NCBI GenBank assembly: GCA_027061805.1 | Contig: JAMOWA010000026.1 | Span: forward strand, 1 to 50,930 | Reading direction: 5' to 3' | Origin: Thermoanaerobaculia bacterium | GTDB taxonomy: Bacteria > Acidobacteriota > Thermoanaerobaculia > Thermoanaerobaculales > Sulfomarinibacteraceae | DNA: 50,930 nt | Notes under the pieces: generated by a model | What the model saw: the letters and a program-made list of their open reading frames with translations, nothing else | The model's database searches: none | What the model was told of the DNA's origin: nothing | Made by a program: the position numbers and the translations under genes | Part shown: piece by piece, positions 1-50,930 of the stretch | Layout: each line of letters opens with the position of its first letter | Numbering within the stretch: position 1 is the stretch's first letter

Positions 1-29
1 GTCCCGCTGGGGAGGACCGTCCCGGGACG

Positions 30-57
30 AAAAACGCCCCGGCCGGAGCCGGGGCGT
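30..57 (-). terminator. Rho-independent terminator of the pal-like gene
   Basis: On the minus strand a perfect 9-bp GC stem (CGCCCCGGC with GCCGGGGCG, loop of 4 nt; 10 bp if the flanking A-T pair is counted) is followed directly by TTTTT. It lies 24 bp past the stop codon of the OmpA/Pal lipoprotein gene, as expected for its terminator. Confidence 0.85.
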
Positions 58-80
58 CTGGAATCCGGAAGAACCGGAGA

Positions 81-722
81 CTACTCGAGCACCACCAGCG
101 TCACGCGGCGGTTCTTCGAGCGGCCCTCGCGGGTGGAATTGTCGGCGATGGGCTTGTACTCGCCGTAGGAGATCACGTTCATGCGGTGCAGGGGGAACCC
201 GTGCTGCATGTTCAGGTACCGCATCACCTGCTCGGCACGCTTGTAGCCGAGCTTCAGGTTGTAGCTCTCGGAGCCGATGTTGTCGGTGTGGCCCTGGATC
301 TCGATGTAGACGTTCTTGTTCTCGGCCTTCACCTTGTTGGCGAACTCGTCCAGCGCGGCCTTGGCCTCGTCGGAGAGCTCGTACTTGTTGAAGCCGAAGT
401 GCACGTCGTCGTCGGTCAGGGTGACCTCGTAGAGGAACTTGCCCTTGGCCAGCTTGCCGGCCTCCTGGGCACGCTCCAGGGCCTCCTGGGCCTCGCTGGA
501 GAGCTTCTGGATCTTGGCATCCAGCTCGGCGTCCTTCTCGTGGAGCTTGGAGATCTCCGCCTGGTTCTTCTCCACGGAGCTCTCCACCTCGGCGACCTTC
601 GCGTTGGTGTTCTCAAGACTGCTGTTGATGGTCTCCTGCACGTACTCCTTGGTGGCGCACCCGCTGAGGGTCAGCCCCACGATGGCCAGCACGGCAATCG
701 AAACGATCAGACTCTTGCGCAT
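81..722 (-). CDS. pal: OmpA/Pal-family peptidoglycan-associated lipoprotein
   Basis: Predicted 213-aa outer-membrane lipoprotein. The N-terminus is a short lipoprotein signal peptide ending in the lipobox LSGC, with lipidated Cys at about residue 21. A heptad-rich Glu/Lys/Ala coiled-coil stretch follows (about 28-95), resembling Lpp-type spacers. The C-terminus (about 100-213) is an OmpA-like peptidoglycan-binding domain with the conserved IQGHTDNIGS segment and the NRRV end motif. The start is ATG at 722 because GGAGG sits just upstream; a longer open frame to 803 lacks an RBS and would bury the signal peptide. It is followed by a strong terminator. The known family role is tethering the outer membrane to peptidoglycan. 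No tolB or tolQR genes are beside it, so it could be an OmpA-like spacer protein rather than the Tol-Pal lipoprotein itself. Confidence 0.85.
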   Translation of the reverse strand: MRKSLIVSIAVLAIVGLTLSGCATKEYVQETINSSLENTNAKVAEVESSVEKNQAEISKLHEKDAELDAKIQKLSSEAQEALERAQEAGKLAKGKFLYEVTLTDDDVHFGFNKYELSDEAKAALDEFANKVKAENKNVYIEIQGHTDNIGSESYNLKLGYKRAEQVMRYLNMQHGFPLHRMNVISYGEYKPIADNSTREGRSKNRRVTLVVLE

Positions 723-799
723 TCCCTTACCTCCTTCGTTTTCGTTGCCCTTCTTCAGATACTCGGACGGAGCCCTCCATCGGGCACATCGCTCTGGAA

Positions 800-2235
800 T
801 CATAACACAGGATCACACGGGATATCTTTCAGACCCGCTGCATCCCGGGAGAACCCCGATGTTGCAGGGGAACCCGGGGACCGGATGCGCAGGATCTCCA
901 CACCGCCGAACCCGGCCTGCCGTTCGCAGTACCGCTCCAGGAAGGCCTCGAAGACGGCCCGGCCCGACTTGCCCCAGCCGTACAGCCCGTCGCGAAGGTC
1001 CTTCCGGTACTCGGCCCGGTCCACCGCCACGTGGGTGATCCCCAGGGCCAGGAGCTCCCGGGCGAAGGCCGCCGGGTCCCTCCGGCCATCCAGCAGGACC
1101 TCCGCGATGGGCCGGTCCGCGAAGGCGCTGAACCATGCGGGCTTCTCCACGTAGTAGGGCCGCTTCATCCCCACCAGGAGGACACCGCGCACCGCGGGGT
1201 TCCCGTTGAGCCACTCCAGGGCCCGGTATCCGTGGACCTCCCGGCGGAGGAACTCCCTCCGCCCCTCCAGGCCGAAGAGGTAGCCCAGGGGCCGTGTGAG
1301 CACCATGGTGTTGAAGGCCGAGACGATCAACGAGGCCCCCACGAGCACCCCGAAAACCACGAAGGCAGCCCGTCGCAGCTGCGGACTGCCGAAGAGCCGC
1401 CGTTCCACCTGCGGGGCCGCGACCACGAAGAGGACCGCGAAGAAGGTCAGGAGGGACCTGGTGATGGTCTGGAAGAGGTACCACGTCAGCAGGTTTCCCA
1501 GGAGGAACACCTTGAGCAGCGACTCTCCCCTGCCGGCGGATCTCAGGAAGAGGAACGGGACCATCAGGAGGGGAAGAAGCCCGGTCTGGACATCGATGAG
1601 ACGGGGCCGCAGCACCATGTGGTAGGGGAAGGTGAACCACGTGTGCCAGCGCCACTCCCCGATCTCGAACCTGCGCAGGGCGGTGTGATAGTACGCGGCC
1701 GACGTGTCGTTCCAGAAGGGGCTCGGGAAGAACCGGTGGAGAAAAGGGTAGACGGGGTTGCCCGTGAAGACGAGGTTCTTCACGAGAAAGGGCAGCGCAA
1801 GGAGGACGATCGGGATCGCCATGGCCACCACGTGGACCGGGCGCCAGTGCCAGCGGAACAGGCCCCACAGAAGGACCGGCACCAGTGCCCGAGCAGGACC
1901 CAGGCGAACAGTGCCAGGCCTGCGAGGGTCCACAGGGCATGGCGGGCAGGGTCCACCACGCCCATCACGCCCTGTCCGAAGGTCACCAGGCCGGTGATGC
2001 CCGTTCCCAGGGCCACCGAGACCAGCACCTGATCGAGACGGCCGGCCCGCGGCAGCAACCTGCGGGCGAGCGGCGCACCGAACCCTGCGAAGGACGCGAC
2101 GAAGACCGCCGAGAATGCGAGGGGTGCCAGGTGTCCCACCGCGGCCCGGAGCGGGGGGGTCCAGTGGACCCAGGCCGCCACCAGTGCCAGGGCGGCCAGG
2201 AGCCACAGGGCCCAGCCCCGGTCGCTCGGGCTCAC
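800..2235 (-). pseudogene. Disrupted polytopic membrane protein, glycosyltransferase (GT-C) like
   Basis: Two reading frames make up one gene. The 5' frame (GTG at 2235 preceded by GGAGGGGG) encodes three or four hydrophobic helices and ends with a segment like LALFAWVLLG near 1890. The coding then moves to another frame, starting ALVPVLLWGLFRW. It continues with a segment typical of bacterial GT-C/ArnT-like proteins (LPFLVKNLVFTGNPVYPFL), more helices, and a soluble C-terminal domain to the stop at 800. The join is a frame change near 1880-1890. The first long periplasmic loop, which carries acidic catalytic residues in GT-C enzymes, cannot be found. The coding total of roughly 480 aa is also short for the family. 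I infer a frameshift plus internal deletion, or a collapsed assembly. The glycosyltransferase assignment itself is moderate. Confidence 0.6.
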
Positions 2236-2419
2236 CGATCCCCCTCCACGGAGGCGCCGTCGCCCGGGCCTCCACGGGGACATCGCCGCAGCAGGGGTCC
2301 GGCCTCACCGTGCGGCAGGCTCACGAGGGTCGAATCCATGGTGCCAGTCATGGTACCACCGGGGCTCTACCCGCCCCCGCGGCCCTCCCCGCCCCGGGAC
2401 GGGAGCAGTTCGTCCCGGC

Positions 2420-3406
2420 TCACCACTGCAGGCACTCGGGAGCAGCGGGGTCCACCTCGGCGGCGCACACCACCACCCCGTCCTCGAGACGGACCATGGC
2501 CGGTGTCTGGAAGAACCAGTCGCACCCGGCGGGCAGCTCGGCCCTGGCGCACTCGCCACAGGGCACGGGGAAGGCGTTCTGCGGGAAGCCGGAGCGCTCC
2601 GGAACGGCCACCAGCAGCACCGGATCGGGCAGCTCCCCGGCAAACCACATCTCGAAGAGGGTGTGGCAGTGCTCGCAGTCCTTCCGGTAGAAGACCACGT
2701 ACTCCACGCCCTTCCCCGAGGGTGCGGCGCCCCGGACCCAGCGGGCCATGTCCAGCTCGTCCCACCGCTTCCCGATCCAGCTCGAGTAGTCGGGGAGGTA
2801 GTACTCCGGCAGCGCCGGGGCCGGCCCCCCCCCGACGGTGGAGGCGGAGCTTCCCGGCTCGTGCGCGGGGGCGCCGTTGACGCCGGCGCCCACGGCCCCC
2901 CACCCGAAGGCCACGGCGAAGGCTGCCGCCCCCCAGACCAGCGTGGCCGCGACGCGCGCTCCCGGAAGCGTGGCCGGGACCAGGCGCCACCGCACCCTGC
3001 GAATGGCAAGCACGAGCCCTGCCAGGAGCGTCGCGTCCACCACCAGCGTGATGGCCGGGTGGACCGACACGGACCCGAAGCACCCGCAGCTGGAGGCGCC
3101 CAGCACGAGATCACCCACCAGCACCGGGAGAAAGACTGTGAGCATGGCCACCGCGGCCAGCGGTGCCAGCCCCGGCAGGAGCACCATGATCCCCACCGCG
3201 GCCAGCTCAACCCCGATACCGAAGGAGTGGATGAAGCCCAGGTCGATCCCCACGGCCCCGGCCCACCGGATCAGGGCCACCGGCAGCGAGGCGGGGCTGG
3301 CCTCCACCAGCTTGGAAAGGGCGCCCGCGAGGAGCCAGAGGGGCACCACCACGCGGCTCATGATCCCCAGGAGCTTTCCGGCCTTCTGCTCGTCGGCTCG
3401 CTGCAT
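2420..3406 (-). CDS. MauE/DoxX-like membrane protein with C-terminal thioredoxin-like CxxC domain
   Basis: 328-aa predicted inner-membrane protein. The N-terminal half (about 15-150) has four hydrophobic helices and the CGCFGSV segment typical of MauE/DoxX-type proteins. A Gly/Ala-rich linker with another helix follows. The C-terminal part (about 225-328) contains KDCEHC in a context resembling a thioredoxin-fold active site (FYRKDCEHCHTLFEMWF), and further Cys residues (PCGEC). Known MauE relatives help form disulfides in periplasmic enzymes, and here the redox partner may be fused on. Start ATG 3406 has GGAGG about 7 nt upstream; an open extension to 3742 overlaps the next gene and lacks family features. 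No methylamine dehydrogenase genes are nearby, so the substrate is unknown. Confidence 0.6.
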   Translation of the reverse strand: MQRADEQKAGKLLGIMSRVVVPLWLLAGALSKLVEASPASLPVALIRWAGAVGIDLGFIHSFGIGVELAAVGIMVLLPGLAPLAAVAMLTVFLPVLVGDLVLGASSCGCFGSVSVHPAITLVVDATLLAGLVLAIRRVRWRLVPATLPGARVAATLVWGAAAFAVAFGWGAVGAGVNGAPAHEPGSSASTVGGGPAPALPEYYLPDYSSWIGKRWDELDMARWVRGAAPSGKGVEYVVFYRKDCEHCHTLFEMWFAGELPDPVLLVAVPERSGFPQNAFPVPCGECARAELPAGCDWFFQTPAMVRLEDGVVVCAAEVDPAAPECLQW

Positions 3407-3429
3407 GTGCGTCCTCCACGGTGAACCGT

Positions 3430-3453
3430 CACCCGCCGCGTTCGTGGCGGGTG
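3430..3453. other. Intergenic hairpin between two minus-strand genes
   Basis: Inverted repeat CACCCGCC / GGCGGGTG with an 8-nt spacer lies between the end of the formiminotransferase gene (3502) and the start of the MauE-like gene (3406). There is no U-tract, so it may be a weak terminator, an attenuator or an mRNA-stabilising stem. Only the stem itself is visible evidence. Confidence 0.35.
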
Positions 3454-3501
3454 TCATTGCACAACAGACGATGGGCGCCGTCTCTTCTCCCGCGCGAGGG
3501 C

Positions 3502-5130
3502 TCAGCCCCCCCCCAGCCGGCCCCAGACGCCGGCCACCAGGCGATCCGCCACCGCGTTGGTGCGGGACACGGCCTCGTCCGCCCGCCGGAGGAGCTCCGC
3601 CGCCTCGGGATCCTCCTCCATGTCCTGGAGGTTGATCCGCACGTTCATGGCCGCACCGAGTGCCGCCGCACGGGCCATGGCGACGCCCACGCCGGCGTCC
3701 GAGAGTGAGGCGGGCATGCCAATCTCCGCGGCCTTCTCGCACAGCTCGGCGATCCGGACGCAGGCCTCGGCCACGGAGAGGGGCACCCGCGCGGCACCCA
3801 GGGTGGCCTCCCGCACGGCGGCCTCCTTCTCCGGCCCGCTCACCTTGTTGGCGGCCATGAGCTTCTGGAAGGACCAGGTGTCCTCGTCGATGGCGTCAAG
3901 CAGCTGCTGCTTGAGCCGCTGCCCCTCAACGGCCACCTCCTCCAGCTGGTCCCGGACCCCGGCGTAGGCGCTCTTGGGGTGGGCCAGGTTGGTGACCATG
4001 GCGGCCAGCGCCGCGCCCAGGGCCCCCGCCAGGGCCGCCACGGAGCCGCCTCCCGGGGCCGCCGAATCGCGCGAGGTCTCGTCGGCGAAGTCCTGGAGCG
4101 TCATGGAGGCCAGGGGCCGCTCCGGCGCCAGGATGTAGTCGATGACCCTCTCCTCGGGCTTGAAGTCGCTGACCTCCTCGAGGCCCAGGGACCGGACGGC
4201 CGCGTGGACGATGTCCCTCTCGGGCACTCCGGGAGACCGGCCCATGCGCACGAGGTAGTGGGTCCCCGCGTCCAGGATGGCCTGGCGCGGGATCAGCCCC
4301 ACCAGCTCGGAACCCGTGACCCGCATCCCCCGCGCCTGCGCCCGCTCCTCGCAGGCGTCGAAGGCCCGGTGCACCGGGGTCACGTCCAGGTCCACCAGGT
4401 TCATGGAGACCTGTGCGCAGCCGTACTCGGGGATGTACCAGCCCACGGCCCGCACGGCCCTGAGCATCCCGGGCTGCTGGACCTTCTTCCCGTCCTTCGT
4501 GACCGTGCGGCCCTTCTCGCGGACGTCGAAGGCCACCCGGTTGGCCCAGCGCTTGTCGGTGACGTTGAGGTTCACGTTGTAGGCCACCAGGAACTTGCGG
4601 GCCCCGATGGTCACGGCGCCGAAGGAGGGCACGAACTCGGCCGGCCCGTAGTCGGGCTTCCACTCGGGCCTGCCCAGCTTCTCGGGCAACGCCTCGTACT
4701 CACCCACCCGGATGTCCGCCAGGGACCGGCGCTCGGGCCGTGTGGCCGCGAACTCGTAGAGGTAGACGGGGAGCCCGAGCTCCTCCCCCACCCGCCTGCC
4801 CAGCCGGTGGGCGAGCTCCACGCACTCGTTCATGGTCATCTCGGAGACCGGCACGAAGGGCACCACGTCCACGGCGCCCTGCCGCGAGTGGGCACCGGTG
4901 TGCTCCCGCATGTCGATCAGCTCCCGGGCCTTCACGATGAGCTGGAAGGCGCCCTCCACCACGGCGTCGGGCTCGCCCACGAAGGTGATCACCGTACGGT
5001 TCGTCTCCTGGCCGGGATCCACGTCCAGCAGGCGGACCCCGGGCACCGAGGCAGCCGCCTGGGCCACCGCCTCGTACACCTCGGGCCGTCGTCCCTCGGA
5101 GATGTTGGGTACACACTCGACGAGCTTCAT
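3502..5130 (-). CDS. ftcD: Fused glutamate formimidoyltransferase / formimidoyl-THF cyclodeaminase
   Basis: 542-aa bifunctional cytoplasmic enzyme of histidine degradation. It moves the formimino group of N-formimino-glutamate to tetrahydrofolate, then deaminates it to 5,10-methenyl-THF. Residues about 1-325 form the formiminotransferase part (LVECVPNISEGR at the N-terminus, HTGAHSRQGAVDVVPFVPV around the known catalytic His region, and a C-terminal subdomain). Residues about 335-542 form the helical cyclodeaminase (FADETSRDSAAPGGGSVAAL, then a long helical bundle). Length matches fused FTCD in animals and some bacteria. Start ATG 5130 has GGAGGTGACC just upstream; a GTG two codons earlier lies inside that RBS. 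No other hut genes are in the window. Confidence 0.93.
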   Translation of the reverse strand: MKLVECVPNISEGRRPEVYEAVAQAAASVPGVRLLDVDPGQETNRTVITFVGEPDAVVEGAFQLIVKARELIDMREHTGAHSRQGAVDVVPFVPVSEMTMNECVELAHRLGRRVGEELGLPVYLYEFAATRPERRSLADIRVGEYEALPEKLGRPEWKPDYGPAEFVPSFGAVTIGARKFLVAYNVNLNVTDKRWANRVAFDVREKGRTVTKDGKKVQQPGMLRAVRAVGWYIPEYGCAQVSMNLVDLDVTPVHRAFDACEERAQARGMRVTGSELVGLIPRQAILDAGTHYLVRMGRSPGVPERDIVHAAVRSLGLEEVSDFKPEERVIDYILAPERPLASMTLQDFADETSRDSAAPGGGSVAALAGALGAALAAMVTNLAHPKSAYAGVRDQLEEVAVEGQRLKQQLLDAIDEDTWSFQKLMAANKVSGPEKEAAVREATLGAARVPLSVAEACVRIAELCEKAAEIGMPASLSDAGVGVAMARAAALGAAMNVRINLQDMEEDPEAAELLRRADEAVSRTNAVADRLVAGVWGRLGGG

Positions 5131-5176
5131 GGTCACCTCCTGCGTGCGGCGGGAATCGTACCATCCCGGGCGGGAA

Positions 5177-6208
5177 TCAGGTGCAGCCCAGCTCCTCCAG
5201 GTCGGCGCGGACCATCATGCGGACGAGCTCCCCGAAGCCCACGCGGGGCTCCCATCCCAGCTCCCGCCGGGCCGCGGAGGCGTCGGCCAGGAGGTGGTCC
5301 ACCTCCGCGGGCCGGAAGTAGCGGGGGTCCACCACCACCCGTGTCTCACCGGTGTCCCGGTCGCGGCCCACCTCGTCCAGCCCCGAGCCCTCCCACACCA
5401 GCCGGATGCCCGCCTCGGCGAAGGCCAGCTCCGCGAGCTCCCGCACCGAGTGGGCCTCCCCCGTTCCGATGACGTAGTCCCTGGGCTCCTCCCGCTGGAG
5501 CATGAGCCACATGGCCTCCACGAAGTCCCCCGCGAAGCCCCAGTCGCGCCGTGCGTCCAGGTTCCCCAGGGCCACCGACTCGCGGCGGCCGGCCACGATC
5601 TCGGCCACCGCCCTGGTGACCTTGCGGGTGACGAAGTTCTCCCCCCGTCGCGGCGACTCGTGGTTGAAGAGGATCCCGTTGACCGCGAACATCCCGTAGG
5701 CCTCGCGGTAGTTCACCGTGGCCCAGAAGGAGTACATCTTGGCCACCGCGTAGGGCGAGCGGGGGTGGAAGGGGGTCCGCTCGTTCTGGGGCACCTCCTC
5801 GGCCTTGCCGAAGAGCTCCGAGGTGGAGGCCTGGTAGAAGCGGGCCCCCGGGACCACGGCCCGCACCGCCTCCAGCAGGCGGACGGTCCCCAGCCCGCTC
5901 ACCTCGCCCGTGTAGGTGGGCATCCGGAACGAGATCCCCACGTGGGACTGGGCTGCGAGGTTGTACACCTCGTCGGGCCTGGCCGCTGCCAGCACCGTCA
6001 TCAGGGACTCGGAGTCCCCCAGGTCCCCGTAGTGCAGGTGGAAGCACGGCCGTGTCTCCGGGTCGTCCCGCAGGTGGTCGATCCGCTTCCGGTTGAAGGT
6101 GGAGGCCCGCCGCACCAGCCCGTGGACCTCGTAGCCCTTCTCGAGCAGCAGCTCCGCCAGGTACGACCCGTCCTGGCCCGTCACGCCGGTGATCAGTGCG
6201 CGCTTCAT
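5177..6208 (-). CDS. gmd: GDP-mannose 4,6-dehydratase
   Basis: 343-aa short-chain dehydrogenase/reductase enzyme that converts GDP-mannose to GDP-4-keto-6-deoxymannose, a precursor of fucose, rhamnose and related surface sugars. It opens with the Rossmann motif GVTGQDGSY. It also has the Gmd-type STSELFGK (catalytic Ser/Thr and Glu region), the catalytic SPYAVAK tyrosine-lysine pair, and the diagnostic [15 protein letters not shown]. Length fits the family. Start ATG 6208 gives the standard N-terminus; the SD is weak. It may belong with the disrupted glycosyltransferase-like gene downstream in a surface-glycan context, but the two are separated by unrelated genes. Confidence 0.93.
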
Positions 6209-6302
6209 GGGGACATTGTAGACCGGCGGAGACACGCACCGCAGACGCGGCCAGGGTCGGAAACACGGTCGCGGTCGCGGCCAACATTCCGACCGGGGAG
6301 CC

Positions 6303-7019
6303 TCACCCACCGGTGTGGGCCAGGGTCAGGACGGCAACGCCGGCCACCAGCGCGGTCTCCGCCCGGAGGACGTTGGCCCCGAGCACCAGCGGCACCCAGC
6401 CCGCCCGGGCGATCCGTTCCCGTTCCTCGCGCGTGAACCCGCCCTCCGGGCCCACCAGGAAGAGTCTCCCCCTCCCCTCACCCAGCCGGTCCAGCGGCAG
6501 GCCTTCCGGATCGGCCACGACCCCCGGCGCTCCCGCATTCTCCTCCAGGAGCTCCTCCAGCGTCACGGGCCCGGAGAGCTCCATCTCCCAGACCCGGTGA
6601 CACTGCTTGAGGGCCTGGCGCGCGGCACGGCCCCAGTGGGCGAGGCGCCTGGCGGCGGCTCCCGGTCCGCCCTGCGACCGGGCGGCCACCACCGGTACGA
6701 ACCGCTCCACACCGAGCTCCACGGCCCTGGTGACGGCCCGGTCCATGGCCTGCCCCTGGAGCACCCCGAGGGCCACCGTGATCCCGGGCCCTTCCGGCTC
6801 TGGGACCCTCTCCACCTCCTCCACCGCCACCACCGCGTGATTCCGCTTCACGGCGCACACCACTCCCCTCGCCCTCGAACCCCGCCCGTCGGTCAGCACC
6901 ACGGAGGCCCCGGCCGCCCTCCGCAGGACGGCCCGGAGGTGCCGGGCCTCCCCGGGATCCAGCGTGACCTCCCCCGGAGCGAGGCTCCCCGGCGCGACCA
7001 GCAACCACGGATCAGGCAT
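6303..7019 (-). CDS. rsmE: 16S rRNA (uracil1498-N3)-methyltransferase RsmE
   Basis: 238-aa SPOUT-class methyltransferase. The N-terminal PUA-like domain (about 1-75) includes [12 protein letters not shown]. The C-terminal trefoil-knot SAM domain (about 80-235) has QKQ/KQCHR-type residues ([11 protein letters not shown]) and the conserved knot [11 protein letters not shown] and [11 protein letters not shown]. It is the last gene of the hrcA-grpE-dnaK-dnaJ-prmA operon. Its ATG overlaps the end of the prmA remnant by 8 nt, so translation is probably coupled. This gene order is well known in many bacteria. Confidence 0.92.
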
Positions 7020-7209
7020 GGTGCACCACCAGGCCGATCCACTCCCCCAGGATCCGGCTGCGCCCGACCCGGAAACCCCGCTTCTCCAGCTCGCGGACGA
7101 CCGCCTCTTCCTGGGCCGCCAGGAGCCCCGAGAGCAGGATGCCGAGCTCGTCCTCCAGGTGGCCGGGAAGCCGGAACCTGAGGGTGAGGTACTCGGCCGG
7201 GATGGTCAC
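7012..7209 (-). pseudogene. prmA: prmA remnant: ribosomal protein L11 methyltransferase with internal deletion
   Basis: 65-aa in-frame reading frame exactly where prmA sits in the classic dnaJ-prmA-rsmE order. It starts at GTG 7209 in a GTGA overlap with the dnaJ stop. The first ~25 residues (EYLTLRFRLPGHLEDEL) look like a PrmA N-terminus, and the last ~40 (LSGLLAAQEEAVVRELEKRG, then [11 protein letters not shown]) look like a PrmA C-terminus. The whole SAM-binding core, roughly 200 or more residues, is absent. The two halves meet at a segment LLSG that could occur in both parts, suggesting deletion or assembly collapse at a short homology. The reading frame is intact, so a short protein could be made, but it could not be a methyltransferase. 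Confidence 0.6.
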
Positions 7210-8342
7210 CCCTCGTTCGCCAGCTTGCGGCGGAGGCGCTCCAGCAGCCCCTCCGAGGGGGCCGCCTCCTCGCCGCCCAGGAGAGCCGCCTCCCGGAGCA
7301 GCCGCTTCTGCTCCGCGGACAGGTTCCGCGGCACGACGACCCTGAGGTGGACGTGGAGATCGCCGCGACCCCGGCCGTTCAGCGAGGGCATCCCCGCCCC
7401 CCGGATCCGGATCACGTCACCGGGCTGCGCTCCGGGTGCCACCTCCACCTCGCGCTCCTCGCCGAGCACCGTGGGCACCACGAGCCGGGCCCCCAGCATG
7501 GCCTGGAACACCGAGATGGGCAGCTCCATGTGGAGGTCATCGCCCGCCCGCTCGAACACCTCGTGGGGCTCCACGGAGACCACCACGTAGAGGTCACCCG
7601 AGCGTCCCCCACGGACACCGGACTCCCCCTCGCCACCGAGCCGCAGCCGCACACCGTTGTCGACGCCGGGCGGCACGTGGACCTGGAGCGTCACCTCGCA
7701 CTCCACCCGGCCACGCCCGCCACAGGCACGGCAGGGGTTCCGGACGACCTGCCCCTGGCCACGGCACGTGGGGCAGGTCTGGGCCACGGTGAGGAAACCC
7801 CGCCGGTAGGCCACCTGGCCCCGCCCCCCGCACGAGGGGCAGGTCTCGGGGGAGGTGCCGGCCTCCACCCCCGTTGCGCCACAGGCGTCGCACGGCTCCA
7901 TCCGGGGCACCCGGATGGTCTTGTCCACCCCGCGGGCGGCCTCCTCCAGGGTGAGGGACATGGCGAATCGGAGGTCGCTGCCGCGCTGGCGTCCCGGGGA
8001 GGACCGGCGGCGGCGTGTCCCGAACAGGTCTCCGAAACCGAAGAGGTCCCCCAGGATGTCCGCGAAGTCCACGAAGGTCTCCGGGCCCACGTCCGCAAAA
8101 CCCTCGCCACCGAGCCCCCGGTGTCCGAGACGGTCGTACCGACCCCGCTTTTCGGGGTCCGAGAGCACCGCGTAGGCCTCGGAGGCCTCCTTGAAACGCT
8201 CCTCCGCGTGAGGATCGTCGGGATTCCTGTCCGGGTGGTAGCGGATCGCCATGCGGCGGTAGGCCTTCTTGATCTCCTCCACCGAGGCCGACCTCTCCAC
8301 CCCGAGGATCTCGTAGTAGTCTCGCCGTGTTCCTGTTGCCAT
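7206..8342 (-). CDS. dnaJ: Chaperone protein DnaJ
   Basis: 378-aa Hsp40 co-chaperone that stimulates DnaK ATPase and delivers clients. J-domain at about 8-72 with HPD at 36-38. A Gly/Phe-rich region follows (about 85-110). The zinc-binding domain (about 145-215) has four CxxCxGxG repeats: [24 protein letters not shown] and CRACGGRG. Then come the two substrate-binding beta domains and the dimerisation end. The stop overlaps the prmA remnant start (GTGA). It follows dnaK after 13 nt in the same operon. Confidence 0.96.
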
Positions 8343-8355
8343 TTGGGGTTCTGCG

Positions 8356-10215
8356 TCAGCTTTCCTCCGAGCCCTTGTCCGGCTCGGTCGACATCCCGCC
8401 GATGGCGGAGAGCGGATTGTACATGATCACCTGGGCGAGGACCTCGGAGGCGTCACCCACCGCCAGGATGGCCTCCTCGAGCACCGAGCGGTCCTCGCTC
8501 GTCAGTGCCTTCTTGGCCCGGTTGAGCGTGGATCTCACCATGTCGCGGTCCTCGGTGGAGAGACTTCCACCGAACTCCCTGAGGACCCTCTCGTTGGTGT
8601 AGAGCAGGCCCTCCAGGCGGTTCTGGATCTGCCGGATCTCTCGCCGTTTCTCGTCGTTCTGCCGGTACTTGTCGGCCTCGGCGATGAGGGCGTCGATCTC
8701 CGCCTTGGACAGGCCGCCGGCGGGGTTGACCTCGATGCCCTGCTCCTTCCCCGTGGCCAGGTCTCTGGCCGACACGTGGACGATCCCGTTGGAGTCGATG
8801 GAGAAGGTCACCTCGATCTGGGGGACGCCCCGCGGAGCGGGGGGGACACCCACCAGGTCGAAGCGGCCCAGCGACCGGTTCTCCGCCGCCAGGCCTCGCT
8901 CGCCCTGCAGCACGTGCACCTCCACCGTCGTCTGGTTGTCGGCCACCGTGGTGAACACCATGGATTTCTTGGTGGGGATGGTGGCGTTCCGCTCGATGAT
9001 CTTGGTGAACAGCCCGCCGTGGGTCTCGATGCCCAGCGACAGGGGTGTCACGTCCAGAAGGATCAGGTCCTTGACCTCGCCCTGGAGAATCCCGCCCTGG
9101 ATGGCCGCACCGATCCCCACCACCTCGTCGGGGTTGATGTCCTGGCAGGGCGGACGTCCGAAGAAATCGGTCACCACCTGGTGCACCAGCGGCATGCGGG
9201 TCTGCCCGCCCACCAGGATCACCTGGTCGATGTCCTCCGGAGAGAGCAGGGCCGCTTCGAGGGCGTTCCGGCAGGGATCCAGGGTGCTCTCCACCAGGTC
9301 CCGGACCAGGTCTTCCAGCTGGCTGCGCGTCAGGGTGACCTGGAGGTGCTTGGGGCCCGTGTGATCCGCGGCGATGAAGGGGAGGGAGATCTCGGAGCTC
9401 TCCTCCGTGGAGAGCTCGCACTTGGCCGCCTCGGCCGCCTCCTTGATCCGCTGCATGGCCATGGTGTCGCCCTCGAGATCGATCCCCGTCTCCTCCTTGA
9501 ACTGCTCCAGGAGGAAGGCCATGACGCGCTGGTCGAAGTCCTCTCCGCCGAGGAAGGTGTCGCCCGCGGTGGACTTGACCTCGTACACCCCGTCCCCGAT
9601 CTCGAGGATCGAGATGTCGAAGGTGCCTCCACCCAGGTCGTACACGGCGATGGTCTCGTGCTTGTCGCTCCCGAACCCGTACGACAGCGAGGCCGCGGTG
9701 GGCTCGTTGATGATCCGGAGCACTTCCAGCCCGGCGATGGTTCCCGCGTCCTTGGTGGCCTGGCGCTGGGAGTCGTCGAAGTAGGCCGGCACGGTGATGA
9801 TGGCCTGGGTGACCTCCTCTCCAAGGAAGGCCTCCGCGAACTCCTTGATCTGTCGGAGGATCAGCGAGGCGATCTCCTGGGGGCTGTGCTGGCGTCCCTG
9901 GATCTCGATGAACGCGTCGCCGTTGGGCGCCTCCACGATGGAATAGGGCACCAGCCGCTTGGTCCTGGCGACCTCCTCCGAGTTGAAACGCCGCCCGATG
10001 AGCCGTTTCACCGCGTAGACCGTGTTCTCGGGGTTGGTCATCATCTGGCGGCGCGCGATCTGCCCCACCAGGCGCTCGCCCGCCGAGGCGAACGCCACGA
10101 CCGACGGGGTGGTCCGGGCGCCCTCCCGGTTGGGGATCACCACGGGTTTGGTGACGTCCACGACCGCCGCGCACGAGTTCGTGGTACCCAGGTCGATGCC
10201 GATGATCTTTCCCAC
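8356..10215 (-). CDS. dnaK: Chaperone protein DnaK (Hsp70)
   Basis: 619-aa Hsp70. The nucleotide-binding domain starts with [10 protein letters not shown], with the second phosphate loop [17 protein letters not shown] and adenosine motif [13 protein letters not shown] conserved linker ([15 protein letters not shown]) leads to the substrate-binding domain and a helical lid ending near [14 protein letters not shown]. It lacks the classic EEVD-type tail, as expected for bacteria, and is slightly shorter than E. coli DnaK. It lies between grpE and dnaJ, so the complete KJE system is encoded in one operon. Confidence 0.97.
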
Positions 10216-10223
10216 TGGGCCTC

Positions 10224-10895
10224 CTACTGCTGCGTCCCCTCATTGCCTGTCGTCTCGGGACGGCCCGCTCCCGGAGAGGGCTCCACTGCCACCGCGACCA
10301 TGGCGGGACGGATCAGCCGCCCACCAAGACTGTACCCCTTGGCCAGCACCGAGACCACGGTTCCAGGTTCGTACTCCGAACCCTCCACACGCTGGACGGC
10401 CTCGTGGAACTCCGGATCGAACCGTTGGCCCCTGGGATCGATCTCCTCCAGGCCCCTCCGGGCCAGGACATCCCAGAGCTGACGGGCGATCAGCTCGATC
10501 CCCGTGCGGAAGGAGTCCACATCGGTCTCGCCCTCGTGGCCCAGGGCCCGCTCGAAGGTGTCCAGCACGGGCACGAGATCCCGCACCATCTCCTCCGCCG
10601 CGACCCTGCGCATCTCCTCCTTCTCGCGCTCCACCCTCTTGCGGAAGTTGTCGAACTCGGCCAGCTTCCTCAGGTAGAGCTCCCTGAGCCGGTCCATCTC
10701 CGCCTTCAGACGGTCCATCTCCTCGAGAATGGCACCTTCCGGCGGTCCACCGTCCGCCTTCCGGCCAGCGCCTTCCTTCTGGCCGGTGCTCTCCTGGACC
10801 TGGAGACCGTGCTCCTCGGGAGCAGCGGAGGGCGGCTTCTCCTCGTCACCGTCATCGACGGTGATGAACTCGATCACATTGTCGTCGTCCATCAT
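10224..10895 (-). CDS. grpE: Nucleotide exchange factor GrpE
   Basis: 223-aa DnaK co-chaperone. An acidic low-complexity N-terminus (about 1-60) is followed by a long coiled-coil ([20 protein letters not shown], then [12 protein letters not shown]) and the C-terminal beta domain with [21 protein letters not shown] and [11 protein letters not shown]. The start ATG directly abuts the hrcA stop codon. It is transcribed with hrcA, dnaK and dnaJ. Confidence 0.94.
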
Positions 10896-11954
10896 CTACT
10901 GTACTCCCACCTCGGACTGTTGCCCGTCACCATCCAGCATACTCGTCAGCCTGTCCCCGATGAACTCCACCACGGGAACGATCTTCAGATAGTCCATGCG
11001 GCGGGGCCCCACGACCCCCACGGCACCGATCCGGCGCCCCTCGTGGAAGAAGAGGGTCGTCACCATGCCAAGCTCCCCGGGACCGGTGAGCTCGGACTCG
11101 GTGCCGATGACCACCGCGGTGCGTTCTGTGGTCAACGAATCGCGGATCACCTGGAGGAGCGCGGCCCGGTCTTCCAGGGCTGACACCGCCGAGCGGAGCC
11201 GCCCGGCGTCGGTGAACTCCTCGGCCTCCACGAGCTTCTCCGCACCCACGACCACGACCTCACTGGAGGACAGGTCCTCCACGAACAGCTGATCCACGAC
11301 TCCCACCACCAGGGCCCCGAAGGTCCCCTCCTCGCCGGAAGCTCCCCCGAACCGCGTCCGGACATCGGTCACGATCCGTTCCATGGGTTGCCCGGAGAAG
11401 CGGAAATTGAGGAAATTGGAGACCTCCTGAAGCCGCTCCTGGGCGACCTCGCCGGGAAGCTCCACCACCCTCTTCTCCACCCGGCCGTCATCGGTCACCA
11501 CGATCCCGAGAACCCTGCCGGCTCCGAGCCTGATGAGCGAGACGACCTCCAGCAGCCGTTCTTCGTCCAGGGGACGGGCCGCAAGACCGGCCTCCCTCGT
11601 GACGTGGGCCACCAGCTCGGCCACCCACCCCAGGTCCTCCACCAGCTCCCGGCGGCGCAGGGCCATCTGGGCCTCGAGCTCCCGCCGCGTCCTCGCGGGC
11701 AGGGCGGGAACACGGGCCACCGAGTCCACCACCAGCCGGATTCCCGGATCGGTGGGCACCCGGCCGGCCGACGGATGGGGCTGCTGGAGGAGTCCCTTCC
11801 CCTCCAGCTCCGACATCACGTTCCGGATGCTGGCGGGAGAGAGATCCACGGACCCCGAGGAGGCGACACAGCGTGACGAGACGGGCTGGCCGTCCCGGAT
11901 GTACCGGACCACGACCTCCTCGAGCACCGCCATCTCACGCCGGCTCAACTCCAT
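10896..11954 (-). CDS. hrcA: Heat-inducible transcription repressor HrcA
   Basis: 352-aa repressor of class I heat-shock genes. The N-terminal winged helix (about 1-75) has LSRREMAVLEEVV and DLSPASIRNVMSELEGKGLLQQPHPSAGRVPTD (split here as SPASIRNVMSELEG and HPSAGRVPTD). The C-terminal part is the GAF-like dimerisation domain. Start ATG 11954 gives the standard family N-terminus (MELSRREM) with GGGAG upstream; a longer open frame to 12035 is not needed. It heads hrcA-grpE-dnaK-dnaJ-prmA'-rsmE. I could not find its usual CIRCE operator (TTAGCACTC-N9-GAGTGCTAA) in the short divergent gap to 12014, so control may use a diverged site. Confidence 0.93.
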   Translation of the reverse strand: MELSRREMAVLEEVVVRYIRDGQPVSSRCVASSGSVDLSPASIRNVMSELEGKGLLQQPHPSAGRVPTDPGIRLVVDSVARVPALPARTRRELEAQMALRRRELVEDLGWVAELVAHVTREAGLAARPLDEERLLEVVSLIRLGAGRVLGIVVTDDGRVEKRVVELPGEVAQERLQEVSNFLNFRFSGQPMERIVTDVRTRFGGASGEEGTFGALVVGVVDQLFVEDLSSSEVVVVGAEKLVEAEEFTDAGRLRSAVSALEDRAALLQVIRDSLTTERTAVVIGTESELTGPGELGMVTTLFFHEGRRIGAVGVVGPRRMDYLKIVPVVEFIGDRLTSMLDGDGQQSEVGVQ

Positions 11955-12013
11955 ACCAACTCCCGACACCGTCGAAGAATGCACAACTGACGCGCTCATT
12001 GTACCATCGAGCC

Positions 12014-12832
12014 GTGGAGTCGCTCGACGTCGCACTGGTGGGTCCCGGACGACTGGGTTCGGTTCTCCTCCATCTCCTGCCCGATTCGGGGCACAGGGTG
12101 CGCGCCATCCGGTCCCGCCGGCCCCCGGTGGGCCCGAGGGAGAATGCAGGTCCCGAAAGCCCGGTCAGCGACACCTGGGACGCTCCGGAGCCCTGGCCCC
12201 GCGTGGATCTTGTCCTCGTGACCGTCCCGGACCGCTTCATCGGCTCCGTGGCCCGACGACTCGCCGAGGAGAAGCTTGTCGGGGACGGGACCGTCGTGCT
12301 GCACACCTCCGGCCTCCTGACCGGCACCATCCTCGGGCCCTGTGGGGAGAGCGGCGCGGCGGTGGGCTCCTGGCACCCCCTCCAGAGCTTCGCTCCGAAC
12401 CTCGGAAAGGTGTCTCTCAGCGGCATCTTCTGTGCCATCGAGGGGGACCGGGAGGCCGTGGCCGTGGGAGAGCAGCTCGCCGGGGACCTCGGGATGAAGC
12501 CATGGCACATCGAGCCCGGAGCCAAGGTCCTCTACCACGCAGCCGCCGCCATGGCCGCCAACCTGAGTCACCTCCTGGTGGTGGAGGCCCGCCGCCTGCT
12601 CACCACGACCGGCCTCACCGGAGAGGATGCCGCTGCTGCCCTGGCCCCCCTCATGCATACCAGCCTGGAGTCGGCGCTGCGCGCCTCCGGCCTCGAGGGA
12701 CTCACCGGCCCCATGGCCCGCGGCGACCTCGAGGTCATCGCACGCCACCTGGAGGTGCTGCCGCCCCACCTCGCCGCGGCCTACGAGGCGCTGTGGAGGC
12801 ATGTGTCGGAGACGGTGGTCGGCAGCGGGTAG
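12014..12832 (+). CDS. Rossmann-fold oxidoreductase-like protein with DUF2520 domain
   Basis: 272-aa cytoplasmic protein. The N-terminus is a dinucleotide-binding Rossmann fold (VALVGPGRLGSVLLHLL, GxGxxG type), then VDLVLVTVPDRFIGSVAR and the conserved GSWHPLQSFAP. The C-terminal helical DUF2520 domain contains KVLYHAAAAMAANLSHLL. Relatives resemble 6-phosphogluconate dehydrogenase/ProC-type folds and often sit near pantothenate genes, but no such genes are adjacent here, so the substrate is unknown. Start GTG 12014 places the GxGxxG motif at the usual distance from the N-terminus; no strong SD is visible. It is divergent from hrcA. Confidence 0.75.
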   Translation: MESLDVALVGPGRLGSVLLHLLPDSGHRVRAIRSRRPPVGPRENAGPESPVSDTWDAPEPWPRVDLVLVTVPDRFIGSVARRLAEEKLVGDGTVVLHTSGLLTGTILGPCGESGAAVGSWHPLQSFAPNLGKVSLSGIFCAIEGDREAVAVGEQLAGDLGMKPWHIEPGAKVLYHAAAAMAANLSHLLVVEARRLLTTTGLTGEDAAAALAPLMHTSLESALRASGLEGLTGPMARGDLEVIARHLEVLPPHLAAAYEALWRHVSETVVGSG

Positions 12833-12878
12833 CGGCGGCAGGGATCGGCAGCGGTGGTCGGCAGCGGTGGTCGGCGGT
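12813..12878. repeat. Short direct repeats at the 3' end of the DUF2520 gene
   Basis: The 13-16 nt unit CGGTGGTCGGCAGCGG occurs at 12813 (inside the end of the coding frame) and at 12852, and partially again at 12865. These repeats run straight into the long inverted repeat that starts at 12876. Together they mark the left edge of an 800-bp non-coding, repeat-rich gap. Confidence 0.7.
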
Positions 12879-13017
12879 CACCTCCGGGTCGTTCTGTCAT
12901 GGGAGGCCTAGCTTCCGGGCGCCCCGGTGTCAAGGATGAACTTCCGGCCGCTGCGCGGCCCTTGACACCGGGGCGCCCGGAAGCTGAAGGGCCTCCATGA
13001 ACGACCCGGAGGTGACC
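12876..13017. repeat. 142-bp near-palindrome (large inverted repeat)
   Basis: Left arm 12876-12935 and right arm 12960-13017 are reverse complements with few gaps. The inner 26 bp of each arm (12910-12935 against 12960-12985, beginning AGCTTCCGGGCGCCCCGGTG) match perfectly. The outer 19 bp (GGTCACCTCCGGGTCGTTC) also match perfectly. Only a few extra bases in the left arm and a short mismatch separate the two blocks. The 24-nt centre contains its own small hairpin (GGCCGC TGC GCGGCC). No gene lies inside. It could be a cruciform, a miniature transposable element or a strong transcription barrier. Confidence 0.85.
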
Positions 13018-13048
13018 ATGACCCATGCCCTCATCCCCCACCCACCCG

Positions 13049-13080
13049 GTGAAGAGGTAAAGACGTGAAGAAGTGAAGAC
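13049..13080. repeat. Repeated GTGAAGA heptamers
   Basis: The word GTGAAGA occurs at 13049, 13065 and 13073 within a purine-rich stretch in the non-coding gap. It lies just after the large inverted repeat. No coding function is evident. Confidence 0.6.
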
Positions 13081-13125
13081 GCCCCCCTCCCCTCCGGAGA
13101 AGGGCGCACCCGGCGGCGCGTGCCG

Positions 13126-13181
13126 GGCACGGCGTTTCCCGTGACGCTTCCCGAATCCCAACTCCAGGGAAACGCCGTGCC
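13126..13181. repeat. 15-bp inverted repeat with 26-nt spacer
   Basis: GGCACGGCGTTTCCC (13126-13140) is perfectly inverted at 13167-13181, and the pairing extends by several bases with one mismatch. It is a second independent inverted repeat in the same non-coding gap. No U-tract follows, so it is not a standard terminator. Confidence 0.75.
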
Positions 13182-13411
13182 GGGCTCCGCACGGGAAGAA
13201 CGCGCGGAGAAGTGGCCCGCCATCGTGGGAGGCGGCCCGCCCGCACTCCGGCGAGGCCGAAGCCCATCCCGCCTACGAAGCCGTCCTGCCTCGCCGGAGG
13301 AGGACGGCGGGGCCGTGCGACAGCACGGCCACGGCCGCCGAGGCCCGGAGAAGGGCCGGGGCCGGCGTGCGGAGGGGCGTCCTGACGTCCTAACCTCCTC
13401 ACCCTCCTTCG

Positions 13412-13439
13412 TTTCACGTTTAACGTTTCACGTTTCACG
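13412..13439. repeat. Four tandem heptamers TTTMACG
   Basis: Four contiguous 7-nt units: TTTCACG, TTTAACG, TTTCACG, TTTCACG. This is a compact tandem microsatellite in the non-coding stretch upstream of the MglA-like gene. The remaining part of the 12833-13635 gap holds no gene I can support. Confidence 0.8.
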
Positions 13440-13578
13440 GATGGGCGGGTGGACATCGCACACAGACACGGTCACGGACACCGCCGGGAACGAGGTCTCC
13501 CGGGGTCGGTGGCGCCACCACGATCTGGGAACAGGCCCGGGACGACCGCCGTTTCCGGACCCTCCGGCGGAGCCCCGA

Positions 13579-13613
13579 TTGACCCTTGTGTCCGGGGTGT
13601 GTAAGCTTTACAC
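13579..13613 (+). promoter_or_regulatory. Possible promoter with overlapping palindrome upstream of the MglA-like gene
   Basis: TTGACC at 13579-13584 is followed after 17 nt by TAAGCT, a weak -10. The -10 region lies within a perfect palindrome GTGTAA-GCT-TTACAC (13599-13613). It ends 22 bp before the start codon at 13636. The hexamer fit is modest, so the promoter call is tentative; the palindrome is a direct observation and could be an operator. Confidence 0.4.
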
Positions 13614-13635
13614 GCCAGAGGAGGTTGGGAGCCGG

Positions 13636-15135
13636 ATGGTTTTCTTCAACTGGGCCACGATGCAGATGGCGGCCAAGATCGTGTACTACGGTCCCGGCCT
13701 GTGCGGCAAGACCACGAACCTGAGCTTCATCTACGCCAAGACCTCTCCCAACTCCCGGGGCGAGATGGTCTCCCTGGAGACCGAGTCCGACCGGACGCTG
13801 TTCTTCGACCTGCTCCCCATCGAGGTGGGAACCATCGGGGGGTTCAAGACCCGGCTCCAGCTCTACACCGTTCCCGGGCAGGTGTTCTACAACACCACCA
13901 GGAAGCTCGTGCTCAAGGGCGTGGACGGCGTGGTCTTCGTGGCGGACTCCCAGCGGCCCATGCGAGAGGCCAACGTGGAGAGCTTCGCCAACCTGAAGGA
14001 GAACCTCTCCGAGCTGGGCCTGGACCTGGAGGAGCTCCCGCTGGTCCTCCAGTACAACAAGCGGGACCTGTCGAACATCCTGTCCATCGACGAGCTCAAT
14101 GCCGATCTCAATCCGAGGGGTGTGGTTCCCTTCTTCGAGGCCTCGGCCATCAACGGTGACGGCGTCTTCGAGACCCTCAAGGAGATCACGAAGATCACCC
14201 TGAAGAAGCTGCGGAAGCGCATGGCGGCCCCGCAGGGCACCACCGGGCCCCGCGCCCCGGAGGTCAAGCCGCCATCACCGGCCCGGCCCCGCGCCTCCAT
14301 CTCGGCGGCGGCCCTCGCCCGTGCGGCCGAGGAAGGTGTGGAGGAGGCAGCGCCGGTCGCGGCGGCCCAGGTCCCGCCCGCCGAGGAACCGCGCGAGCGG
14401 GTCCTGGAGGTTGTTCCGCCCGCTGCCGGAGACGAGAACGGCGCCGCGGCAGCGCCCGTGGACGTTTCCCACGAGGAACCAGACGGACCCCATATCCCGT
14501 CCCCTGACGAGATCACGGCGGTGCAGCACATCGAGACACCCGGAGAAGCAGCGGGCCTCCCGAAGGCCGGACTGGAGGAGGAACGGGAACCGTTCGAGGA
14601 GATGCCGGCCGCGCCGGAGGTGGAGAGGGGGGCAGGGTTCGAGGCGGTTCCGGAGATGGAAGCCAGTTCCCGGAGCGATCCTCCACCGGAGATGGCTGCC
14701 GAGGATGCTGCCGAGGACGTCACCGTGGACTTCGAGCGTTCGACCGACGAGATCGTGAAGGTCACGCCTCCGCCCATCAAGAGGGTCCATGTCTCCAACC
14801 AGATGGACATCCTGGCCGAGCTGGACAGCCTCAGGGAGCAGGCCACCATGGGATCCTCCCGGGCGTCCAGGGGCGCCAGCCAGCCCGATCTGGACATCGA
14901 GTCCCTCCTGGCCGGCGACACGCCGAGGAAGCGCGAGGTCGAACGCACGGTCTCCCAGAACGTGAACTCCGACGTCTTCGCCAGGACCAGCAGCCTCCAG
15001 GTGGCCATCCGGCTGATGGACACCCACGGTGACACCATCCAGACGCTCGCTCCCATCTCCCTGCCCGTGGACGACATCTCGAACCTGGACACCCTTGCCG
15101 TCCGGCTGAAGCTGGACCTGGAGAATCAGAAGTGA
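13636..15135 (+). CDS. MglA-type small GTPase with long C-terminal extension
   Basis: 499-aa protein. Residues 1-195 form a Ras-like GTPase of the bacterial MglA class: P-loop GPGLCGKTT at 19-27, IGGFKTRLQLYTVPGQV (switch II/G3 region), and NKRD as the G4 guanine-specificity motif in VLQYNKRDL. MglA marks the leading cell pole in gliding and pilus-driven motility. A disordered Ala/Pro/Glu-rich segment (about 200-400) follows. A folded-looking end (about 455-499: SLQVAIRLMDTHGDTIQTL, then PVDDISNLDTLAVRLKLDL) lies beyond it. Typical MglA is about 195 aa, so about 300 residues are extra. No mglB is adjacent. Its stop overlaps the next GTG start (GTGA), coupling it to a lytic transglycosylase. 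The long open frame upstream of 13636 lacks coding features. Confidence 0.85.
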   Translation: MVFFNWATMQMAAKIVYYGPGLCGKTTNLSFIYAKTSPNSRGEMVSLETESDRTLFFDLLPIEVGTIGGFKTRLQLYTVPGQVFYNTTRKLVLKGVDGVVFVADSQRPMREANVESFANLKENLSELGLDLEELPLVLQYNKRDLSNILSIDELNADLNPRGVVPFFEASAINGDGVFETLKEITKITLKKLRKRMAAPQGTTGPRAPEVKPPSPARPRASISAAALARAAEEGVEEAAPVAAAQVPPAEEPRERVLEVVPPAAGDENGAAAAPVDVSHEEPDGPHIPSPDEITAVQHIETPGEAAGLPKAGLEEEREPFEEMPAAPEVERGAGFEAVPEMEASSRSDPPPEMAAEDAAEDVTVDFERSTDEIVKVTPPPIKRVHVSNQMDILAELDSLREQATMGSSRASRGASQPDLDIESLLAGDTPRKREVERTVSQNVNSDVFARTSSLQVAIRLMDTHGDTIQTLAPISLPVDDISNLDTLAVRLKLDLENQK

Positions 15136-17150
15136 AACCGGCCTGCCGCGTCCGGCACACGGTGCCGGCACTGGCCCTCGCCCTTGTCGCAGCCGGCCTT
15201 CCCGGGTGTGCCACGGCCCCCCCGGCCGAACGGAGCGCCTCGACGGTGGTGGTGTACCCTCCCGACCACTCCGAATGGGAGAGGAACGCCCGCGAACAGG
15301 CCGACGAGCTGATCGACAGGGCCAACCTCGCCATGGAGTCGGACCGTCCCGGGGAGGCCCTGGGGTGCGTGGACCAGGCGCTCGAGATCGTGCTCTCCCC
15401 GCCTCCCGGCTACGCCGTGCGGCCGGCGTACCTGGACTACATCGCCGAGCTGCTCCAGGATGCCGACGCCATCGAGGCGCAGCTCGATGACACCGGGGCT
15501 GATGACCTCTTCATTCCGTCCGAGGATTTCCTGGACCTGCTGGCGGAGATCCCCGAGGAGGAAGGCCCTCCCGGAACGAGGGTGGGCCCCGGCGAGCTCC
15601 CGCCGAGCGACTTTCCACTGGTGCTGAACTCCCACGTGGAACGGTTCCTGGAGGCCTTCACGAGCACCGGGGAGTACAGGAGCCGCATCGAGCGCGGGCT
15701 CGAGCGTTCGGCCCGCTACCTCCCCATGATCCGGGAACGTTTCCGTTCGGCGGGGCTCCCCGAGGACCTGTCCTACCTCCCGCTCATCGAGTCGGCCTTC
15801 TCGCCCACCGCCTACTCCCGCGCCAGGGCCGCCGGCATGTGGCAGTTCATCGCCTCCACCGGCCGGCTCTACGGGCTCAAGGTCTCCTCGCTGCTGGACG
15901 AGCGAAGGGACCCCGAGCGCTCCACCGACGCGGCGGTGGCCCACCTGGCGGACCTCCACGCCCAGTTCGGGGACTGGTACCTGGCCCTGGCGGCGTACAA
16001 CTCCGGAGCCGGCAACGTGCGCCGGGCGATCCGGCGCTCGGGCAGCCGCGACTTCTGGAAGCTCCGTCGTTACCTGCCCCGCGAGACCCGGAACTACGTC
16101 CCGGCGTTCATCGCGTCGGTGATCGTGGCCAGGAACCCGGAGCTCTATGGGCTCGACGTGCCCGAGGAACAGGACTGGGAGTTCGACACCATCGAGGTTC
16201 CGGACGCCCTGGACCTCCAGTTCCTGGCCACGAAGATCGATGTCCCCCTCGAAGAGCTCCGCAAGCTGAACCCGGCCATCCGGAGAGACCTGACCCCCGC
16301 CCGCCACACCACGATGGTGCGCCTCCCGGCAGGGACTGCGGAGCACGCACAGGCGGTCCTCCAGTCCACGCCACGGTCAGACTGGGCCCCACGGGTGCTC
16401 CACAGCGTACGGCGCGGCGAATCGCTCTACGCCATCGCGCGGCGGTACGGGACCTCCGTCGGGGCCATCCGCCAGGCCAACGGGATCCGCGGCAACCTGA
16501 TCCGTCCAGGCCAGACCCTGGTGGTGCCCAGAAAGGCGGGCATGGCGTGGTCCGCTCCGGCACGGAAGGCTTCCGTCCGCCACGCTCGTGGAGGAACCTA
16601 CACCGTCCGGCGGGGCGATACCGTGTGGGATATCGCCCGGTCCTTCGGCGTGCCGGTGAGCCGCCTGCGTGCCGCCAACGGCCTCTCCCGGCGTGCCGTG
16701 ATCCGGCCCGGACAGAAGCTCGTGATCCCCTCGGGATCCTCCCGGACCAGGGTCTCCGCCACCGCGAAGAGCTCCACCCGCCGGACGGGCGCCTCGGGAA
16801 CCTACACGGTCCGCCATGGTGACACGGTGTGGGACATCGCCCGGGCCCATGGCATTCCGGTGAGCCGCCTGCGTGCCGCCAACAGCCTCTCCCGGCGCGC
16901 CGTGATCCATCCGGGCCAGAAGCTCGTGATCCCCGGCGGAAACGGCAGGACAGCCTCGGTGCACCCCATCGGCTCCTCCTCGCGGCTGGAGGGCGGGACC
17001 TACACCGTCCGGCGGGGCGACACGCTCTTCAACATCGCCCGGAAGTTCGGCATCACCGTGGGCGACCTGCGGAGGGCCAACGGGATCCGGGGGTCCCGCA
17101 TCCACCCCGGCGAGGTGCTGACGATCCCATCAGGGCGGGCCAAGGGCTGA
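15132..17150 (+). CDS. mltD: Membrane-bound lytic transglycosylase (MltD-like) with four LysM domains
   Basis: 672-aa predicted lipoprotein that cleaves peptidoglycan glycan strands. The signal peptide ends at LPGC (lipobox). The SLT catalytic domain (about 185-340) has the Glu in PLIESAFSP (E220), GMWQFIASTGRLYGL and LALAAYNSGAGNVRRA. Four LysM peptidoglycan-binding modules follow at about 421-465, 488-533, 556-601 and 621-667, each opening with a V-R-x-G-[DE] motif and closing with PGQ/E-x-L-x-[VI]-P. LysM 2 and 3 are almost identical in DNA, showing recent internal duplication. MltD usually has one to three LysM modules. Start GTG overlaps the MglA-like stop. Confidence 0.92.
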   Translation: MKPACRVRHTVPALALALVAAGLPGCATAPPAERSASTVVVYPPDHSEWERNAREQADELIDRANLAMESDRPGEALGCVDQALEIVLSPPPGYAVRPAYLDYIAELLQDADAIEAQLDDTGADDLFIPSEDFLDLLAEIPEEEGPPGTRVGPGELPPSDFPLVLNSHVERFLEAFTSTGEYRSRIERGLERSARYLPMIRERFRSAGLPEDLSYLPLIESAFSPTAYSRARAAGMWQFIASTGRLYGLKVSSLLDERRDPERSTDAAVAHLADLHAQFGDWYLALAAYNSGAGNVRRAIRRSGSRDFWKLRRYLPRETRNYVPAFIASVIVARNPELYGLDVPEEQDWEFDTIEVPDALDLQFLATKIDVPLEELRKLNPAIRRDLTPARHTTMVRLPAGTAEHAQAVLQSTPRSDWAPRVLHSVRRGESLYAIARRYGTSVGAIRQANGIRGNLIRPGQTLVVPRKAGMAWSAPARKASVRHARGGTYTVRRGDTVWDIARSFGVPVSRLRAANGLSRRAVIRPGQKLVIPSGSSRTRVSATAKSSTRRTGASGTYTVRHGDTVWDIARAHGIPVSRLRAANSLSRRAVIHPGQKLVIPGGNGRTASVHPIGSSSRLEGGTYTVRRGDTLFNIARKFGITVGDLRRANGIRGSRIHPGEVLTIPSGRAKG

Positions 17151-17272
17151 CCCCGGTCCTTCATGATGACGCCTTGACTGCGCGGTGCGAGACGCCGCCC
17201 GTCATGAACATTCGCGACTCATCCGGGCCCCCGTCACGGCCGGATCCCTCTCCCATCGAGTATCATCCTGGA

Positions 17273-18415
17273 ATGGAATTCGACCTCGGCCACTGGCTTC
17301 CAGAATTTCCGGTCCGGGAGGAGCATCTCTACCTGGATCACGCCGCCGTGAGCCCGCTCCCCCGCCCCGTGGCCGCCGCCATGCGCCAGAGGATCGAGGA
17401 GAAGGAACGATCCGGCCACCTGTCGTGGGACCGATGGATGGGCGAGGTGCTCACCTGCCGCCACCTGGGGGCGCGTCTTGTGGGGTGCACGGAGGAAGAC
17501 ATCTCGCTGGTGCCATCCACCTCCCAGGGCCTGAGCTTCATCGCGGAGGGACTGGGGCTCGGCGCAGGCGACGAGGTCCTGGTGGGCTCGGAGGAGTTCG
17601 CCGCCAACGCGGCCCCCTGGCTGAACCTCCAGCGCCTCGGGGTGCGCGTGATCCGCTATCCCCAGCCGGGGGGGCGGGTCGATCCCGGGGAGGTTGCCCG
17701 GCACATGGGATCCTCCACGCGGGTCCTGGCCGTGTCCTGGGTGGCCTTCCACACGGGCTGGATCGCTCCACTCGCCCAGCTGGCCGGCCTCTGCCGGGAC
17801 CGGGGCATCCTCCTCGTGGTGGATGCGATCCAGGGTCTCGGGATCCTGCCCATGGACATGCGGCGGCTGGGCGTGGACGCGGTGGTGGCCGCGGCCCACA
17901 CGTGGCTGCTCGGACCCGAGGGCATCGCGCTGCTGGCCACCATGCCGGAGTTGCGCGACAGGCTCCGCCCCGTGGTCACCGGCTGGCGCAACGTGGAGGT
18001 GGCTCCCATGGACCACACCCTCGCGCGCCTGGAGCTCCTCGCCGACGGCCGGCGCTTCGAGCCGGGCTCCTTCAACGGCGTGGGCGTCTCCGGGCTGGCC
18101 GCGGCACTGGATCTCCTCGTCTCGGTGGGTCTCGACGTGGTCCAGGCCAGGGTCGAGTTTCTGCACCGCCTCCTCGCCCGGGTGCTCATCGCCCACGGCT
18201 GGGAGGTCCTCTCACCCGGCCCCGGCCAGCCGGTGGCCGGGATCGTGGCCGCACGGCACCCCTCCATCCCCGCCCGCGACGTGGTCTCGCGCCTGGCCGA
18301 GCGTCACATCGTCTGCACCGTGCGGCAGGGGCTGGTCCGCCTCTCTCCCCATTTCTATGTCACCCGTGGGGAGATCGAGGCCTTCGACCGCATCCTGGCG
18401 AAGGCCGGCCTGTGA
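17273..18415 (+). CDS. Class V aminotransferase-fold protein lacking the PLP lysine
   Basis: 380-aa protein of the fold-type I class V (cysteine desulfurase/isopenicillin-N epimerase-like) family. It shows EEHLYLDHAAVSPLP at the N-terminus, STSQGLSFIAEGL (phosphate region) and VVDAIQGLGILPMD, with the cofactor-binding Asp and Gln. The usual H-K-W-L-L-G-P motif holding the Schiff-base lysine reads AAHTWLLGPEG, with Thr210 (codon ACG at 17900-17902). One base change (AAG to ACG) would explain it. As read, the protein cannot form the internal aldimine, so catalysis is doubtful unless this is a sequence error. Start ATG 17273 fits the family; an in-frame ATG at 17204 would add 23 residues, and neither has a strong SD. 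Confidence 0.8.
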   Translation: MEFDLGHWLPEFPVREEHLYLDHAAVSPLPRPVAAAMRQRIEEKERSGHLSWDRWMGEVLTCRHLGARLVGCTEEDISLVPSTSQGLSFIAEGLGLGAGDEVLVGSEEFAANAAPWLNLQRLGVRVIRYPQPGGRVDPGEVARHMGSSTRVLAVSWVAFHTGWIAPLAQLAGLCRDRGILLVVDAIQGLGILPMDMRRLGVDAVVAAAHTWLLGPEGIALLATMPELRDRLRPVVTGWRNVEVAPMDHTLARLELLADGRRFEPGSFNGVGVSGLAAALDLLVSVGLDVVQARVEFLHRLLARVLIAHGWEVLSPGPGQPVAGIVAARHPSIPARDVVSRLAERHIVCTVRQGLVRLSPHFYVTRGEIEAFDRILAKAGL

Positions 18416-18490
18416 GCCCCACAGGCCCCGGTCCGGTGTAAGATCGGACACACGGAGGCGTCCGGCGGAAACGGCCGCGCCCACGCGGAA

Positions 18491-19435
18491 ATGGACACGA
18501 TGCTCGACCACGAACGAACGCTCCCATCCATCTGGGCCGTCGGCGGCGGCAAGGGCGGTGTGGGCAAGTCCGTCATCGCCACGAACCTGGCCGTGGCGCT
18601 GGCCCGGAACGGCCTCCGGACCGCACTCGTGGACACCGACTTCGGCGGGGGCAACCTCCACACGCTGCTGGGTGTCCGGGCACCCCGGTGGACCCTCGGC
18701 GACTTCCTGGCCAGGAACGTGGAGAACCTCAGCGACACCATGGGAACCACGGACGTGGAGAACCTCTTTCTGGTCAGCGGGGCCCGGACCGTCCTGGACG
18801 CCGCCAACCTGAAGCATTCCCAGAAGCAGAAGGTCCTCCGCCACATCCGGAGGCTCCCCACGGAGGTGGTGCTCCTCGACCTCGGCGCGGGCTCGAGCTT
18901 CAACGTCCTGGACTTCTTCGTGGCGGCCGACCTCGGGCTCATGGTCTCCGTTCCGGAGCACACCTCGGTGGAGAACGCCTACCACTTTCTCAAGGCGGCC
19001 TACTACCGGCGGCTCGGCCGGTCGCCCCACACCAGCCCGTACCGGGATCTCTTCTCCGAGCTCCTCAGGAACCGCACGGCGCACGGCATCCGGACCCCGA
19101 GGGACCTGGTCCGCGTGGCTGCGGACCGCTCCCCCGAGGTGCGGGACGCGGTGCAGGCCGGTCTCGCGGGCTTCCGACCCGTCATCGTCGTCAACCAGAC
19201 CGAGCTGCCCTCGGACCGCGAGCTTCCCGAGCAGATGGCCGGGGCCATCCGTGAGTACTTCGGTATCGACGTGACGGCCTCGGTCTCCATCCCCGCCGAC
19301 CGGCTCCTGGTCCGCTCCGTCCGGAGCCGGAGCCCCGCCGTGGAGCTCTTTCCCGGGGCACCGTTCTCCCAGGCCGTGGGCACACTTGCCTCCACACTGA
19401 TCCGGCTCCGGGAGGCCAGCCGTGCCGGTGCCTGA
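18491..19435 (+). CDS. MinD/ParA-family ATPase (FlhG-like)
   Basis: 314-aa cytoplasmic/membrane-peripheral P-loop ATPase. It shows the deviant Walker A GGKGGVGKS (about 19-27), the switch segment LVDTDFGGGNLHTLLG and the Walker B-like VVLLDLGAGSSFNVLDFF. It resembles FlhG/MinD-type positioning ATPases and lacks an adjacent minC, flhF or par partner. The next gene overlaps it by 14 nt and encodes an HTH protein, a likely partner. With MglA just upstream, a role in polarity or machinery placement is plausible but is inference. An alternative start is ATG 18500. Confidence 0.82.
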   Translation: MDTMLDHERTLPSIWAVGGGKGGVGKSVIATNLAVALARNGLRTALVDTDFGGGNLHTLLGVRAPRWTLGDFLARNVENLSDTMGTTDVENLFLVSGARTVLDAANLKHSQKQKVLRHIRRLPTEVVLLDLGAGSSFNVLDFFVAADLGLMVSVPEHTSVENAYHFLKAAYYRRLGRSPHTSPYRDLFSELLRNRTAHGIRTPRDLVRVAADRSPEVRDAVQAGLAGFRPVIVVNQTELPSDRELPEQMAGAIREYFGIDVTASVSIPADRLLVRSVRSRSPAVELFPGAPFSQAVGTLASTLIRLREASRAGA

Positions 19436-19952
19436 CCCCGACGATCTCGCCACCCTCGGCCTCGCCCCGGGAGCGACGCTGGGTGACGTCCACAGGGCGT
19501 GGGAACGGATTCTCCGGACCTGGAGCCCGGACTCCCTGGCCACCTACGGTCTCCTGGAGGAGGAGGAGCGCTCCGAGATCCTGGAGCGGCTCACCGCGGC
19601 TCACCGGAGAGTCCTGGCGGCCTTCGGCACCACGCCCACCGAGCCCGCCGCGGAGCCGTGGGAACCGGGAGACGGCCTCCACATCGTCCTGGAGCCCGAC
19701 AGCGACCACGAGCCCGGCCCGTTTCTCAGGCACCTCCGCACCTCCAGGGGCCTCGAGCTCCGGGCCATCGAGAAGATCACCCGCATCCGTCCCGCACTCC
19801 TGGCGGCCCTCGAGGAGGGCGACGCCTCCCGGCTCCCGGAACCGGTCTTCGTGCGGGGATTCGTCATCGCGTACGCCCAGGCCCTGGGGCTCCCCGACCC
19901 GGAGGACCTCGCCCGCACCTACCTGGAGTGGCTCGAGACGCGCTCCGGGTGA
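19422..19952 (+). CDS. Helix-turn-helix protein with RodZ-type HTH and J-like N-terminus
   Basis: 176-aa protein. Residues about 5-68 form a helical segment resembling a degenerate J-domain (LGDVHRAWERILRTWSPDSL). Residues about 100-172 form a HTH of the RodZ/HTH_25 type (FLRHLRTSRGLELRAIEKIT, LEEGDASRLPEPVFVRGFVI, YAQALGLPDPEDLARTYLEWL in shorter parts). In RodZ this domain binds MreB. Here there is no transmembrane segment, so it could be a cytoplasmic adaptor or a DNA binder. Start GTG 19422 has GGGAGG 7 nt upstream and overlaps the MinD-like gene, suggesting coupled translation. Confidence 0.65.
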   Translation: MPVPDPDDLATLGLAPGATLGDVHRAWERILRTWSPDSLATYGLLEEEERSEILERLTAAHRRVLAAFGTTPTEPAAEPWEPGDGLHIVLEPDSDHEPGPFLRHLRTSRGLELRAIEKITRIRPALLAALEEGDASRLPEPVFVRGFVIAYAQALGLPDPEDLARTYLEWLETRSG

Positions 19953-19997
19953 CCTCCGGTCCTCCCCACAACCGGCGGCATCCCCGGGCCCCGGAGG
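19953..19997. other. Inverted repeat between convergent genes
   Basis: CCTCCGG (19953-19959) and CCGGAGG (19991-19997) flank a GC-rich spacer in the short gap between the converging HTH and SUMF1-domain genes. No U-tract is present, so its role as a bidirectional terminator is only possible. Confidence 0.25.
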
Positions 19998-20000
19998 GAT

Positions 20001-22415
20001 CTACTGTGAAGCCGCGCAGCGGAACCCGGTGGTCCGGGACCAGCTGTCCGGCGACCGGTGGCTGCGAACGGAGACGCGGAGCTTGGGGGGAAAGTCCATC
20101 CACGAGCCCCCGCGCAGGACCCGCTGGGGCTCTCCGGCGCTGCCCTCGACCTGGTTCCAGGCCCGGCCGTCCGTGGGGGCCCCGTGATAGCTGGAGTGGT
20201 AGGCGTCCTCCACCCACTCCCGCGCGTTGCCGATCATGTCGAAGATTCCCCAGCGGTTCGCCGCGAAGCTTCCCACCGGCGAGGGGCCCGACCAGGTATC
20301 GAGTCCCCTGGTTCCGAAACCGTTGGCCACGCTCTCCTGCCACTGGTCGCCCCACGGGTACCGCGTGGAGCTCCCCGCCCGGGCCGCGTACTCCCACTCC
20401 GCCTCGGTGGGGAGCCGCTTGCCCGCCCACCTGGCGTAGTCCCTGGCCTGGAACCAGTCGACCCACAGGACCGGGAAGCTCCCGAGTGCGGGATCGTCGT
20501 AGAGCGCCGTCTTGTGGGGAGGGCTGCACGCACCGGCCTCCACGCATCGCCGGTACTGGTCGTTGGTGACCTCGGTCCGGTCCATCCAGAAACCGCGGAG
20601 CGTCACGGTGTGGGCGGGCTGCTCGTCCGACGAGGCCTGGTCGTCCCCCCGCCCCCGCCCCATGAGGTACCTGCCGGAGGGCACCCACACCATCTCCCGG
20701 CCGTCCCCCTTCCAGGTCCTCCGGGTTCCCGGCTCGGGAATCGCCTCCCGCGCCAGGCGCTTCAGCGTCTCGTCGTCAGGGGTCAGCCTGAGCGCCAGCC
20801 GGTAGCACTCGGATGCACCACCCACATCCCCCAGGCGCTGGCGCCTGATCCCTGCCTTCTCGAGAGCGCCGGCGATCCTGGTGCTGGTCCGGGTCAGCCG
20901 CTCGCGCAGCTCCGGGCTCCCGGAGATGGACGTGCGGTAGCGTTCCAGCGAGGTGGCCAGATGTCCGAGGTCCCCTTCCACCGCATCCCGTTCGAGCAAC
21001 CGTTCGAGATCGTCGAGGAAACCCCGGGCCACCGGGTCGTCCGGGTCGCGCCGGAGCAGCATGACCGCCCTGGGCAACGCCTCCCAGGGATGCCCCTCCA
21101 CCACGAGCCACGTGAGGATCCGGCGGTCCAGGTACCGCCGGTCGGCGGTGTCGAGATCCGCCGCCTCCAGCTCCCTGCCCGGCGCGAACCGGAGGGGGAA
21201 TGCGGCCGAGGCCATGGCCAGGAGCATCCCGTCGTCCACCCGGGATCCGGAACCGGTCACGCACCGGAAGCCGAGATCGTCGGCGCGGTAACTCGGATCG
21301 TGCTTCCACCTCGAGGAGACGCGGGCCATCTCGATCTTCCGTCGCCACGAGCCGCCCCGGAGCACCCTCTCCCGGCCTCCCTCGACCCATGCCGAGCCGT
21401 CCTTCGGCCCCGCCACCAGCACCTCGTGGTAGGTGTCCTCGCACCACTCCCACACGTTTCCCGCCATGTCGTACAGGCCCCAGCCGGTCCAGGCGAAGGA
21501 GGCCACCGGAGCGACCTCCAGAAAGATGTCGTCCCCCACCGTGCCCCGGACGTTGGCGCGTTCCCTCATGCGGTAGTTCCCCCAGGGGAACCGCCAGTCG
21601 GTGCGCTTGCCGCGGGCCGCGCGCTCCCATTCGGCCTCCGAGGGAAGTCTCCGGCCCGCCCAGATGGCGTAGTCGACCGCCTGGAACCAGGTCACGCCGG
21701 CCACCGGCTCCTTCGCCCGCTCGGGGTCGTCGAAGCCCAGCACGTCCTCGGGGGGGCCGCAGGCCCCTGCCTCCACGCAGAGCCTGTAGCGTTCGTTGGT
21801 GACCTCCGTCCGTTCGACCCAGAAGCCCGGCACGGTCACCCAGCGCAGGTACTTCTCGTCCGGCTGGCAGTCACCGTCCTTGCGTGTGCAGCCCATGAGG
21901 ATCCGGAACTCCGGGAGCCAGGCCAGCTCCGCACCGTCCACCGGGGAAACCCAGATCTGCCCGGGCTTCGGGTTCGAGGGCGGCAGGAGGAGGCTCCTGA
22001 GGCGCTCCAGGGCCCCCGGGTCCGGCCCGATCTCGCCGGCCAGCGTCCAGGCCATGCCGGCCGCGGCCGTGTCCAGTGCCCGCACCGAGTCGCCGAAGTT
22101 CACCAGCGCCGCGGCCAGCCGGAGGTGGAAGCGTTCCAGCCTCTCCGTCATGGACCCGAGGGGATCCACCAGCTCGTCGTAGGCCCCCACCAGGGCCTTG
22201 ACCGCGGCCAGGTGACCGCCTCGCGCCTCCTCGAGGCAGGAGCGCTCCGCATCCCTGAGGACCGCGAGCGCTGCCGGGTCCGACGGGTCCTCCTGGAGCC
22301 GCGAGACCGCTCCGGGGAGACGGCTCCACGGGCCTGCCACCGCCACTCCTCCCGAGACGAGCCCGAGGGCCACGACCAGGGAGATGGCCATACCACGGGG
22401 GGTGAGACTGTTCAT
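20001..22415 (-). CDS. Exported protein with two sulfatase-modifying factor (SUMF1/FGE-like) domains
   Basis: 804-aa protein with an N-terminal signal peptide or anchor (AISLVVALGLVSGGVAVAG), a helical region (about 30-150), a first FGE-like domain (about 150-388), a helical TPR-like linker (about 400-560), and a second FGE-like domain (about 570-804). Both domains show the family marks: FW-x-R-TEVTN, RLP[ST]EAEWE, PWG, a G-x-x-DM-x-GN-x-x-EW motif, RVLRGGSW and a final GFRC. The paired Cys of true formylglycine-generating enzymes are not evident. Relatives therefore range from formylglycine-generating enzymes to non-catalytic binding or kinase-linked proteins. No sulfatase gene lies in the window. 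Start ATG 22415 was chosen because it leads directly into the signal peptide. Confidence 0.78.
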   Translation of the reverse strand: MNSLTPRGMAISLVVALGLVSGGVAVAGPWSRLPGAVSRLQEDPSDPAALAVLRDAERSCLEEARGGHLAAVKALVGAYDELVDPLGSMTERLERFHLRLAAALVNFGDSVRALDTAAAGMAWTLAGEIGPDPGALERLRSLLLPPSNPKPGQIWVSPVDGAELAWLPEFRILMGCTRKDGDCQPDEKYLRWVTVPGFWVERTEVTNERYRLCVEAGACGPPEDVLGFDDPERAKEPVAGVTWFQAVDYAIWAGRRLPSEAEWERAARGKRTDWRFPWGNYRMRERANVRGTVGDDIFLEVAPVASFAWTGWGLYDMAGNVWEWCEDTYHEVLVAGPKDGSAWVEGGRERVLRGGSWRRKIEMARVSSRWKHDPSYRADDLGFRCVTGSGSRVDDGMLLAMASAAFPLRFAPGRELEAADLDTADRRYLDRRILTWLVVEGHPWEALPRAVMLLRRDPDDPVARGFLDDLERLLERDAVEGDLGHLATSLERYRTSISGSPELRERLTRTSTRIAGALEKAGIRRQRLGDVGGASECYRLALRLTPDDETLKRLAREAIPEPGTRRTWKGDGREMVWVPSGRYLMGRGRGDDQASSDEQPAHTVTLRGFWMDRTEVTNDQYRRCVEAGACSPPHKTALYDDPALGSFPVLWVDWFQARDYARWAGKRLPTEAEWEYAARAGSSTRYPWGDQWQESVANGFGTRGLDTWSGPSPVGSFAANRWGIFDMIGNAREWVEDAYHSSYHGAPTDGRAWNQVEGSAGEPQRVLRGGSWMDFPPKLRVSVRSHRSPDSWSRTTGFRCAASQ

Positions 22416-22487
22416 GCGCCATCTGGATTGTACCGTCTCCCGGGGTCCGGGCAGAAGCGGTCCGCAAACCCGCGGTACACTGCGTGC

Positions 22488-23135
22488 GTGAGCGACACCG
22501 ACCCCGAACGGGCCTACTACAGGGCCGTGGAGGATCTCTTCGCACAGCTGCGGGGTACCGTCCACGTCCTGTCCCCGAAGGACTTCCAGCTGCTCCGGAG
22601 GTGGTGGCGGGAGGGGGTGCCCCTGGCCGCCGTCACCGCAGGGATCGTCGAGACCTTCTCGAAGAAGCAGGAACGGGGCGACCCCGACCCCGTGGTGAGC
22701 CTGAGCTACTGCCGGCACGCCGTGAAGCGCCACGCCGGGCGGATCGCCGCGAGCTCCGTGGGTGGCGGAACACCGTCGCAGCCGGCGGGATCCGCCGACC
22801 AGGACCTCGCCCTGCTGGACGAGGCGCTGGGCCGGGCCGAGGGCCTCAACCGGGACACGCGTCCCGAGGTCGCCCGGGTCCTCGCCTCCTTCCGGGCCCG
22901 CCTCGCCCTCCTCGCCGGGGGTGACCAGGTGTCGGTGGAGACCGGCCTGTTCGCCCTGGAGGAGTCCCTCCTCGAGGCGTGCTGGAACGCCCTCGGCGAG
23001 GACGAGCGAGACCTCGTCGATGCCGCCGCACGGAGGGCCTCGGGGTGCGACGACACAACCTCACGGAGCTACCTGGCCCACCGCGACCGCGAGCTCCGGC
23101 GCCTGCTGGGCCTGCCCCGCCTGGAGCTGGCGTGA
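22488..23135 (+). CDS. Conserved-looking hypothetical protein, first gene of the comEC-miaA-hfq chain
   Basis: 215-aa soluble, mostly helical protein that I do not recognise. It contains a basic amphipathic stretch (DFQLLRRWWREGVPLAAVTA) that could be a HTH-like or helical bundle fold, a low-complexity hinge (GGGTPSQPAGSADQD) and a helical C-terminus with many Arg and Glu. Start GTG 22488 follows the divergent gap to the SUMF1-domain gene. Its stop overlaps the next start (GTGA), so it is coupled to the RNA methyltransferase gene. Confidence 0.65.
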   Translation: MSDTDPERAYYRAVEDLFAQLRGTVHVLSPKDFQLLRRWWREGVPLAAVTAGIVETFSKKQERGDPDPVVSLSYCRHAVKRHAGRIAASSVGGGTPSQPAGSADQDLALLDEALGRAEGLNRDTRPEVARVLASFRARLALLAGGDQVSVETGLFALEESLLEACWNALGEDERDLVDAAARRASGCDDTTSRSYLAHRDRELRRLLGLPRLELA

Positions 23136-24412
23136 CGGCCGGTCCCGCTCCGGTCCGCCTCACCTGCCACGACATGGGTGGCGGCGGGTGGGCCGTCGCC
23201 CACCAGGGGGGGCGGACGTGGATGGTCCGCGGCGCCCTGCCGGGGGAGACCGTCCTTGCGGCGCCGGTCTTCGAGCGGGCGGGCGTGATCCACGGGCGGG
23301 CCGTGGAGCTCGTGGAGCGACCCCATCCCGCCCGTCTCAGCGAGCCCTGTCCCCACGCCGGCGCCTGTGGAGGGTGCGACTGGAGCCACGTGGACCCCGA
23401 GGCGGGGGCCGGGCTCAAGGCCCGGGCCGCCGCAGGCGCGGCACGGTTCCGGCCCGAACTCGCCGAGGCGCTGGACGCGGCGCCCGTGAAGACCTCGGAG
23501 CTGGCCTACCGGCTCCGGACCCGGCTCCACTGGGATCCTGCGGGGGGCCGGCTGGGCTTCTTCCGGCCCCACTCCTGGGACGTGGTGCCCATCCCCTCGT
23601 GCGGGATCGTCTCCCCGGCCCTGGCCTCCTGCCTTCCGCGGCTCGAGGCCGCCCTGGCCGGCAGCTGCCCCGAGCGGGCCGACGTGGAGTGGTTGGAGGA
23701 CCTCGATGGGTCCACGGCCGTGGCCGCGCTCCGGCCCGCGCGCGGTGGTCCTCCGGGCGTGGAGCCAGGCTGGATTCCGCCGGAGGAGTCCGTGGATGCC
23801 CCCCTGTCGGGCTTCCACGTCCTCGACCGCAGGGGTGCCGTGGAGCCCGTGTGGGGCGTCACCGGGGTCACCATGGAGCTGCCGGTCCGGCTGGATGTCC
23901 CGGTGGGCGCCTTCTTCCAGGTCAACCGCCACCTGGTGCCCTGGCTGTTCCACCGGGTGGTGGAGCTGGCCGGCCCGGATCCCCTGCCCACCTGGGACCT
24001 CCACGCCGGCGTGGGGTTCCTCGGGGCGGCGGCCCTCACGGCCTCCGGGCGCTCACTGACCCTCGTGGAGCCCTTCCGGCCCGCCGCCAGGGCCGCCGCC
24101 ACCAACCTCCCGGAGGCCCGCGTGGCCGTGGGGCGGACGGCCGAGGCGTGGCTCGCCCGGCACCCCCGCCTCCCGGAGGAGGCCCTGGTGCTCACCGACC
24201 CGCCCCGGGCCGGCCTCTCCCCCGCCCTCCGGAAGCGGCTTGCGGGCTGGCACCCCCGGCGCATCCTGATGCTGGCCTGCGACCCCGGCACCTGGGCCCG
24301 CGACACGGCCTTCCTGCTGGACCGCGGCCACGCGCTGGCCCACCTGGAGCTGGTGGACCTGTTCCCCTGGACCCACCACGTGGAGATCCTCGCCGTGCTG
24401 GAGGCCGCGTGA
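23132..24412 (+). CDS. RNA (uracil-5-)-methyltransferase, TrmA/RlmD family
   Basis: 426-aa SAM-dependent enzyme that methylates C5 of a uridine in RNA (RlmC/RlmD/TrmA class). The N-terminus has a TRAM-like segment (about 1-55). A 4Fe-4S ligand set follows: CPHAGACGGC (C-x5-C-x2-C) and a later Cys in PIPSCGIV. The C-terminal methyltransferase domain includes VGAFFQVN, DLHAGVGFLG (SAM motif, usually DLYCGVG), TDPPRAG, LACDPGTWARD with the catalytic Cys (usually SCNP), and HHVEILAVL with the catalytic Glu. The exact target cannot be told from sequence. It overlaps both neighbours by 4 nt. Confidence 0.88.
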   Translation: MTAGPAPVRLTCHDMGGGGWAVAHQGGRTWMVRGALPGETVLAAPVFERAGVIHGRAVELVERPHPARLSEPCPHAGACGGCDWSHVDPEAGAGLKARAAAGAARFRPELAEALDAAPVKTSELAYRLRTRLHWDPAGGRLGFFRPHSWDVVPIPSCGIVSPALASCLPRLEAALAGSCPERADVEWLEDLDGSTAVAALRPARGGPPGVEPGWIPPEESVDAPLSGFHVLDRRGAVEPVWGVTGVTMELPVRLDVPVGAFFQVNRHLVPWLFHRVVELAGPDPLPTWDLHAGVGFLGAAALTASGRSLTLVEPFRPAARAAATNLPEARVAVGRTAEAWLARHPRLPEEALVLTDPPRAGLSPALRKRLAGWHPRRILMLACDPGTWARDTAFLLDRGHALAHLELVDLFPWTHHVEILAVLEAA

Positions 24413-26673
24413 GCTCCGGCACGGCGCGGGCCCTGGATCCACTTCTCGCCCTCTCGGGGGGCGTGGTGACCGCCGCGATCCTCGGCCGGTTCGTGACGTG
24501 GACGGGACCGGGATGGATCCGGATCGCGCTGCTGGCCGCGGGCGTCACGGCCGGCATCCTGGCGGTGAGATGCCACCCGGGGCGGCGGGCCGTCGCGCTC
24601 TGGCTCCTGGCCGGCCTCGCCCTGGGCGGCGGCCGGAGCCTGGGGGCCCGGACGGACGAGCTGGCCCTGGGCCGGCGCCTGGACTCCGCGGCGGACACGG
24701 TCGTCCGGATCCGGGCCACCGTCCGGCAGGGCTGGCTCCCCACACGGTGGGGCCGGAGGACCACCGTACGAATCCACGACGCCACGCAGCGGGGAGAGCG
24801 TCTGGGCCTGCCGCGGTCCATGGGCCTCGAGGTCCGCCACACGGACGCTGCAACGGAGCTGCCCGGGCCGGGCGCGCGGATCGCGGCCCTGGCCTCGATC
24901 CGGGGCCCGGACCACCGCCCCTTCCTGGTGGTGGCGTCCCCACGGATCCTCGATCAGGTCCGCGCGCCCTCCGGCATCCCGCGGCTCCGGGAGGAGGTGG
25001 CGAGGGCCCTGCTCCGCGCCGCCGGCACCGACCCGGCACGCATCCGGGCGGCCGAGCTGGCCGCCGTGCTCTCCGTGGGCCGGAAGGACCTCATGCCCCG
25101 CGGCCTGCGGGAGACCTGGCGACGGTCCGGCCTGGCCCATGTCCTGGCTGTGAGCGGGCTCCACGTGGGCCTCGTGGCCGGCATGGTCTGGCTTGCGGTC
25201 ATCGCCGCGGGCGCCTCCCCGAACCGGGCGAGGCTGGCGGTCCTCGTGACCGTGCCGGCCTACGCCATGATGGCCGGCGCCTCGCCCTCGGCGCTCCGGG
25301 CCGCGGGCATGGTGGTGATCTACGTGGGGGCCCGTCTCCTGGGGAGGGCGCTGCTCCCCATGGGGGCGGTGCTCCTGACGGCCACGGTCATGCTCCTGAT
25401 CCGGCCCGCGCTCGTGGCCGATGCGGGATTCCAGCTGACCGTGGGCATCACGGCCGCCCTCGTGCGGTGGGTGCCCCCACTGAGCGAGGCCCTGCCCCTG
25501 CCCCGCATGCTGGCAGGGGCCGTGACGGTGCCCGTTGTGGCACAGCTCGCGGCCGCTCCACTGGTGGCGTGGCACTTCCGGACCCTCCTGCCGGGGGCGG
25601 TCCTGACCAACCTGATGGTGCCGTTCCTGCTGGCACCCATGCTGGTGGCGGCCCTGGGGGCCGCAGCCGGGGCCGTGGTCTGGCCGCCCCTGGCCATACC
25701 CCAGCTCACCGTGCTGGGACGGGTCGCCTCCCTGGTGCTCGCCACCGGAGCCCCGGCGCGGGATCACCTGCGGGTGGCTCCACCGGTTCCCCTTCCGCTG
25801 GTCGCGCTGCTGGCCCTCGCGGGGGCCCTGGGCCTCACCTACCGCCGCCTCGCGGGCAGGGCCGCTGCAGTGTGGAGCGCGACCGTCATCCTGGGCGGGC
25901 TGTGGTGGATGGCCGGGCCCTCCTCCGGGCTCCGTGGCCCCATGCTGCTCCCGGTCCGGGTCGGGCTGGCCGCCGTCCTCCCGGCGCCCCACGGACCCCT
26001 TCTGGTGGATGGTGGCCGCTCGCCCGGGGAGGGCGCCGCCCTCCTGGCCGCCACCGGGATCCGGCACCTGGGCGCGGTGGTGGCCACCCACGCCGACGAG
26101 GACCACGTGTCCGGGCTCCCCGCCGTGGTGGAGGCCTTCCGGCCGGGGGTCCTCGCGCTCCCCCGCGACATGTTCGCCGATCCGGACGCGGTGCCCGTCC
26201 TGCGGGCGGCCCGCCGGTCGGGCGCCCGCACCGTGGTGCTGACGGCCGGTCTCGTGACCCGGGTGGCCGGAGACCGCCTCGAGACCCTCTGGCCCCCGGC
26301 CGACCCGGGCCCGCTGGATGGCAACGACCGCTCCCTCGTGGCCAGGGTGACGGTCCCCGGAGGCAGGGTCCTGCTCACCTCGGACGTCTCCACCGCCGTG
26401 GAGCACCGCCTCCTGGCCGCGCCGGGCCTCCTGGCATCCGACGTGCTGGTGGTGGGCCACCACGGCAGCCGCCGGTCGACCTCCCGGGCATTCCTGGCCG
26501 CGGTGGCGCCCCGCGTGGCCCTCGTCCCCGCAGGCCCCGGCAACACGCACCATCACCCCCACCCCGCCACCCTGCGGCGGCTGGAGGCGGCGGGAGTCCC
26601 GTGGCGGGCACCCATCGTCCACGGCCCGTGCGGGGCGGAGCGGTGGGGGAACCGGTGGAGGCCGTTCCCGTGA
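24409..26673 (+). CDS. comEC: ComEC/Rec2-type DNA uptake channel protein
   Basis: 754-aa polytopic membrane protein that moves single-stranded DNA across the inner membrane in natural transformation. It has N-terminal helices, a DUF4131-like domain (about 30-190), and the competence domain with HVLAVSGLHVGLVAGMVW and many helices (about 210-520). A C-terminal metallo-beta-lactamase domain (about 535-754) has THADEDHVSGL (metal-binding HxxxDH), LLTSDVS and VVGHHGSRRSTS. Length is typical. No comEA, comF or pil genes are visible in this window. Confidence 0.93.
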   Translation: MSSGTARALDPLLALSGGVVTAAILGRFVTWTGPGWIRIALLAAGVTAGILAVRCHPGRRAVALWLLAGLALGGGRSLGARTDELALGRRLDSAADTVVRIRATVRQGWLPTRWGRRTTVRIHDATQRGERLGLPRSMGLEVRHTDAATELPGPGARIAALASIRGPDHRPFLVVASPRILDQVRAPSGIPRLREEVARALLRAAGTDPARIRAAELAAVLSVGRKDLMPRGLRETWRRSGLAHVLAVSGLHVGLVAGMVWLAVIAAGASPNRARLAVLVTVPAYAMMAGASPSALRAAGMVVIYVGARLLGRALLPMGAVLLTATVMLLIRPALVADAGFQLTVGITAALVRWVPPLSEALPLPRMLAGAVTVPVVAQLAAAPLVAWHFRTLLPGAVLTNLMVPFLLAPMLVAALGAAAGAVVWPPLAIPQLTVLGRVASLVLATGAPARDHLRVAPPVPLPLVALLALAGALGLTYRRLAGRAAAVWSATVILGGLWWMAGPSSGLRGPMLLPVRVGLAAVLPAPHGPLLVDGGRSPGEGAALLAATGIRHLGAVVATHADEDHVSGLPAVVEAFRPGVLALPRDMFADPDAVPVLRAARRSGARTVVLTAGLVTRVAGDRLETLWPPADPGPLDGNDRSLVARVTVPGGRVLLTSDVSTAVEHRLLAAPGLLASDVLVVGHHGSRRSTSRAFLAAVAPRVALVPAGPGNTHHHPHPATLRRLEAAGVPWRAPIVHGPCGAERWGNRWRPFP

Positions 26674-27617
26674 CCGCGCCGCCGCTCCTCGTGGTGGCGG
26701 GCCCCACCGCCTCGGGCAAGTCCGCGCTGGGGCTCGAGGTGGCGGAGAGGCTGGGGGGCGAGATCGTCTCCGCGGACGCCTTCGCCGTCTACCGGGGCCT
26801 CGACATCGGGACGGACAAGCCCGGGCCCGAGGCCCGGCGCCGGATCCCCCACCACCTGGTGGACGTGTGCGATCCCGGAGAGAGATTCTCCGCGGGCCGG
26901 TTCGCCAGGGCCGCGAGGGAGGCCATCCGCGACATCGTGGAGCGGGGCAGGGTCCCCGTGGTGGTGGGGGGCACCCATTTCTACATCCGCGCGCTCATCC
27001 TCGGACTCTTCCCCCAACCCCCCACGGACCAGGAGGTCAGGCTCCGGCTGGAGCAGGCGTGGGAGGCCGACCCGGCGGGACTCTTCGAACGGCTGGCCTC
27101 GGTGGACCCCGAGCTGGCCCGCCGCGTGGGCCCCGGGGACCGCCAGCGGATCCTCCGCGGGCTCGAGGTGTTCGAGGTGTCCGGGAGCCCCCTCACGGAG
27201 CACTGGAAACGGCACCGGCGCGAGCCCCTCTACCGCGCCCTCATCGCCGTTCCGGAGCGGGAGCGGGAGGAGCTCTATGCTAGAATCGAGGCGCGCGTGG
27301 AAGTCATGTTCTCTTCGGGTCTGGTGGCCGAGGTTCGCCGGTTGCTGGCCTCCGGTGTTGCGCCGAACGTCCATGCATTCAAGGCGATCGGGTACCGGGA
27401 GGTGCTGGCATACCTGGGGGGTGACATGGACCTCGACATGGCAGTGGAGGCGACGAGACGGTCCAGCCGGCACCTGGCCAGACGTCAGCTGTCGTGGTTG
27501 CGGCACGCCGACGAAGGGCATGTGGTGCGGGTTCCTCCGCCGGAGCGCGGTGGGGCGGAGGTGATCGTGGACCGGTGGAGTCACGAGTTCGAGGAAGGAG
27601 AGGGTGGAGCGCGATGA
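26670..27617 (+). CDS. miaA: tRNA dimethylallyltransferase MiaA
   Basis: 315-aa enzyme that prenylates A37 of tRNAs reading UNN codons. P-loop GPTASGKS at about 11-18; then VSADAFAVYRGLDIGTDKP, RIPHHLVDV, VVVGGTHFYIRAL and a C-terminal RRSSRHLARRQLSWLR typical of the family. The segment usually reading DSxQVYRG is DAFAVYRG here, losing the Gln that contacts tRNA in known enzymes. Start GTG 26670 gives a GTGA overlap with comEC; upstream in-frame GTGs (26643, 26655) are less likely. The order miaA-hfq is widespread. Confidence 0.93.
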   Translation: MTAPPLLVVAGPTASGKSALGLEVAERLGGEIVSADAFAVYRGLDIGTDKPGPEARRRIPHHLVDVCDPGERFSAGRFARAAREAIRDIVERGRVPVVVGGTHFYIRALILGLFPQPPTDQEVRLRLEQAWEADPAGLFERLASVDPELARRVGPGDRQRILRGLEVFEVSGSPLTEHWKRHRREPLYRALIAVPEREREELYARIEARVEVMFSSGLVAEVRRLLASGVAPNVHAFKAIGYREVLAYLGGDMDLDMAVEATRRSSRHLARRQLSWLRHADEGHVVRVPPPERGGAEVIVDRWSHEFEEGEGGAR

Positions 27618-27859
27618 ACAGACCTGGCAGCTCGAGCATCAACATCCAGGACCCGTTCTTCTACCAGCTTCGGAAGGAGGCAACGACGGTCCATGTCTAC
27701 CTCGTCAACGGGAAGCGCCTGACGGGGATTCTCCGGCGGTTCGACCGCTATGCCATCGTCCTCGAGAGCCGGGGCCAGGAACAGCTCGTCTACAAGCACG
27801 CCATCGCGAGCATCGCCCCTGCGGGCGCCTACACGGAGCCGCATGAGGACCGTTTCTGA
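27614..27859 (+). CDS. hfq: RNA chaperone Hfq
   Basis: 81-aa hexameric RNA-binding protein of the Sm family that pairs small RNAs with mRNAs. It has the Sm1 motif (NIQDPFFYQLRKEATTVHVY, LVNGKRLTGILRRFD) and the Sm2 motif YKHAIASI, close to the canonical YKHAI. Start ATG 27614 forms an ATGA overlap with the miaA stop. Size and order are classic. A C-terminal tail is nearly absent. Confidence 0.96.
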   Translation: MNRPGSSSINIQDPFFYQLRKEATTVHVYLVNGKRLTGILRRFDRYAIVLESRGQEQLVYKHAIASIAPAGAYTEPHEDRF

Positions 27860-29081
27860 CTCCCGTGCTCTCGCGGCCCTCGTCCTGACCGGCGTCCTGG
27901 CTGCCTGGGGGTGTGCCACCACGGGGCCACCCGCACCGCCGACCGCCGAGCTGGCCTTCCCCTCTCCCCTGACGGGACCGGGCAGGCCGGCGGTTCCCTC
28001 TCGCGCGGCCCGGGAGCTGCAGAGGGGCTGGGCGGCCCTGGCGGCGAACCGGCTCGAGGAGGTCCGGGACCGCGCAGCGGAGGCGGGCCCCGGACCGGCC
28101 TCCACGCTCCTGGCCCTCCAGGCCGGGCTGCTGGAGGATCCGGCAACCGCGGTGTCCGGCCTCGAGGCCCTCGTGAAGGAGCGGCCCCGGTACGCCGCCG
28201 CCTGGTTGACCCTGTCCGAGGCCGCCGAACGGGCCGGAAACGAATCCCTCGCCCTGGAGGCCGCACGCCGCGGGGCCGCCCTGTGGGGCAGCCCCACGTG
28301 GCGGGCGCGGGCCACACGACTGGAGGACCGCCTGGTGGGCGAACGCCTGGCTCGTGGACAGGAGGCTCTCGAGGCGAACGATCCCGTCGCAGCCGCGGAC
28401 ATGGCCGCCCGGGTGCTCCAGGTGGATCCCGGCAACCGGGAGGCGCGGCTCCTGCAGGCCCGTGCCGCTCTCGTCACCGGTGACGACGCCACCGTCGAGG
28501 AAGCGCTGGAGCCCCTGGGCAACGATTCCGAGGCGCTCCTGCTGCGCGGGCGCCTCGCCGAGAAGCACCACCACTGGATGGCGGCCTACCGCCTCTACGA
28601 GGCCCTTCCGGAGGACCATCCGTTGCGCGAGGCGTCCATGGACAGGGCCAAGCACGCCTGGAGGGTATCCAATCTCCCGTCCTACGTCCAGGAGGCCCTC
28701 CACTCCCCCGCCCTGACCCGGGCGCAGCTGGCGGTGCTCCTCGTGAGCCTCGCCCCCCAGGTGGAGTCCCTCGCCACCGGAACACCGCCACTGCTCTCGG
28801 ACATCGTGGCCCTGCCCTCCCGACGGGAGATCGTGTCGGCCGTGAGGGCCGGCCTGATGGACGCGGATGCGCTCGAGCACACCTTCCGTCCGGAGGCCCC
28901 CGCCGATGCGGAGACCGTGCACCGGGCCATCGATCGGCTCTGCCGGCTCCTGGGCCGGACCGGTCCCGAGTGGTGCAGCGGAGAGACCGGAGATGGAGGC
29001 TGCATCTCGCTTGGCACGCACCCCTCCGGCGACCGGGTGGCTGCGCTCCTCAAGACCCTTCTGGAGGACCCCGAACCATGA
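27843..29081 (+). CDS. TPR-containing lipoprotein
   Basis: 412-aa predicted lipoprotein with a signal peptide ending in AWGC (lipobox-like). Helical repeats with TPR character (ALEANDPVAAADMAARVLQV, DPGNREARLLQARAALVTG, LAEKHHHWMAAYRLYEAL) run through about 50-290. The C-terminal region (about 295-400) resembles S-layer-homology-like segments (LTRAQLAVLLVSLAP) and contains two Cys. Start ATG 27843 overlaps the end of hfq by 17 nt. The function is unknown; such proteins commonly act as envelope scaffolds. Confidence 0.7.
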   Translation: MRTVSDSRALAALVLTGVLAAWGCATTGPPAPPTAELAFPSPLTGPGRPAVPSRAARELQRGWAALAANRLEEVRDRAAEAGPGPASTLLALQAGLLEDPATAVSGLEALVKERPRYAAAWLTLSEAAERAGNESLALEAARRGAALWGSPTWRARATRLEDRLVGERLARGQEALEANDPVAAADMAARVLQVDPGNREARLLQARAALVTGDDATVEEALEPLGNDSEALLLRGRLAEKHHHWMAAYRLYEALPEDHPLREASMDRAKHAWRVSNLPSYVQEALHSPALTRAQLAVLLVSLAPQVESLATGTPPLLSDIVALPSRREIVSAVRAGLMDADALEHTFRPEAPADAETVHRAIDRLCRLLGRTGPEWCSGETGDGGCISLGTHPSGDRVAALLKTLLEDPEP

Positions 29082-29749
29082 GTGATCGAAGTATTCAGCT
29101 GCTCGGCAGGATCGATCTCTTCTCGGAGCTGGGGGAGGACGAGCTCCGCGCCATCGGCGAGGTGGCCCATGTGCTCAATCTCCCGAGGGACTCCCGGATC
29201 TTCGACGCCGGCGACCCCTCCGACGCCCTGTTCGTGGTGGCGAGCGGCAAGGTGAACATCGTGATCACCAGCAGCGATGGCAAGGAGCTCATCCTGGCCG
29301 TCCTCGGGGCGGGCCAGGTCTTCGGGGAGATGGGGCTCCTGGACGCCGCCCCCCGCTCCGCTGCGGCCATCACCGCCTCTCCCGCCGAGCTCGTGTCGAT
29401 CTCCAGGAGCGATTTCGAGGCGCTGCTGGATCGCCAGCCCCCACTGGCCCGCAAGCTGCTCACCATCATGTCGCAGAGGCTGCGACGGGCCAATTCCAAG
29501 ATGGAGAGCCTGGCCTACATGGACGTGGCCGGACGTCTGGCGCGGTACTTCCTCGACCTGGCCCGGGACCACGGCCAGTCCCTGGGCAACGGGTGGGTCG
29601 TGATCCGTCGGCCCACCCACGCGGACATCGCCCACTCCATCGGCACCAGCCGCGAGACGGTCAGCCGGATGATCAACGACTTCGAGAGCCAGCTGGGCAT
29701 GGTGAACAAGGGACGGTTCACCTACATCCGCGAGAACCTGCTCACGTAG
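29078..29749 (+). CDS. Crp/Fnr-family transcriptional regulator
   Basis: 223-aa regulator. The cyclic-nucleotide-binding beta-roll (about 10-125) has the phosphate-binding motif FGEMGLLDAAPRSAAA, including Glu and Arg that bind cAMP in Crp. A long dimerisation helix and a C-terminal winged HTH (about 150-223) follow, with THADIAHSIGTSRETVSRMI. The recognition helix carries E-T-V-S-R; E..SR in FNR reads TTGA, while Crp has RE..GR. No Cys is present, so there is no iron-sulfur sensor. Start ATG overlaps the previous stop (ATGA). It is the last large gene of the 22.5-29.7 kb chain. Confidence 0.9.
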   Translation: MSDRSIQLLGRIDLFSELGEDELRAIGEVAHVLNLPRDSRIFDAGDPSDALFVVASGKVNIVITSSDGKELILAVLGAGQVFGEMGLLDAAPRSAAAITASPAELVSISRSDFEALLDRQPPLARKLLTIMSQRLRRANSKMESLAYMDVAGRLARYFLDLARDHGQSLGNGWVVIRRPTHADIAHSIGTSRETVSRMINDFESQLGMVNKGRFTYIRENLLT

Positions 29750-29766
29750 CCCGCAGGAGACGCACC

Positions 29767-29868
29767 ATGCGAACCTTCATCGCCACCGCTGCCATCGTGC
29801 CCCTCCTCCTGGGCTGGGCCTGCTCCCCCCGGGAGAGCACCGAGGCCCCGCCTCCACCGGAGGAGTAG
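29767..29868 (+). CDS. Small lipoprotein
   Basis: 33-aa peptide with a positively charged start, a hydrophobic core (FIATAAIVPLLLGWAC) and a lipobox-like GWAC, followed by a short Pro/Glu-rich tail. Its AGGAG lies 7 nt before ATG 29767, and it follows the Crp-family gene by 17 nt. It resembles the small lipoproteins of many genomes in size and layout. The function is unknown. Confidence 0.6.
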   Translation: MRTFIATAAIVPLLLGWACSPRESTEAPPPPEE

Positions 29869-29903
29869 GCAGGACGGGGCGGCGGGATCGACCCGGCCTG
29901 CCT
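29867..29903. terminator. Possible bidirectional hairpin between convergent genes
   Basis: AGGCAGG (29867-29873) pairs with CCTGCCT (29897-29903), and the interior adds CGGG/CCCG. It spans the gap between the small lipoprotein gene (+) and a hypothetical gene (-) and overlaps both ends. No U-tract is visible, so termination is likely but unproven. Confidence 0.4.
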
Positions 29904-30202
29904 CACGGCACGGAGCCGCCCACCTTCGAGATGATGTCGGCGAACTTCGTGTCGAAGGCGTCGCGGAAGGGAGCGTGAAGCAGCGCCACCCGCTCCCCCA
30001 CCAGCCGCGCCGCGAGACCGTCGCCGTCCCGCTCCAGCCGGTAGTGGAGCCTGGTGGTCCCCATGTACTCCAGCCGGACCACCAGGTCGTCGCCCGCAAG
30101 CTGGAGGGTGACGTGACCCGCCATGTCATGGTTCGCGAGGGCGCGGCGCACCTGCTCCACGAACTCCTGCGGGTCCATCCCGGGAACGCGAAACGACCTC
30201 AT
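29903..30202 (-). CDS. Small hypothetical protein
   Basis: 99-aa soluble protein with an alpha-beta look (LVVRLEYMGTTRLHYRLERD beta-rich core, helical ends), which I do not recognise. Start ATG 30202 has GGGGGATG upstream; an upstream in-frame GTG-type start at 30229 is less likely. It sits after the terminator of the cytochrome operon, so it is probably transcribed from its own promoter. Its GC3 pattern matches its neighbours, supporting it as a real gene. Confidence 0.55.
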   Translation of the reverse strand: MRSFRVPGMDPQEFVEQVRRALANHDMAGHVTLQLAGDDLVVRLEYMGTTRLHYRLERDGDGLAARLVGERVALLHAPFRDAFDTKFADIISKVGGSVP

Positions 30203-30257
30203 CTCATCCCCCAGCCGGGACGGTACCACACCCCCCTGCCTCCCTCCGCAACAGACG

Positions 30258-30283
30258 AAAAGGGCGCGGCTTCCGCCGCGCCC
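30258..30283 (-). terminator. Rho-independent terminator of the cytochrome operon
   Basis: On the minus strand GGGCGCGGC-GGAA-GCCGCGCCC (9-bp stem, tetraloop) is followed by TTTT. It lies 21 bp after the stop codon of the tetraheme cytochrome gene. Confidence 0.85.
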
Positions 30284-30304
30284 CGTTCTCGATATCCCGA
30301 AGGA

Positions 30305-30793
30305 CTACATTCCCGCCAGCTCCCTGGCGAGCTCGGCGTTCTTGAACTCGTGGATGGCGTCCTTGTTCTCGAGGTTGTCCTCGAACACCACATTCTTGGA
30401 GTGATCGTCCCCGGTGTGGCACCCGTTGCAGGTCTCCTGGGTCGCGATGATGAGGCCGTTGGCCCTGGCCTTCTCCAGATCCTTCATGATGCTCATCTTC
30501 TTGTAGTCGGAGCCCGGGCCGTGGCACGCCTCGCACTGCACGCCGGGAAGGTTCTCGTCGGCGTTGGTGGCGTGGCACTTGAGGCAGTCCGCACTGAACT
30601 TCCGCTCCGTGGAGGCCTTCGCCACCTCGGTGGCCCTGGCGTGCTTGGTGCCCTGCCAGGAGGTGTACTGTACCTTGTGGCACATCTTGCACTTGGTCGC
30701 CCCCACATGGGTGTGGTCGCCCGCCTGGAGACCCAGCGCGATCGGCACCACCACCATGACCCCCACGATTCCCCACTTCGTCAGATTCCTCAT
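30305..30793 (-). CDS. Tetraheme cytochrome c, cytochrome c554-like
   Basis: 162-aa exported electron carrier. An N-terminal signal peptide (about 1-25, with VGVMVVVPIALGLQA) is followed by four CxxCH heme motifs: CKMCH, CLKCH, CEACH and CNGCH, plus extra His residues as axial ligands (GDHTHVG, GTKHAR). The heme spacing and the QCEACHGPG segment resemble cytochrome c554/multiheme family members. Start ATG 30793 has AGGAGGATCGG just upstream, a strong RBS. It is the third gene after the 11-heme cytochrome and cytochrome b, and is followed by a terminator. It is likely the periplasmic electron exit or entry carrier. Confidence 0.88.
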   Translation of the reverse strand: MRNLTKWGIVGVMVVVPIALGLQAGDHTHVGATKCKMCHKVQYTSWQGTKHARATEVAKASTERKFSADCLKCHATNADENLPGVQCEACHGPGSDYKKMSIMKDLEKARANGLIIATQETCNGCHTGDDHSKNVVFEDNLENKDAIHEFKNAELARELAGM

Positions 30794-30894
30794 CCGATCC
30801 TCCTTTCCATCACCCCCATCACGGACCCATGACAGTCCCGTGACAGTCTTCAACAACAATACCATGATCGGGCACGATCTATTCCCCCGCCTCA

Positions 30895-31680
30895 TCACGA
30901 GGGGACCGTCCTGATCACCTCGGGAAGCGCCCTGAGCCAGACGACGAACGCGCCGCAGGCCAGGACCACGATGGTCGAGATGGCGACGAAGATCAGGAAC
31001 TTCTTCGTGGAGACCTCGGCCGGCGTGAACGTCTCGCCGCTCCACAGGCGCGCGAACTCCCTGGGATGCTCCTCCAGGTAGAGCTCCCGCGGCAGCTCCC
31101 CCGTGAAGATGGACGTGTTCCAGTGCTTCCAGTGCACGAAATAGGAGTGCCACGTCAGGATGGCCAGGGCCGCCAGCGTGGCCTCCCCACCGTGGGCCGC
31201 CTTGGCCGCCAGGATGATCTCCCCGGGCATGTACCGGGCAAAACGCACCGGGTAGAGCATCAGGATGCCGGTGGCCACCATGAGGAGCGTTCCCCAGACC
31301 AGGGAAAGGTACTCCAGCTTCTCCGGCCAGGAGTAGCGGTCGTACTGGGGCTCCGACGAATCCAGGCCCAGGTTGTAGCGAATCTGCTGCACGAAGTCTT
31401 TCGCGTCCTGGAGCGTCGGGATCATGGTCCAGGGGTACCTGCGAACCCACTGGAACCAGATGAGCTCCAGCACGTGGTAGACGAGCTGCAGGGCCATGAT
31501 GGTGCCCAGGAGGTGGTGGACGAACCGCATCCGGGAGACCCCCCCGAAGATCAGCACCACACCCTTCGCCCAGGACGTCGAAGGGAACTTCTGGGGAAAC
31601 CCGGTGATCACCAGGCCCACGAAGGTCACGAGCATGATGAGGTGCCCCACGATGTGACGGCGTTCGAATCTGCGGATCAT
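30895..31680 (-). CDS. Membrane cytochrome b subunit (FdhI/Ni-Fe hydrogenase b-type like)
   Basis: 261-aa inner-membrane protein with four or five hydrophobic helices: HLIMLVTFVGLVITGF, FVHHLLGTIMALQLVYHVLE, YLSLVWGTLLMVATGILMLY, LAALAILTWHSYFVHW and LIFVAISTIVVLACGAFVVWL. His residues at helix ends (RRHIVGH, RFVHH, YHVLE, TWHSYFVHWKH) are good heme-b ligands. It resembles the gamma subunit of formate dehydrogenase and prokaryotic cytochrome b561. Start ATG 31680 has GGAGGTGCATC upstream, and the 11-heme gene stop overlaps it (ATGA). It probably exchanges electrons between the quinone pool and the attached multiheme cytochrome. Confidence 0.85.
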   Translation of the reverse strand: MIRRFERRHIVGHLIMLVTFVGLVITGFPQKFPSTSWAKGVVLIFGGVSRMRFVHHLLGTIMALQLVYHVLELIWFQWVRRYPWTMIPTLQDAKDFVQQIRYNLGLDSSEPQYDRYSWPEKLEYLSLVWGTLLMVATGILMLYPVRFARYMPGEIILAAKAAHGGEATLAALAILTWHSYFVHWKHWNTSIFTGELPRELYLEEHPREFARLWSGETFTPAEVSTKKFLIFVAISTIVVLACGAFVVWLRALPEVIRTVPS

Positions 31681-32903
31681 GATGCACCTCCTCCCCCGTG
31701 ATGCCGGCGTTTCCGGGTCCTGTAGACGTCCGTGGCGATGAAGAGCAGGAAGAACCCCACCACGCTGGGAATCAGGATCTTGTAGGCCAGCTTCACGTAG
31801 TAGATCCAGGGATACCTGTCGGGGCTGGGAACGTAGTGCCCCGTCCACGCGCTGAGGTACCTGGGCGTGGCGCCGGGGTGGCATCGCTGACAGTGCCTGA
31901 GGAGGTTCTCCTCGATCTGCTCCCGCCCCTGGTCGTGGACGGCGTACACGTCATGGTACCCGTGGCAGTCGTAGCAGACCGCCTGGTTCAGGGGCTGGTC
32001 CGGGGTGACCTCCTCGAAGAGCTCCGCCGTCGTGCCGTGGAAGTCGGCCACGTAGGTGGAGAAGACCTCGGTGGACAGGCCGTACCTGCCCATGAGCTCC
32101 TCGTTGGCGTGGCAGTTGCCGCACAGCCTGGGGCTGCTGGCCCGGAACCTCGGGCTCCTGGGGTTCGGAGTCTGGTGGGCCTGGTGGCAGTCCACGCAGG
32201 TGGGCACGTCCGGGTTGTCATCGGCCATGAGCGCGGCACCGTGGACGCTCTTGCGGTACTTCTCCGCAATGCTGCCGTGGCACTGCCCGCAGGTGAAGGA
32301 GATCTGCCGCCGTGCCGTGCGCGAGCCCACGGCCCTGACGGGACGGATGTCGTGGGACCCATGGCACGAGATGCAGGTGGCGGAGCCGGTCAGGCCCGCC
32401 AGCTCCACACCCTGTCCGTGGACCCCGTCCAGGTACTTCCCCTCCTCGTGACACCGCAGGCAGACCCCGGGAACGTTGTAGGGATGGATCGGCGATCGGG
32501 GATCGTTGGGGGGGTAGATGGCGTGGGCACCATGGCAGCCCCAGCACTGAACCACGAAGCTGGAGCCCCCGAGCGGATCCCTGTGCACCGAGTTGTTGAT
32601 CACGTCCACCACGGCCGGGTGGCAGCTCACGCAGGGGTTCTCCAGCCGGGTCTCCTTCGGATGTGGAAACCTCGTGATGTCCACGTGACAGTCGACGCAC
32701 TCCATGCCCATGTGGGACGGACACCCCCCGGGATCGATCACCAGCTCCTGGAGCCGTTCCTCCGGGAGCGTCTTCCCCAGCGCCTGCCCGGCCGTGAACA
32801 GGATCTCCGGATCGGCGTGACACTCCCGGCAGTCCAGTCCCTGGCCCAGGACGGGCAACGCCAGCCCCACCACAGCGATCACCGTCGTGAAAGCAATCCG
32901 CAT
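31677..32903 (-). CDS. Membrane-anchored 11-heme cytochrome c
   Basis: 408-aa exported protein. A signal peptide (RIAFTTVIAVVGLALPVLGQ) is followed by 11 CxxCH heme motifs between residues about 25 and 341 (CRECH, CVDCH, CVSCH, CWGCH, CLRCH, CISCH, CGQCH, CVDCH, CGNCH, CYDCH, CQRCH). A single C-terminal transmembrane helix (about 368-392, LIPSVVGFFLLFIATDVY) ends in a basic, His- and Gly-rich cytoplasmic tail. Many additional His residues can serve as distal ligands. I recognise no fixed family. It is fused by translation (ATGA) to the cytochrome b gene, so the pair looks like a quinone-linked periplasmic electron conduit. Start ATG 32903 follows GGGGGGAGCC. Confidence 0.85.
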   Translation of the reverse strand: MRIAFTTVIAVVGLALPVLGQGLDCRECHADPEILFTAGQALGKTLPEERLQELVIDPGGCPSHMGMECVDCHVDITRFPHPKETRLENPCVSCHPAVVDVINNSVHRDPLGGSSFVVQCWGCHGAHAIYPPNDPRSPIHPYNVPGVCLRCHEEGKYLDGVHGQGVELAGLTGSATCISCHGSHDIRPVRAVGSRTARRQISFTCGQCHGSIAEKYRKSVHGAALMADDNPDVPTCVDCHQAHQTPNPRSPRFRASSPRLCGNCHANEELMGRYGLSTEVFSTYVADFHGTTAELFEEVTPDQPLNQAVCYDCHGYHDVYAVHDQGREQIEENLLRHCQRCHPGATPRYLSAWTGHYVPSPDRYPWIYYVKLAYKILIPSVVGFFLLFIATDVYRTRKRRHHGGGGAS

Positions 32904-32920
32904 GGCTCCCCCCCGCCGTG

Positions 32921-32994
32921 AGTATGTTTGGATTTTCACATGCTTGTCAACCCCAGAAAGTGTTGATACAACAATAGATGTTTGTATGTTGATA
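32921..32994 (-). promoter_or_regulatory. Cytochrome operon promoter and upstream TGTTGATA repeats
   Basis: On the minus strand TTGACA (32950-32945) and CATACT (32926-32921) are separated by 18 nt and lie 18 bp before the start codon at 32903. The sequence upstream of the -35 is strikingly AT-rich for this genome. It contains a small palindrome TGTTG-ATA-CAACA (32961-32973) and a direct repeat TGTTGATA at 32961 and 32987, spaced 26 bp apart. These could be activator or repressor sites. The -35 match is perfect, the -10 has 4 of 6. Confidence 0.6.
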
Positions 32995-33034
32995 TGTTCA
33001 ATCCTGGGAGCTGCAGGTCCATCACGGGCTCCGG

Positions 33035-35668
33035 TCACCACCGGCGGTGATCCAGCCCCGAAAAGACAAGAAGCTCGCTGGATGCGCTCCGCCGGTTCAT
33101 GACGAGCCTGCCGCTGTTCCGGCTGACGGTGAGCGGCAGGTGCTCCATGTGGGGCGGGGCCTCACCACCGACGTCCAGCACGTTCCGGCGCCGCCAGGTC
33201 CACGACCCCGCGGGGGCCTCCCAGAGCTCCAGCCCACCCTCCGCGTTCCTCCGGACCTGCCACAGGTGGGATCCATCCGGGCTCCAGACCAGCTGTGTGG
33301 GCTCGGAGCCGATCCTGCGGGATCCTCCGCCGTCCGCCGGAACGACCCACGAACCCTGCTCGGGATCGGAGGCGTCGGTCCAGACGACGTACGCGATCCA
33401 CGGCCCGTCCGGGCTCCATTGCGGGTAGTCACCGGGACCGGACGTGATCCGCCGCGGGGGACCGCCCTCCGTGGCCACGACCCACACCGTCGGCGGCGTT
33501 CCCGCCGCGAAGGCGAGCTCCGACCCGTCGGGCGACCAGGAGGGATATTCCGAGGGCTCCACACCGGACGCCAGGGTCACGCTCGCCCCACCCTCCCGCG
33601 GGACCACCCGGAGCTCGGTGCCTCCACCCACCGCCGGGGCGAGATAGGCCACCGTGGCACCGTCGGGGGAGAACACCGGGCAGCTGCCCTCCTCTCCGGG
33701 CTCCAGGAGGAGCCGCTCGCCACCATCGTTCTCCCGGATCACCAGGACCTTGCGGCCACCGAGCTGCAACCTGTAGGCCAGCGCACCGTCGGGCGCCACG
33801 CTCCCCCACCCGGCATCGGGAATACCACACAGCAGGCAGCGGGGGCTCCCACCACCGGGATCCACCTCCACGATCTCGTTGGTCCGGCGGTCCCGGACGA
33901 CGGCCAGGCGGTCTCCTTCCGTGACCAGGACCGGATCGAGCAACCTGCCGAGCCGCGGCAGCAGGGGCTCGAAACCCCGGCGCGTCACGCGCCCGAGCAC
34001 GAGGTCCACGCTGGCTGCCAGCGAACGTCCGGAGGGCGCCCAGGAAACGCCCATGAGGGTCCTGCCGGGCTGCAACCACACCCGGGCGGCCTCGGGCCGG
34101 TCCCGCGATCCGACCGCAACCCCGGCGTGGGCATCGTCGGCCCCACGCAGGAGGGCCAGCCGGTCACCCGGTCCCGGAAACGCCGCCCATACCGGATCGT
34201 CCCTGGACCCCGCCAGGACGAGGTTCTCGTCGCCGGTCTCGAGGTCCACCTCCCACAGGCTCTCCCCGGTCTCTCCCGAACGGTTGAACAGGAGCTTCCG
34301 CCCCCCGTTCCACACCGGATGCGTGACGTTCCGGGTCACCTCCCTGGGCTGTCCGCCCACGACCGGGTATACCAGCAGCCTGGAAATGCTCTCCGTCAAC
34401 GAGGTCACGGCCACCGCCGCCCCGTCCGGGGAGTATGCAGGCCACGCGAGAATCTCGCCGGGCGACCCCCGGGCCAGGACACGGTCCCGCCCCGAGTCCG
34501 CATCCACCACCACCAGCTCGCCGGCACCCCCGAGGTGCCGCTCCACCACGAGCGTGGAGCCGTCGGGGCTCCAGGCCGGGTGGCGGAGCGCGCCGCCCGT
34601 CCTGTACACCCGCTCCACCGACCATCGCCCCGGGGTGGGCCGGAGGGGCTCCCTGCCCAGTCTCCCCACACCCAGGCCCAGGAGCGCACCCCCGACCAGG
34701 GCGCCAGCCCCCACGAGGACCAGCAACCTGGTGCGGCGGCGGCGGCGGACCACCAGCGCGCTCACCCGGCTCGGCACCAGCCGCGTCTCCTCGCCCTCTC
34801 TCCTCTGTTGCAATCGGCTCCGTACGGCAGCCAGGTCGGCGGCCAGGGCGTCACCGTCAGGGTAGCGGCGTCCGGGGTCCCTCGCAAGGCAGCGCTCCAC
34901 CACGGCGGCGAGCTCCGGCGGGACATCCGGCGCCACCATCTCCAGCGGCTCCAGATCGACGCGGGCCACCTTGCGGAGCACCTCCACGGGGGTTCCACCG
35001 AGGAACGCCCGCCGGCAGGCCAGCATCTCGTAGAGCACCGACCCGCACGCGAACACGTCCGATGCGGGGCCGAGCTCCTCGCCCAGGGCCTGCTCCGGTG
35101 ACATGTAGGGGCACGAGCCCAGCACCATGCCCGGCTGGGTCAGTGTCACCTCGGTGCACCCCTCCTCACGGGCCAGCCGGGCCAGGCCGAAGTCCAGCAC
35201 CTTCACCGTCCCATCGTCGGTCACCATGATGTTGGAGGGCTTGAGGTCCCGGTGGATCACACCGGCCCGGTGGGCCGCTCCCAGGGCCCTGGCCACCTGC
35301 TCGATGATGGCGGCTGCCCGTTCCACGTCGCTGGTCCAGGTCTCGAGGATCCTGTCCAGCGACACGCCATGGACCAGCTCCATGACGAGGAACGGAAGCT
35401 CCTCACCCGTGGACGGATCCGCCGAGCCAATATCGAAGATGGGCACCACGTTGGGGTGGAGGACCCGGGCCATGGCCCGGGCCTCCCGTTCGAACCGCTC
35501 CCGGACCGCCGCGTCGGACACCAGGAACGTGGGCAGCACCTTGACCGCCACCTCCCGCTGGAGGCGCTCGTCCCGCGCCACCCACACGGCACCCATGCCC
35601 CCCTGGGCCAGGAGCCGGATGAGGCGGTACCGTCCAAGCGGGGTTCCCTCCCTGATCTCCATCGTCAT
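33035..35668 (-). CDS. Transmembrane Ser/Thr protein kinase with extracytoplasmic beta-propeller
   Basis: 877-aa membrane kinase. The cytoplasmic PknB-type kinase domain (about 12-275) has the Gly-rich AQGGMGAVWVARD, catalytic HRDLKPSNIM and DFG of VLDFGLAR, with GSCPYMSPEQAL as the activation-loop end. A basic linker and one transmembrane helix (about 309-335: LLVLVGAGALVGGALLGLGVG) follow. About 530 residues remain with repeated W-SPDG motifs (HPAWSPDGSTL, YPSWSPDGSELAF, YPQWSPDGPWIAY), typical of TolB/PD40 propeller repeats. Kinases with this layout are abundant in Acidobacteriota. Start ATG 35668 has GGAGCTGT just upstream. It lies after the SpoIIE-type phosphatase gene, a possible regulatory pair. 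Confidence 0.9.
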   Translation of the reverse strand: MTMEIREGTPLGRYRLIRLLAQGGMGAVWVARDERLQREVAVKVLPTFLVSDAAVRERFEREARAMARVLHPNVVPIFDIGSADPSTGEELPFLVMELVHGVSLDRILETWTSDVERAAAIIEQVARALGAAHRAGVIHRDLKPSNIMVTDDGTVKVLDFGLARLAREEGCTEVTLTQPGMVLGSCPYMSPEQALGEELGPASDVFACGSVLYEMLACRRAFLGGTPVEVLRKVARVDLEPLEMVAPDVPPELAAVVERCLARDPGRRYPDGDALAADLAAVRSRLQQRREGEETRLVPSRVSALVVRRRRRTRLLVLVGAGALVGGALLGLGVGRLGREPLRPTPGRWSVERVYRTGGALRHPAWSPDGSTLVVERHLGGAGELVVVDADSGRDRVLARGSPGEILAWPAYSPDGAAVAVTSLTESISRLLVYPVVGGQPREVTRNVTHPVWNGGRKLLFNRSGETGESLWEVDLETGDENLVLAGSRDDPVWAAFPGPGDRLALLRGADDAHAGVAVGSRDRPEAARVWLQPGRTLMGVSWAPSGRSLAASVDLVLGRVTRRGFEPLLPRLGRLLDPVLVTEGDRLAVVRDRRTNEIVEVDPGGGSPRCLLCGIPDAGWGSVAPDGALAYRLQLGGRKVLVIRENDGGERLLLEPGEEGSCPVFSPDGATVAYLAPAVGGGTELRVVPREGGASVTLASGVEPSEYPSWSPDGSELAFAAGTPPTVWVVATEGGPPRRITSGPGDYPQWSPDGPWIAYVVWTDASDPEQGSWVVPADGGGSRRIGSEPTQLVWSPDGSHLWQVRRNAEGGLELWEAPAGSWTWRRRNVLDVGGEAPPHMEHLPLTVSRNSGRLVMNRRSASSELLVFSGLDHRRW

Positions 35669-35745
35669 ACAGCTCCATCATACCGGGGTCCACCCCGGGA
35701 CCACCGGCTCCCGGCCCCTCAACCCACCCTCACCGGGTGCACCGG

Positions 35746-37800
35746 TCAGGTGTTGCCCGGTTGCGGGGATCCCTGCTCGCCGCTGGCCTGGCGGTGGTTC
35801 CCTCCCAACCCCACCACCACCACCGTGACATCGTCTCCCAGTGGCCGCCCTCCGGAATGGCGTTCGAGCTCCCGTTCCAGGATGGCAAGGACTTCCCGCG
35901 GATGCCGGCCCGCCGCTCCGGAGAGGATCTCCGGAAGGCGATCGTACCCCAGGAGCTCCCCATCAGGACTGCGGGCCTCCACGAGACCATCGGAGTACAG
36001 CACGAGGATGCTCCCCGCCTCCCAGGAAATCTCGAGCTCCCGGGGCGAGCAGAGGCGGCTCCCCAGGGGGACCGACGGGATGGACAGCTCGCGCACGTCC
36101 CCACCGGCACCCACCAGCAGCGGGGGTGGATGGCCGGCGCTGGCCAGCCGGATCACCGAACGCTCCGGGTCCAGCTCAGCGACCGCCAGGGTCACCATGG
36201 TGTGGAAGGTGGTGCCGGCCATGAGCAGCCGGTTGGCGCGCCGCAGCAGGTCGCCCCCCCTGTACCCTTCGGAGACCAGGGTCCCGACCAGGGACTTCAC
36301 CGAGGCCATGAAGAGCCCCGTGGACAGGCCATGGCCCGCCACGTCACCCACGGCCACCACCAGGCGGCCGTCCTCGAGAGGGATGACGTCGAAGTAGTCA
36401 CCGCCGACATCCGCAGCCGGCAGGAACACCGCCTCCAGGTGAAGGCCGCCGTGGCTCAGCTCGCGGCCCGGGAGCAGCGACTCCTGGATCTGGCGGGCCA
36501 GCTCCATCTCGTGGGCGAGCCGCTCCTTCTCCCGGACCTCGGCCAGCATCCGCTCCACCGAGTCCGCCATGCCGTTGAAGGCCTGGGCCAGGTCTCCGAG
36601 CTGGTCGTGCCTCCTGACGGGGATCCGGTAGGCGAGGTTTCCACGCGCCAGCTCCCGGGCACCGCGCGTAAGACGCGAGACCGATCGCGTGATGGCCAGG
36701 ATCATCAGAATCGCCACGCTCACCACCACCAGGTAGAGGATGCCCAGGATGCCGGCCACGGCCAGGAGCCCCCTGGCGATGTGCTCGCCCAGCTCGTAGC
36801 GCGAACGGGTGAAGTCGCGCCAGACGTTGGCCGGCGAGGTCCGGAGCAGCGCCATGGTGGTGACGTCGCCCACCGGCTTCCCGGTGGCCGGCTCCAGGAT
36901 GGCCTGGCCCCGCCGGAACCAGATGATCCTCGGTTTCTCCAGGAAGGGGGCGTCCGGAGGGAGGTCCCAGGGACCCCAGACCCCGGTCACGTCCACCTCG
37001 CGGCCCGCCACCAGGAGCTTCGGCGCACCGTTCGTCTGCCCGTCCTCCACGGTGATGGTCCCGGGACGGCCCCCACCGGCGGGGTCCACCTCCAGGAGCA
37101 TGAAGGCCACGTCGTACCAGCCGGTCCGGTTGAACGCCCGGGCCGTCTCGTCGTCGAAGGGTGTCACGAAGGCCACGATGTCATCGTCCATGCGCAGGAC
37201 GATCCACGCCATGTCGGTGTCATCCTCCGCCGCGTGGAAGACGGTGTACCCCTCCTCCACCCATTCCGGCAACGGAGCGTTCCGGCTCCCTTCGGAACGG
37301 ACCACACGGCCGTCGAGCCGGGCCACCCACGCCACCCTGGTGAGGGGCTCGGGGGGATCCTTCCGGACCTCCTCGAGGATCCCGACCATCGCGTCCACGC
37401 CGTGGCGCCGCCCGGCCGTGCACGCCCTCCGGCACCTCCGCTGGAGCCGGTCCATCACGAGCTGGCTCTGATCGGCCCATCGCACGGAGGTGTACTGCCC
37501 CATGGCCATGTACAGCGCAGCCACGCCGATGAGCGACATGAAGATGAAGGGCGACAGCCCGATGAGAAGGTACGACAGGAAGAGGCGGACCCCGATCCGG
37601 TAGGTGAGCCGTTGCCACACGGCCACGAGGAGAAGGACGACCGTGATGATCAGCCACAGGGTGAACAGATCCGACAGGGCAGAGACGAGGCCCGCCCCCA
37701 TACCCATCCCCTTTGCCCCAGCCAGCCGTTCCAGGCCCGCACCGGCTCCGGTGACAGCCCCCGCGATCCACCACCACCGGCTGCGCAGCAGGCGCATCAT
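35746..37800 (-). CDS. Membrane-bound PP2C/SpoIIE-type protein phosphatase with HAMP domain
   Basis: 684-aa membrane phosphatase. Two N-terminal helices (about 37-65, 72-98) bracket a short loop. An extracytoplasmic sensor-like region (about 100-345) ends at a third helix (about 347-372). A HAMP linker (about 372-425, with [20 protein letters not shown]) and coiled coil ([20 protein letters not shown]) lead to a SpoIIE domain (about 445-670). That domain has metal-binding Asp in [43 protein letters not shown] and GDDVTVVVV. Such proteins dephosphorylate anti-anti-sigma or other phosphoproteins after sensing. Start ATG 37800 overlaps the tdk stop (ATGA). Confidence 0.9.
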
Positions 37801-38420
37801 CCCTCGCCACGGTCCGGGGCCGCCGGTGGCGGGAACAGCCACGGGTCGTTCCCCTGCACCGCCCCCTCGGGCTCGTGGCACCGGCGGCACCGGGCCTCGT
37901 AGACGTCCGCAGCACCCACCACCACCTGCTCCCGGGAGGCCACGAGCCGTTGCGTGGAGTTCGCGGGCGCGCCGCAGCGGGAGCAGATGGCGGTGATCTT
38001 CTGGACCTGCTCGGCGATGGCCAGGAGCTGCGGCATGGGCCCGAAGGGAACGCCCCGGTAGTCCATGTCCAGCCCCGCCACGATCACGCGCTTGCCGAGA
38101 TCGGCCAGGTGGGAGCAGACGCCGGGCAGCCCCTCGTCGAAGAACTGGGCCTCGTCGATGCCGATGACCTCCGTCCGGGGATCCAGGAGCCGCTGGACGT
38201 CCCCGGAGGATTCCACCGCCACGGACGGGATCCTCCACTGGGAGTGGGAGACGATCTCCTCCTCGGCGTAGCGGGTGTCGAGGGCGGGCTTGAACACCTG
38301 GAGCCTCAGGCGGGCGATGGCCGCCCTCCGGAGCCTGCGGATGAGCTCCTCCGACTTTCCGGAGAACATGGGACCGGTGATCACCTCGATCCACCCCGAG
38401 CCCGGCCGTGCATACATCAT
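37797..38420 (-). CDS. tdk: Thymidine kinase (type II)
   Basis: 207-aa enzyme that phosphorylates thymidine for DNA precursor salvage. P-loop [10 protein letters not shown] at about 16-25, Walker B region [12 protein letters not shown], the [16 protein letters not shown] segment, and zinc ligands in CSRCGA and CRRCHE. The lasso-type segment [13 protein letters not shown] is also typical. Length fits. Start ATG 38420 ([16 protein letters not shown]) was chosen because the P-loop begins at the usual distance; the SD is weak. It overlaps the phosphatase gene by 4 nt. Confidence 0.92.
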
Positions 38421-38436
38421 CGCGGACACCCCGTCA

Positions 38437-39012
38437 TCACCGGCACAGACTACCACCCTCCGGGGGGTCGAACGCGCCGGGGTTGTACCAGGGAGCGAGG
38501 GCGCCGAGGACGGCATCCTCGAAGGCGTGCGGGCGGTCGATGAGGTCACCGGTGAGCACGCCGAAGGTGCCCCGGCCGGACCGGATGTCGTGCCCCCGGG
38601 ACCACCGGTCGATGGCGTCACCCAGCTCCACGCCGTCCAGCACCCATCCGGCAAGCTCCAGGGGGAGCTGGAGGCCGGGACCGCTGGCCACCCACTCGTT
38701 CCCGCCATCGGTGGCCGCGGCCCAGTTCCTGAGCACCACGATCCGCTGCCGGGCATCGAGGACGGCCACGCCTCCCTCCAGCCCCAGGGCCAGGTCCGCC
38801 CCGCTGGACGCCAGGGCGGCACGGGCCCGGTTCCGGGCCCCCGTCACGCCCTCGGCCTCGCTCATGGGCATCTCGCTCACCCCGCTGGGCACCGCCACCG
38901 GAACCACGTCCGACACCCCGCCCGGTGGCCAGCCCAGGCGCCTCAGGCTCTCCACCGCCCGCTCCACGGCCTCCAGCTTCGCCCGGCGGAGCGTTCCCAC
39001 CGCCAGACGCAT
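38437..39012 (-). CDS. yjjX: Inosine/xanthosine triphosphatase (YjjX-like NTPase)
   Basis: 191-aa housecleaning enzyme that hydrolyses non-canonical ITP/XTP. It begins with [12 protein letters not shown] (usually VGTxNPxKxxAV), then [33 protein letters not shown], and [13 protein letters not shown] with the active-site region of the family. Start ATG 39012 overlaps the nth stop by one base. The group nth-yjjX-tdk joins DNA repair and nucleotide-pool maintenance genes. Confidence 0.82.
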
Positions 39013-39644
39013 CACACCCCCACCCTGGGGCACACCGGGGCCAGGCTGCACCGCTCGCAGGCGGGGCTCCGGGCCGTGCACACCCTGCGGCCATGGAGGA
39101 TCAGCCGCATGGAGAAGGGAATCCACTCGCCCCGGGGAACCAGCGCCTCAAGGTCCGCCTCGATCTTCAAGGGATTCTCGTGATCCGTCAGGCCCAGGCG
39201 CCTCGACAGGCGCCTCACGTGGGTGTCCACCGCGATCCCGGCGGGTATCCCGAAGGCCTCCCCCAGCACAACGTTGGCCGTCTTCCGGCCCACCCCGGGC
39301 AGCCTCACCATGGCCTCCACATCACGGGGCACCTCGCCGCCGTGGTCCGCCACGATGGCCCGGGCCGCCCCCCGGATGGCGCGGGCCTTGTTCCGGAAGA
39401 AGCCCGTGGGCCGGATCACCTCCTCGATCTCCTCGAGCGGGGCCGCCGCCAGCTCCGCCGGGCCGGGCCAGCGGCGGAACAGCTCCGGCGTCACCTGGTT
39501 GACCCGCTCGTCCGTGCACTGGGCCGACAGGATGGTCGCCACCAGGAGCTCCCAGGGGCTCCTGAAGTCCAGCTCGCAGGCGGCCTCCGGGTACTCCCGC
39601 ACGAGCAGGCGGGCGATCTCGCGGGCGCGCCGGACCCTGTCCAT
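39012..39644 (-). CDS. nth: Endonuclease III
   Basis: 210-aa base-excision repair glycosylase/AP lyase for oxidised pyrimidines. It has the helix-hairpin-helix LPGVGRKTANVVL with catalytic Lys121, the catalytic Asp140 in VDTHVRRLSRRLG, and the 4Fe-4S cluster ligands C189, C196, C199, C205 (C-x6-C-x2-C-x5-C). Length matches E. coli Nth. It is the first gene of the minus-strand nth-yjjX-tdk-phosphatase-kinase run. Confidence 0.95.
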   Translation of the reverse strand: MDRVRRAREIARLLVREYPEAACELDFRSPWELLVATILSAQCTDERVNQVTPELFRRWPGPAELAAAPLEEIEEVIRPTGFFRNKARAIRGAARAIVADHGGEVPRDVEAMVRLPGVGRKTANVVLGEAFGIPAGIAVDTHVRRLSRRLGLTDHENPLKIEADLEALVPRGEWIPFSMRLILHGRRVCTARSPACERCSLAPVCPRVGV

Positions 39645-40191
39645 GGGCGTGATTCTACACGTCCCGGGCGTGGTCGGGCGCGGGCCCCACAGTCACCGGC
39701 CAGCCCCGGCCCACTGGCCTCTCCACTCGCCGGGGCATCCCCCCGGAAATGAAACCACTTGGAATATGAATGAACACTCATTCAGTGATATTGACAGAGA
39801 CCCGATCGCAATTGATTGATTCCACAAAGGATATAACCATATTCCCTCTTGACAAATGAGCCAATCGGCGGCACCCTTGTGGAAGCTGACAACCAGACAG
39901 CCAACCCGGGGGGGGAAGGTGCTCTCACGAACATCCGTTGCCGGACGGTTCGACGCGAGACGGTGGAGGCGGCCGTGAGAACCGCGGAGCCCCTCCACCT
40001 GGCCCTCCCTCCCTGGCATCACGGCTTCCTCGCCATCCACGGTTTCCTCTAGCCAGTCTCCTTCCCTGGACTCTTCATCCACCTGCGAAGGAGGAAACGT
40101 ACGGCCTGTGATTGATCCAGCCCACCCGGCCTCCCGGCCTGTGCCGGGTCTCGGTTCCCGGTGGGCAGACTCTACATTCTGGGGGGAATCC
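39645..40191. other. 547-bp divergent intergenic region, AT-rich centre
   Basis: This gap between nth (-) and the OFA transporter (+) has no convincing gene. It has a markedly AT-rich core (about 39748-39860), two perfect TTGACA hexamers on the plus strand (39791, 39849) without good -10 partners, a TATAAC at 39832, and a FadR-like palindrome (separate entry). The rest is ordinary GC-rich spacer with an isolated SD-like GGAGG near 40090. Confidence 0.7.
39767..39784. promoter_or_regulatory. FadR/TetR-type operator palindrome
   Basis: TGAATGAACACTCATTCA: perfect 7-bp arms TGAATGA and TCATTCA with a 4-nt spacer. This closely matches the Bacillus FadR (TetR family) operator consensus TGAATGAMTARTCATTCA, with both arms exact. 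It lies just upstream of a TTGACA hexamer (39791) in the AT-rich part of the gap before the transporter-porin-acs operon. The DNA match is direct; that a FadR-type repressor binds is inference, since no tetR gene lies in the window. Confidence 0.65.
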
Positions 40192-41514
40192 ATGAATGAC
40201 CAGCGCGTCATGAACCGTTGGATTGTGGTCGTCGGAGCGCTCCTCATCCAGCTCTGCCTGGGTGCCATCTACGCCTGGAGCGTCTTCACCAAGAAGCTCA
40301 CCATTCCCATCGCCGAGGGAGGTGTCTACGGGTTCTCGGCCCAGCAGGCCGCCTGGGTGTTCTCGGCAGGTCTCGCGGTGTTCGCCATCGTCATGGTGGC
40401 CTCCGGCCGGTACCTGCCCAAGATCGGTCCCAGGCCCCTGGCCATGGCCGGCGGCCTGCTCCTGGGTGCCGGCTACATCCTTGGAGGCATCTTCGGCAGC
40501 ACCTTCGGCGCTCAGTTCTTCTTCATCGGCATCCTGGGTGGCGCCGGCATCGGCCTCGCCTACGTTGTCCCCATCTCGGTGGCCATCCGGTGGTTCCCCG
40601 ACAGGAAGGGCATGGTCACCGGCCTGGCGGTGGCGGGCTTCGGCTTCGGCGCCACCATCTGGGTCAAGCTGGCCGGGAGCTGGTTCGGCGGCCTCCTCAA
40701 CACCACGCACGTGCTGGGCAGGCCCGGAGTCCAGAGCGTCTTCATCATCTACGGCATCGTGTTCGCCGTGGTGGTCCTCCTGGGCTCCACGGTGATGATC
40801 TATCCGCCGGAGGGGTGGAAGCCCGAGGGCTGGGAACCCGCTCCGCCAGTGGCGGGCAAGGCCACCGGCACCATCGAGCTCACCAGCGGCGAGATGCTCA
40901 GGACACCGCAGTTCTACATGCTCTGGCTCATGTTCATCGGCTCCGCGCTGGCCGGCCTCATGGTCATCTACTGCATCCGGCTGTTCGGCATCGACGCCCT
41001 TCAGGCCAGCGGCGCCGTGGCCGACATGAAGACCGCCGGCACCATCGCCGGCACCGCCATGGCGTGGTACGCCATCCTCAACGGCCTGGGCCGCATCGCC
41101 TGGGGTACCGTCTCCGACGCCATCGGACGGAAGATGGCCCTCCTGGCCATGTGCACCTTCCAGGGCATCATCATGCTGCTCTTCTTCAAGATGGGGGCGA
41201 GCCCCCTCGGTCTCATCATCGGAGCCAGCATCATCGGCTTCAACTTCGGCGGCAACTTCGCGCTGTTCCCCGCCGCGACCGCCGACTACTTCGGCAACAA
41301 GAACGTCGGACCCAACTACGGGTGGGTCTTCACCGCCTACGGCGTGGCAGGCATCATCGGCCCCCAGGTGGCGGGCTACTTCAAGGACATGGCCAGGGGT
41401 GCCGGCGTGGAGCTGTGGACCAAGCCGTTCATCATCGCCGGTGTCTCCTGCCTGGTGGCCGCAGCCCTCGCGCTCGGCCTGAAGGCCCCCAGGGCCCACG
41501 GGAGTGCATCATGA
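40192..41514 (+). CDS. OFA-family MFS transporter (oxalate/formate-antiporter type)
   Basis: 440-aa inner-membrane protein with about 12 hydrophobic helices. It opens with RWIVVVGALLIQLCLGAIYA, WSVFTKKL, a signature of OFA-family transporters, and contains YVVPISVAIRWFPDRKGM and FGFGATIWVKL in the first half and GRIAWGTVSDAIGRKMAL in the second. OFA transporters move small carboxylates such as oxalate, formate, lactate or acetate. Its ATGA-coupled porin and the acetyl-CoA synthetase gene that follows suggest acetate or a similar short acid. Start ATG 40192 has GGGGGGAA upstream; a GTG at 40108 would add 28 residues that look non-homologous. Confidence 0.85.
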   Translation: MNDQRVMNRWIVVVGALLIQLCLGAIYAWSVFTKKLTIPIAEGGVYGFSAQQAAWVFSAGLAVFAIVMVASGRYLPKIGPRPLAMAGGLLLGAGYILGGIFGSTFGAQFFFIGILGGAGIGLAYVVPISVAIRWFPDRKGMVTGLAVAGFGFGATIWVKLAGSWFGGLLNTTHVLGRPGVQSVFIIYGIVFAVVVLLGSTVMIYPPEGWKPEGWEPAPPVAGKATGTIELTSGEMLRTPQFYMLWLMFIGSALAGLMVIYCIRLFGIDALQASGAVADMKTAGTIAGTAMAWYAILNGLGRIAWGTVSDAIGRKMALLAMCTFQGIIMLLFFKMGASPLGLIIGASIIGFNFGGNFALFPAATADYFGNKNVGPNYGWVFTAYGVAGIIGPQVAGYFKDMARGAGVELWTKPFIIAGVSCLVAAALALGLKAPRAHGSAS

Positions 41515-42911
41515 ACACGACAACGGCACGACGGAAGGTGGCTCTCCTGACGGCCATTCTCCTGCTTGCCGCCGTGGTCCCGGGCCTCGCACAGACCCAG
41601 AACCCCGACCCGCAGCAGCTCCTGGAGCAGATCAAGGCGCTCCAGCAGCAGCTCGCGGCCCAGCAGGAGCAGAACCGTCAGCTCCAGCAACAGCTCCAGG
41701 AGCTCCAGGGAACCGTCTCGGCCCTGGCCGAGACCCAGAAGAAGCAGGGCGCCGAGATCGAGAAGATCCCCGAGAAGGTCGTGGAACACGCGCCGGTGAA
41801 ACCCGCCGGCAAGGAGAAGATCTTCATCAAGGGATTCGTCAGCGCCACATTCTTCGCCCAGGACGCCGACTTCGTCTTCGGGAACGGCCAGAACGCCGAG
41901 TTCCCCAGGGCCGAGTACGACAGGAACGAGTGGTTCACCGGTGGCGACGTCCGGAACACCCGGCTCGACATCGGGTTCAACGGCCCCATGCTGGCGAAAT
42001 GGAGCTCCGGCGGCCTGGTGGAGGTGGACTTCTTCGGCGGCTACAACGGCACCGGAGCCTTCAGTCACCAGCAACCGCACCTCCGGCTGCGGCTGGCCTA
42101 CCTGGAGCTGAAGAAGAACCGGACGAAGATCCGCTTCGGACAGGACTGGTCGCCGCTGTTCGGCGAGTGGCCCATCTCCTCGTCCCACATCGCCTTCCCC
42201 CTGGGCTACGGTTCCGCTGGCTACGTGGGCTGGCGGTTCCCCGGCTTCTACATCTGGCAGGGACTCAACTCGAAGGACGCCCCCGTGAAGTTCCAGTTCC
42301 AGGGTGGGATCTTCGAGGGATCGTGGAACGGCCCGGGGCCGCCCACGTCCTCCCTGAGCGCTGGCAACGTGGGGTTCAACCCGCAGTTCGAGGCGCGGCT
42401 CAACATCCTGGGCAAGGGATGGAAGGTCTACATGGTCGGCCACTACGACAGGAAGGACCTCAAGGGCGTGGGTGAGATCGTCCCGGATCCTCCCATCGAC
42501 GACAGCATCACCGGCACCGCCTTCGAGCTGGGCGCCAAGTTCACACCCGGCAACTGGCTCCTCCACGGCAACATCTACTGGGGCCAGGGCATCGGGCAGC
42601 AGTTCGGCGCCATCACCCAGTTCGGCGACATCGCCTCGTGGGGCGGCTGGTTCCAGGTGGGCTACAACTTCACCGACCACTGGAGCCTGTACGGCTTCTA
42701 CGGCATGGAGGACCCCGACAACGACGATGTCCTGACGTGGATCGGCGACGGGGGCCGCATGGAGAACACCATGTACAACCTCCATCTCCGGTACGCCATC
42801 GGGCCCTACTGGTTCGGCCTGGAGTATCTGCACGACGAGCTCAAGGTCGGCCCCGAGGAGGACACGGTGAAGGGCAACCAGTTCGCCCTGAGCTGGCTCT
42901 ACAAATTCTAG
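41511..42911 (+). CDS. Outer-membrane porin, DcaP-like, with N-terminal coiled coil
   Basis: 466-aa exported protein. A signal peptide (LLTAILLLAAVVPGLAQ) is followed by a Gln/Leu-rich coiled coil (about 33-85: QQLLEQIKALQQQLAAQQEQ) and a 16-stranded-barrel-like domain of alternating hydrophobic strands ending in the outer-membrane signal F at the C-terminus (SWLYKF). The segment NTRLDIGFNGP and the barrel resemble DcaP-type porins for dicarboxylate or other small-molecule uptake. Start ATG 41511 overlaps the transporter stop (ATGA). With its neighbours it supplies the outer-membrane step for the same nutrient. Confidence 0.82.
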   Translation: MNTTTARRKVALLTAILLLAAVVPGLAQTQNPDPQQLLEQIKALQQQLAAQQEQNRQLQQQLQELQGTVSALAETQKKQGAEIEKIPEKVVEHAPVKPAGKEKIFIKGFVSATFFAQDADFVFGNGQNAEFPRAEYDRNEWFTGGDVRNTRLDIGFNGPMLAKWSSGGLVEVDFFGGYNGTGAFSHQQPHLRLRLAYLELKKNRTKIRFGQDWSPLFGEWPISSSHIAFPLGYGSAGYVGWRFPGFYIWQGLNSKDAPVKFQFQGGIFEGSWNGPGPPTSSLSAGNVGFNPQFEARLNILGKGWKVYMVGHYDRKDLKGVGEIVPDPPIDDSITGTAFELGAKFTPGNWLLHGNIYWGQGIGQQFGAITQFGDIASWGGWFQVGYNFTDHWSLYGFYGMEDPDNDDVLTWIGDGGRMENTMYNLHLRYAIGPYWFGLEYLHDELKVGPEEDTVKGNQFALSWLYKF

Positions 42912-42933
42912 GACTGGAAAGGAGATTGGAAAG

Positions 42934-44967
<2,034 letters not shown>

Positions 44968-44989
44968 CCCTCCGGTCGGCATCGAACCC

Positions 44990-45016
44990 GGCGGCCGGGC
45001 CCTGAGCCCGGCCGCC
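44990..45016 (+). terminator. Likely terminator after acs
   Basis: Perfect 11-bp stem GGCGGCCGGGC / GCCCGGCCGCC with a 5-nt loop lies 22 bp past the acs stop. It is followed by GATTTCC, a weak U-run. It lies between convergent genes and may act in both directions. Confidence 0.65.
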
Positions 45017-45093
45017 GATTTCCGATGGCTCACGATGTCATCTGAGTTTTCCGCCCGGTGAGCCAGTCCGGTCATTCACGACCGGAAGTCGGC

Positions 45094-46452
45094 TCAGCCG
45101 GCCACGCGGCCCACGGCGCGGTCCAGGGCCGAGAGACCCTCGGCGATGTCCTCGGCGGTGACATCCAGGAACGGCCGGAACCGGATGGACCGGTCGCCGC
45201 AGGGCAGGGCGAAGACCCCCTCCTCCCGGGCGGCCTCCAGGACCCTGCCGCGGGTCTCGCCATCGGCCAGGTCGAAGGCGCACATGAGGCCGCGGCCGCG
45301 GACGTTGGTCACGGCGCCGGGGTGGGCCGAGGCCAGGTCGTGGAGCCCATCGAGCAGCCGGCGTCCCTGCTCACGCACGTTCTGGAGGAGGTTTTCCTCC
45401 CGGATGATCTCCAGGTAGCGGGTGGAGCGCACCATGTCCACCAGGTTGCCCCCCCACGTGGAGTTGATCCGCGAGGACACGGCAAAGACGTTGTCCTCCA
45501 CCTCGTCGAGCCGGGCCGAGGCCGCGATGCCACAGACCTGCACCTTCTTGCCGAAGGAGAAGATGTCCGGCTCCACGCCCAGGGACTGCCAGGCCCACCA
45601 CTCTCCGGTGAGCCCGAAGCCCGTCTGCACCTCGTCGAAGACCAGGAGGAACCCGTGGGAGTCCGCCATGCGCCGGAGCTCCGCCAGGAACTCGGGCCGG
45701 AAGTGGTTGTCGCCGCCCTCACCCTGGATCGGCTCCACGATCAGGCAGGCGATGTCGTCCCCGTGTTTCCGGACCGCCTCCTGGATCTGCTCCAGCGAAC
45801 GGGCCTCGGCCGCCTTCACCTCGTCGAGGTGCTCGGCCAGGGGGAAGATCATCTTGGGATTGTCCACCCTGGGCCAGTGGAACTTGGGGAAGTACTGGGT
45901 CTTCCTGGGATCGGCGGTGTTGGTGATGGAGAGCGTGTACCCGGTGCGGCCGTGGAAGGCCTGCCGGAAGTGGATCACCTGGGTCCCCACCTCGGCCCTC
46001 AGCCCACGGGCCATGTTGCGCCGGACCTTCCAGTCGAAGGCCGTCTTGAGGGCGTTCTCCACCGCGAGCGCCCCGCCCTCGATGAAGAAGAGGTGGTCCC
46101 CATGACTCGATGGCACCGCGACCGTGGCGAAGGTCTCCACGAACTCGGCCATCATGGTGGTGTACACGTCCGAGTTGGCCGGCTTGACCAGGGCCGCCTG
46201 CTGCAGCCTCTCCAGGAAGGAGGGCTCGAGCATGGCCGGATGGTTGTACCCGATGGGCGTGGAGGCGAAGTTGGTGTAGAAGTCCAGCAGGACCTTGCCG
46301 GTGAGGCCATCCACGAGGCGCGAGCCCCGGGAGGCACGGTAGTCGGGAACCACGTGGAACCCATCCACCAGCATGTGCTTCCGGAGGACGTCGTGGACCT
46401 CTCCCGGCGTGACCGTGCCCCTGGGACTGTCGGATCCTGTTCCGTTGCTCAT
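45094..46452 (-). CDS. lat: L-lysine 6-aminotransferase
   Basis: 452-aa PLP-dependent class III aminotransferase that removes the epsilon-amino group of lysine, yielding a semialdehyde that cyclises to piperideine-6-carboxylate. Family marks: LLDFYTNFASTPIGYNHP, FFIEGGALAVENALKTAFDW, LIVEPIQGEGGDNHFRPEFL, VFDEVQTGFGLTGEWWAWQ and the Schiff-base lysine in FSFGKKVQVCG. NSTWGGNLVDMVR also fits Lat. Length matches. Start ATG 46452 has GAGGGTG upstream. No lysine riboswitch or downstream dehydrogenase gene lies here; it stands 52 bp after infC on the same strand. Confidence 0.9.
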   Translation of the reverse strand: MSNGTGSDSPRGTVTPGEVHDVLRKHMLVDGFHVVPDYRASRGSRLVDGLTGKVLLDFYTNFASTPIGYNHPAMLEPSFLERLQQAALVKPANSDVYTTMMAEFVETFATVAVPSSHGDHLFFIEGGALAVENALKTAFDWKVRRNMARGLRAEVGTQVIHFRQAFHGRTGYTLSITNTADPRKTQYFPKFHWPRVDNPKMIFPLAEHLDEVKAAEARSLEQIQEAVRKHGDDIACLIVEPIQGEGGDNHFRPEFLAELRRMADSHGFLLVFDEVQTGFGLTGEWWAWQSLGVEPDIFSFGKKVQVCGIAASARLDEVEDNVFAVSSRINSTWGGNLVDMVRSTRYLEIIREENLLQNVREQGRRLLDGLHDLASAHPGAVTNVRGRGLMCAFDLADGETRGRVLEAAREEGVFALPCGDRSIRFRPFLDVTAEDIAEGLSALDRAVGRVAG

Positions 46453-46504
46453 GACACACCCTCCGTGTACGAATTTCCGAGTTCTGGGGGGAAAGAAGGT
46501 CGCC

Positions 46505-47104
46505 CTACTCGGTCTGTCCGGCCGGTTCGGCCTCCGCCTTCGGAGCGGCCGGCTTCCCCTTGAGGGGGCTGAACACCATGGTCAGGTCGCGCCCCTCCAG
46601 CTCCGGGGTAGGCTCGCGATCCACCTTGGCGATGTCGGCCAGCTCCTCCCGGACCTTCCTGAGAATCTCGTAGCCGTTCTCGGGGCGCCGCATCTCGCGC
46701 CGCCGGAACATGATGGTCACCTTGACGTGCTTGCCCTGCTCGAGGAACTTCCTGGCACGCCGGGTCTTGGTCTGGAAGTCGTGCTCGTTGATGTTCGGGC
46801 GGTACTTGACTTCCTTGACCTCCACGTGGTGCTGCTGCTTCTTGGCCTCACGGGCCTTCTTCTCCTGCTCGTAGCGGTACCGGCCGTAATCCAGGATCTT
46901 GCACACGATGGGGCGGGCATTGGGGGCCACCTCCACGAGATCGAGCCCCTTGGATCGGGCGATCCGGAGGGCCTCCTCGACCGGAACGATGCCGAGCTGG
47001 GTCCCGTCCTCGTCCACCAGACGGACCGGGGAGAGGCGGATTCGCTCGTTGATGCGGACCTTGGGTTGTTCGGGATCTTCACGAAAACGGTAGGCGCGTT
47101 TGAT
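46505..47104 (-). CDS. infC: Translation initiation factor IF-3, with AUC start codon
   Basis: 199-aa factor that binds the 30S subunit and checks start codons. The full N-terminal domain begins at AUC 47104-47102 (ATC AAA CGC GCC TAC), with AGGGAGGG 5 nt upstream and an in-frame TGA ten codons further up. No ATG/GTG/TTG lies between. The first usual start, GTG 47017, would cut off the conserved RFREDPEQPKVRINERIR and is therefore wrong. The rest has LGIVPVEEALRIARSKGLDL, VEVAPNARPIVCKILDYGRY, RKFLEQGKHVKVTIMFRRRE and the C-terminal IF-3 domain. Rare start codons on infC are known (AUU in E. coli) and let IF-3 repress its own mRNA. No thrS or rpmI-rplT is adjacent. Confidence 0.93.
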   Translation of the reverse strand: MKRAYRFREDPEQPKVRINERIRLSPVRLVDEDGTQLGIVPVEEALRIARSKGLDLVEVAPNARPIVCKILDYGRYRYEQEKKAREAKKQQHHVEVKEVKYRPNINEHDFQTKTRRARKFLEQGKHVKVTIMFRRREMRRPENGYEILRKVREELADIAKVDREPTPELEGRDLTMVFSPLKGKPAAPKAEAEPAGQTE

Positions 47105-47167
47105 CTTTTTCCCTCCCTGTTCTGCGTTGTCTCATGGACGGCACGGCGCCGTCGCCACGTCGCGCCG

Positions 47168-47192
47168 AGTATAGCAAACAACACGGTTGTTT
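47168..47192 (-). promoter_or_regulatory. infC promoter (extended -10) with adjacent dyad
   Basis: On the minus strand TGCTATACT (47176-47168) is an extended -10 element about 64 bp upstream of the AUC start. No convincing -35 is needed or seen. Just upstream, AAACAAC-CGT-GTTGTTT (47192-47176, sharing one base with the -10 element) is a perfect 7-bp inverted repeat, which could be an operator or help set the upstream gene's 3' end. Confidence 0.5.
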
Positions 47193-47229
47193 CCGATCCG
47201 CATGCAGAAGACGATCACCGGGCCCCGGT

Positions 47230-48357
47230 TCACTCCCCGGCCGACGCCGGCGGCTCACCGCGGGAGCCCTGGAAGGAGGGCGCGGCCCGGGCCTCCTCCG
47301 CCATGGCCACCCCACCCACGTGGGTGTAGAGCGGCGAGGAGATCTCCGGAAGCCGGCGGGCGTACTCGGACTCGGGAACCGACGTCTCCCAGTGGCCCGT
47401 CACCCGGAACAACCCCACGACCGCCAGGTAGACCCCGACCGCCACGGCCGTGGCCACCACGGGGCGCAGCCAGATGCGGCGGCGGACCCCGAGGGGCGGC
47501 CGGACCGCCAGGCAGCCCTCCACGGGGCAGGCCGCAACACAGTCCTGGCAGGAGGAACATTCGATGGACCGGACCCGCCCCATGGTGTGCACGGGGAGGC
47601 GTGCCGGGCAGGCCCGGGTGCAACCCCGGCAGTCGGTGCACAGGGACGCGTCCCTCGTCACCTTCAGCGGAGAGAAGAGACCGAGAACACCGAGGAGGGC
47701 ACCGTAGGGGCACAGGTAGCGGCACCAGGCGTCACGGACGAACACGGAAACCACCACCAGGATCCCGATCACGGTGATGGTGAGCCGTGACGGGCTCGCG
47801 AAGAAGAGCCACATCTTGGCGTCCACCACCCTGGCGTAGGGGCTCCCGAGGAAGGCCTCCACCCCCCGGGGATCCAGGACCACCCACACCGCCCACGCGA
47901 AGAAGCCGAGGAGGAGAAACTTCAGGCCTCTCAGGGGAATGTCGATCCACCTGGGTGGCGTCAGGGTCCCGCCCGTGAGCTTCAGCCCGAGCCGGCCCAG
48001 GAGCTCGGACAGGAGCCCCACCGGGCACATGGAGGAGCAGAACGACCTGGCCAGGACGAGGGACATGAGGCAGATGCCCAGGAAGATGGCCAGCGCCGCC
48101 GGGTGGACGGGGTCCACCCGGCCGGCGTTCAGCCAGTGGCGCAGGGCCAGCATCCCGTCGATGGGCAGGAACCCCTCCACCCCGGGCGGCCGCCTGACGG
48201 TGGGTGTCCGTCCCGCCAGGTGGGCGCTCACCCACAGCGTGAACCGGATCCCGATGAGAACCACCACACCGGCGGTGACCAGCTGGACCACGCGCCGATG
48301 CCACAAGACCCTCGGCAATCCGTTTCCGTTTCCGTTCCCGCTCCCATTCCCGTCCAC
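47230..48357 (-). CDS. NapH/CcoG-like polytopic 4Fe-4S membrane protein
   Basis: 375-aa inner-membrane ferredoxin-type protein. Hydrophobic helices (RVVQLVTAGVVVLIGIRFTL, LAIFLGICLMSLVLARSF, FLLLGFFAWAVWVVLDP, ITVIGILVVVSVFVRDAW) alternate with CSSMCPVG and CRYLCPYGALLG, as in NapH/NosR. Two 4Fe-4S binding sets follow (CTDCRGCTRACP and CSSCQDCVAACP), then another helix and a soluble tail. NapH and related proteins pass electrons from quinol toward periplasmic reductases; CcoG acts in copper delivery. Which applies is unclear. Start GTG 48357 has GGGGAGGGG upstream; the N-terminus is a Gly/Asn repeat (DGNGSGNGNGNG). No nap or nos partner is in the window. Confidence 0.82.
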   Translation of the reverse strand: MDGNGSGNGNGNGLPRVLWHRRVVQLVTAGVVVLIGIRFTLWVSAHLAGRTPTVRRPPGVEGFLPIDGMLALRHWLNAGRVDPVHPAALAIFLGICLMSLVLARSFCSSMCPVGLLSELLGRLGLKLTGGTLTPPRWIDIPLRGLKFLLLGFFAWAVWVVLDPRGVEAFLGSPYARVVDAKMWLFFASPSRLTITVIGILVVVSVFVRDAWCRYLCPYGALLGVLGLFSPLKVTRDASLCTDCRGCTRACPARLPVHTMGRVRSIECSSCQDCVAACPVEGCLAVRPPLGVRRRIWLRPVVATAVAVGVYLAVVGLFRVTGHWETSVPESEYARRLPEISSPLYTHVGGVAMAEEARAAPSFQGSRGEPPASAGE

Positions 48358-48401
48358 GGCCCCTCCCCTCCCCTCCAATGGTGGCGTCCGCGGCAACAAG
48401 A

Positions 48402-48423
48402 GGCCTTGACGGGCATCAAGGCC
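48402..48423. promoter_or_regulatory. FNR/DNR-like box inside a perfect palindrome
   Basis: GGCCTTGACGGGCATCAAGG with CC (22 bp): the 8-bp arms GGCCTTGA and TCAAGGCC are perfect. The core reads TTGAC-N4-ATCAA on one strand and TTGAT-N4-GTCAA on the other, matching Crp/Fnr-family boxes (FNR: TTGAT-N4-ATCAA). It lies about 45 bp upstream of the NapH-like start. It could also form an RNA hairpin in the leader. The window encodes a Crp/Fnr regulator with a TTGA-reading type E..SR helix. Confidence 0.55.
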
Positions 48424-48479
48424 ACTGTCACACAACGGTCAGGCCCGGCCCATCGTGCAGGAAGCAGTGAGAGGCGGCC

Positions 48480-48707
48480 TCACCCCCTGCCCGGCCGGGA
48501 CCAGGACAAGGCCGTTGCGCTGCCTTCACCATGCGTGAGCACGTGGAGATCGATGGCATCCGCGTCCGCCTTGCCCCGAGGTCGGAGATCCGTCCACGCC
48601 GTGGAGGCCGACTCATGGGTCCCGGCCTGAAGGCGGCGCACCAGCGCAACAACCTCGGACCACGGTTGCCCTCCCATCGTGACCGTGGTATTCTCAGGAC
48701 ATAGCAT
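48480..48707 (-). CDS. Possible short hypothetical protein
   Basis: 75-aa frame (start ATG 48707) with high but not extreme GC3 and no recognisable family. It includes SEVVALVRRLQAGTHESAST and ADAIDLHVLTHGEG. No clear RBS is seen, and it may be chance or a gene fragment. Confidence 0.25.
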   Translation of the reverse strand: MLCPENTTVTMGGQPWSEVVALVRRLQAGTHESASTAWTDLRPRGKADADAIDLHVLTHGEGSATALSWSRPGRG

Positions 48708-48795
48708 CAAACGCGACCCGTGCACCTTTTCCGAAAGGCAGGTGCTGATCGGTACAATTCTTGAACCGCAACGACTTCACGGAAGGAGGATCGAG

Positions 48796-49668
48796 ATGTT
48801 GCGACGTGTCATGGTATTGCTGGCCGCGGTGAATCTCATGTGTCTGTGGGTGGTGGCAGCCGGGGACTCGCCTCCGGAGGCAACGATCGAATTCGACCAC
48901 GCGACCGACCCGAGCGGCATGGCAGAGAAGGTTCTCTACCTCGCCGACGGTGACCGGATCCAGGTGAACATCACGCACGCCTGCACCGATTGCTTCAAGT
49001 ATGAGGTCACAGGTATCGAGCTCACAGGAGTGTCTCCTGACGCATCAGGTGTTTGCAAACAACAGATCGTGACGAAAAAGATCGAGCACAGGTCGAGGTA
49101 CGCCGGGTACTACGTCCGTGCCACACGAAAAAAAGAAGAAGGAGACCAGAACACGTGTAAAGATCTCGAGGAGAAGACCTGGATCTTCAGGGTCGAGTCC
49201 ACGAGGTGGCACACGGACATCCACGTTGGGCTGTTCGGCTCCGGCCTGGTCGAACCGAAGTACTACCTGGAAAACGACGACGATGGGCACAACATCGTGG
49301 CCCGTGACCGTGCCGCCGAGGACGACGTCTCCTTCGGCTTCACCACATTCGCAACCGTGTACCACGATGATGTGAAGTGGATCGGGTTCAGCCTCGGTCT
49401 GAGCATCTCCGACAACAACCTCGGCGTGCTCACCGGCCCCACCATCCGCCTGGGGGGACGCGCCGCACTGACAGCCGGGTACCAGTGGGCCCAGGTCAAG
49501 GCCCTCCCCTCCGGCGTCCACATCGGAGACCCCTACGAGAACGCCAACCTCGCGACCGGCACCAGAATGCAGGGTGACTGGTTCATCGCCATCAGCATCC
49601 GCGGCTTCACCGACATCTTGAACCCCGACAAGAAACTCGCGACCACCACAACCACGAAGAAGGAGTAG
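48796..49668 (+). CDS. Exported protein of unknown function, possibly beta-barrel
   Basis: 290-aa protein with a signal peptide (RVMVLLAAVNLMCLWVVAAG). The mature part is strand-rich: an N-terminal segment with four Cys (THACTDCFKY, GVCKQQ, NTCKDLEE) and a C-terminal half with alternating pattern (FSLGLSISDNNLGVLTGPTI, AALTAGYQWAQVKALPSG, FIAISIRGFTDI) ending in a Thr/Lys-rich tail. I do not recognise a family. Start ATG 48796 has GGAAGGAGGATCGAG upstream, a very strong RBS. Codon use is less GC-rich than in its neighbours, suggesting lower constraint or transfer. Confidence 0.65.
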   Translation: MLRRVMVLLAAVNLMCLWVVAAGDSPPEATIEFDHATDPSGMAEKVLYLADGDRIQVNITHACTDCFKYEVTGIELTGVSPDASGVCKQQIVTKKIEHRSRYAGYYVRATRKKEEGDQNTCKDLEEKTWIFRVESTRWHTDIHVGLFGSGLVEPKYYLENDDDGHNIVARDRAAEDDVSFGFTTFATVYHDDVKWIGFSLGLSISDNNLGVLTGPTIRLGGRAALTAGYQWAQVKALPSGVHIGDPYENANLATGTRMQGDWFIAISIRGFTDILNPDKKLATTTTTKKE

Positions 49669-49840
49669 TTCTACCAAGACCTTTCCCCATCGGAGCTTCG
49701 CTCGCCAGGAGCAGGGGTACACCACCCCGAACACTCCAGGGCTGTCACCGCAATATGCGCCGGTGCAATCCTGACAGAAATCGTACATCCTCGCCCTGGC
49801 CCGGGTTGTGGGGGGAGGGGTTGTGGTGCAGTGTTGGGGG

Positions 49841-50332
49841 ATGGACGGTGAGGCACCGGATCGTGAGGCGGAGCGTCTGGCCGGGGAGCTGGCGGGGAAT
49901 GGGTTGGGGGAGATGGGGAGACTCTGGCGATGTCCCGAGGAGTTGAGGTCTCGGGTTGTGGCATGCGCACGGGGGTGCCGTGTGGGCGGGGAGACGGTGG
50001 CGGACATTGCGATCCGTCTGGGCCTGGCGAAGCGGACACTGGGCCGGTGGTTACGGCGGGAGCGTGCGGAGGCGGCGGCCGGGTTTCGGCCGGTGGCGAT
50101 CGTGGGGGAGATACGGTCGCCCCCTTCGGGCGTGGTTGCGAGCTTGCCTCGCAACCCAGGAACGGGAGTGAACCTGCCGCGTGGCGCAGGGAGGGTGGGA
50201 AAACGTTCCATTCTGGACACACCCGGCGGTTGTCACCTCAGAACCGTCGCTTATAATCCCGCCAGGCTTGTTCGAGCTCCTCGTCAGTTTGTCCTTGTTC
50301 TTTCCCGAGCGCCCAGAACTCCTGCTTGCTGA
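49841..50332 (+). CDS. Orphan IS66-type accessory/HTH protein fragment
   Basis: Open frame of 163 aa. The first ~90 residues (EAERLAGELAGNGLGEMGRL, CPEELRSRVVACARGCRVGG, ETVADIAIRLGLAKRTLGRW, GFRPVAIVGE) look like the helix-turn-helix accessory protein encoded at the start of IS66-type insertion sequences. After about residue 90 the frame enters the hairpin-containing stretch and then overlaps the converging gene at 50238, so the true end is uncertain. No tnpB or tnpC follows, so this is a remnant or a stand-alone protein. The start ATG 49841 has a GGGGG upstream. Confidence 0.45.
   Translation: MDGEAPDREAERLAGELAGNGLGEMGRLWRCPEELRSRVVACARGCRVGGETVADIAIRLGLAKRTLGRWLRRERAEAAAGFRPVAIVGEIRSPPSGVVASLPRNPGTGVNLPRGAGRVGKRSILDTPGGCHLRTVAYNPARLVRAPRQFVLVLSRAPRTPAC
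50134..50156. repeat. Perfect 9-bp-stem hairpin, second weaker stem beside it
   Basis: GGTTGCGAG-CTTGC-CTCGCAACC is a perfect 9-bp stem with a 5-nt loop. Another 5-bp stem (CGCCC/GGGCG) lies just upstream at 50118-50132. They fall inside the doubtful 3' half of the IS66-like frame, suggesting a dispersed repeat or structured RNA rather than coding sequence. Confidence 0.7.
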
Positions 50333-50930
50333 GGCGTTGGTGCGGGGCGCGCTGGAAGGTGATGAGGATGAGGCCGAGGAGGGGGATGAGGAGGAGGGTG
50401 AGCCACGGACTCACCGGTTTCCCCACTCCTCGCGCGAGTGCGAGGGCGCGGAGTTGCTGCTTGCACTCCTCGTCGATGTCGCCTTCGACGCTGAACGTGA
50501 TGTCAGCGGGCTGGTCGAGCTGGTCGAAGTTCCAGACGATCAAGGGGTCGTCCCGGACGACGCGGTACTCCCCGCTCAGCTCCAAGTCCTGGACGTGCTC
50601 GGCGAGGCATTTCGGGATCTCCACCGGGACGCCCACGCCCCGCAAGGACTGATCAGGAACGAGACGAAGATGGAAAGTGGTGCGCTCGCCATCAAACGCA
50701 GAGTTCACCCCCAACGAGACCGGCGCCGACGGCAACAACGCCGACACGTTCACCACGAGCGCAGCCAAGTCATCCGGCGTGAACGCCCGCGGCCCAGACA
50801 GCCGAAACGACACCGACCCGTCCACGACGAGCGGGAACCGCACCACCGGGTCGTCAGCCACGACCACCAACTCCGCCCCCTCCACCGACAAATCCGCCGC
50901 GCGCTGCACCACGAACTTCGGCAACGACAC
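50238..50930 (-). CDS. Membrane-anchored protein, truncated by window edge, DPANN-archaeal-like
   Basis: At least 230 aa; the reading frame is open to the right window edge, so the real start may lie outside. It has a beta-rich extracytoplasmic region (VPVEIPKCLAEHVQDLELSG, RVVRDDPLIVWNFDQLDQPA, DITFSVEGDIDEECKQQL), one transmembrane helix (WLTLLLIPLLGLILITF) and a short cytoplasmic helix-rich tail (SKQEFWALGKEQGQTDEELE). The IPKC and DDPLIVW wording is like proteins I recall from DPANN archaea. Codons (TTG, TCG, GCG, GGG preferred) differ from the rest of the window (CTG, TCC, GCC). The function is unknown. Confidence 0.55.
   Translation of the reverse strand: MSLPKFVVQRAADLSVEGAELVVVADDPVVRFPLVVDGSVSFRLSGPRAFTPDDLAALVVNVSALLPSAPVSLGVNSAFDGERTTFHLRLVPDQSLRGVGVPVEIPKCLAEHVQDLELSGEYRVVRDDPLIVWNFDQLDQPADITFSVEGDIDEECKQQLRALALARGVGKPVSPWLTLLLIPLLGLILITFQRAPHQRLSKQEFWALGKEQGQTDEELEQAWRDYKRRF

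Follow-up and report, generated by a model that had tools for sequence, protein, structure and literature searches.

The 142-bp palindrome at positions 12876–13017 of the window (by which we mean the whole 50,930-nt stretch of Thermoanaerobaculia bacterium DNA analysed here) is probably the relic 5′ leader of a mobile unit that resembles the intervening sequences (IVS) of 23S rRNA. The body of this unit is a gene of the PF05635 (IVP) family, and the leader would block translation of the IVP gene until it is opened or cut. In the window the gene itself has been reduced to a short remnant. The features of the palindrome and its immediate surroundings are as follows.

12876–12894, plus strand: left outer arm, GGTCACCTCCGGGTCGTTC; its partner is the ribosome-binding site.
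12910–12935, plus strand: left inner arm; its first base is the A of a conserved TAG foot (12909–12911), and it has the GTCAAGG core at its end.
12936–12959, plus strand: apex, a bulge and a small hairpin, as judged from the fold and the leader alignment.
12960–12985, plus strand: right inner arm, which opens with the conserved CCTTGAC.
12997–12999, plus strand: first in-frame ATG; 50 of the 51 leaders in the alignment have it at the same position.
12999–13017, plus strand: right outer arm, with GGAGG inside (13008–13012).
13018–13068, plus strand: IVP gene remnant, comprising the second ATG, 16 codons (MTHALIPHPPGEEVKT) and a stop.

The palindrome is real. The sequence-only reading had described perfect blocks of 26 and 19 bp with a small central hairpin, and both the arms and the fold were reproduced: the 26-nt inner arms and the 19-nt outer arms each pair without a mismatch, and the predicted fold includes a small apical hairpin. 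The minimum free energy (MFE) of the palindrome as RNA, −124.7 kcal/mol, compares with −62.0 ± 4.2 in 200 dinucleotide shuffles, none of which reaches it (z = −15). Rfam gave no match at the gathering score anywhere in the window. A possible σ70 promoter that would read leftward from the left arm, with TTGAC and TA at a spacing of 17 nt, was dropped because the last base of its −10 box is not conserved.

Further copies, for which the sequence-only reading had proposed to search, turned out to be common. Across both strands of its own assembly (3.10 Mb in 68 contigs, the window being contig C26), 45 matches to the palindrome were listed. They represent at least 24 separate places, a lower bound as 40 of 56 first-look candidates were scored, and equivalent leaders are present in other genomes of the family. 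An assembly artefact is therefore an unlikely source of the palindrome, and a chance origin is ruled out by the genomic copies, the MFE, the family-wide presence and the covariation described below. Class A copies are 141–142 nt long and class B copies 140–149 nt, one of the latter being cut down to 86 nt; class C accounts for two of the 24 places, and several further copies are truncated or interrupted by contig ends. Two class B units lie next to each other on contig C57. No copies of the palindrome were found on plasmids. An exact 22-mer, consisting of the right arm and the ATG, was found in 11 stretches when 84,980 species genomes were searched, and 10 of these come from metagenome-assembled genomes labelled Thermoanaerobaculales, Holophagae or Acidobacteria. 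The eleventh, in Nocardioides (L080), is followed by a different gene (TetR-like by eye) and was taken as chance.

Among the 18 class A and B copies that retain the right arm (ending in CCCGGAGGTGACC directly ahead of ATG), 13 continue into an open frame of 115–121 codons (148 in one case), three have a short frame (the window and the copies on contigs C65 and C59) and two are cut by a contig end. The product of the sister copies matches PF05635 (23S_rRNA_IVP, S23/IVP) with a score over the curated cut-off, and TIGR02436 as well; the window remnant is too short for scoring. The own genome has 25 PF05635 genes, and members were found in 17 of the 20 genomes of the family, with 0–25 genes each. 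The AlphaFold model of a sister-copy protein is a four-helix bundle (pLDDT 94.3) whose best solved matches are the S23 structures 2GSC and 2RLD (E < 0.001). The next matches are Avd proteins of diversity-generating retroelements (DGR), 8UB7 (E 0.04, TM 0.76) and 4DWL, with E of 0.04–0.2 and TM of about 0.7–0.76. PMC10053308 points out the resemblance between PF05635 and Avd.

The earlier statement that the palindrome has no obvious gene inside thus holds for the window copy, which has the short remnant only, but not for the sister copies, where the palindrome leads an IVP gene. The same comparison bears on the idea that the palindrome is a MITE or a terminator-like structure unrelated to any gene: although the window, taken by itself, retains no IVP gene, the sister copies do lead one and the conserved fold holds its ribosome-binding site, which makes this idea hardly credible. 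As judged from the sister copies, the window unit has lost its gene. This may have happened through deletion or, as in the C65 copy the IVP 3′ end reappears about 360 nt past the ATG, through replacement by the neighbouring repeat. By eye, the end of the remnant looks like the 3′ ends of intact sister copies. The window and C59 copies adjoin different genes, and therefore the short form occupies more than one place; the C65 copy ends with its contig inside an array. The intact copies are evidently under purifying selection, because pN/pS is 0.15 within class A (6 genes), 0.20 within class B (7 genes) and 0.21 within class C (6 genes).

The window offers two in-frame start candidates, at 12997 and 13018, 21 nt apart. 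Among the 51 aligned leaders, a Shine-Dalgarno-like 4-mer precedes the first ATG in 40, and GGAG or GAGG precedes the second ATG in all 51; the latter figure carries a start-selection bias, and the motif is not independent evidence because the starts were chosen by a script that favours Shine-Dalgarno sequences. The first ATG is absent in two copies outside the alignment (L045 and L048 of genome G015). Class C leaders have GGTTTCCTCCCGTTCGTTC / GAACGAACGGGAGGAAACC ahead of the ATG, and class D has a start of the first type only, its stem spanning the start codon by eye. Whichever start is used, the predicted ribosome-binding site and start region lie inside the outer stem.

We extracted 74 distinct IVP genes from loci of the family, excluding seven further frames that had no start in range, and 70 of these, with at least 90 nt of upstream sequence, were testable. 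In 52 of the 70, the 22 nt immediately preceding the start can pair with an upstream arm, and no more than 1 in 100 dinucleotide shuffles did equally well. This arm is located 134–155 nt from the start in the passing genes and 86 nt from it in a single deletion variant. The 18 failures comprise eight canonical IVP genes, two genes of class D, two cut by contig ends and six that are divergent or have a doubtful start. The arm sequences vary between genera yet match inside each gene. In an alignment of 51 leaders (the 52 passing ones minus the 86-nt variant and L122, plus the window), 94.1% of the cells are paired and 30 of the 45 pairs have changes on both sides. The covariation score, for a structure derived from the same alignment on which it was scored, is 0.391, compared with 0.116 ± 0.006 in shuffled alignments and at most 0.117 in slid ones. 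The constant parts of the leader are the apical GTCAAGG...CCTTGAC core, the TAG-like foot and the GGAGG end, and the stem between them drifts in pairs; the leader model scores the window at 132.5 bits on the plus strand and 106.3 bits on the minus strand. These comparisons show, at the level of aligned sequences, that the fold has been kept by matched changes on both arms while the sequence drifts. The main technical doubt is that template switching at the DNA level can homogenise the arms of a palindrome and thereby mimic compensatory change.

The palindrome forms part of a larger block. The genes that flank it in the window, for a DUF2520/Rossmann protein on the left and a Ras-like GTPase on the right, are 803 bp apart (12833–13635), in agreement with the gap of about 800 bp and three further repeat types described in the sequence-only reading; three tandem arrays and a second inverted repeat were found. 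The block is made of three dispersed repeats, namely the hairpin with the ORF remnant, a repeat of about 300 bp and a heptamer-bearing repeat of about 100 bp. The features outside the hairpin are listed below.

12813–12875, plus strand: 13-bp tandem array, the left edge of the unit; the array unit varies by copy.
13046–13365, plus strand: second dispersed repeat, of about 300 bp as seen with a query that started at 13046.
13049–13081: 8-bp array within the second dispersed repeat.
13122–13140 and 13167–13185: second inverted repeat, within the second dispersed repeat.
13360–13461, plus strand: third dispersed repeat, about 100 bp, which carries the heptamer array.
13410–13439: 7-bp array (CGTTTCA)n within the third dispersed repeat.

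The 13-bp unit is already recognisable in the last codons of the DUF2520-like gene (12813–12832), whose original C-terminus may thus have given way to the array. Arrays with a 13-bp period and other units are located to the left of other class A copies. Long copies of the second dispersed repeat are present on contigs C65, C15, C43, C24, C34, C63 and others, and the third was found in dozens of 66 listed places; both copy numbers are lower bounds, as 40 of 299 candidates were scored. Several copies of these two repeats are located, by coordinate, near IVP genes.

The block of about 800 bp is, by comparison of gene order, an insertion, because in three relatives (G004, G007 and G013) only 33, 55 and 71 bp, respectively, separate the same two genes. 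The left gene also has strong matches in G008 and G009, but the stretches examined there contained no recognisable start of the GTPase gene. Similarity among class A copies extends from the left 13-bp array to positions +346 to +382 past the second ATG, and to +432 in one pair; beyond this end, some pairs have scattered repeat pieces in common (for example 294 bp in C13 and C59). Target-site duplications, which had been suggested as a check, were not recognised among the copies aligned side by side, in which the 13-bp array forms the left edge and other repeats obscure the right one. The earlier proposal of a miniature mobile element or structured locus is thus supported by dispersed copies, an empty site in three relatives and covariation, although the palindrome is not an element that stands alone.

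Instead of belonging to a mobile unit, the hairpin could be the regulatory element of a vertically inherited and duplicated gene family that spread through recombination between repeats and has no element of its own. Purifying selection on the intact IVP genes and the conserved fold fit such a family, and the tandem class B units on contig C57 fit duplication. However, the number of IVP genes varies widely among the related genomes, class A similarity stops near the end of the gene save for the scattered repeat pieces, the window block was inserted between genes that are adjacent in three relatives, and the gene-less derivatives adjoin different genes. We therefore consider vertical inheritance without an element unlikely.

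Another possibility is that the palindrome acts as DNA, as a REP- or REPIN-like sequence moved by a Y1 transposase of the RAYT or IS200 type, the IVP gene being a mere frequent neighbour. A TAG foot ahead of the inner stem is indeed common among the leaders, a T-A step is found on the minus strand at fixed spacing from the core in 38/51 and 37/51 of them, Y1 transposase genes are present in 16 of the 20 family genomes, and leader-like hairpins are found in some other genomes without an IVP gene nearby. The leader model (R1) matched 11 of 396 genomes of the phylum, with seven candidates scored per genome; the matches are strong in the family of the window, adjoin IVP genes in G022 and are weak elsewhere, and eight loci (L185, L187–L192 and L196) have no IVP gene at hand. 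In five of these loci from other Acidobacteriota (L185, L187, L189, L190 and L192), inspection by eye shows a GTCAAGG/CCTTGAC hairpin, with a TTGAC in the right arm of L185 and L192 that is followed 16–17 nt on by a TAT-like box. The palindromes described here, however, are about 148 nt long and occupy at least 24 places, whereas the literature gives 20–40 bp for REP sequences (PMC3733652) and often more than 100 copies (PMC2817692). In addition, 13 of 18 copies have the palindrome stop where the IVP gene starts, and the numbers of IVP and Y1 genes show no correlation across the 20 family genomes (9 and 0 in G006, 3 and 0 in G018, 0 and 3 in G013, all incomplete genomes). A comparison of 12 Y1 loci with 52 leaders gave only four short matches (15–29 nt, E from 7e-4 to 9e-3). 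Movement of the palindrome by a Y1 transposase is accordingly quite improbable.

For the leader of a mobile IVP unit, which remains our preferred explanation, we infer the regulation and the way of moving as follows. A read-through transcript would form an RNA hairpin of about 145 nt with the ribosome-binding site and the candidate starts in its outer stem, and this hairpin would hold the IVP gene untranslated, by analogy with the 5′ hairpins of several insertion sequences. It could be opened or cut either upon binding of the IVP protein to the conserved apical core, as the analogy with Avd suggests, or by RNase III, as in the 23S IVS. The gene-bearing unit encodes no known transposase (Y1 transposases were searched). 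It would spread by some further step, and gene-less derivatives such as the window copy would be carried along.

IVP genes are widespread beyond the family of the window. PF05635 is present in 146 of 297 Acidobacteriota genomes, and we analysed 29 loci, the best-scoring genes of 30 of these 146 genomes with L268 dropped. The leader test exceeded the shuffled maximum, with shuffles that preserve base composition only, in just one of the 29 (L271). Tandem arrays scoring at least 12 were found upstream of the gene in 19 of the 29 loci and downstream in 11, but in just 7 of 228 control windows placed at distances over 500 bp; periods of 5–14 were tried, and 7, 8 or 14 were found. The arrays on the two sides are inverted relative to each other: 14 of the 29 matched pairs exceed 99% of mismatched pairs. 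Two of the 29 loci, L258 and L261, have identical arrays. Plasmids show a similar arrangement. IVP was matched by 46 plasmid records, and in 5 of 12 loci, picked by hand from the 25 listed (cyanobacteria, Gemmatirosa, Riemerella and Treponema), the inverted arrays exceed 99% of mismatched pairs. In an Anabaena plasmid (L281, 686–1054), cas6 and cas4 flank an IVP gene that is bordered on each side by heptamer arrays in inverted orientation. The array unit, 7–8 bp long, changes from locus to locus around the IVP genes (L249–L278 and L279–L290). In the own genome of the window, contig C56 carries a canonical IVP gene that is flanked on either side by inverted arrays of the CGTTTCA heptamer.

Among 37 leader-type genes of the window's family, by comparison, none has flanking inverted arrays above the 99% level of mismatched controls, and the closed hairpin ahead of the gene looks like a different solution from the flanking arrays. 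Such hairpins are also found in a genome of another Acidobacteriota family (G202), whose IVP genes and hairpins are of other sequence; the hairpins occupy the same place, and their stems end with the ribosome-binding site. Eight places were listed in this genome, and all six hairpins tested exceed 200 of 200 shuffles, which preserve base composition only; of the remaining two, the hairpin of L241 was recognised by viewing and L242 was missed by the search pattern. The loci with hairpins include L238, L239, L240, L243 and L244, and simple tandem arrays lie farther upstream in several. No match to rRNA or any other Rfam family was found in the 30 phylum loci and seven G202 stretches (up to 1.5 kb per side); for the plasmid loci, the rRNA context was judged from annotated neighbours. 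We tentatively suggest that IVP genes located outside rRNA supply the protein component of small mobile elements that form a widespread and so far unrecognised class. These elements would be bounded either by short tandem arrays in inverted orientation or, in the family of the window, by a single covarying RNA leader. The 23S IVS could then be the members inserted in rRNA, and some heptamer arrays known from cyanobacteria and other bacteria could mark the ends of such elements.

The S23/IVP family is known chiefly from the intervening sequences of 23S rRNA and for its relationship to Avd. The leaders of IS10 and IS200 form a 5′ hairpin in which the start region of the gene carried by the element is sequestered. 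Those genes encode transposases, whereas the gene described here encodes a small four-helix protein with no known catalysis, and its regulation is predicted. With REP and REPIN sequences, the palindrome has in common that it is a dispersed extragenic palindrome with a TAG/GTAG-like foot; it differs in size, in copy number, in its link to the IVP start and in having no visible link to Y1 transposases. The likeness to Avd is one of protein fold; according to its title, structure 8UB7 shows Avd within a ribonucleoprotein. The covarying leader and its conserved core, present ahead of many IVP genes, provide a concrete RNA partner for tests of IVP binding and autoregulation.

Short intergenic heptamer arrays have been described in Beggiatoaceae and cyanobacteria (PMC4679880) and in Xanthomonas and Nostoc (PMC4692102); in the available text they have a period of 7, like the arrays around IVP genes, and some of the groups in which they occur also have plasmid IVP genes. 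No IVP link is made in the available text of either paper, where 'intervening', 'S23' and 'four helix' have no occurrences, and among the literature matches listed, which include few subscription journals, there was no description of an IVP leader or of inverted IVP arrays. The inverted arrays around IVP genes in several phyla offer a testable way to connect heptamer repeats with the 23S IVS and with small mobile elements.

A close parallel is the 23S IVS itself. PMC4990558 describes that of Coxiella burnetii as having an S23p ORF, a variable number of upstream heptameric repeats and a 28-bp terminal stem, and as being excised by RNase III; it also discusses the old idea of a mobile element. 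The units described here resemble it in the name of their protein family (S23p; PF05635), in their long stem, in the presence of heptameric repeats and in a suspected mobile past. They differ in being multi-copy and located between protein genes: the window copy lies outside 23S rRNA, between the DUF2520 and Ras-like GTPase genes, in an assembly that contains no 23S rRNA, so that a further copy within rRNA may exist. An ORF-enclosing terminal stem of the IVS type was found in none of the 37 leader-type units above the 99% level of mismatched flanks. The stem of the 23S IVS is terminal and encloses the ORF, whereas here a closed hairpin lies upstream of it.

Follow-up and report, generated by a model that had tools for sequence, protein, structure and literature searches.

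An operon for a probable quinone:cytochrome module of CbcL/Mco type, in a split form with 11 hemes, in a Thermoanaerobaculia bacterium

Organization of the operon

The window, a stretch of 50,930 nucleotides from a Thermoanaerobaculia bacterium, contains an operon of three cytochrome genes, referred to below as cytA, cytB and tetraheme. These genes and the associated features are listed here in the order in which they are read.

32921..32950, minus strand: sigma-70-like promoter, TTGACA-18-CATACT, 5' of cytA (sequence match and conservation)
31677..32903, minus strand: cytA, 11-heme c-type cytochrome of 408 aa (11 CxxCH)
32841..32903, minus strand: signal-peptide-like N-terminus of cytA, residues 1-21 (putative, from hydrophobicity)
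32466..32636, minus strand: two-heme insert of cytA, residues 90-146, which distinguishes the 11-heme from the 9-heme form
31734..31790, minus strand: C-terminal membrane helix of cytA, residues 372-390, equivalent to the first helix of CbcL-type fused proteins
31677..31680, minus strand: ATGA overlap of cytA stop and cytB start (4-nt overlap in 20/20 related loci)
30895..31680, minus strand: cytB, FdnI/HydC-like diheme cytochrome b of 261 aa (PF01292)
30305..30793, minus strand: tetraheme, c554-family periplasmic carrier of 162 aa (4 CxxCH, PF13435)
30261..30284, minus strand: intrinsic terminator, a 10-bp GC-rich stem followed by a T run

A first-pass annotation had described a 408-residue cytochrome with 11 heme motifs and one C-terminal membrane helix, followed by a b-type cytochrome, a tetraheme protein and a strong terminator. 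This order was confirmed: the 11 CxxCH motifs and the hydrophobic helix were found in cytA, cytB scored above the PF01292 cut-off (37.7 bits, cut-off 30.1), and the four-motif tetraheme gene precedes a terminator whose fold had a z value of -4.1 against shuffled sequences. The first two genes had also been called translationally fused, which is wrong, as the TGA of cytA lies inside the ATGA (31680-31677) where cytB starts, and two separate polypeptides are encoded. The two proteins are probably coupled in translation. Six of the 20 loci with this overlap are 9-heme loci from another family of the class.

The statement that the operon lacks an enzyme subunit also held, since none was found among its genes, and the flanking genes encode a Ser/Thr kinase with a WD40-like propeller (5' of cytA) and a 108-aa protein (3' of tetraheme). 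The kinase gene was considered as an operon member and set outside, because a conserved promoter-like site lies between it and cytA and because other relatives carry a thymidine kinase gene at this place. At this site, TTGACA followed by CATGTGAAA occurs at the same position in the four other same-family orthologues. Positions 32918-32990 of the window, 5' of cytA, also hold an ATACAA-N10-TTGTAT inverted repeat and two TATCAACA repeats, and a gene for a Crp-family regulator is found near the operon (28970-29749).

Properties of the three cytochromes

The 11 CxxCH motifs of cytA compare with a mean of 0.08 and a maximum of 3 in 20,000 shuffled sequences. Residues 1-19 are hydrophobic (mean hydropathy 2.07). 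The AlphaFold model of the protein reached a pLDDT of 53.7 with 17 sequences and of 76.1 with 72 sequences, and contains a helix at residues 365-401 for which the pLDDT is mostly over 85.

In an alignment of 12 eleven-heme sequences (A1), exactly 11 His outside the CxxCH motifs were invariant and no Met was invariant besides the start. As 11 hemes are thus matched by 11 invariant His and no Met is conserved, cytA looks like a bis-histidine wire devoid of a catalytic heme. In a deeper alignment of 72 sequences (A4), the 57 nine-heme homologues kept nine motifs and nine of the His, each in at least 56/57 sequences. Both motifs of the two-heme insert (heme His 95 and 124; distal His 107 and 127), together with His127, fell in a gap in 57/57 of these homologues, and position 107 was a His in only two of them; the insert was kept in 13 of the 14 eleven-heme rows. 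An earlier placement of the extra hemes at 91 and 148, made from A1, was dropped, since A4 puts both in one gap. The simplest reading of the alignments is that cytA consists of a 9-heme bis-His core and a contiguous insert carrying two hemes and two His.

The 11-heme family, which the first-pass annotation had not recognized, corresponds to the 9-heme core of a split module of wide distribution, with this insert added. Along its entire length, cytA aligned with the heme portion of fused CbcL-like proteins. cytA scored below the cut-offs of the DmsE/MtrA decaheme model TIGR03508 (47.1 vs 192.2 bits) and of the NrfH model TIGR03153 (33.3 vs 134.2 bits). Among the hits listed, structural matches were weak, the best Foldseek hit of the moderate model (pLDDT 76) having an E value of 5e-3 (6t5e), while structure comparison (VIA) gave a Z of 8.9 with an rmsd of 10.2 over 238 residues (4n4n_E) and OcwA (6i5b) a Z of 5.9. 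These weak hits were to HAO-type multiheme proteins, OcwA and OmhA, and do not suffice for assigning a fold or a function. By sequence, only short or weak matches to solved structures were found for cytA and for tetraheme.

For cytB, a profile of 17 orthologues found only FdnI among solved structures (1kqf_C, E=1.2e-15), and a single-sequence search found no close relative. His13, His55, His163 and His178 aligned with His18, 57, 155 and 169 of FdnI, its four heme-b ligands according to the literature, and all four are invariant. The Asn and Gly of the FdnI quinone site (Asn110/Gly112) are not conserved as such in cytB. The protein scored below the formate dehydrogenase equivalog TIGR01583 (34 bits, cut-off 115.85) and the hydrogenase equivalog TIGR02125 (28, cut-off 121.5), and no catalytic subunit of formate dehydrogenase or Ni-Fe hydrogenase is linked to it in the operon.

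The tetraheme protein scored 40.6 bits against PF13435 (cut-off 20.8) and remained below the Nitrosomonas c554 equivalog NF043010 (42.2 vs 400). Only three invariant non-motif His are available for its four hemes, so that one of them may not have His as its sixth ligand, a situation known for c554. Of the 16 genomes of the order with cytAB, 14 contain the gene, which adjoins cytB in 11; the two that do not are cut by a contig end. It was also found in 16 cytAB-lacking genomes of the two families searched, often after the same kinase gene or after the thymidine kinase gene. Since it also occurs in genomes that lack cytAB, tetraheme is best regarded as a periplasmic carrier of general use, which would be fed by cytAB, and not as a dedicated subunit. 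In relatives from the second family of the order, CcmF is encoded beside tetraheme and DsbD beside cytA.

Distribution and proposed electron route

Close cytA homologues (E below 1e-140) were detected in 16 of the 37 genomes of the two families searched, and the 14 closest homologues translated, outside the window, all have 11 hemes. A wider genome scan, which gives a lower bound as it covers 80 matches, the best of at least 569, yielded 79 further cytA loci, mostly from Chloroflexota (Anaerolineae), with some from Acidobacteriota, Tectomicrobia, Planctomycetota and Actinomycetota. In Chloroflexota, it is a 9-heme form of the pair that is widespread, and its cultured carriers include Anaerolinea thermolimosa and Bellilinea caldifistulae. 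Among these best 80 matches, cytB follows cytA in 77 of the 79 loci, the other two being cut by a contig end. A cytochrome with at least 5 hemes lies on the same strand within 1.5 kb upstream in 45/79 loci of the same set; these are nearly all from Chloroflexota, and about 14 of the upstream cytochromes have lipobox-like motifs. Recurrent around the loci of this best-80 set are NrfD/FeS/octaheme sets, HisKA_3/NarL two-component systems and NapC-type cytochromes, whose counts are overstated because some rest on a small PSCyt1 domain common to cytB extensions.

An expanded version of the cytAB operon was found in one genome (L139, G021, 6951-16304, minus strand), where a single co-oriented run comprises cytA-cytB, a second, 8-heme cytA/cytB pair, an 18-heme protein, the tetraheme and a 20-heme protein. 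Among the 9-heme acidobacterial pairs, three are followed by a sensor kinase and a NarL-type regulator (L046, L047, L126) and two by a gene for a membrane peptidase of M48/M56 type (L050, L126).

Elsewhere in the genome, one cluster encodes a DmsE-type decaheme of the GSU2203 family (357 bits, cut-off 325), a GSU2204-family barrel, an OTR-like octaheme-family protein and a DUF3373 protein. The gene for this outer-membrane barrel, beside the decaheme (L136, G000:C13:12000-31900, 5632-7767, minus strand), has an in-frame TGA (...PIFDG*AGGIMGG...), probably a selenocysteine codon, because NCBIfam NF041027 names the family (seleno)protein. In this genome, the trio has no outer-membrane conduit gene linked to it. 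A strong DmsE-type decaheme (E about 1e-40 or better) was found in 13 of 16 cytAB genomes and 17 of 21 others, and three cytAB-bearing relatives (81-91% complete) showed none. The presence of the decaheme thus does not track cytAB across the order, which leaves the link of cytAB to a particular conduit unproven.

Taken together, an FdnI-type diheme b protein with its four ligands, a predicted all-bis-His wire, a small carrier and the lack of a catalytic gene support the first-pass view of a quinone-linked conduit, and it is very likely that cytAB-tetraheme is such a wire. In the proposed route, cytB in the cytoplasmic membrane would exchange electrons with the menaquinone pool through its two b hemes, a role suggested by its fold family and ligands. 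Electrons would pass to cytA, the membrane-anchored periplasmic wire of eleven bis-His c hemes; cytA would be docked on cytB in one complex, as suggested by the retained overlap of their genes and by the matching layout of fused homologues. From cytA, they would be handed to tetraheme as soluble periplasmic carrier, used generally in this bacterial order, the most likely exit being a porin-cytochrome conduit leading to a metal oxide, a humic substance or a partner cell. The net direction would be quinol oxidation in anaerobic respiration, and is the least certain step. Our favoured reading, held to be more likely than not, is that the three genes specify a menaquinol:cytochrome c oxidoreductase of CbcL/Mco-like type in split form, with its carrier, and that electrons are exported towards extracellular acceptors, probably through an outer-membrane conduit; direction and final partner are inferred.

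Three other readings were weighed against electron export. The flow could be reversed, with cytA fed by tetraheme or by another periplasmic or extracellular donor (a reduced sulfur compound, Fe(II) or a partner cell), and cytB reducing quinone. This is unlikely, even if b subunits of the FdnI/HydC type are usually quinone reductases and cytB matches FdnI: neither the trio nor the loci with listed neighbours have a donor-oxidizing enzyme linked to them, and the relatives belong largely to the Anaerolineae, a group known chiefly for anaerobes. Fe(II) oxidizers contain homologues of CbcL/MtrH/MtoC, and as this family is proposed to work in both directions (PMC6295460), the direction is the weakest step of the export scheme; the best-studied fused relative is, against reversal, a quinol oxidase (PMC9129911).

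Alternatively, quinol would be oxidized and the acceptor would be a periplasmic terminal reductase or peroxidase, encoded elsewhere and reached through tetraheme. We consider this rather improbable: no reductase was found to travel with cytAB in the loci with listed neighbours, where other multiheme cytochromes, some of them lipoprotein-like, recur instead. In its favour are the lineage-wide occurrence of tetraheme beside different genes, the OTR-family protein encoded in the genome and the three cytAB-bearing genomes in which a strong decaheme conduit candidate is missing. The trio could finally belong to Dsr/Apr sulfur respiration, supplying electrons to sulfite/APS reduction or draining them from it. 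The genome does encode DsrAB, AprA and an HmcC-like NrfD protein with heme motifs, but these dsr/apr genes lie on other contigs than the trio. Furthermore, DsrB exceeded its cut-off in 7/16 cytAB-bearing and 11/21 cytAB-lacking genomes of the order; as DsrB does not track cytAB, a sulfur link appears highly improbable.

In this acidobacterial genome, DsrAB adjoins the HmcC-like NrfD protein, whose heme motifs are in its C-terminal part (L137, G000:C8:33000-47000). A few kb from aprA, a 646-aa protein (L138, G000:C45:70000-88000, 7819-9759, plus strand), for which NCBIfam gave no match, joins a cytA-like heme domain with 9 motifs to a TauE/SafE sulfite-exporter domain.

Fused homologues and known systems

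Together, cytA and cytB are co-linear from end to end with fused CbcL-type proteins. The same genome contains a frame of 1057 aa (L135, G000:C9) in which 23 hemes precede a cytB-like domain. cytA aligned with this frame at residues 404-772 and also at 37-355, so that the frame carries two cytA-like modules. The single helix after its heme part and its b domain match, in order, the cytA anchor and cytB, which places the split in the loop after the first helix. The likeness to cytA and cytB amounts to about 30% identity to each; the paralogue differs from the split pair as a single polypeptide with two tandem heme modules and a separate branch in the b-domain tree. In this locus (496-2574 and 2672-5845, minus strand), the fused protein is followed by a 19-motif cytochrome, and the same couple occurs in a second genome (G009, L141). 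Fused frames with 11 hemes are also present in relatives.

In a tree of 122 b domains and FdnI, the 105 split sequences formed one group (UFBoot 98, aLRT 99) apart from 11 fused ones. The 11-heme acidobacterial group, in which an 82%-identical orthologue (L031) represented the cytB of the window, is one branch inside the split group.

A survey describes CbcL/MtrH/MtoC proteins as single polypeptides with 3-23 hemes, present in 15 phyla, with none found in Chloroflexi (PMC6295460). Like these, cytAB combines an N-terminal periplasmic bis-His multiheme part, with 11 CxxCH, and a HydC/FdnI-like diheme b part. The two parts are, however, encoded by separate genes in 20/20 loci, and cytAB is on this account regarded as a variant and not as a member of the family. 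The split form shows that surveys of fused CbcL undercount. We tentatively suggest that split cytA-cytB may be a major class of quinol:cytochrome oxidoreductase that has not been listed so far, and the entry to extracellular electron transfer for Thermoanaerobaculia-type Acidobacteriota and many Chloroflexota, of which the 11-heme form with its tetraheme partner would be a specialized acidobacterial version. If so, a 9- or 11-heme anchored cytochrome gene ATGA-overlapping an FdnI-like b gene would be a searchable marker pair for the quinone-linked export of electrons by uncultured members of the Acidobacteriota and Anaerolineae, whose acceptors are mostly unknown.

No close match to a characterized complex, which might have given the operon a known role, was found; the nearest systems differ as follows. 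FdnI of E. coli formate dehydrogenase-N (1kqf) shares the diheme b fold family and the four His ligands of cytB, and is partnered by formate dehydrogenase and iron-sulfur subunits, neither of which is encoded in the cytB operon. CbcBA of G. sulfurreducens is encoded by two genes. As described (Joshi et al. 2021, cited in PMC12307469 and PMC9129911), it is an inner-membrane bc-type quinol oxidase for low-potential acceptors, and the likeness to cytAB is one of description.

Geobacter sulfurreducens CbcL (GSU0274) was compared by description, the sequence comparison having been made with other fused homologues. Its nine-heme domain is bis-His (PMC9129911), and joining the cytA anchor to the helices of cytB (four core and one C-terminal) gives six helices, as in CbcL. 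Both have a small periplasmic multiheme partner, the triheme c7 PpcA for CbcL and the c554-like tetraheme here. CbcL carries 9 hemes in one polypeptide, whereas here the two-heme insert gives 11 and two genes are split after the first helix. Nevertheless, split cytAB very probably works like CbcL.

The Mco system of ANME-2 archaea consists of a VhtC-like cytochrome b and a separate 7-11-heme cytochrome (PMC9012536). Separate b and multiheme genes in one cluster, up to 11 hemes and a hydrogenase-type b protein lacking a hydrogenase are shared with cytAB, as is the proposed transfer of electrons from a membrane carrier to cytochromes (PMC9012536). This likeness, too, is drawn by description; Mco is archaeal, uses methanophenazine and has the b gene first, whereas the c gene comes first here. 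From these comparisons, cytAB is regarded as a variant, split and with 11 hemes, of an already known kind of device, the quinone:cytochrome module of CbcL/Mco type.
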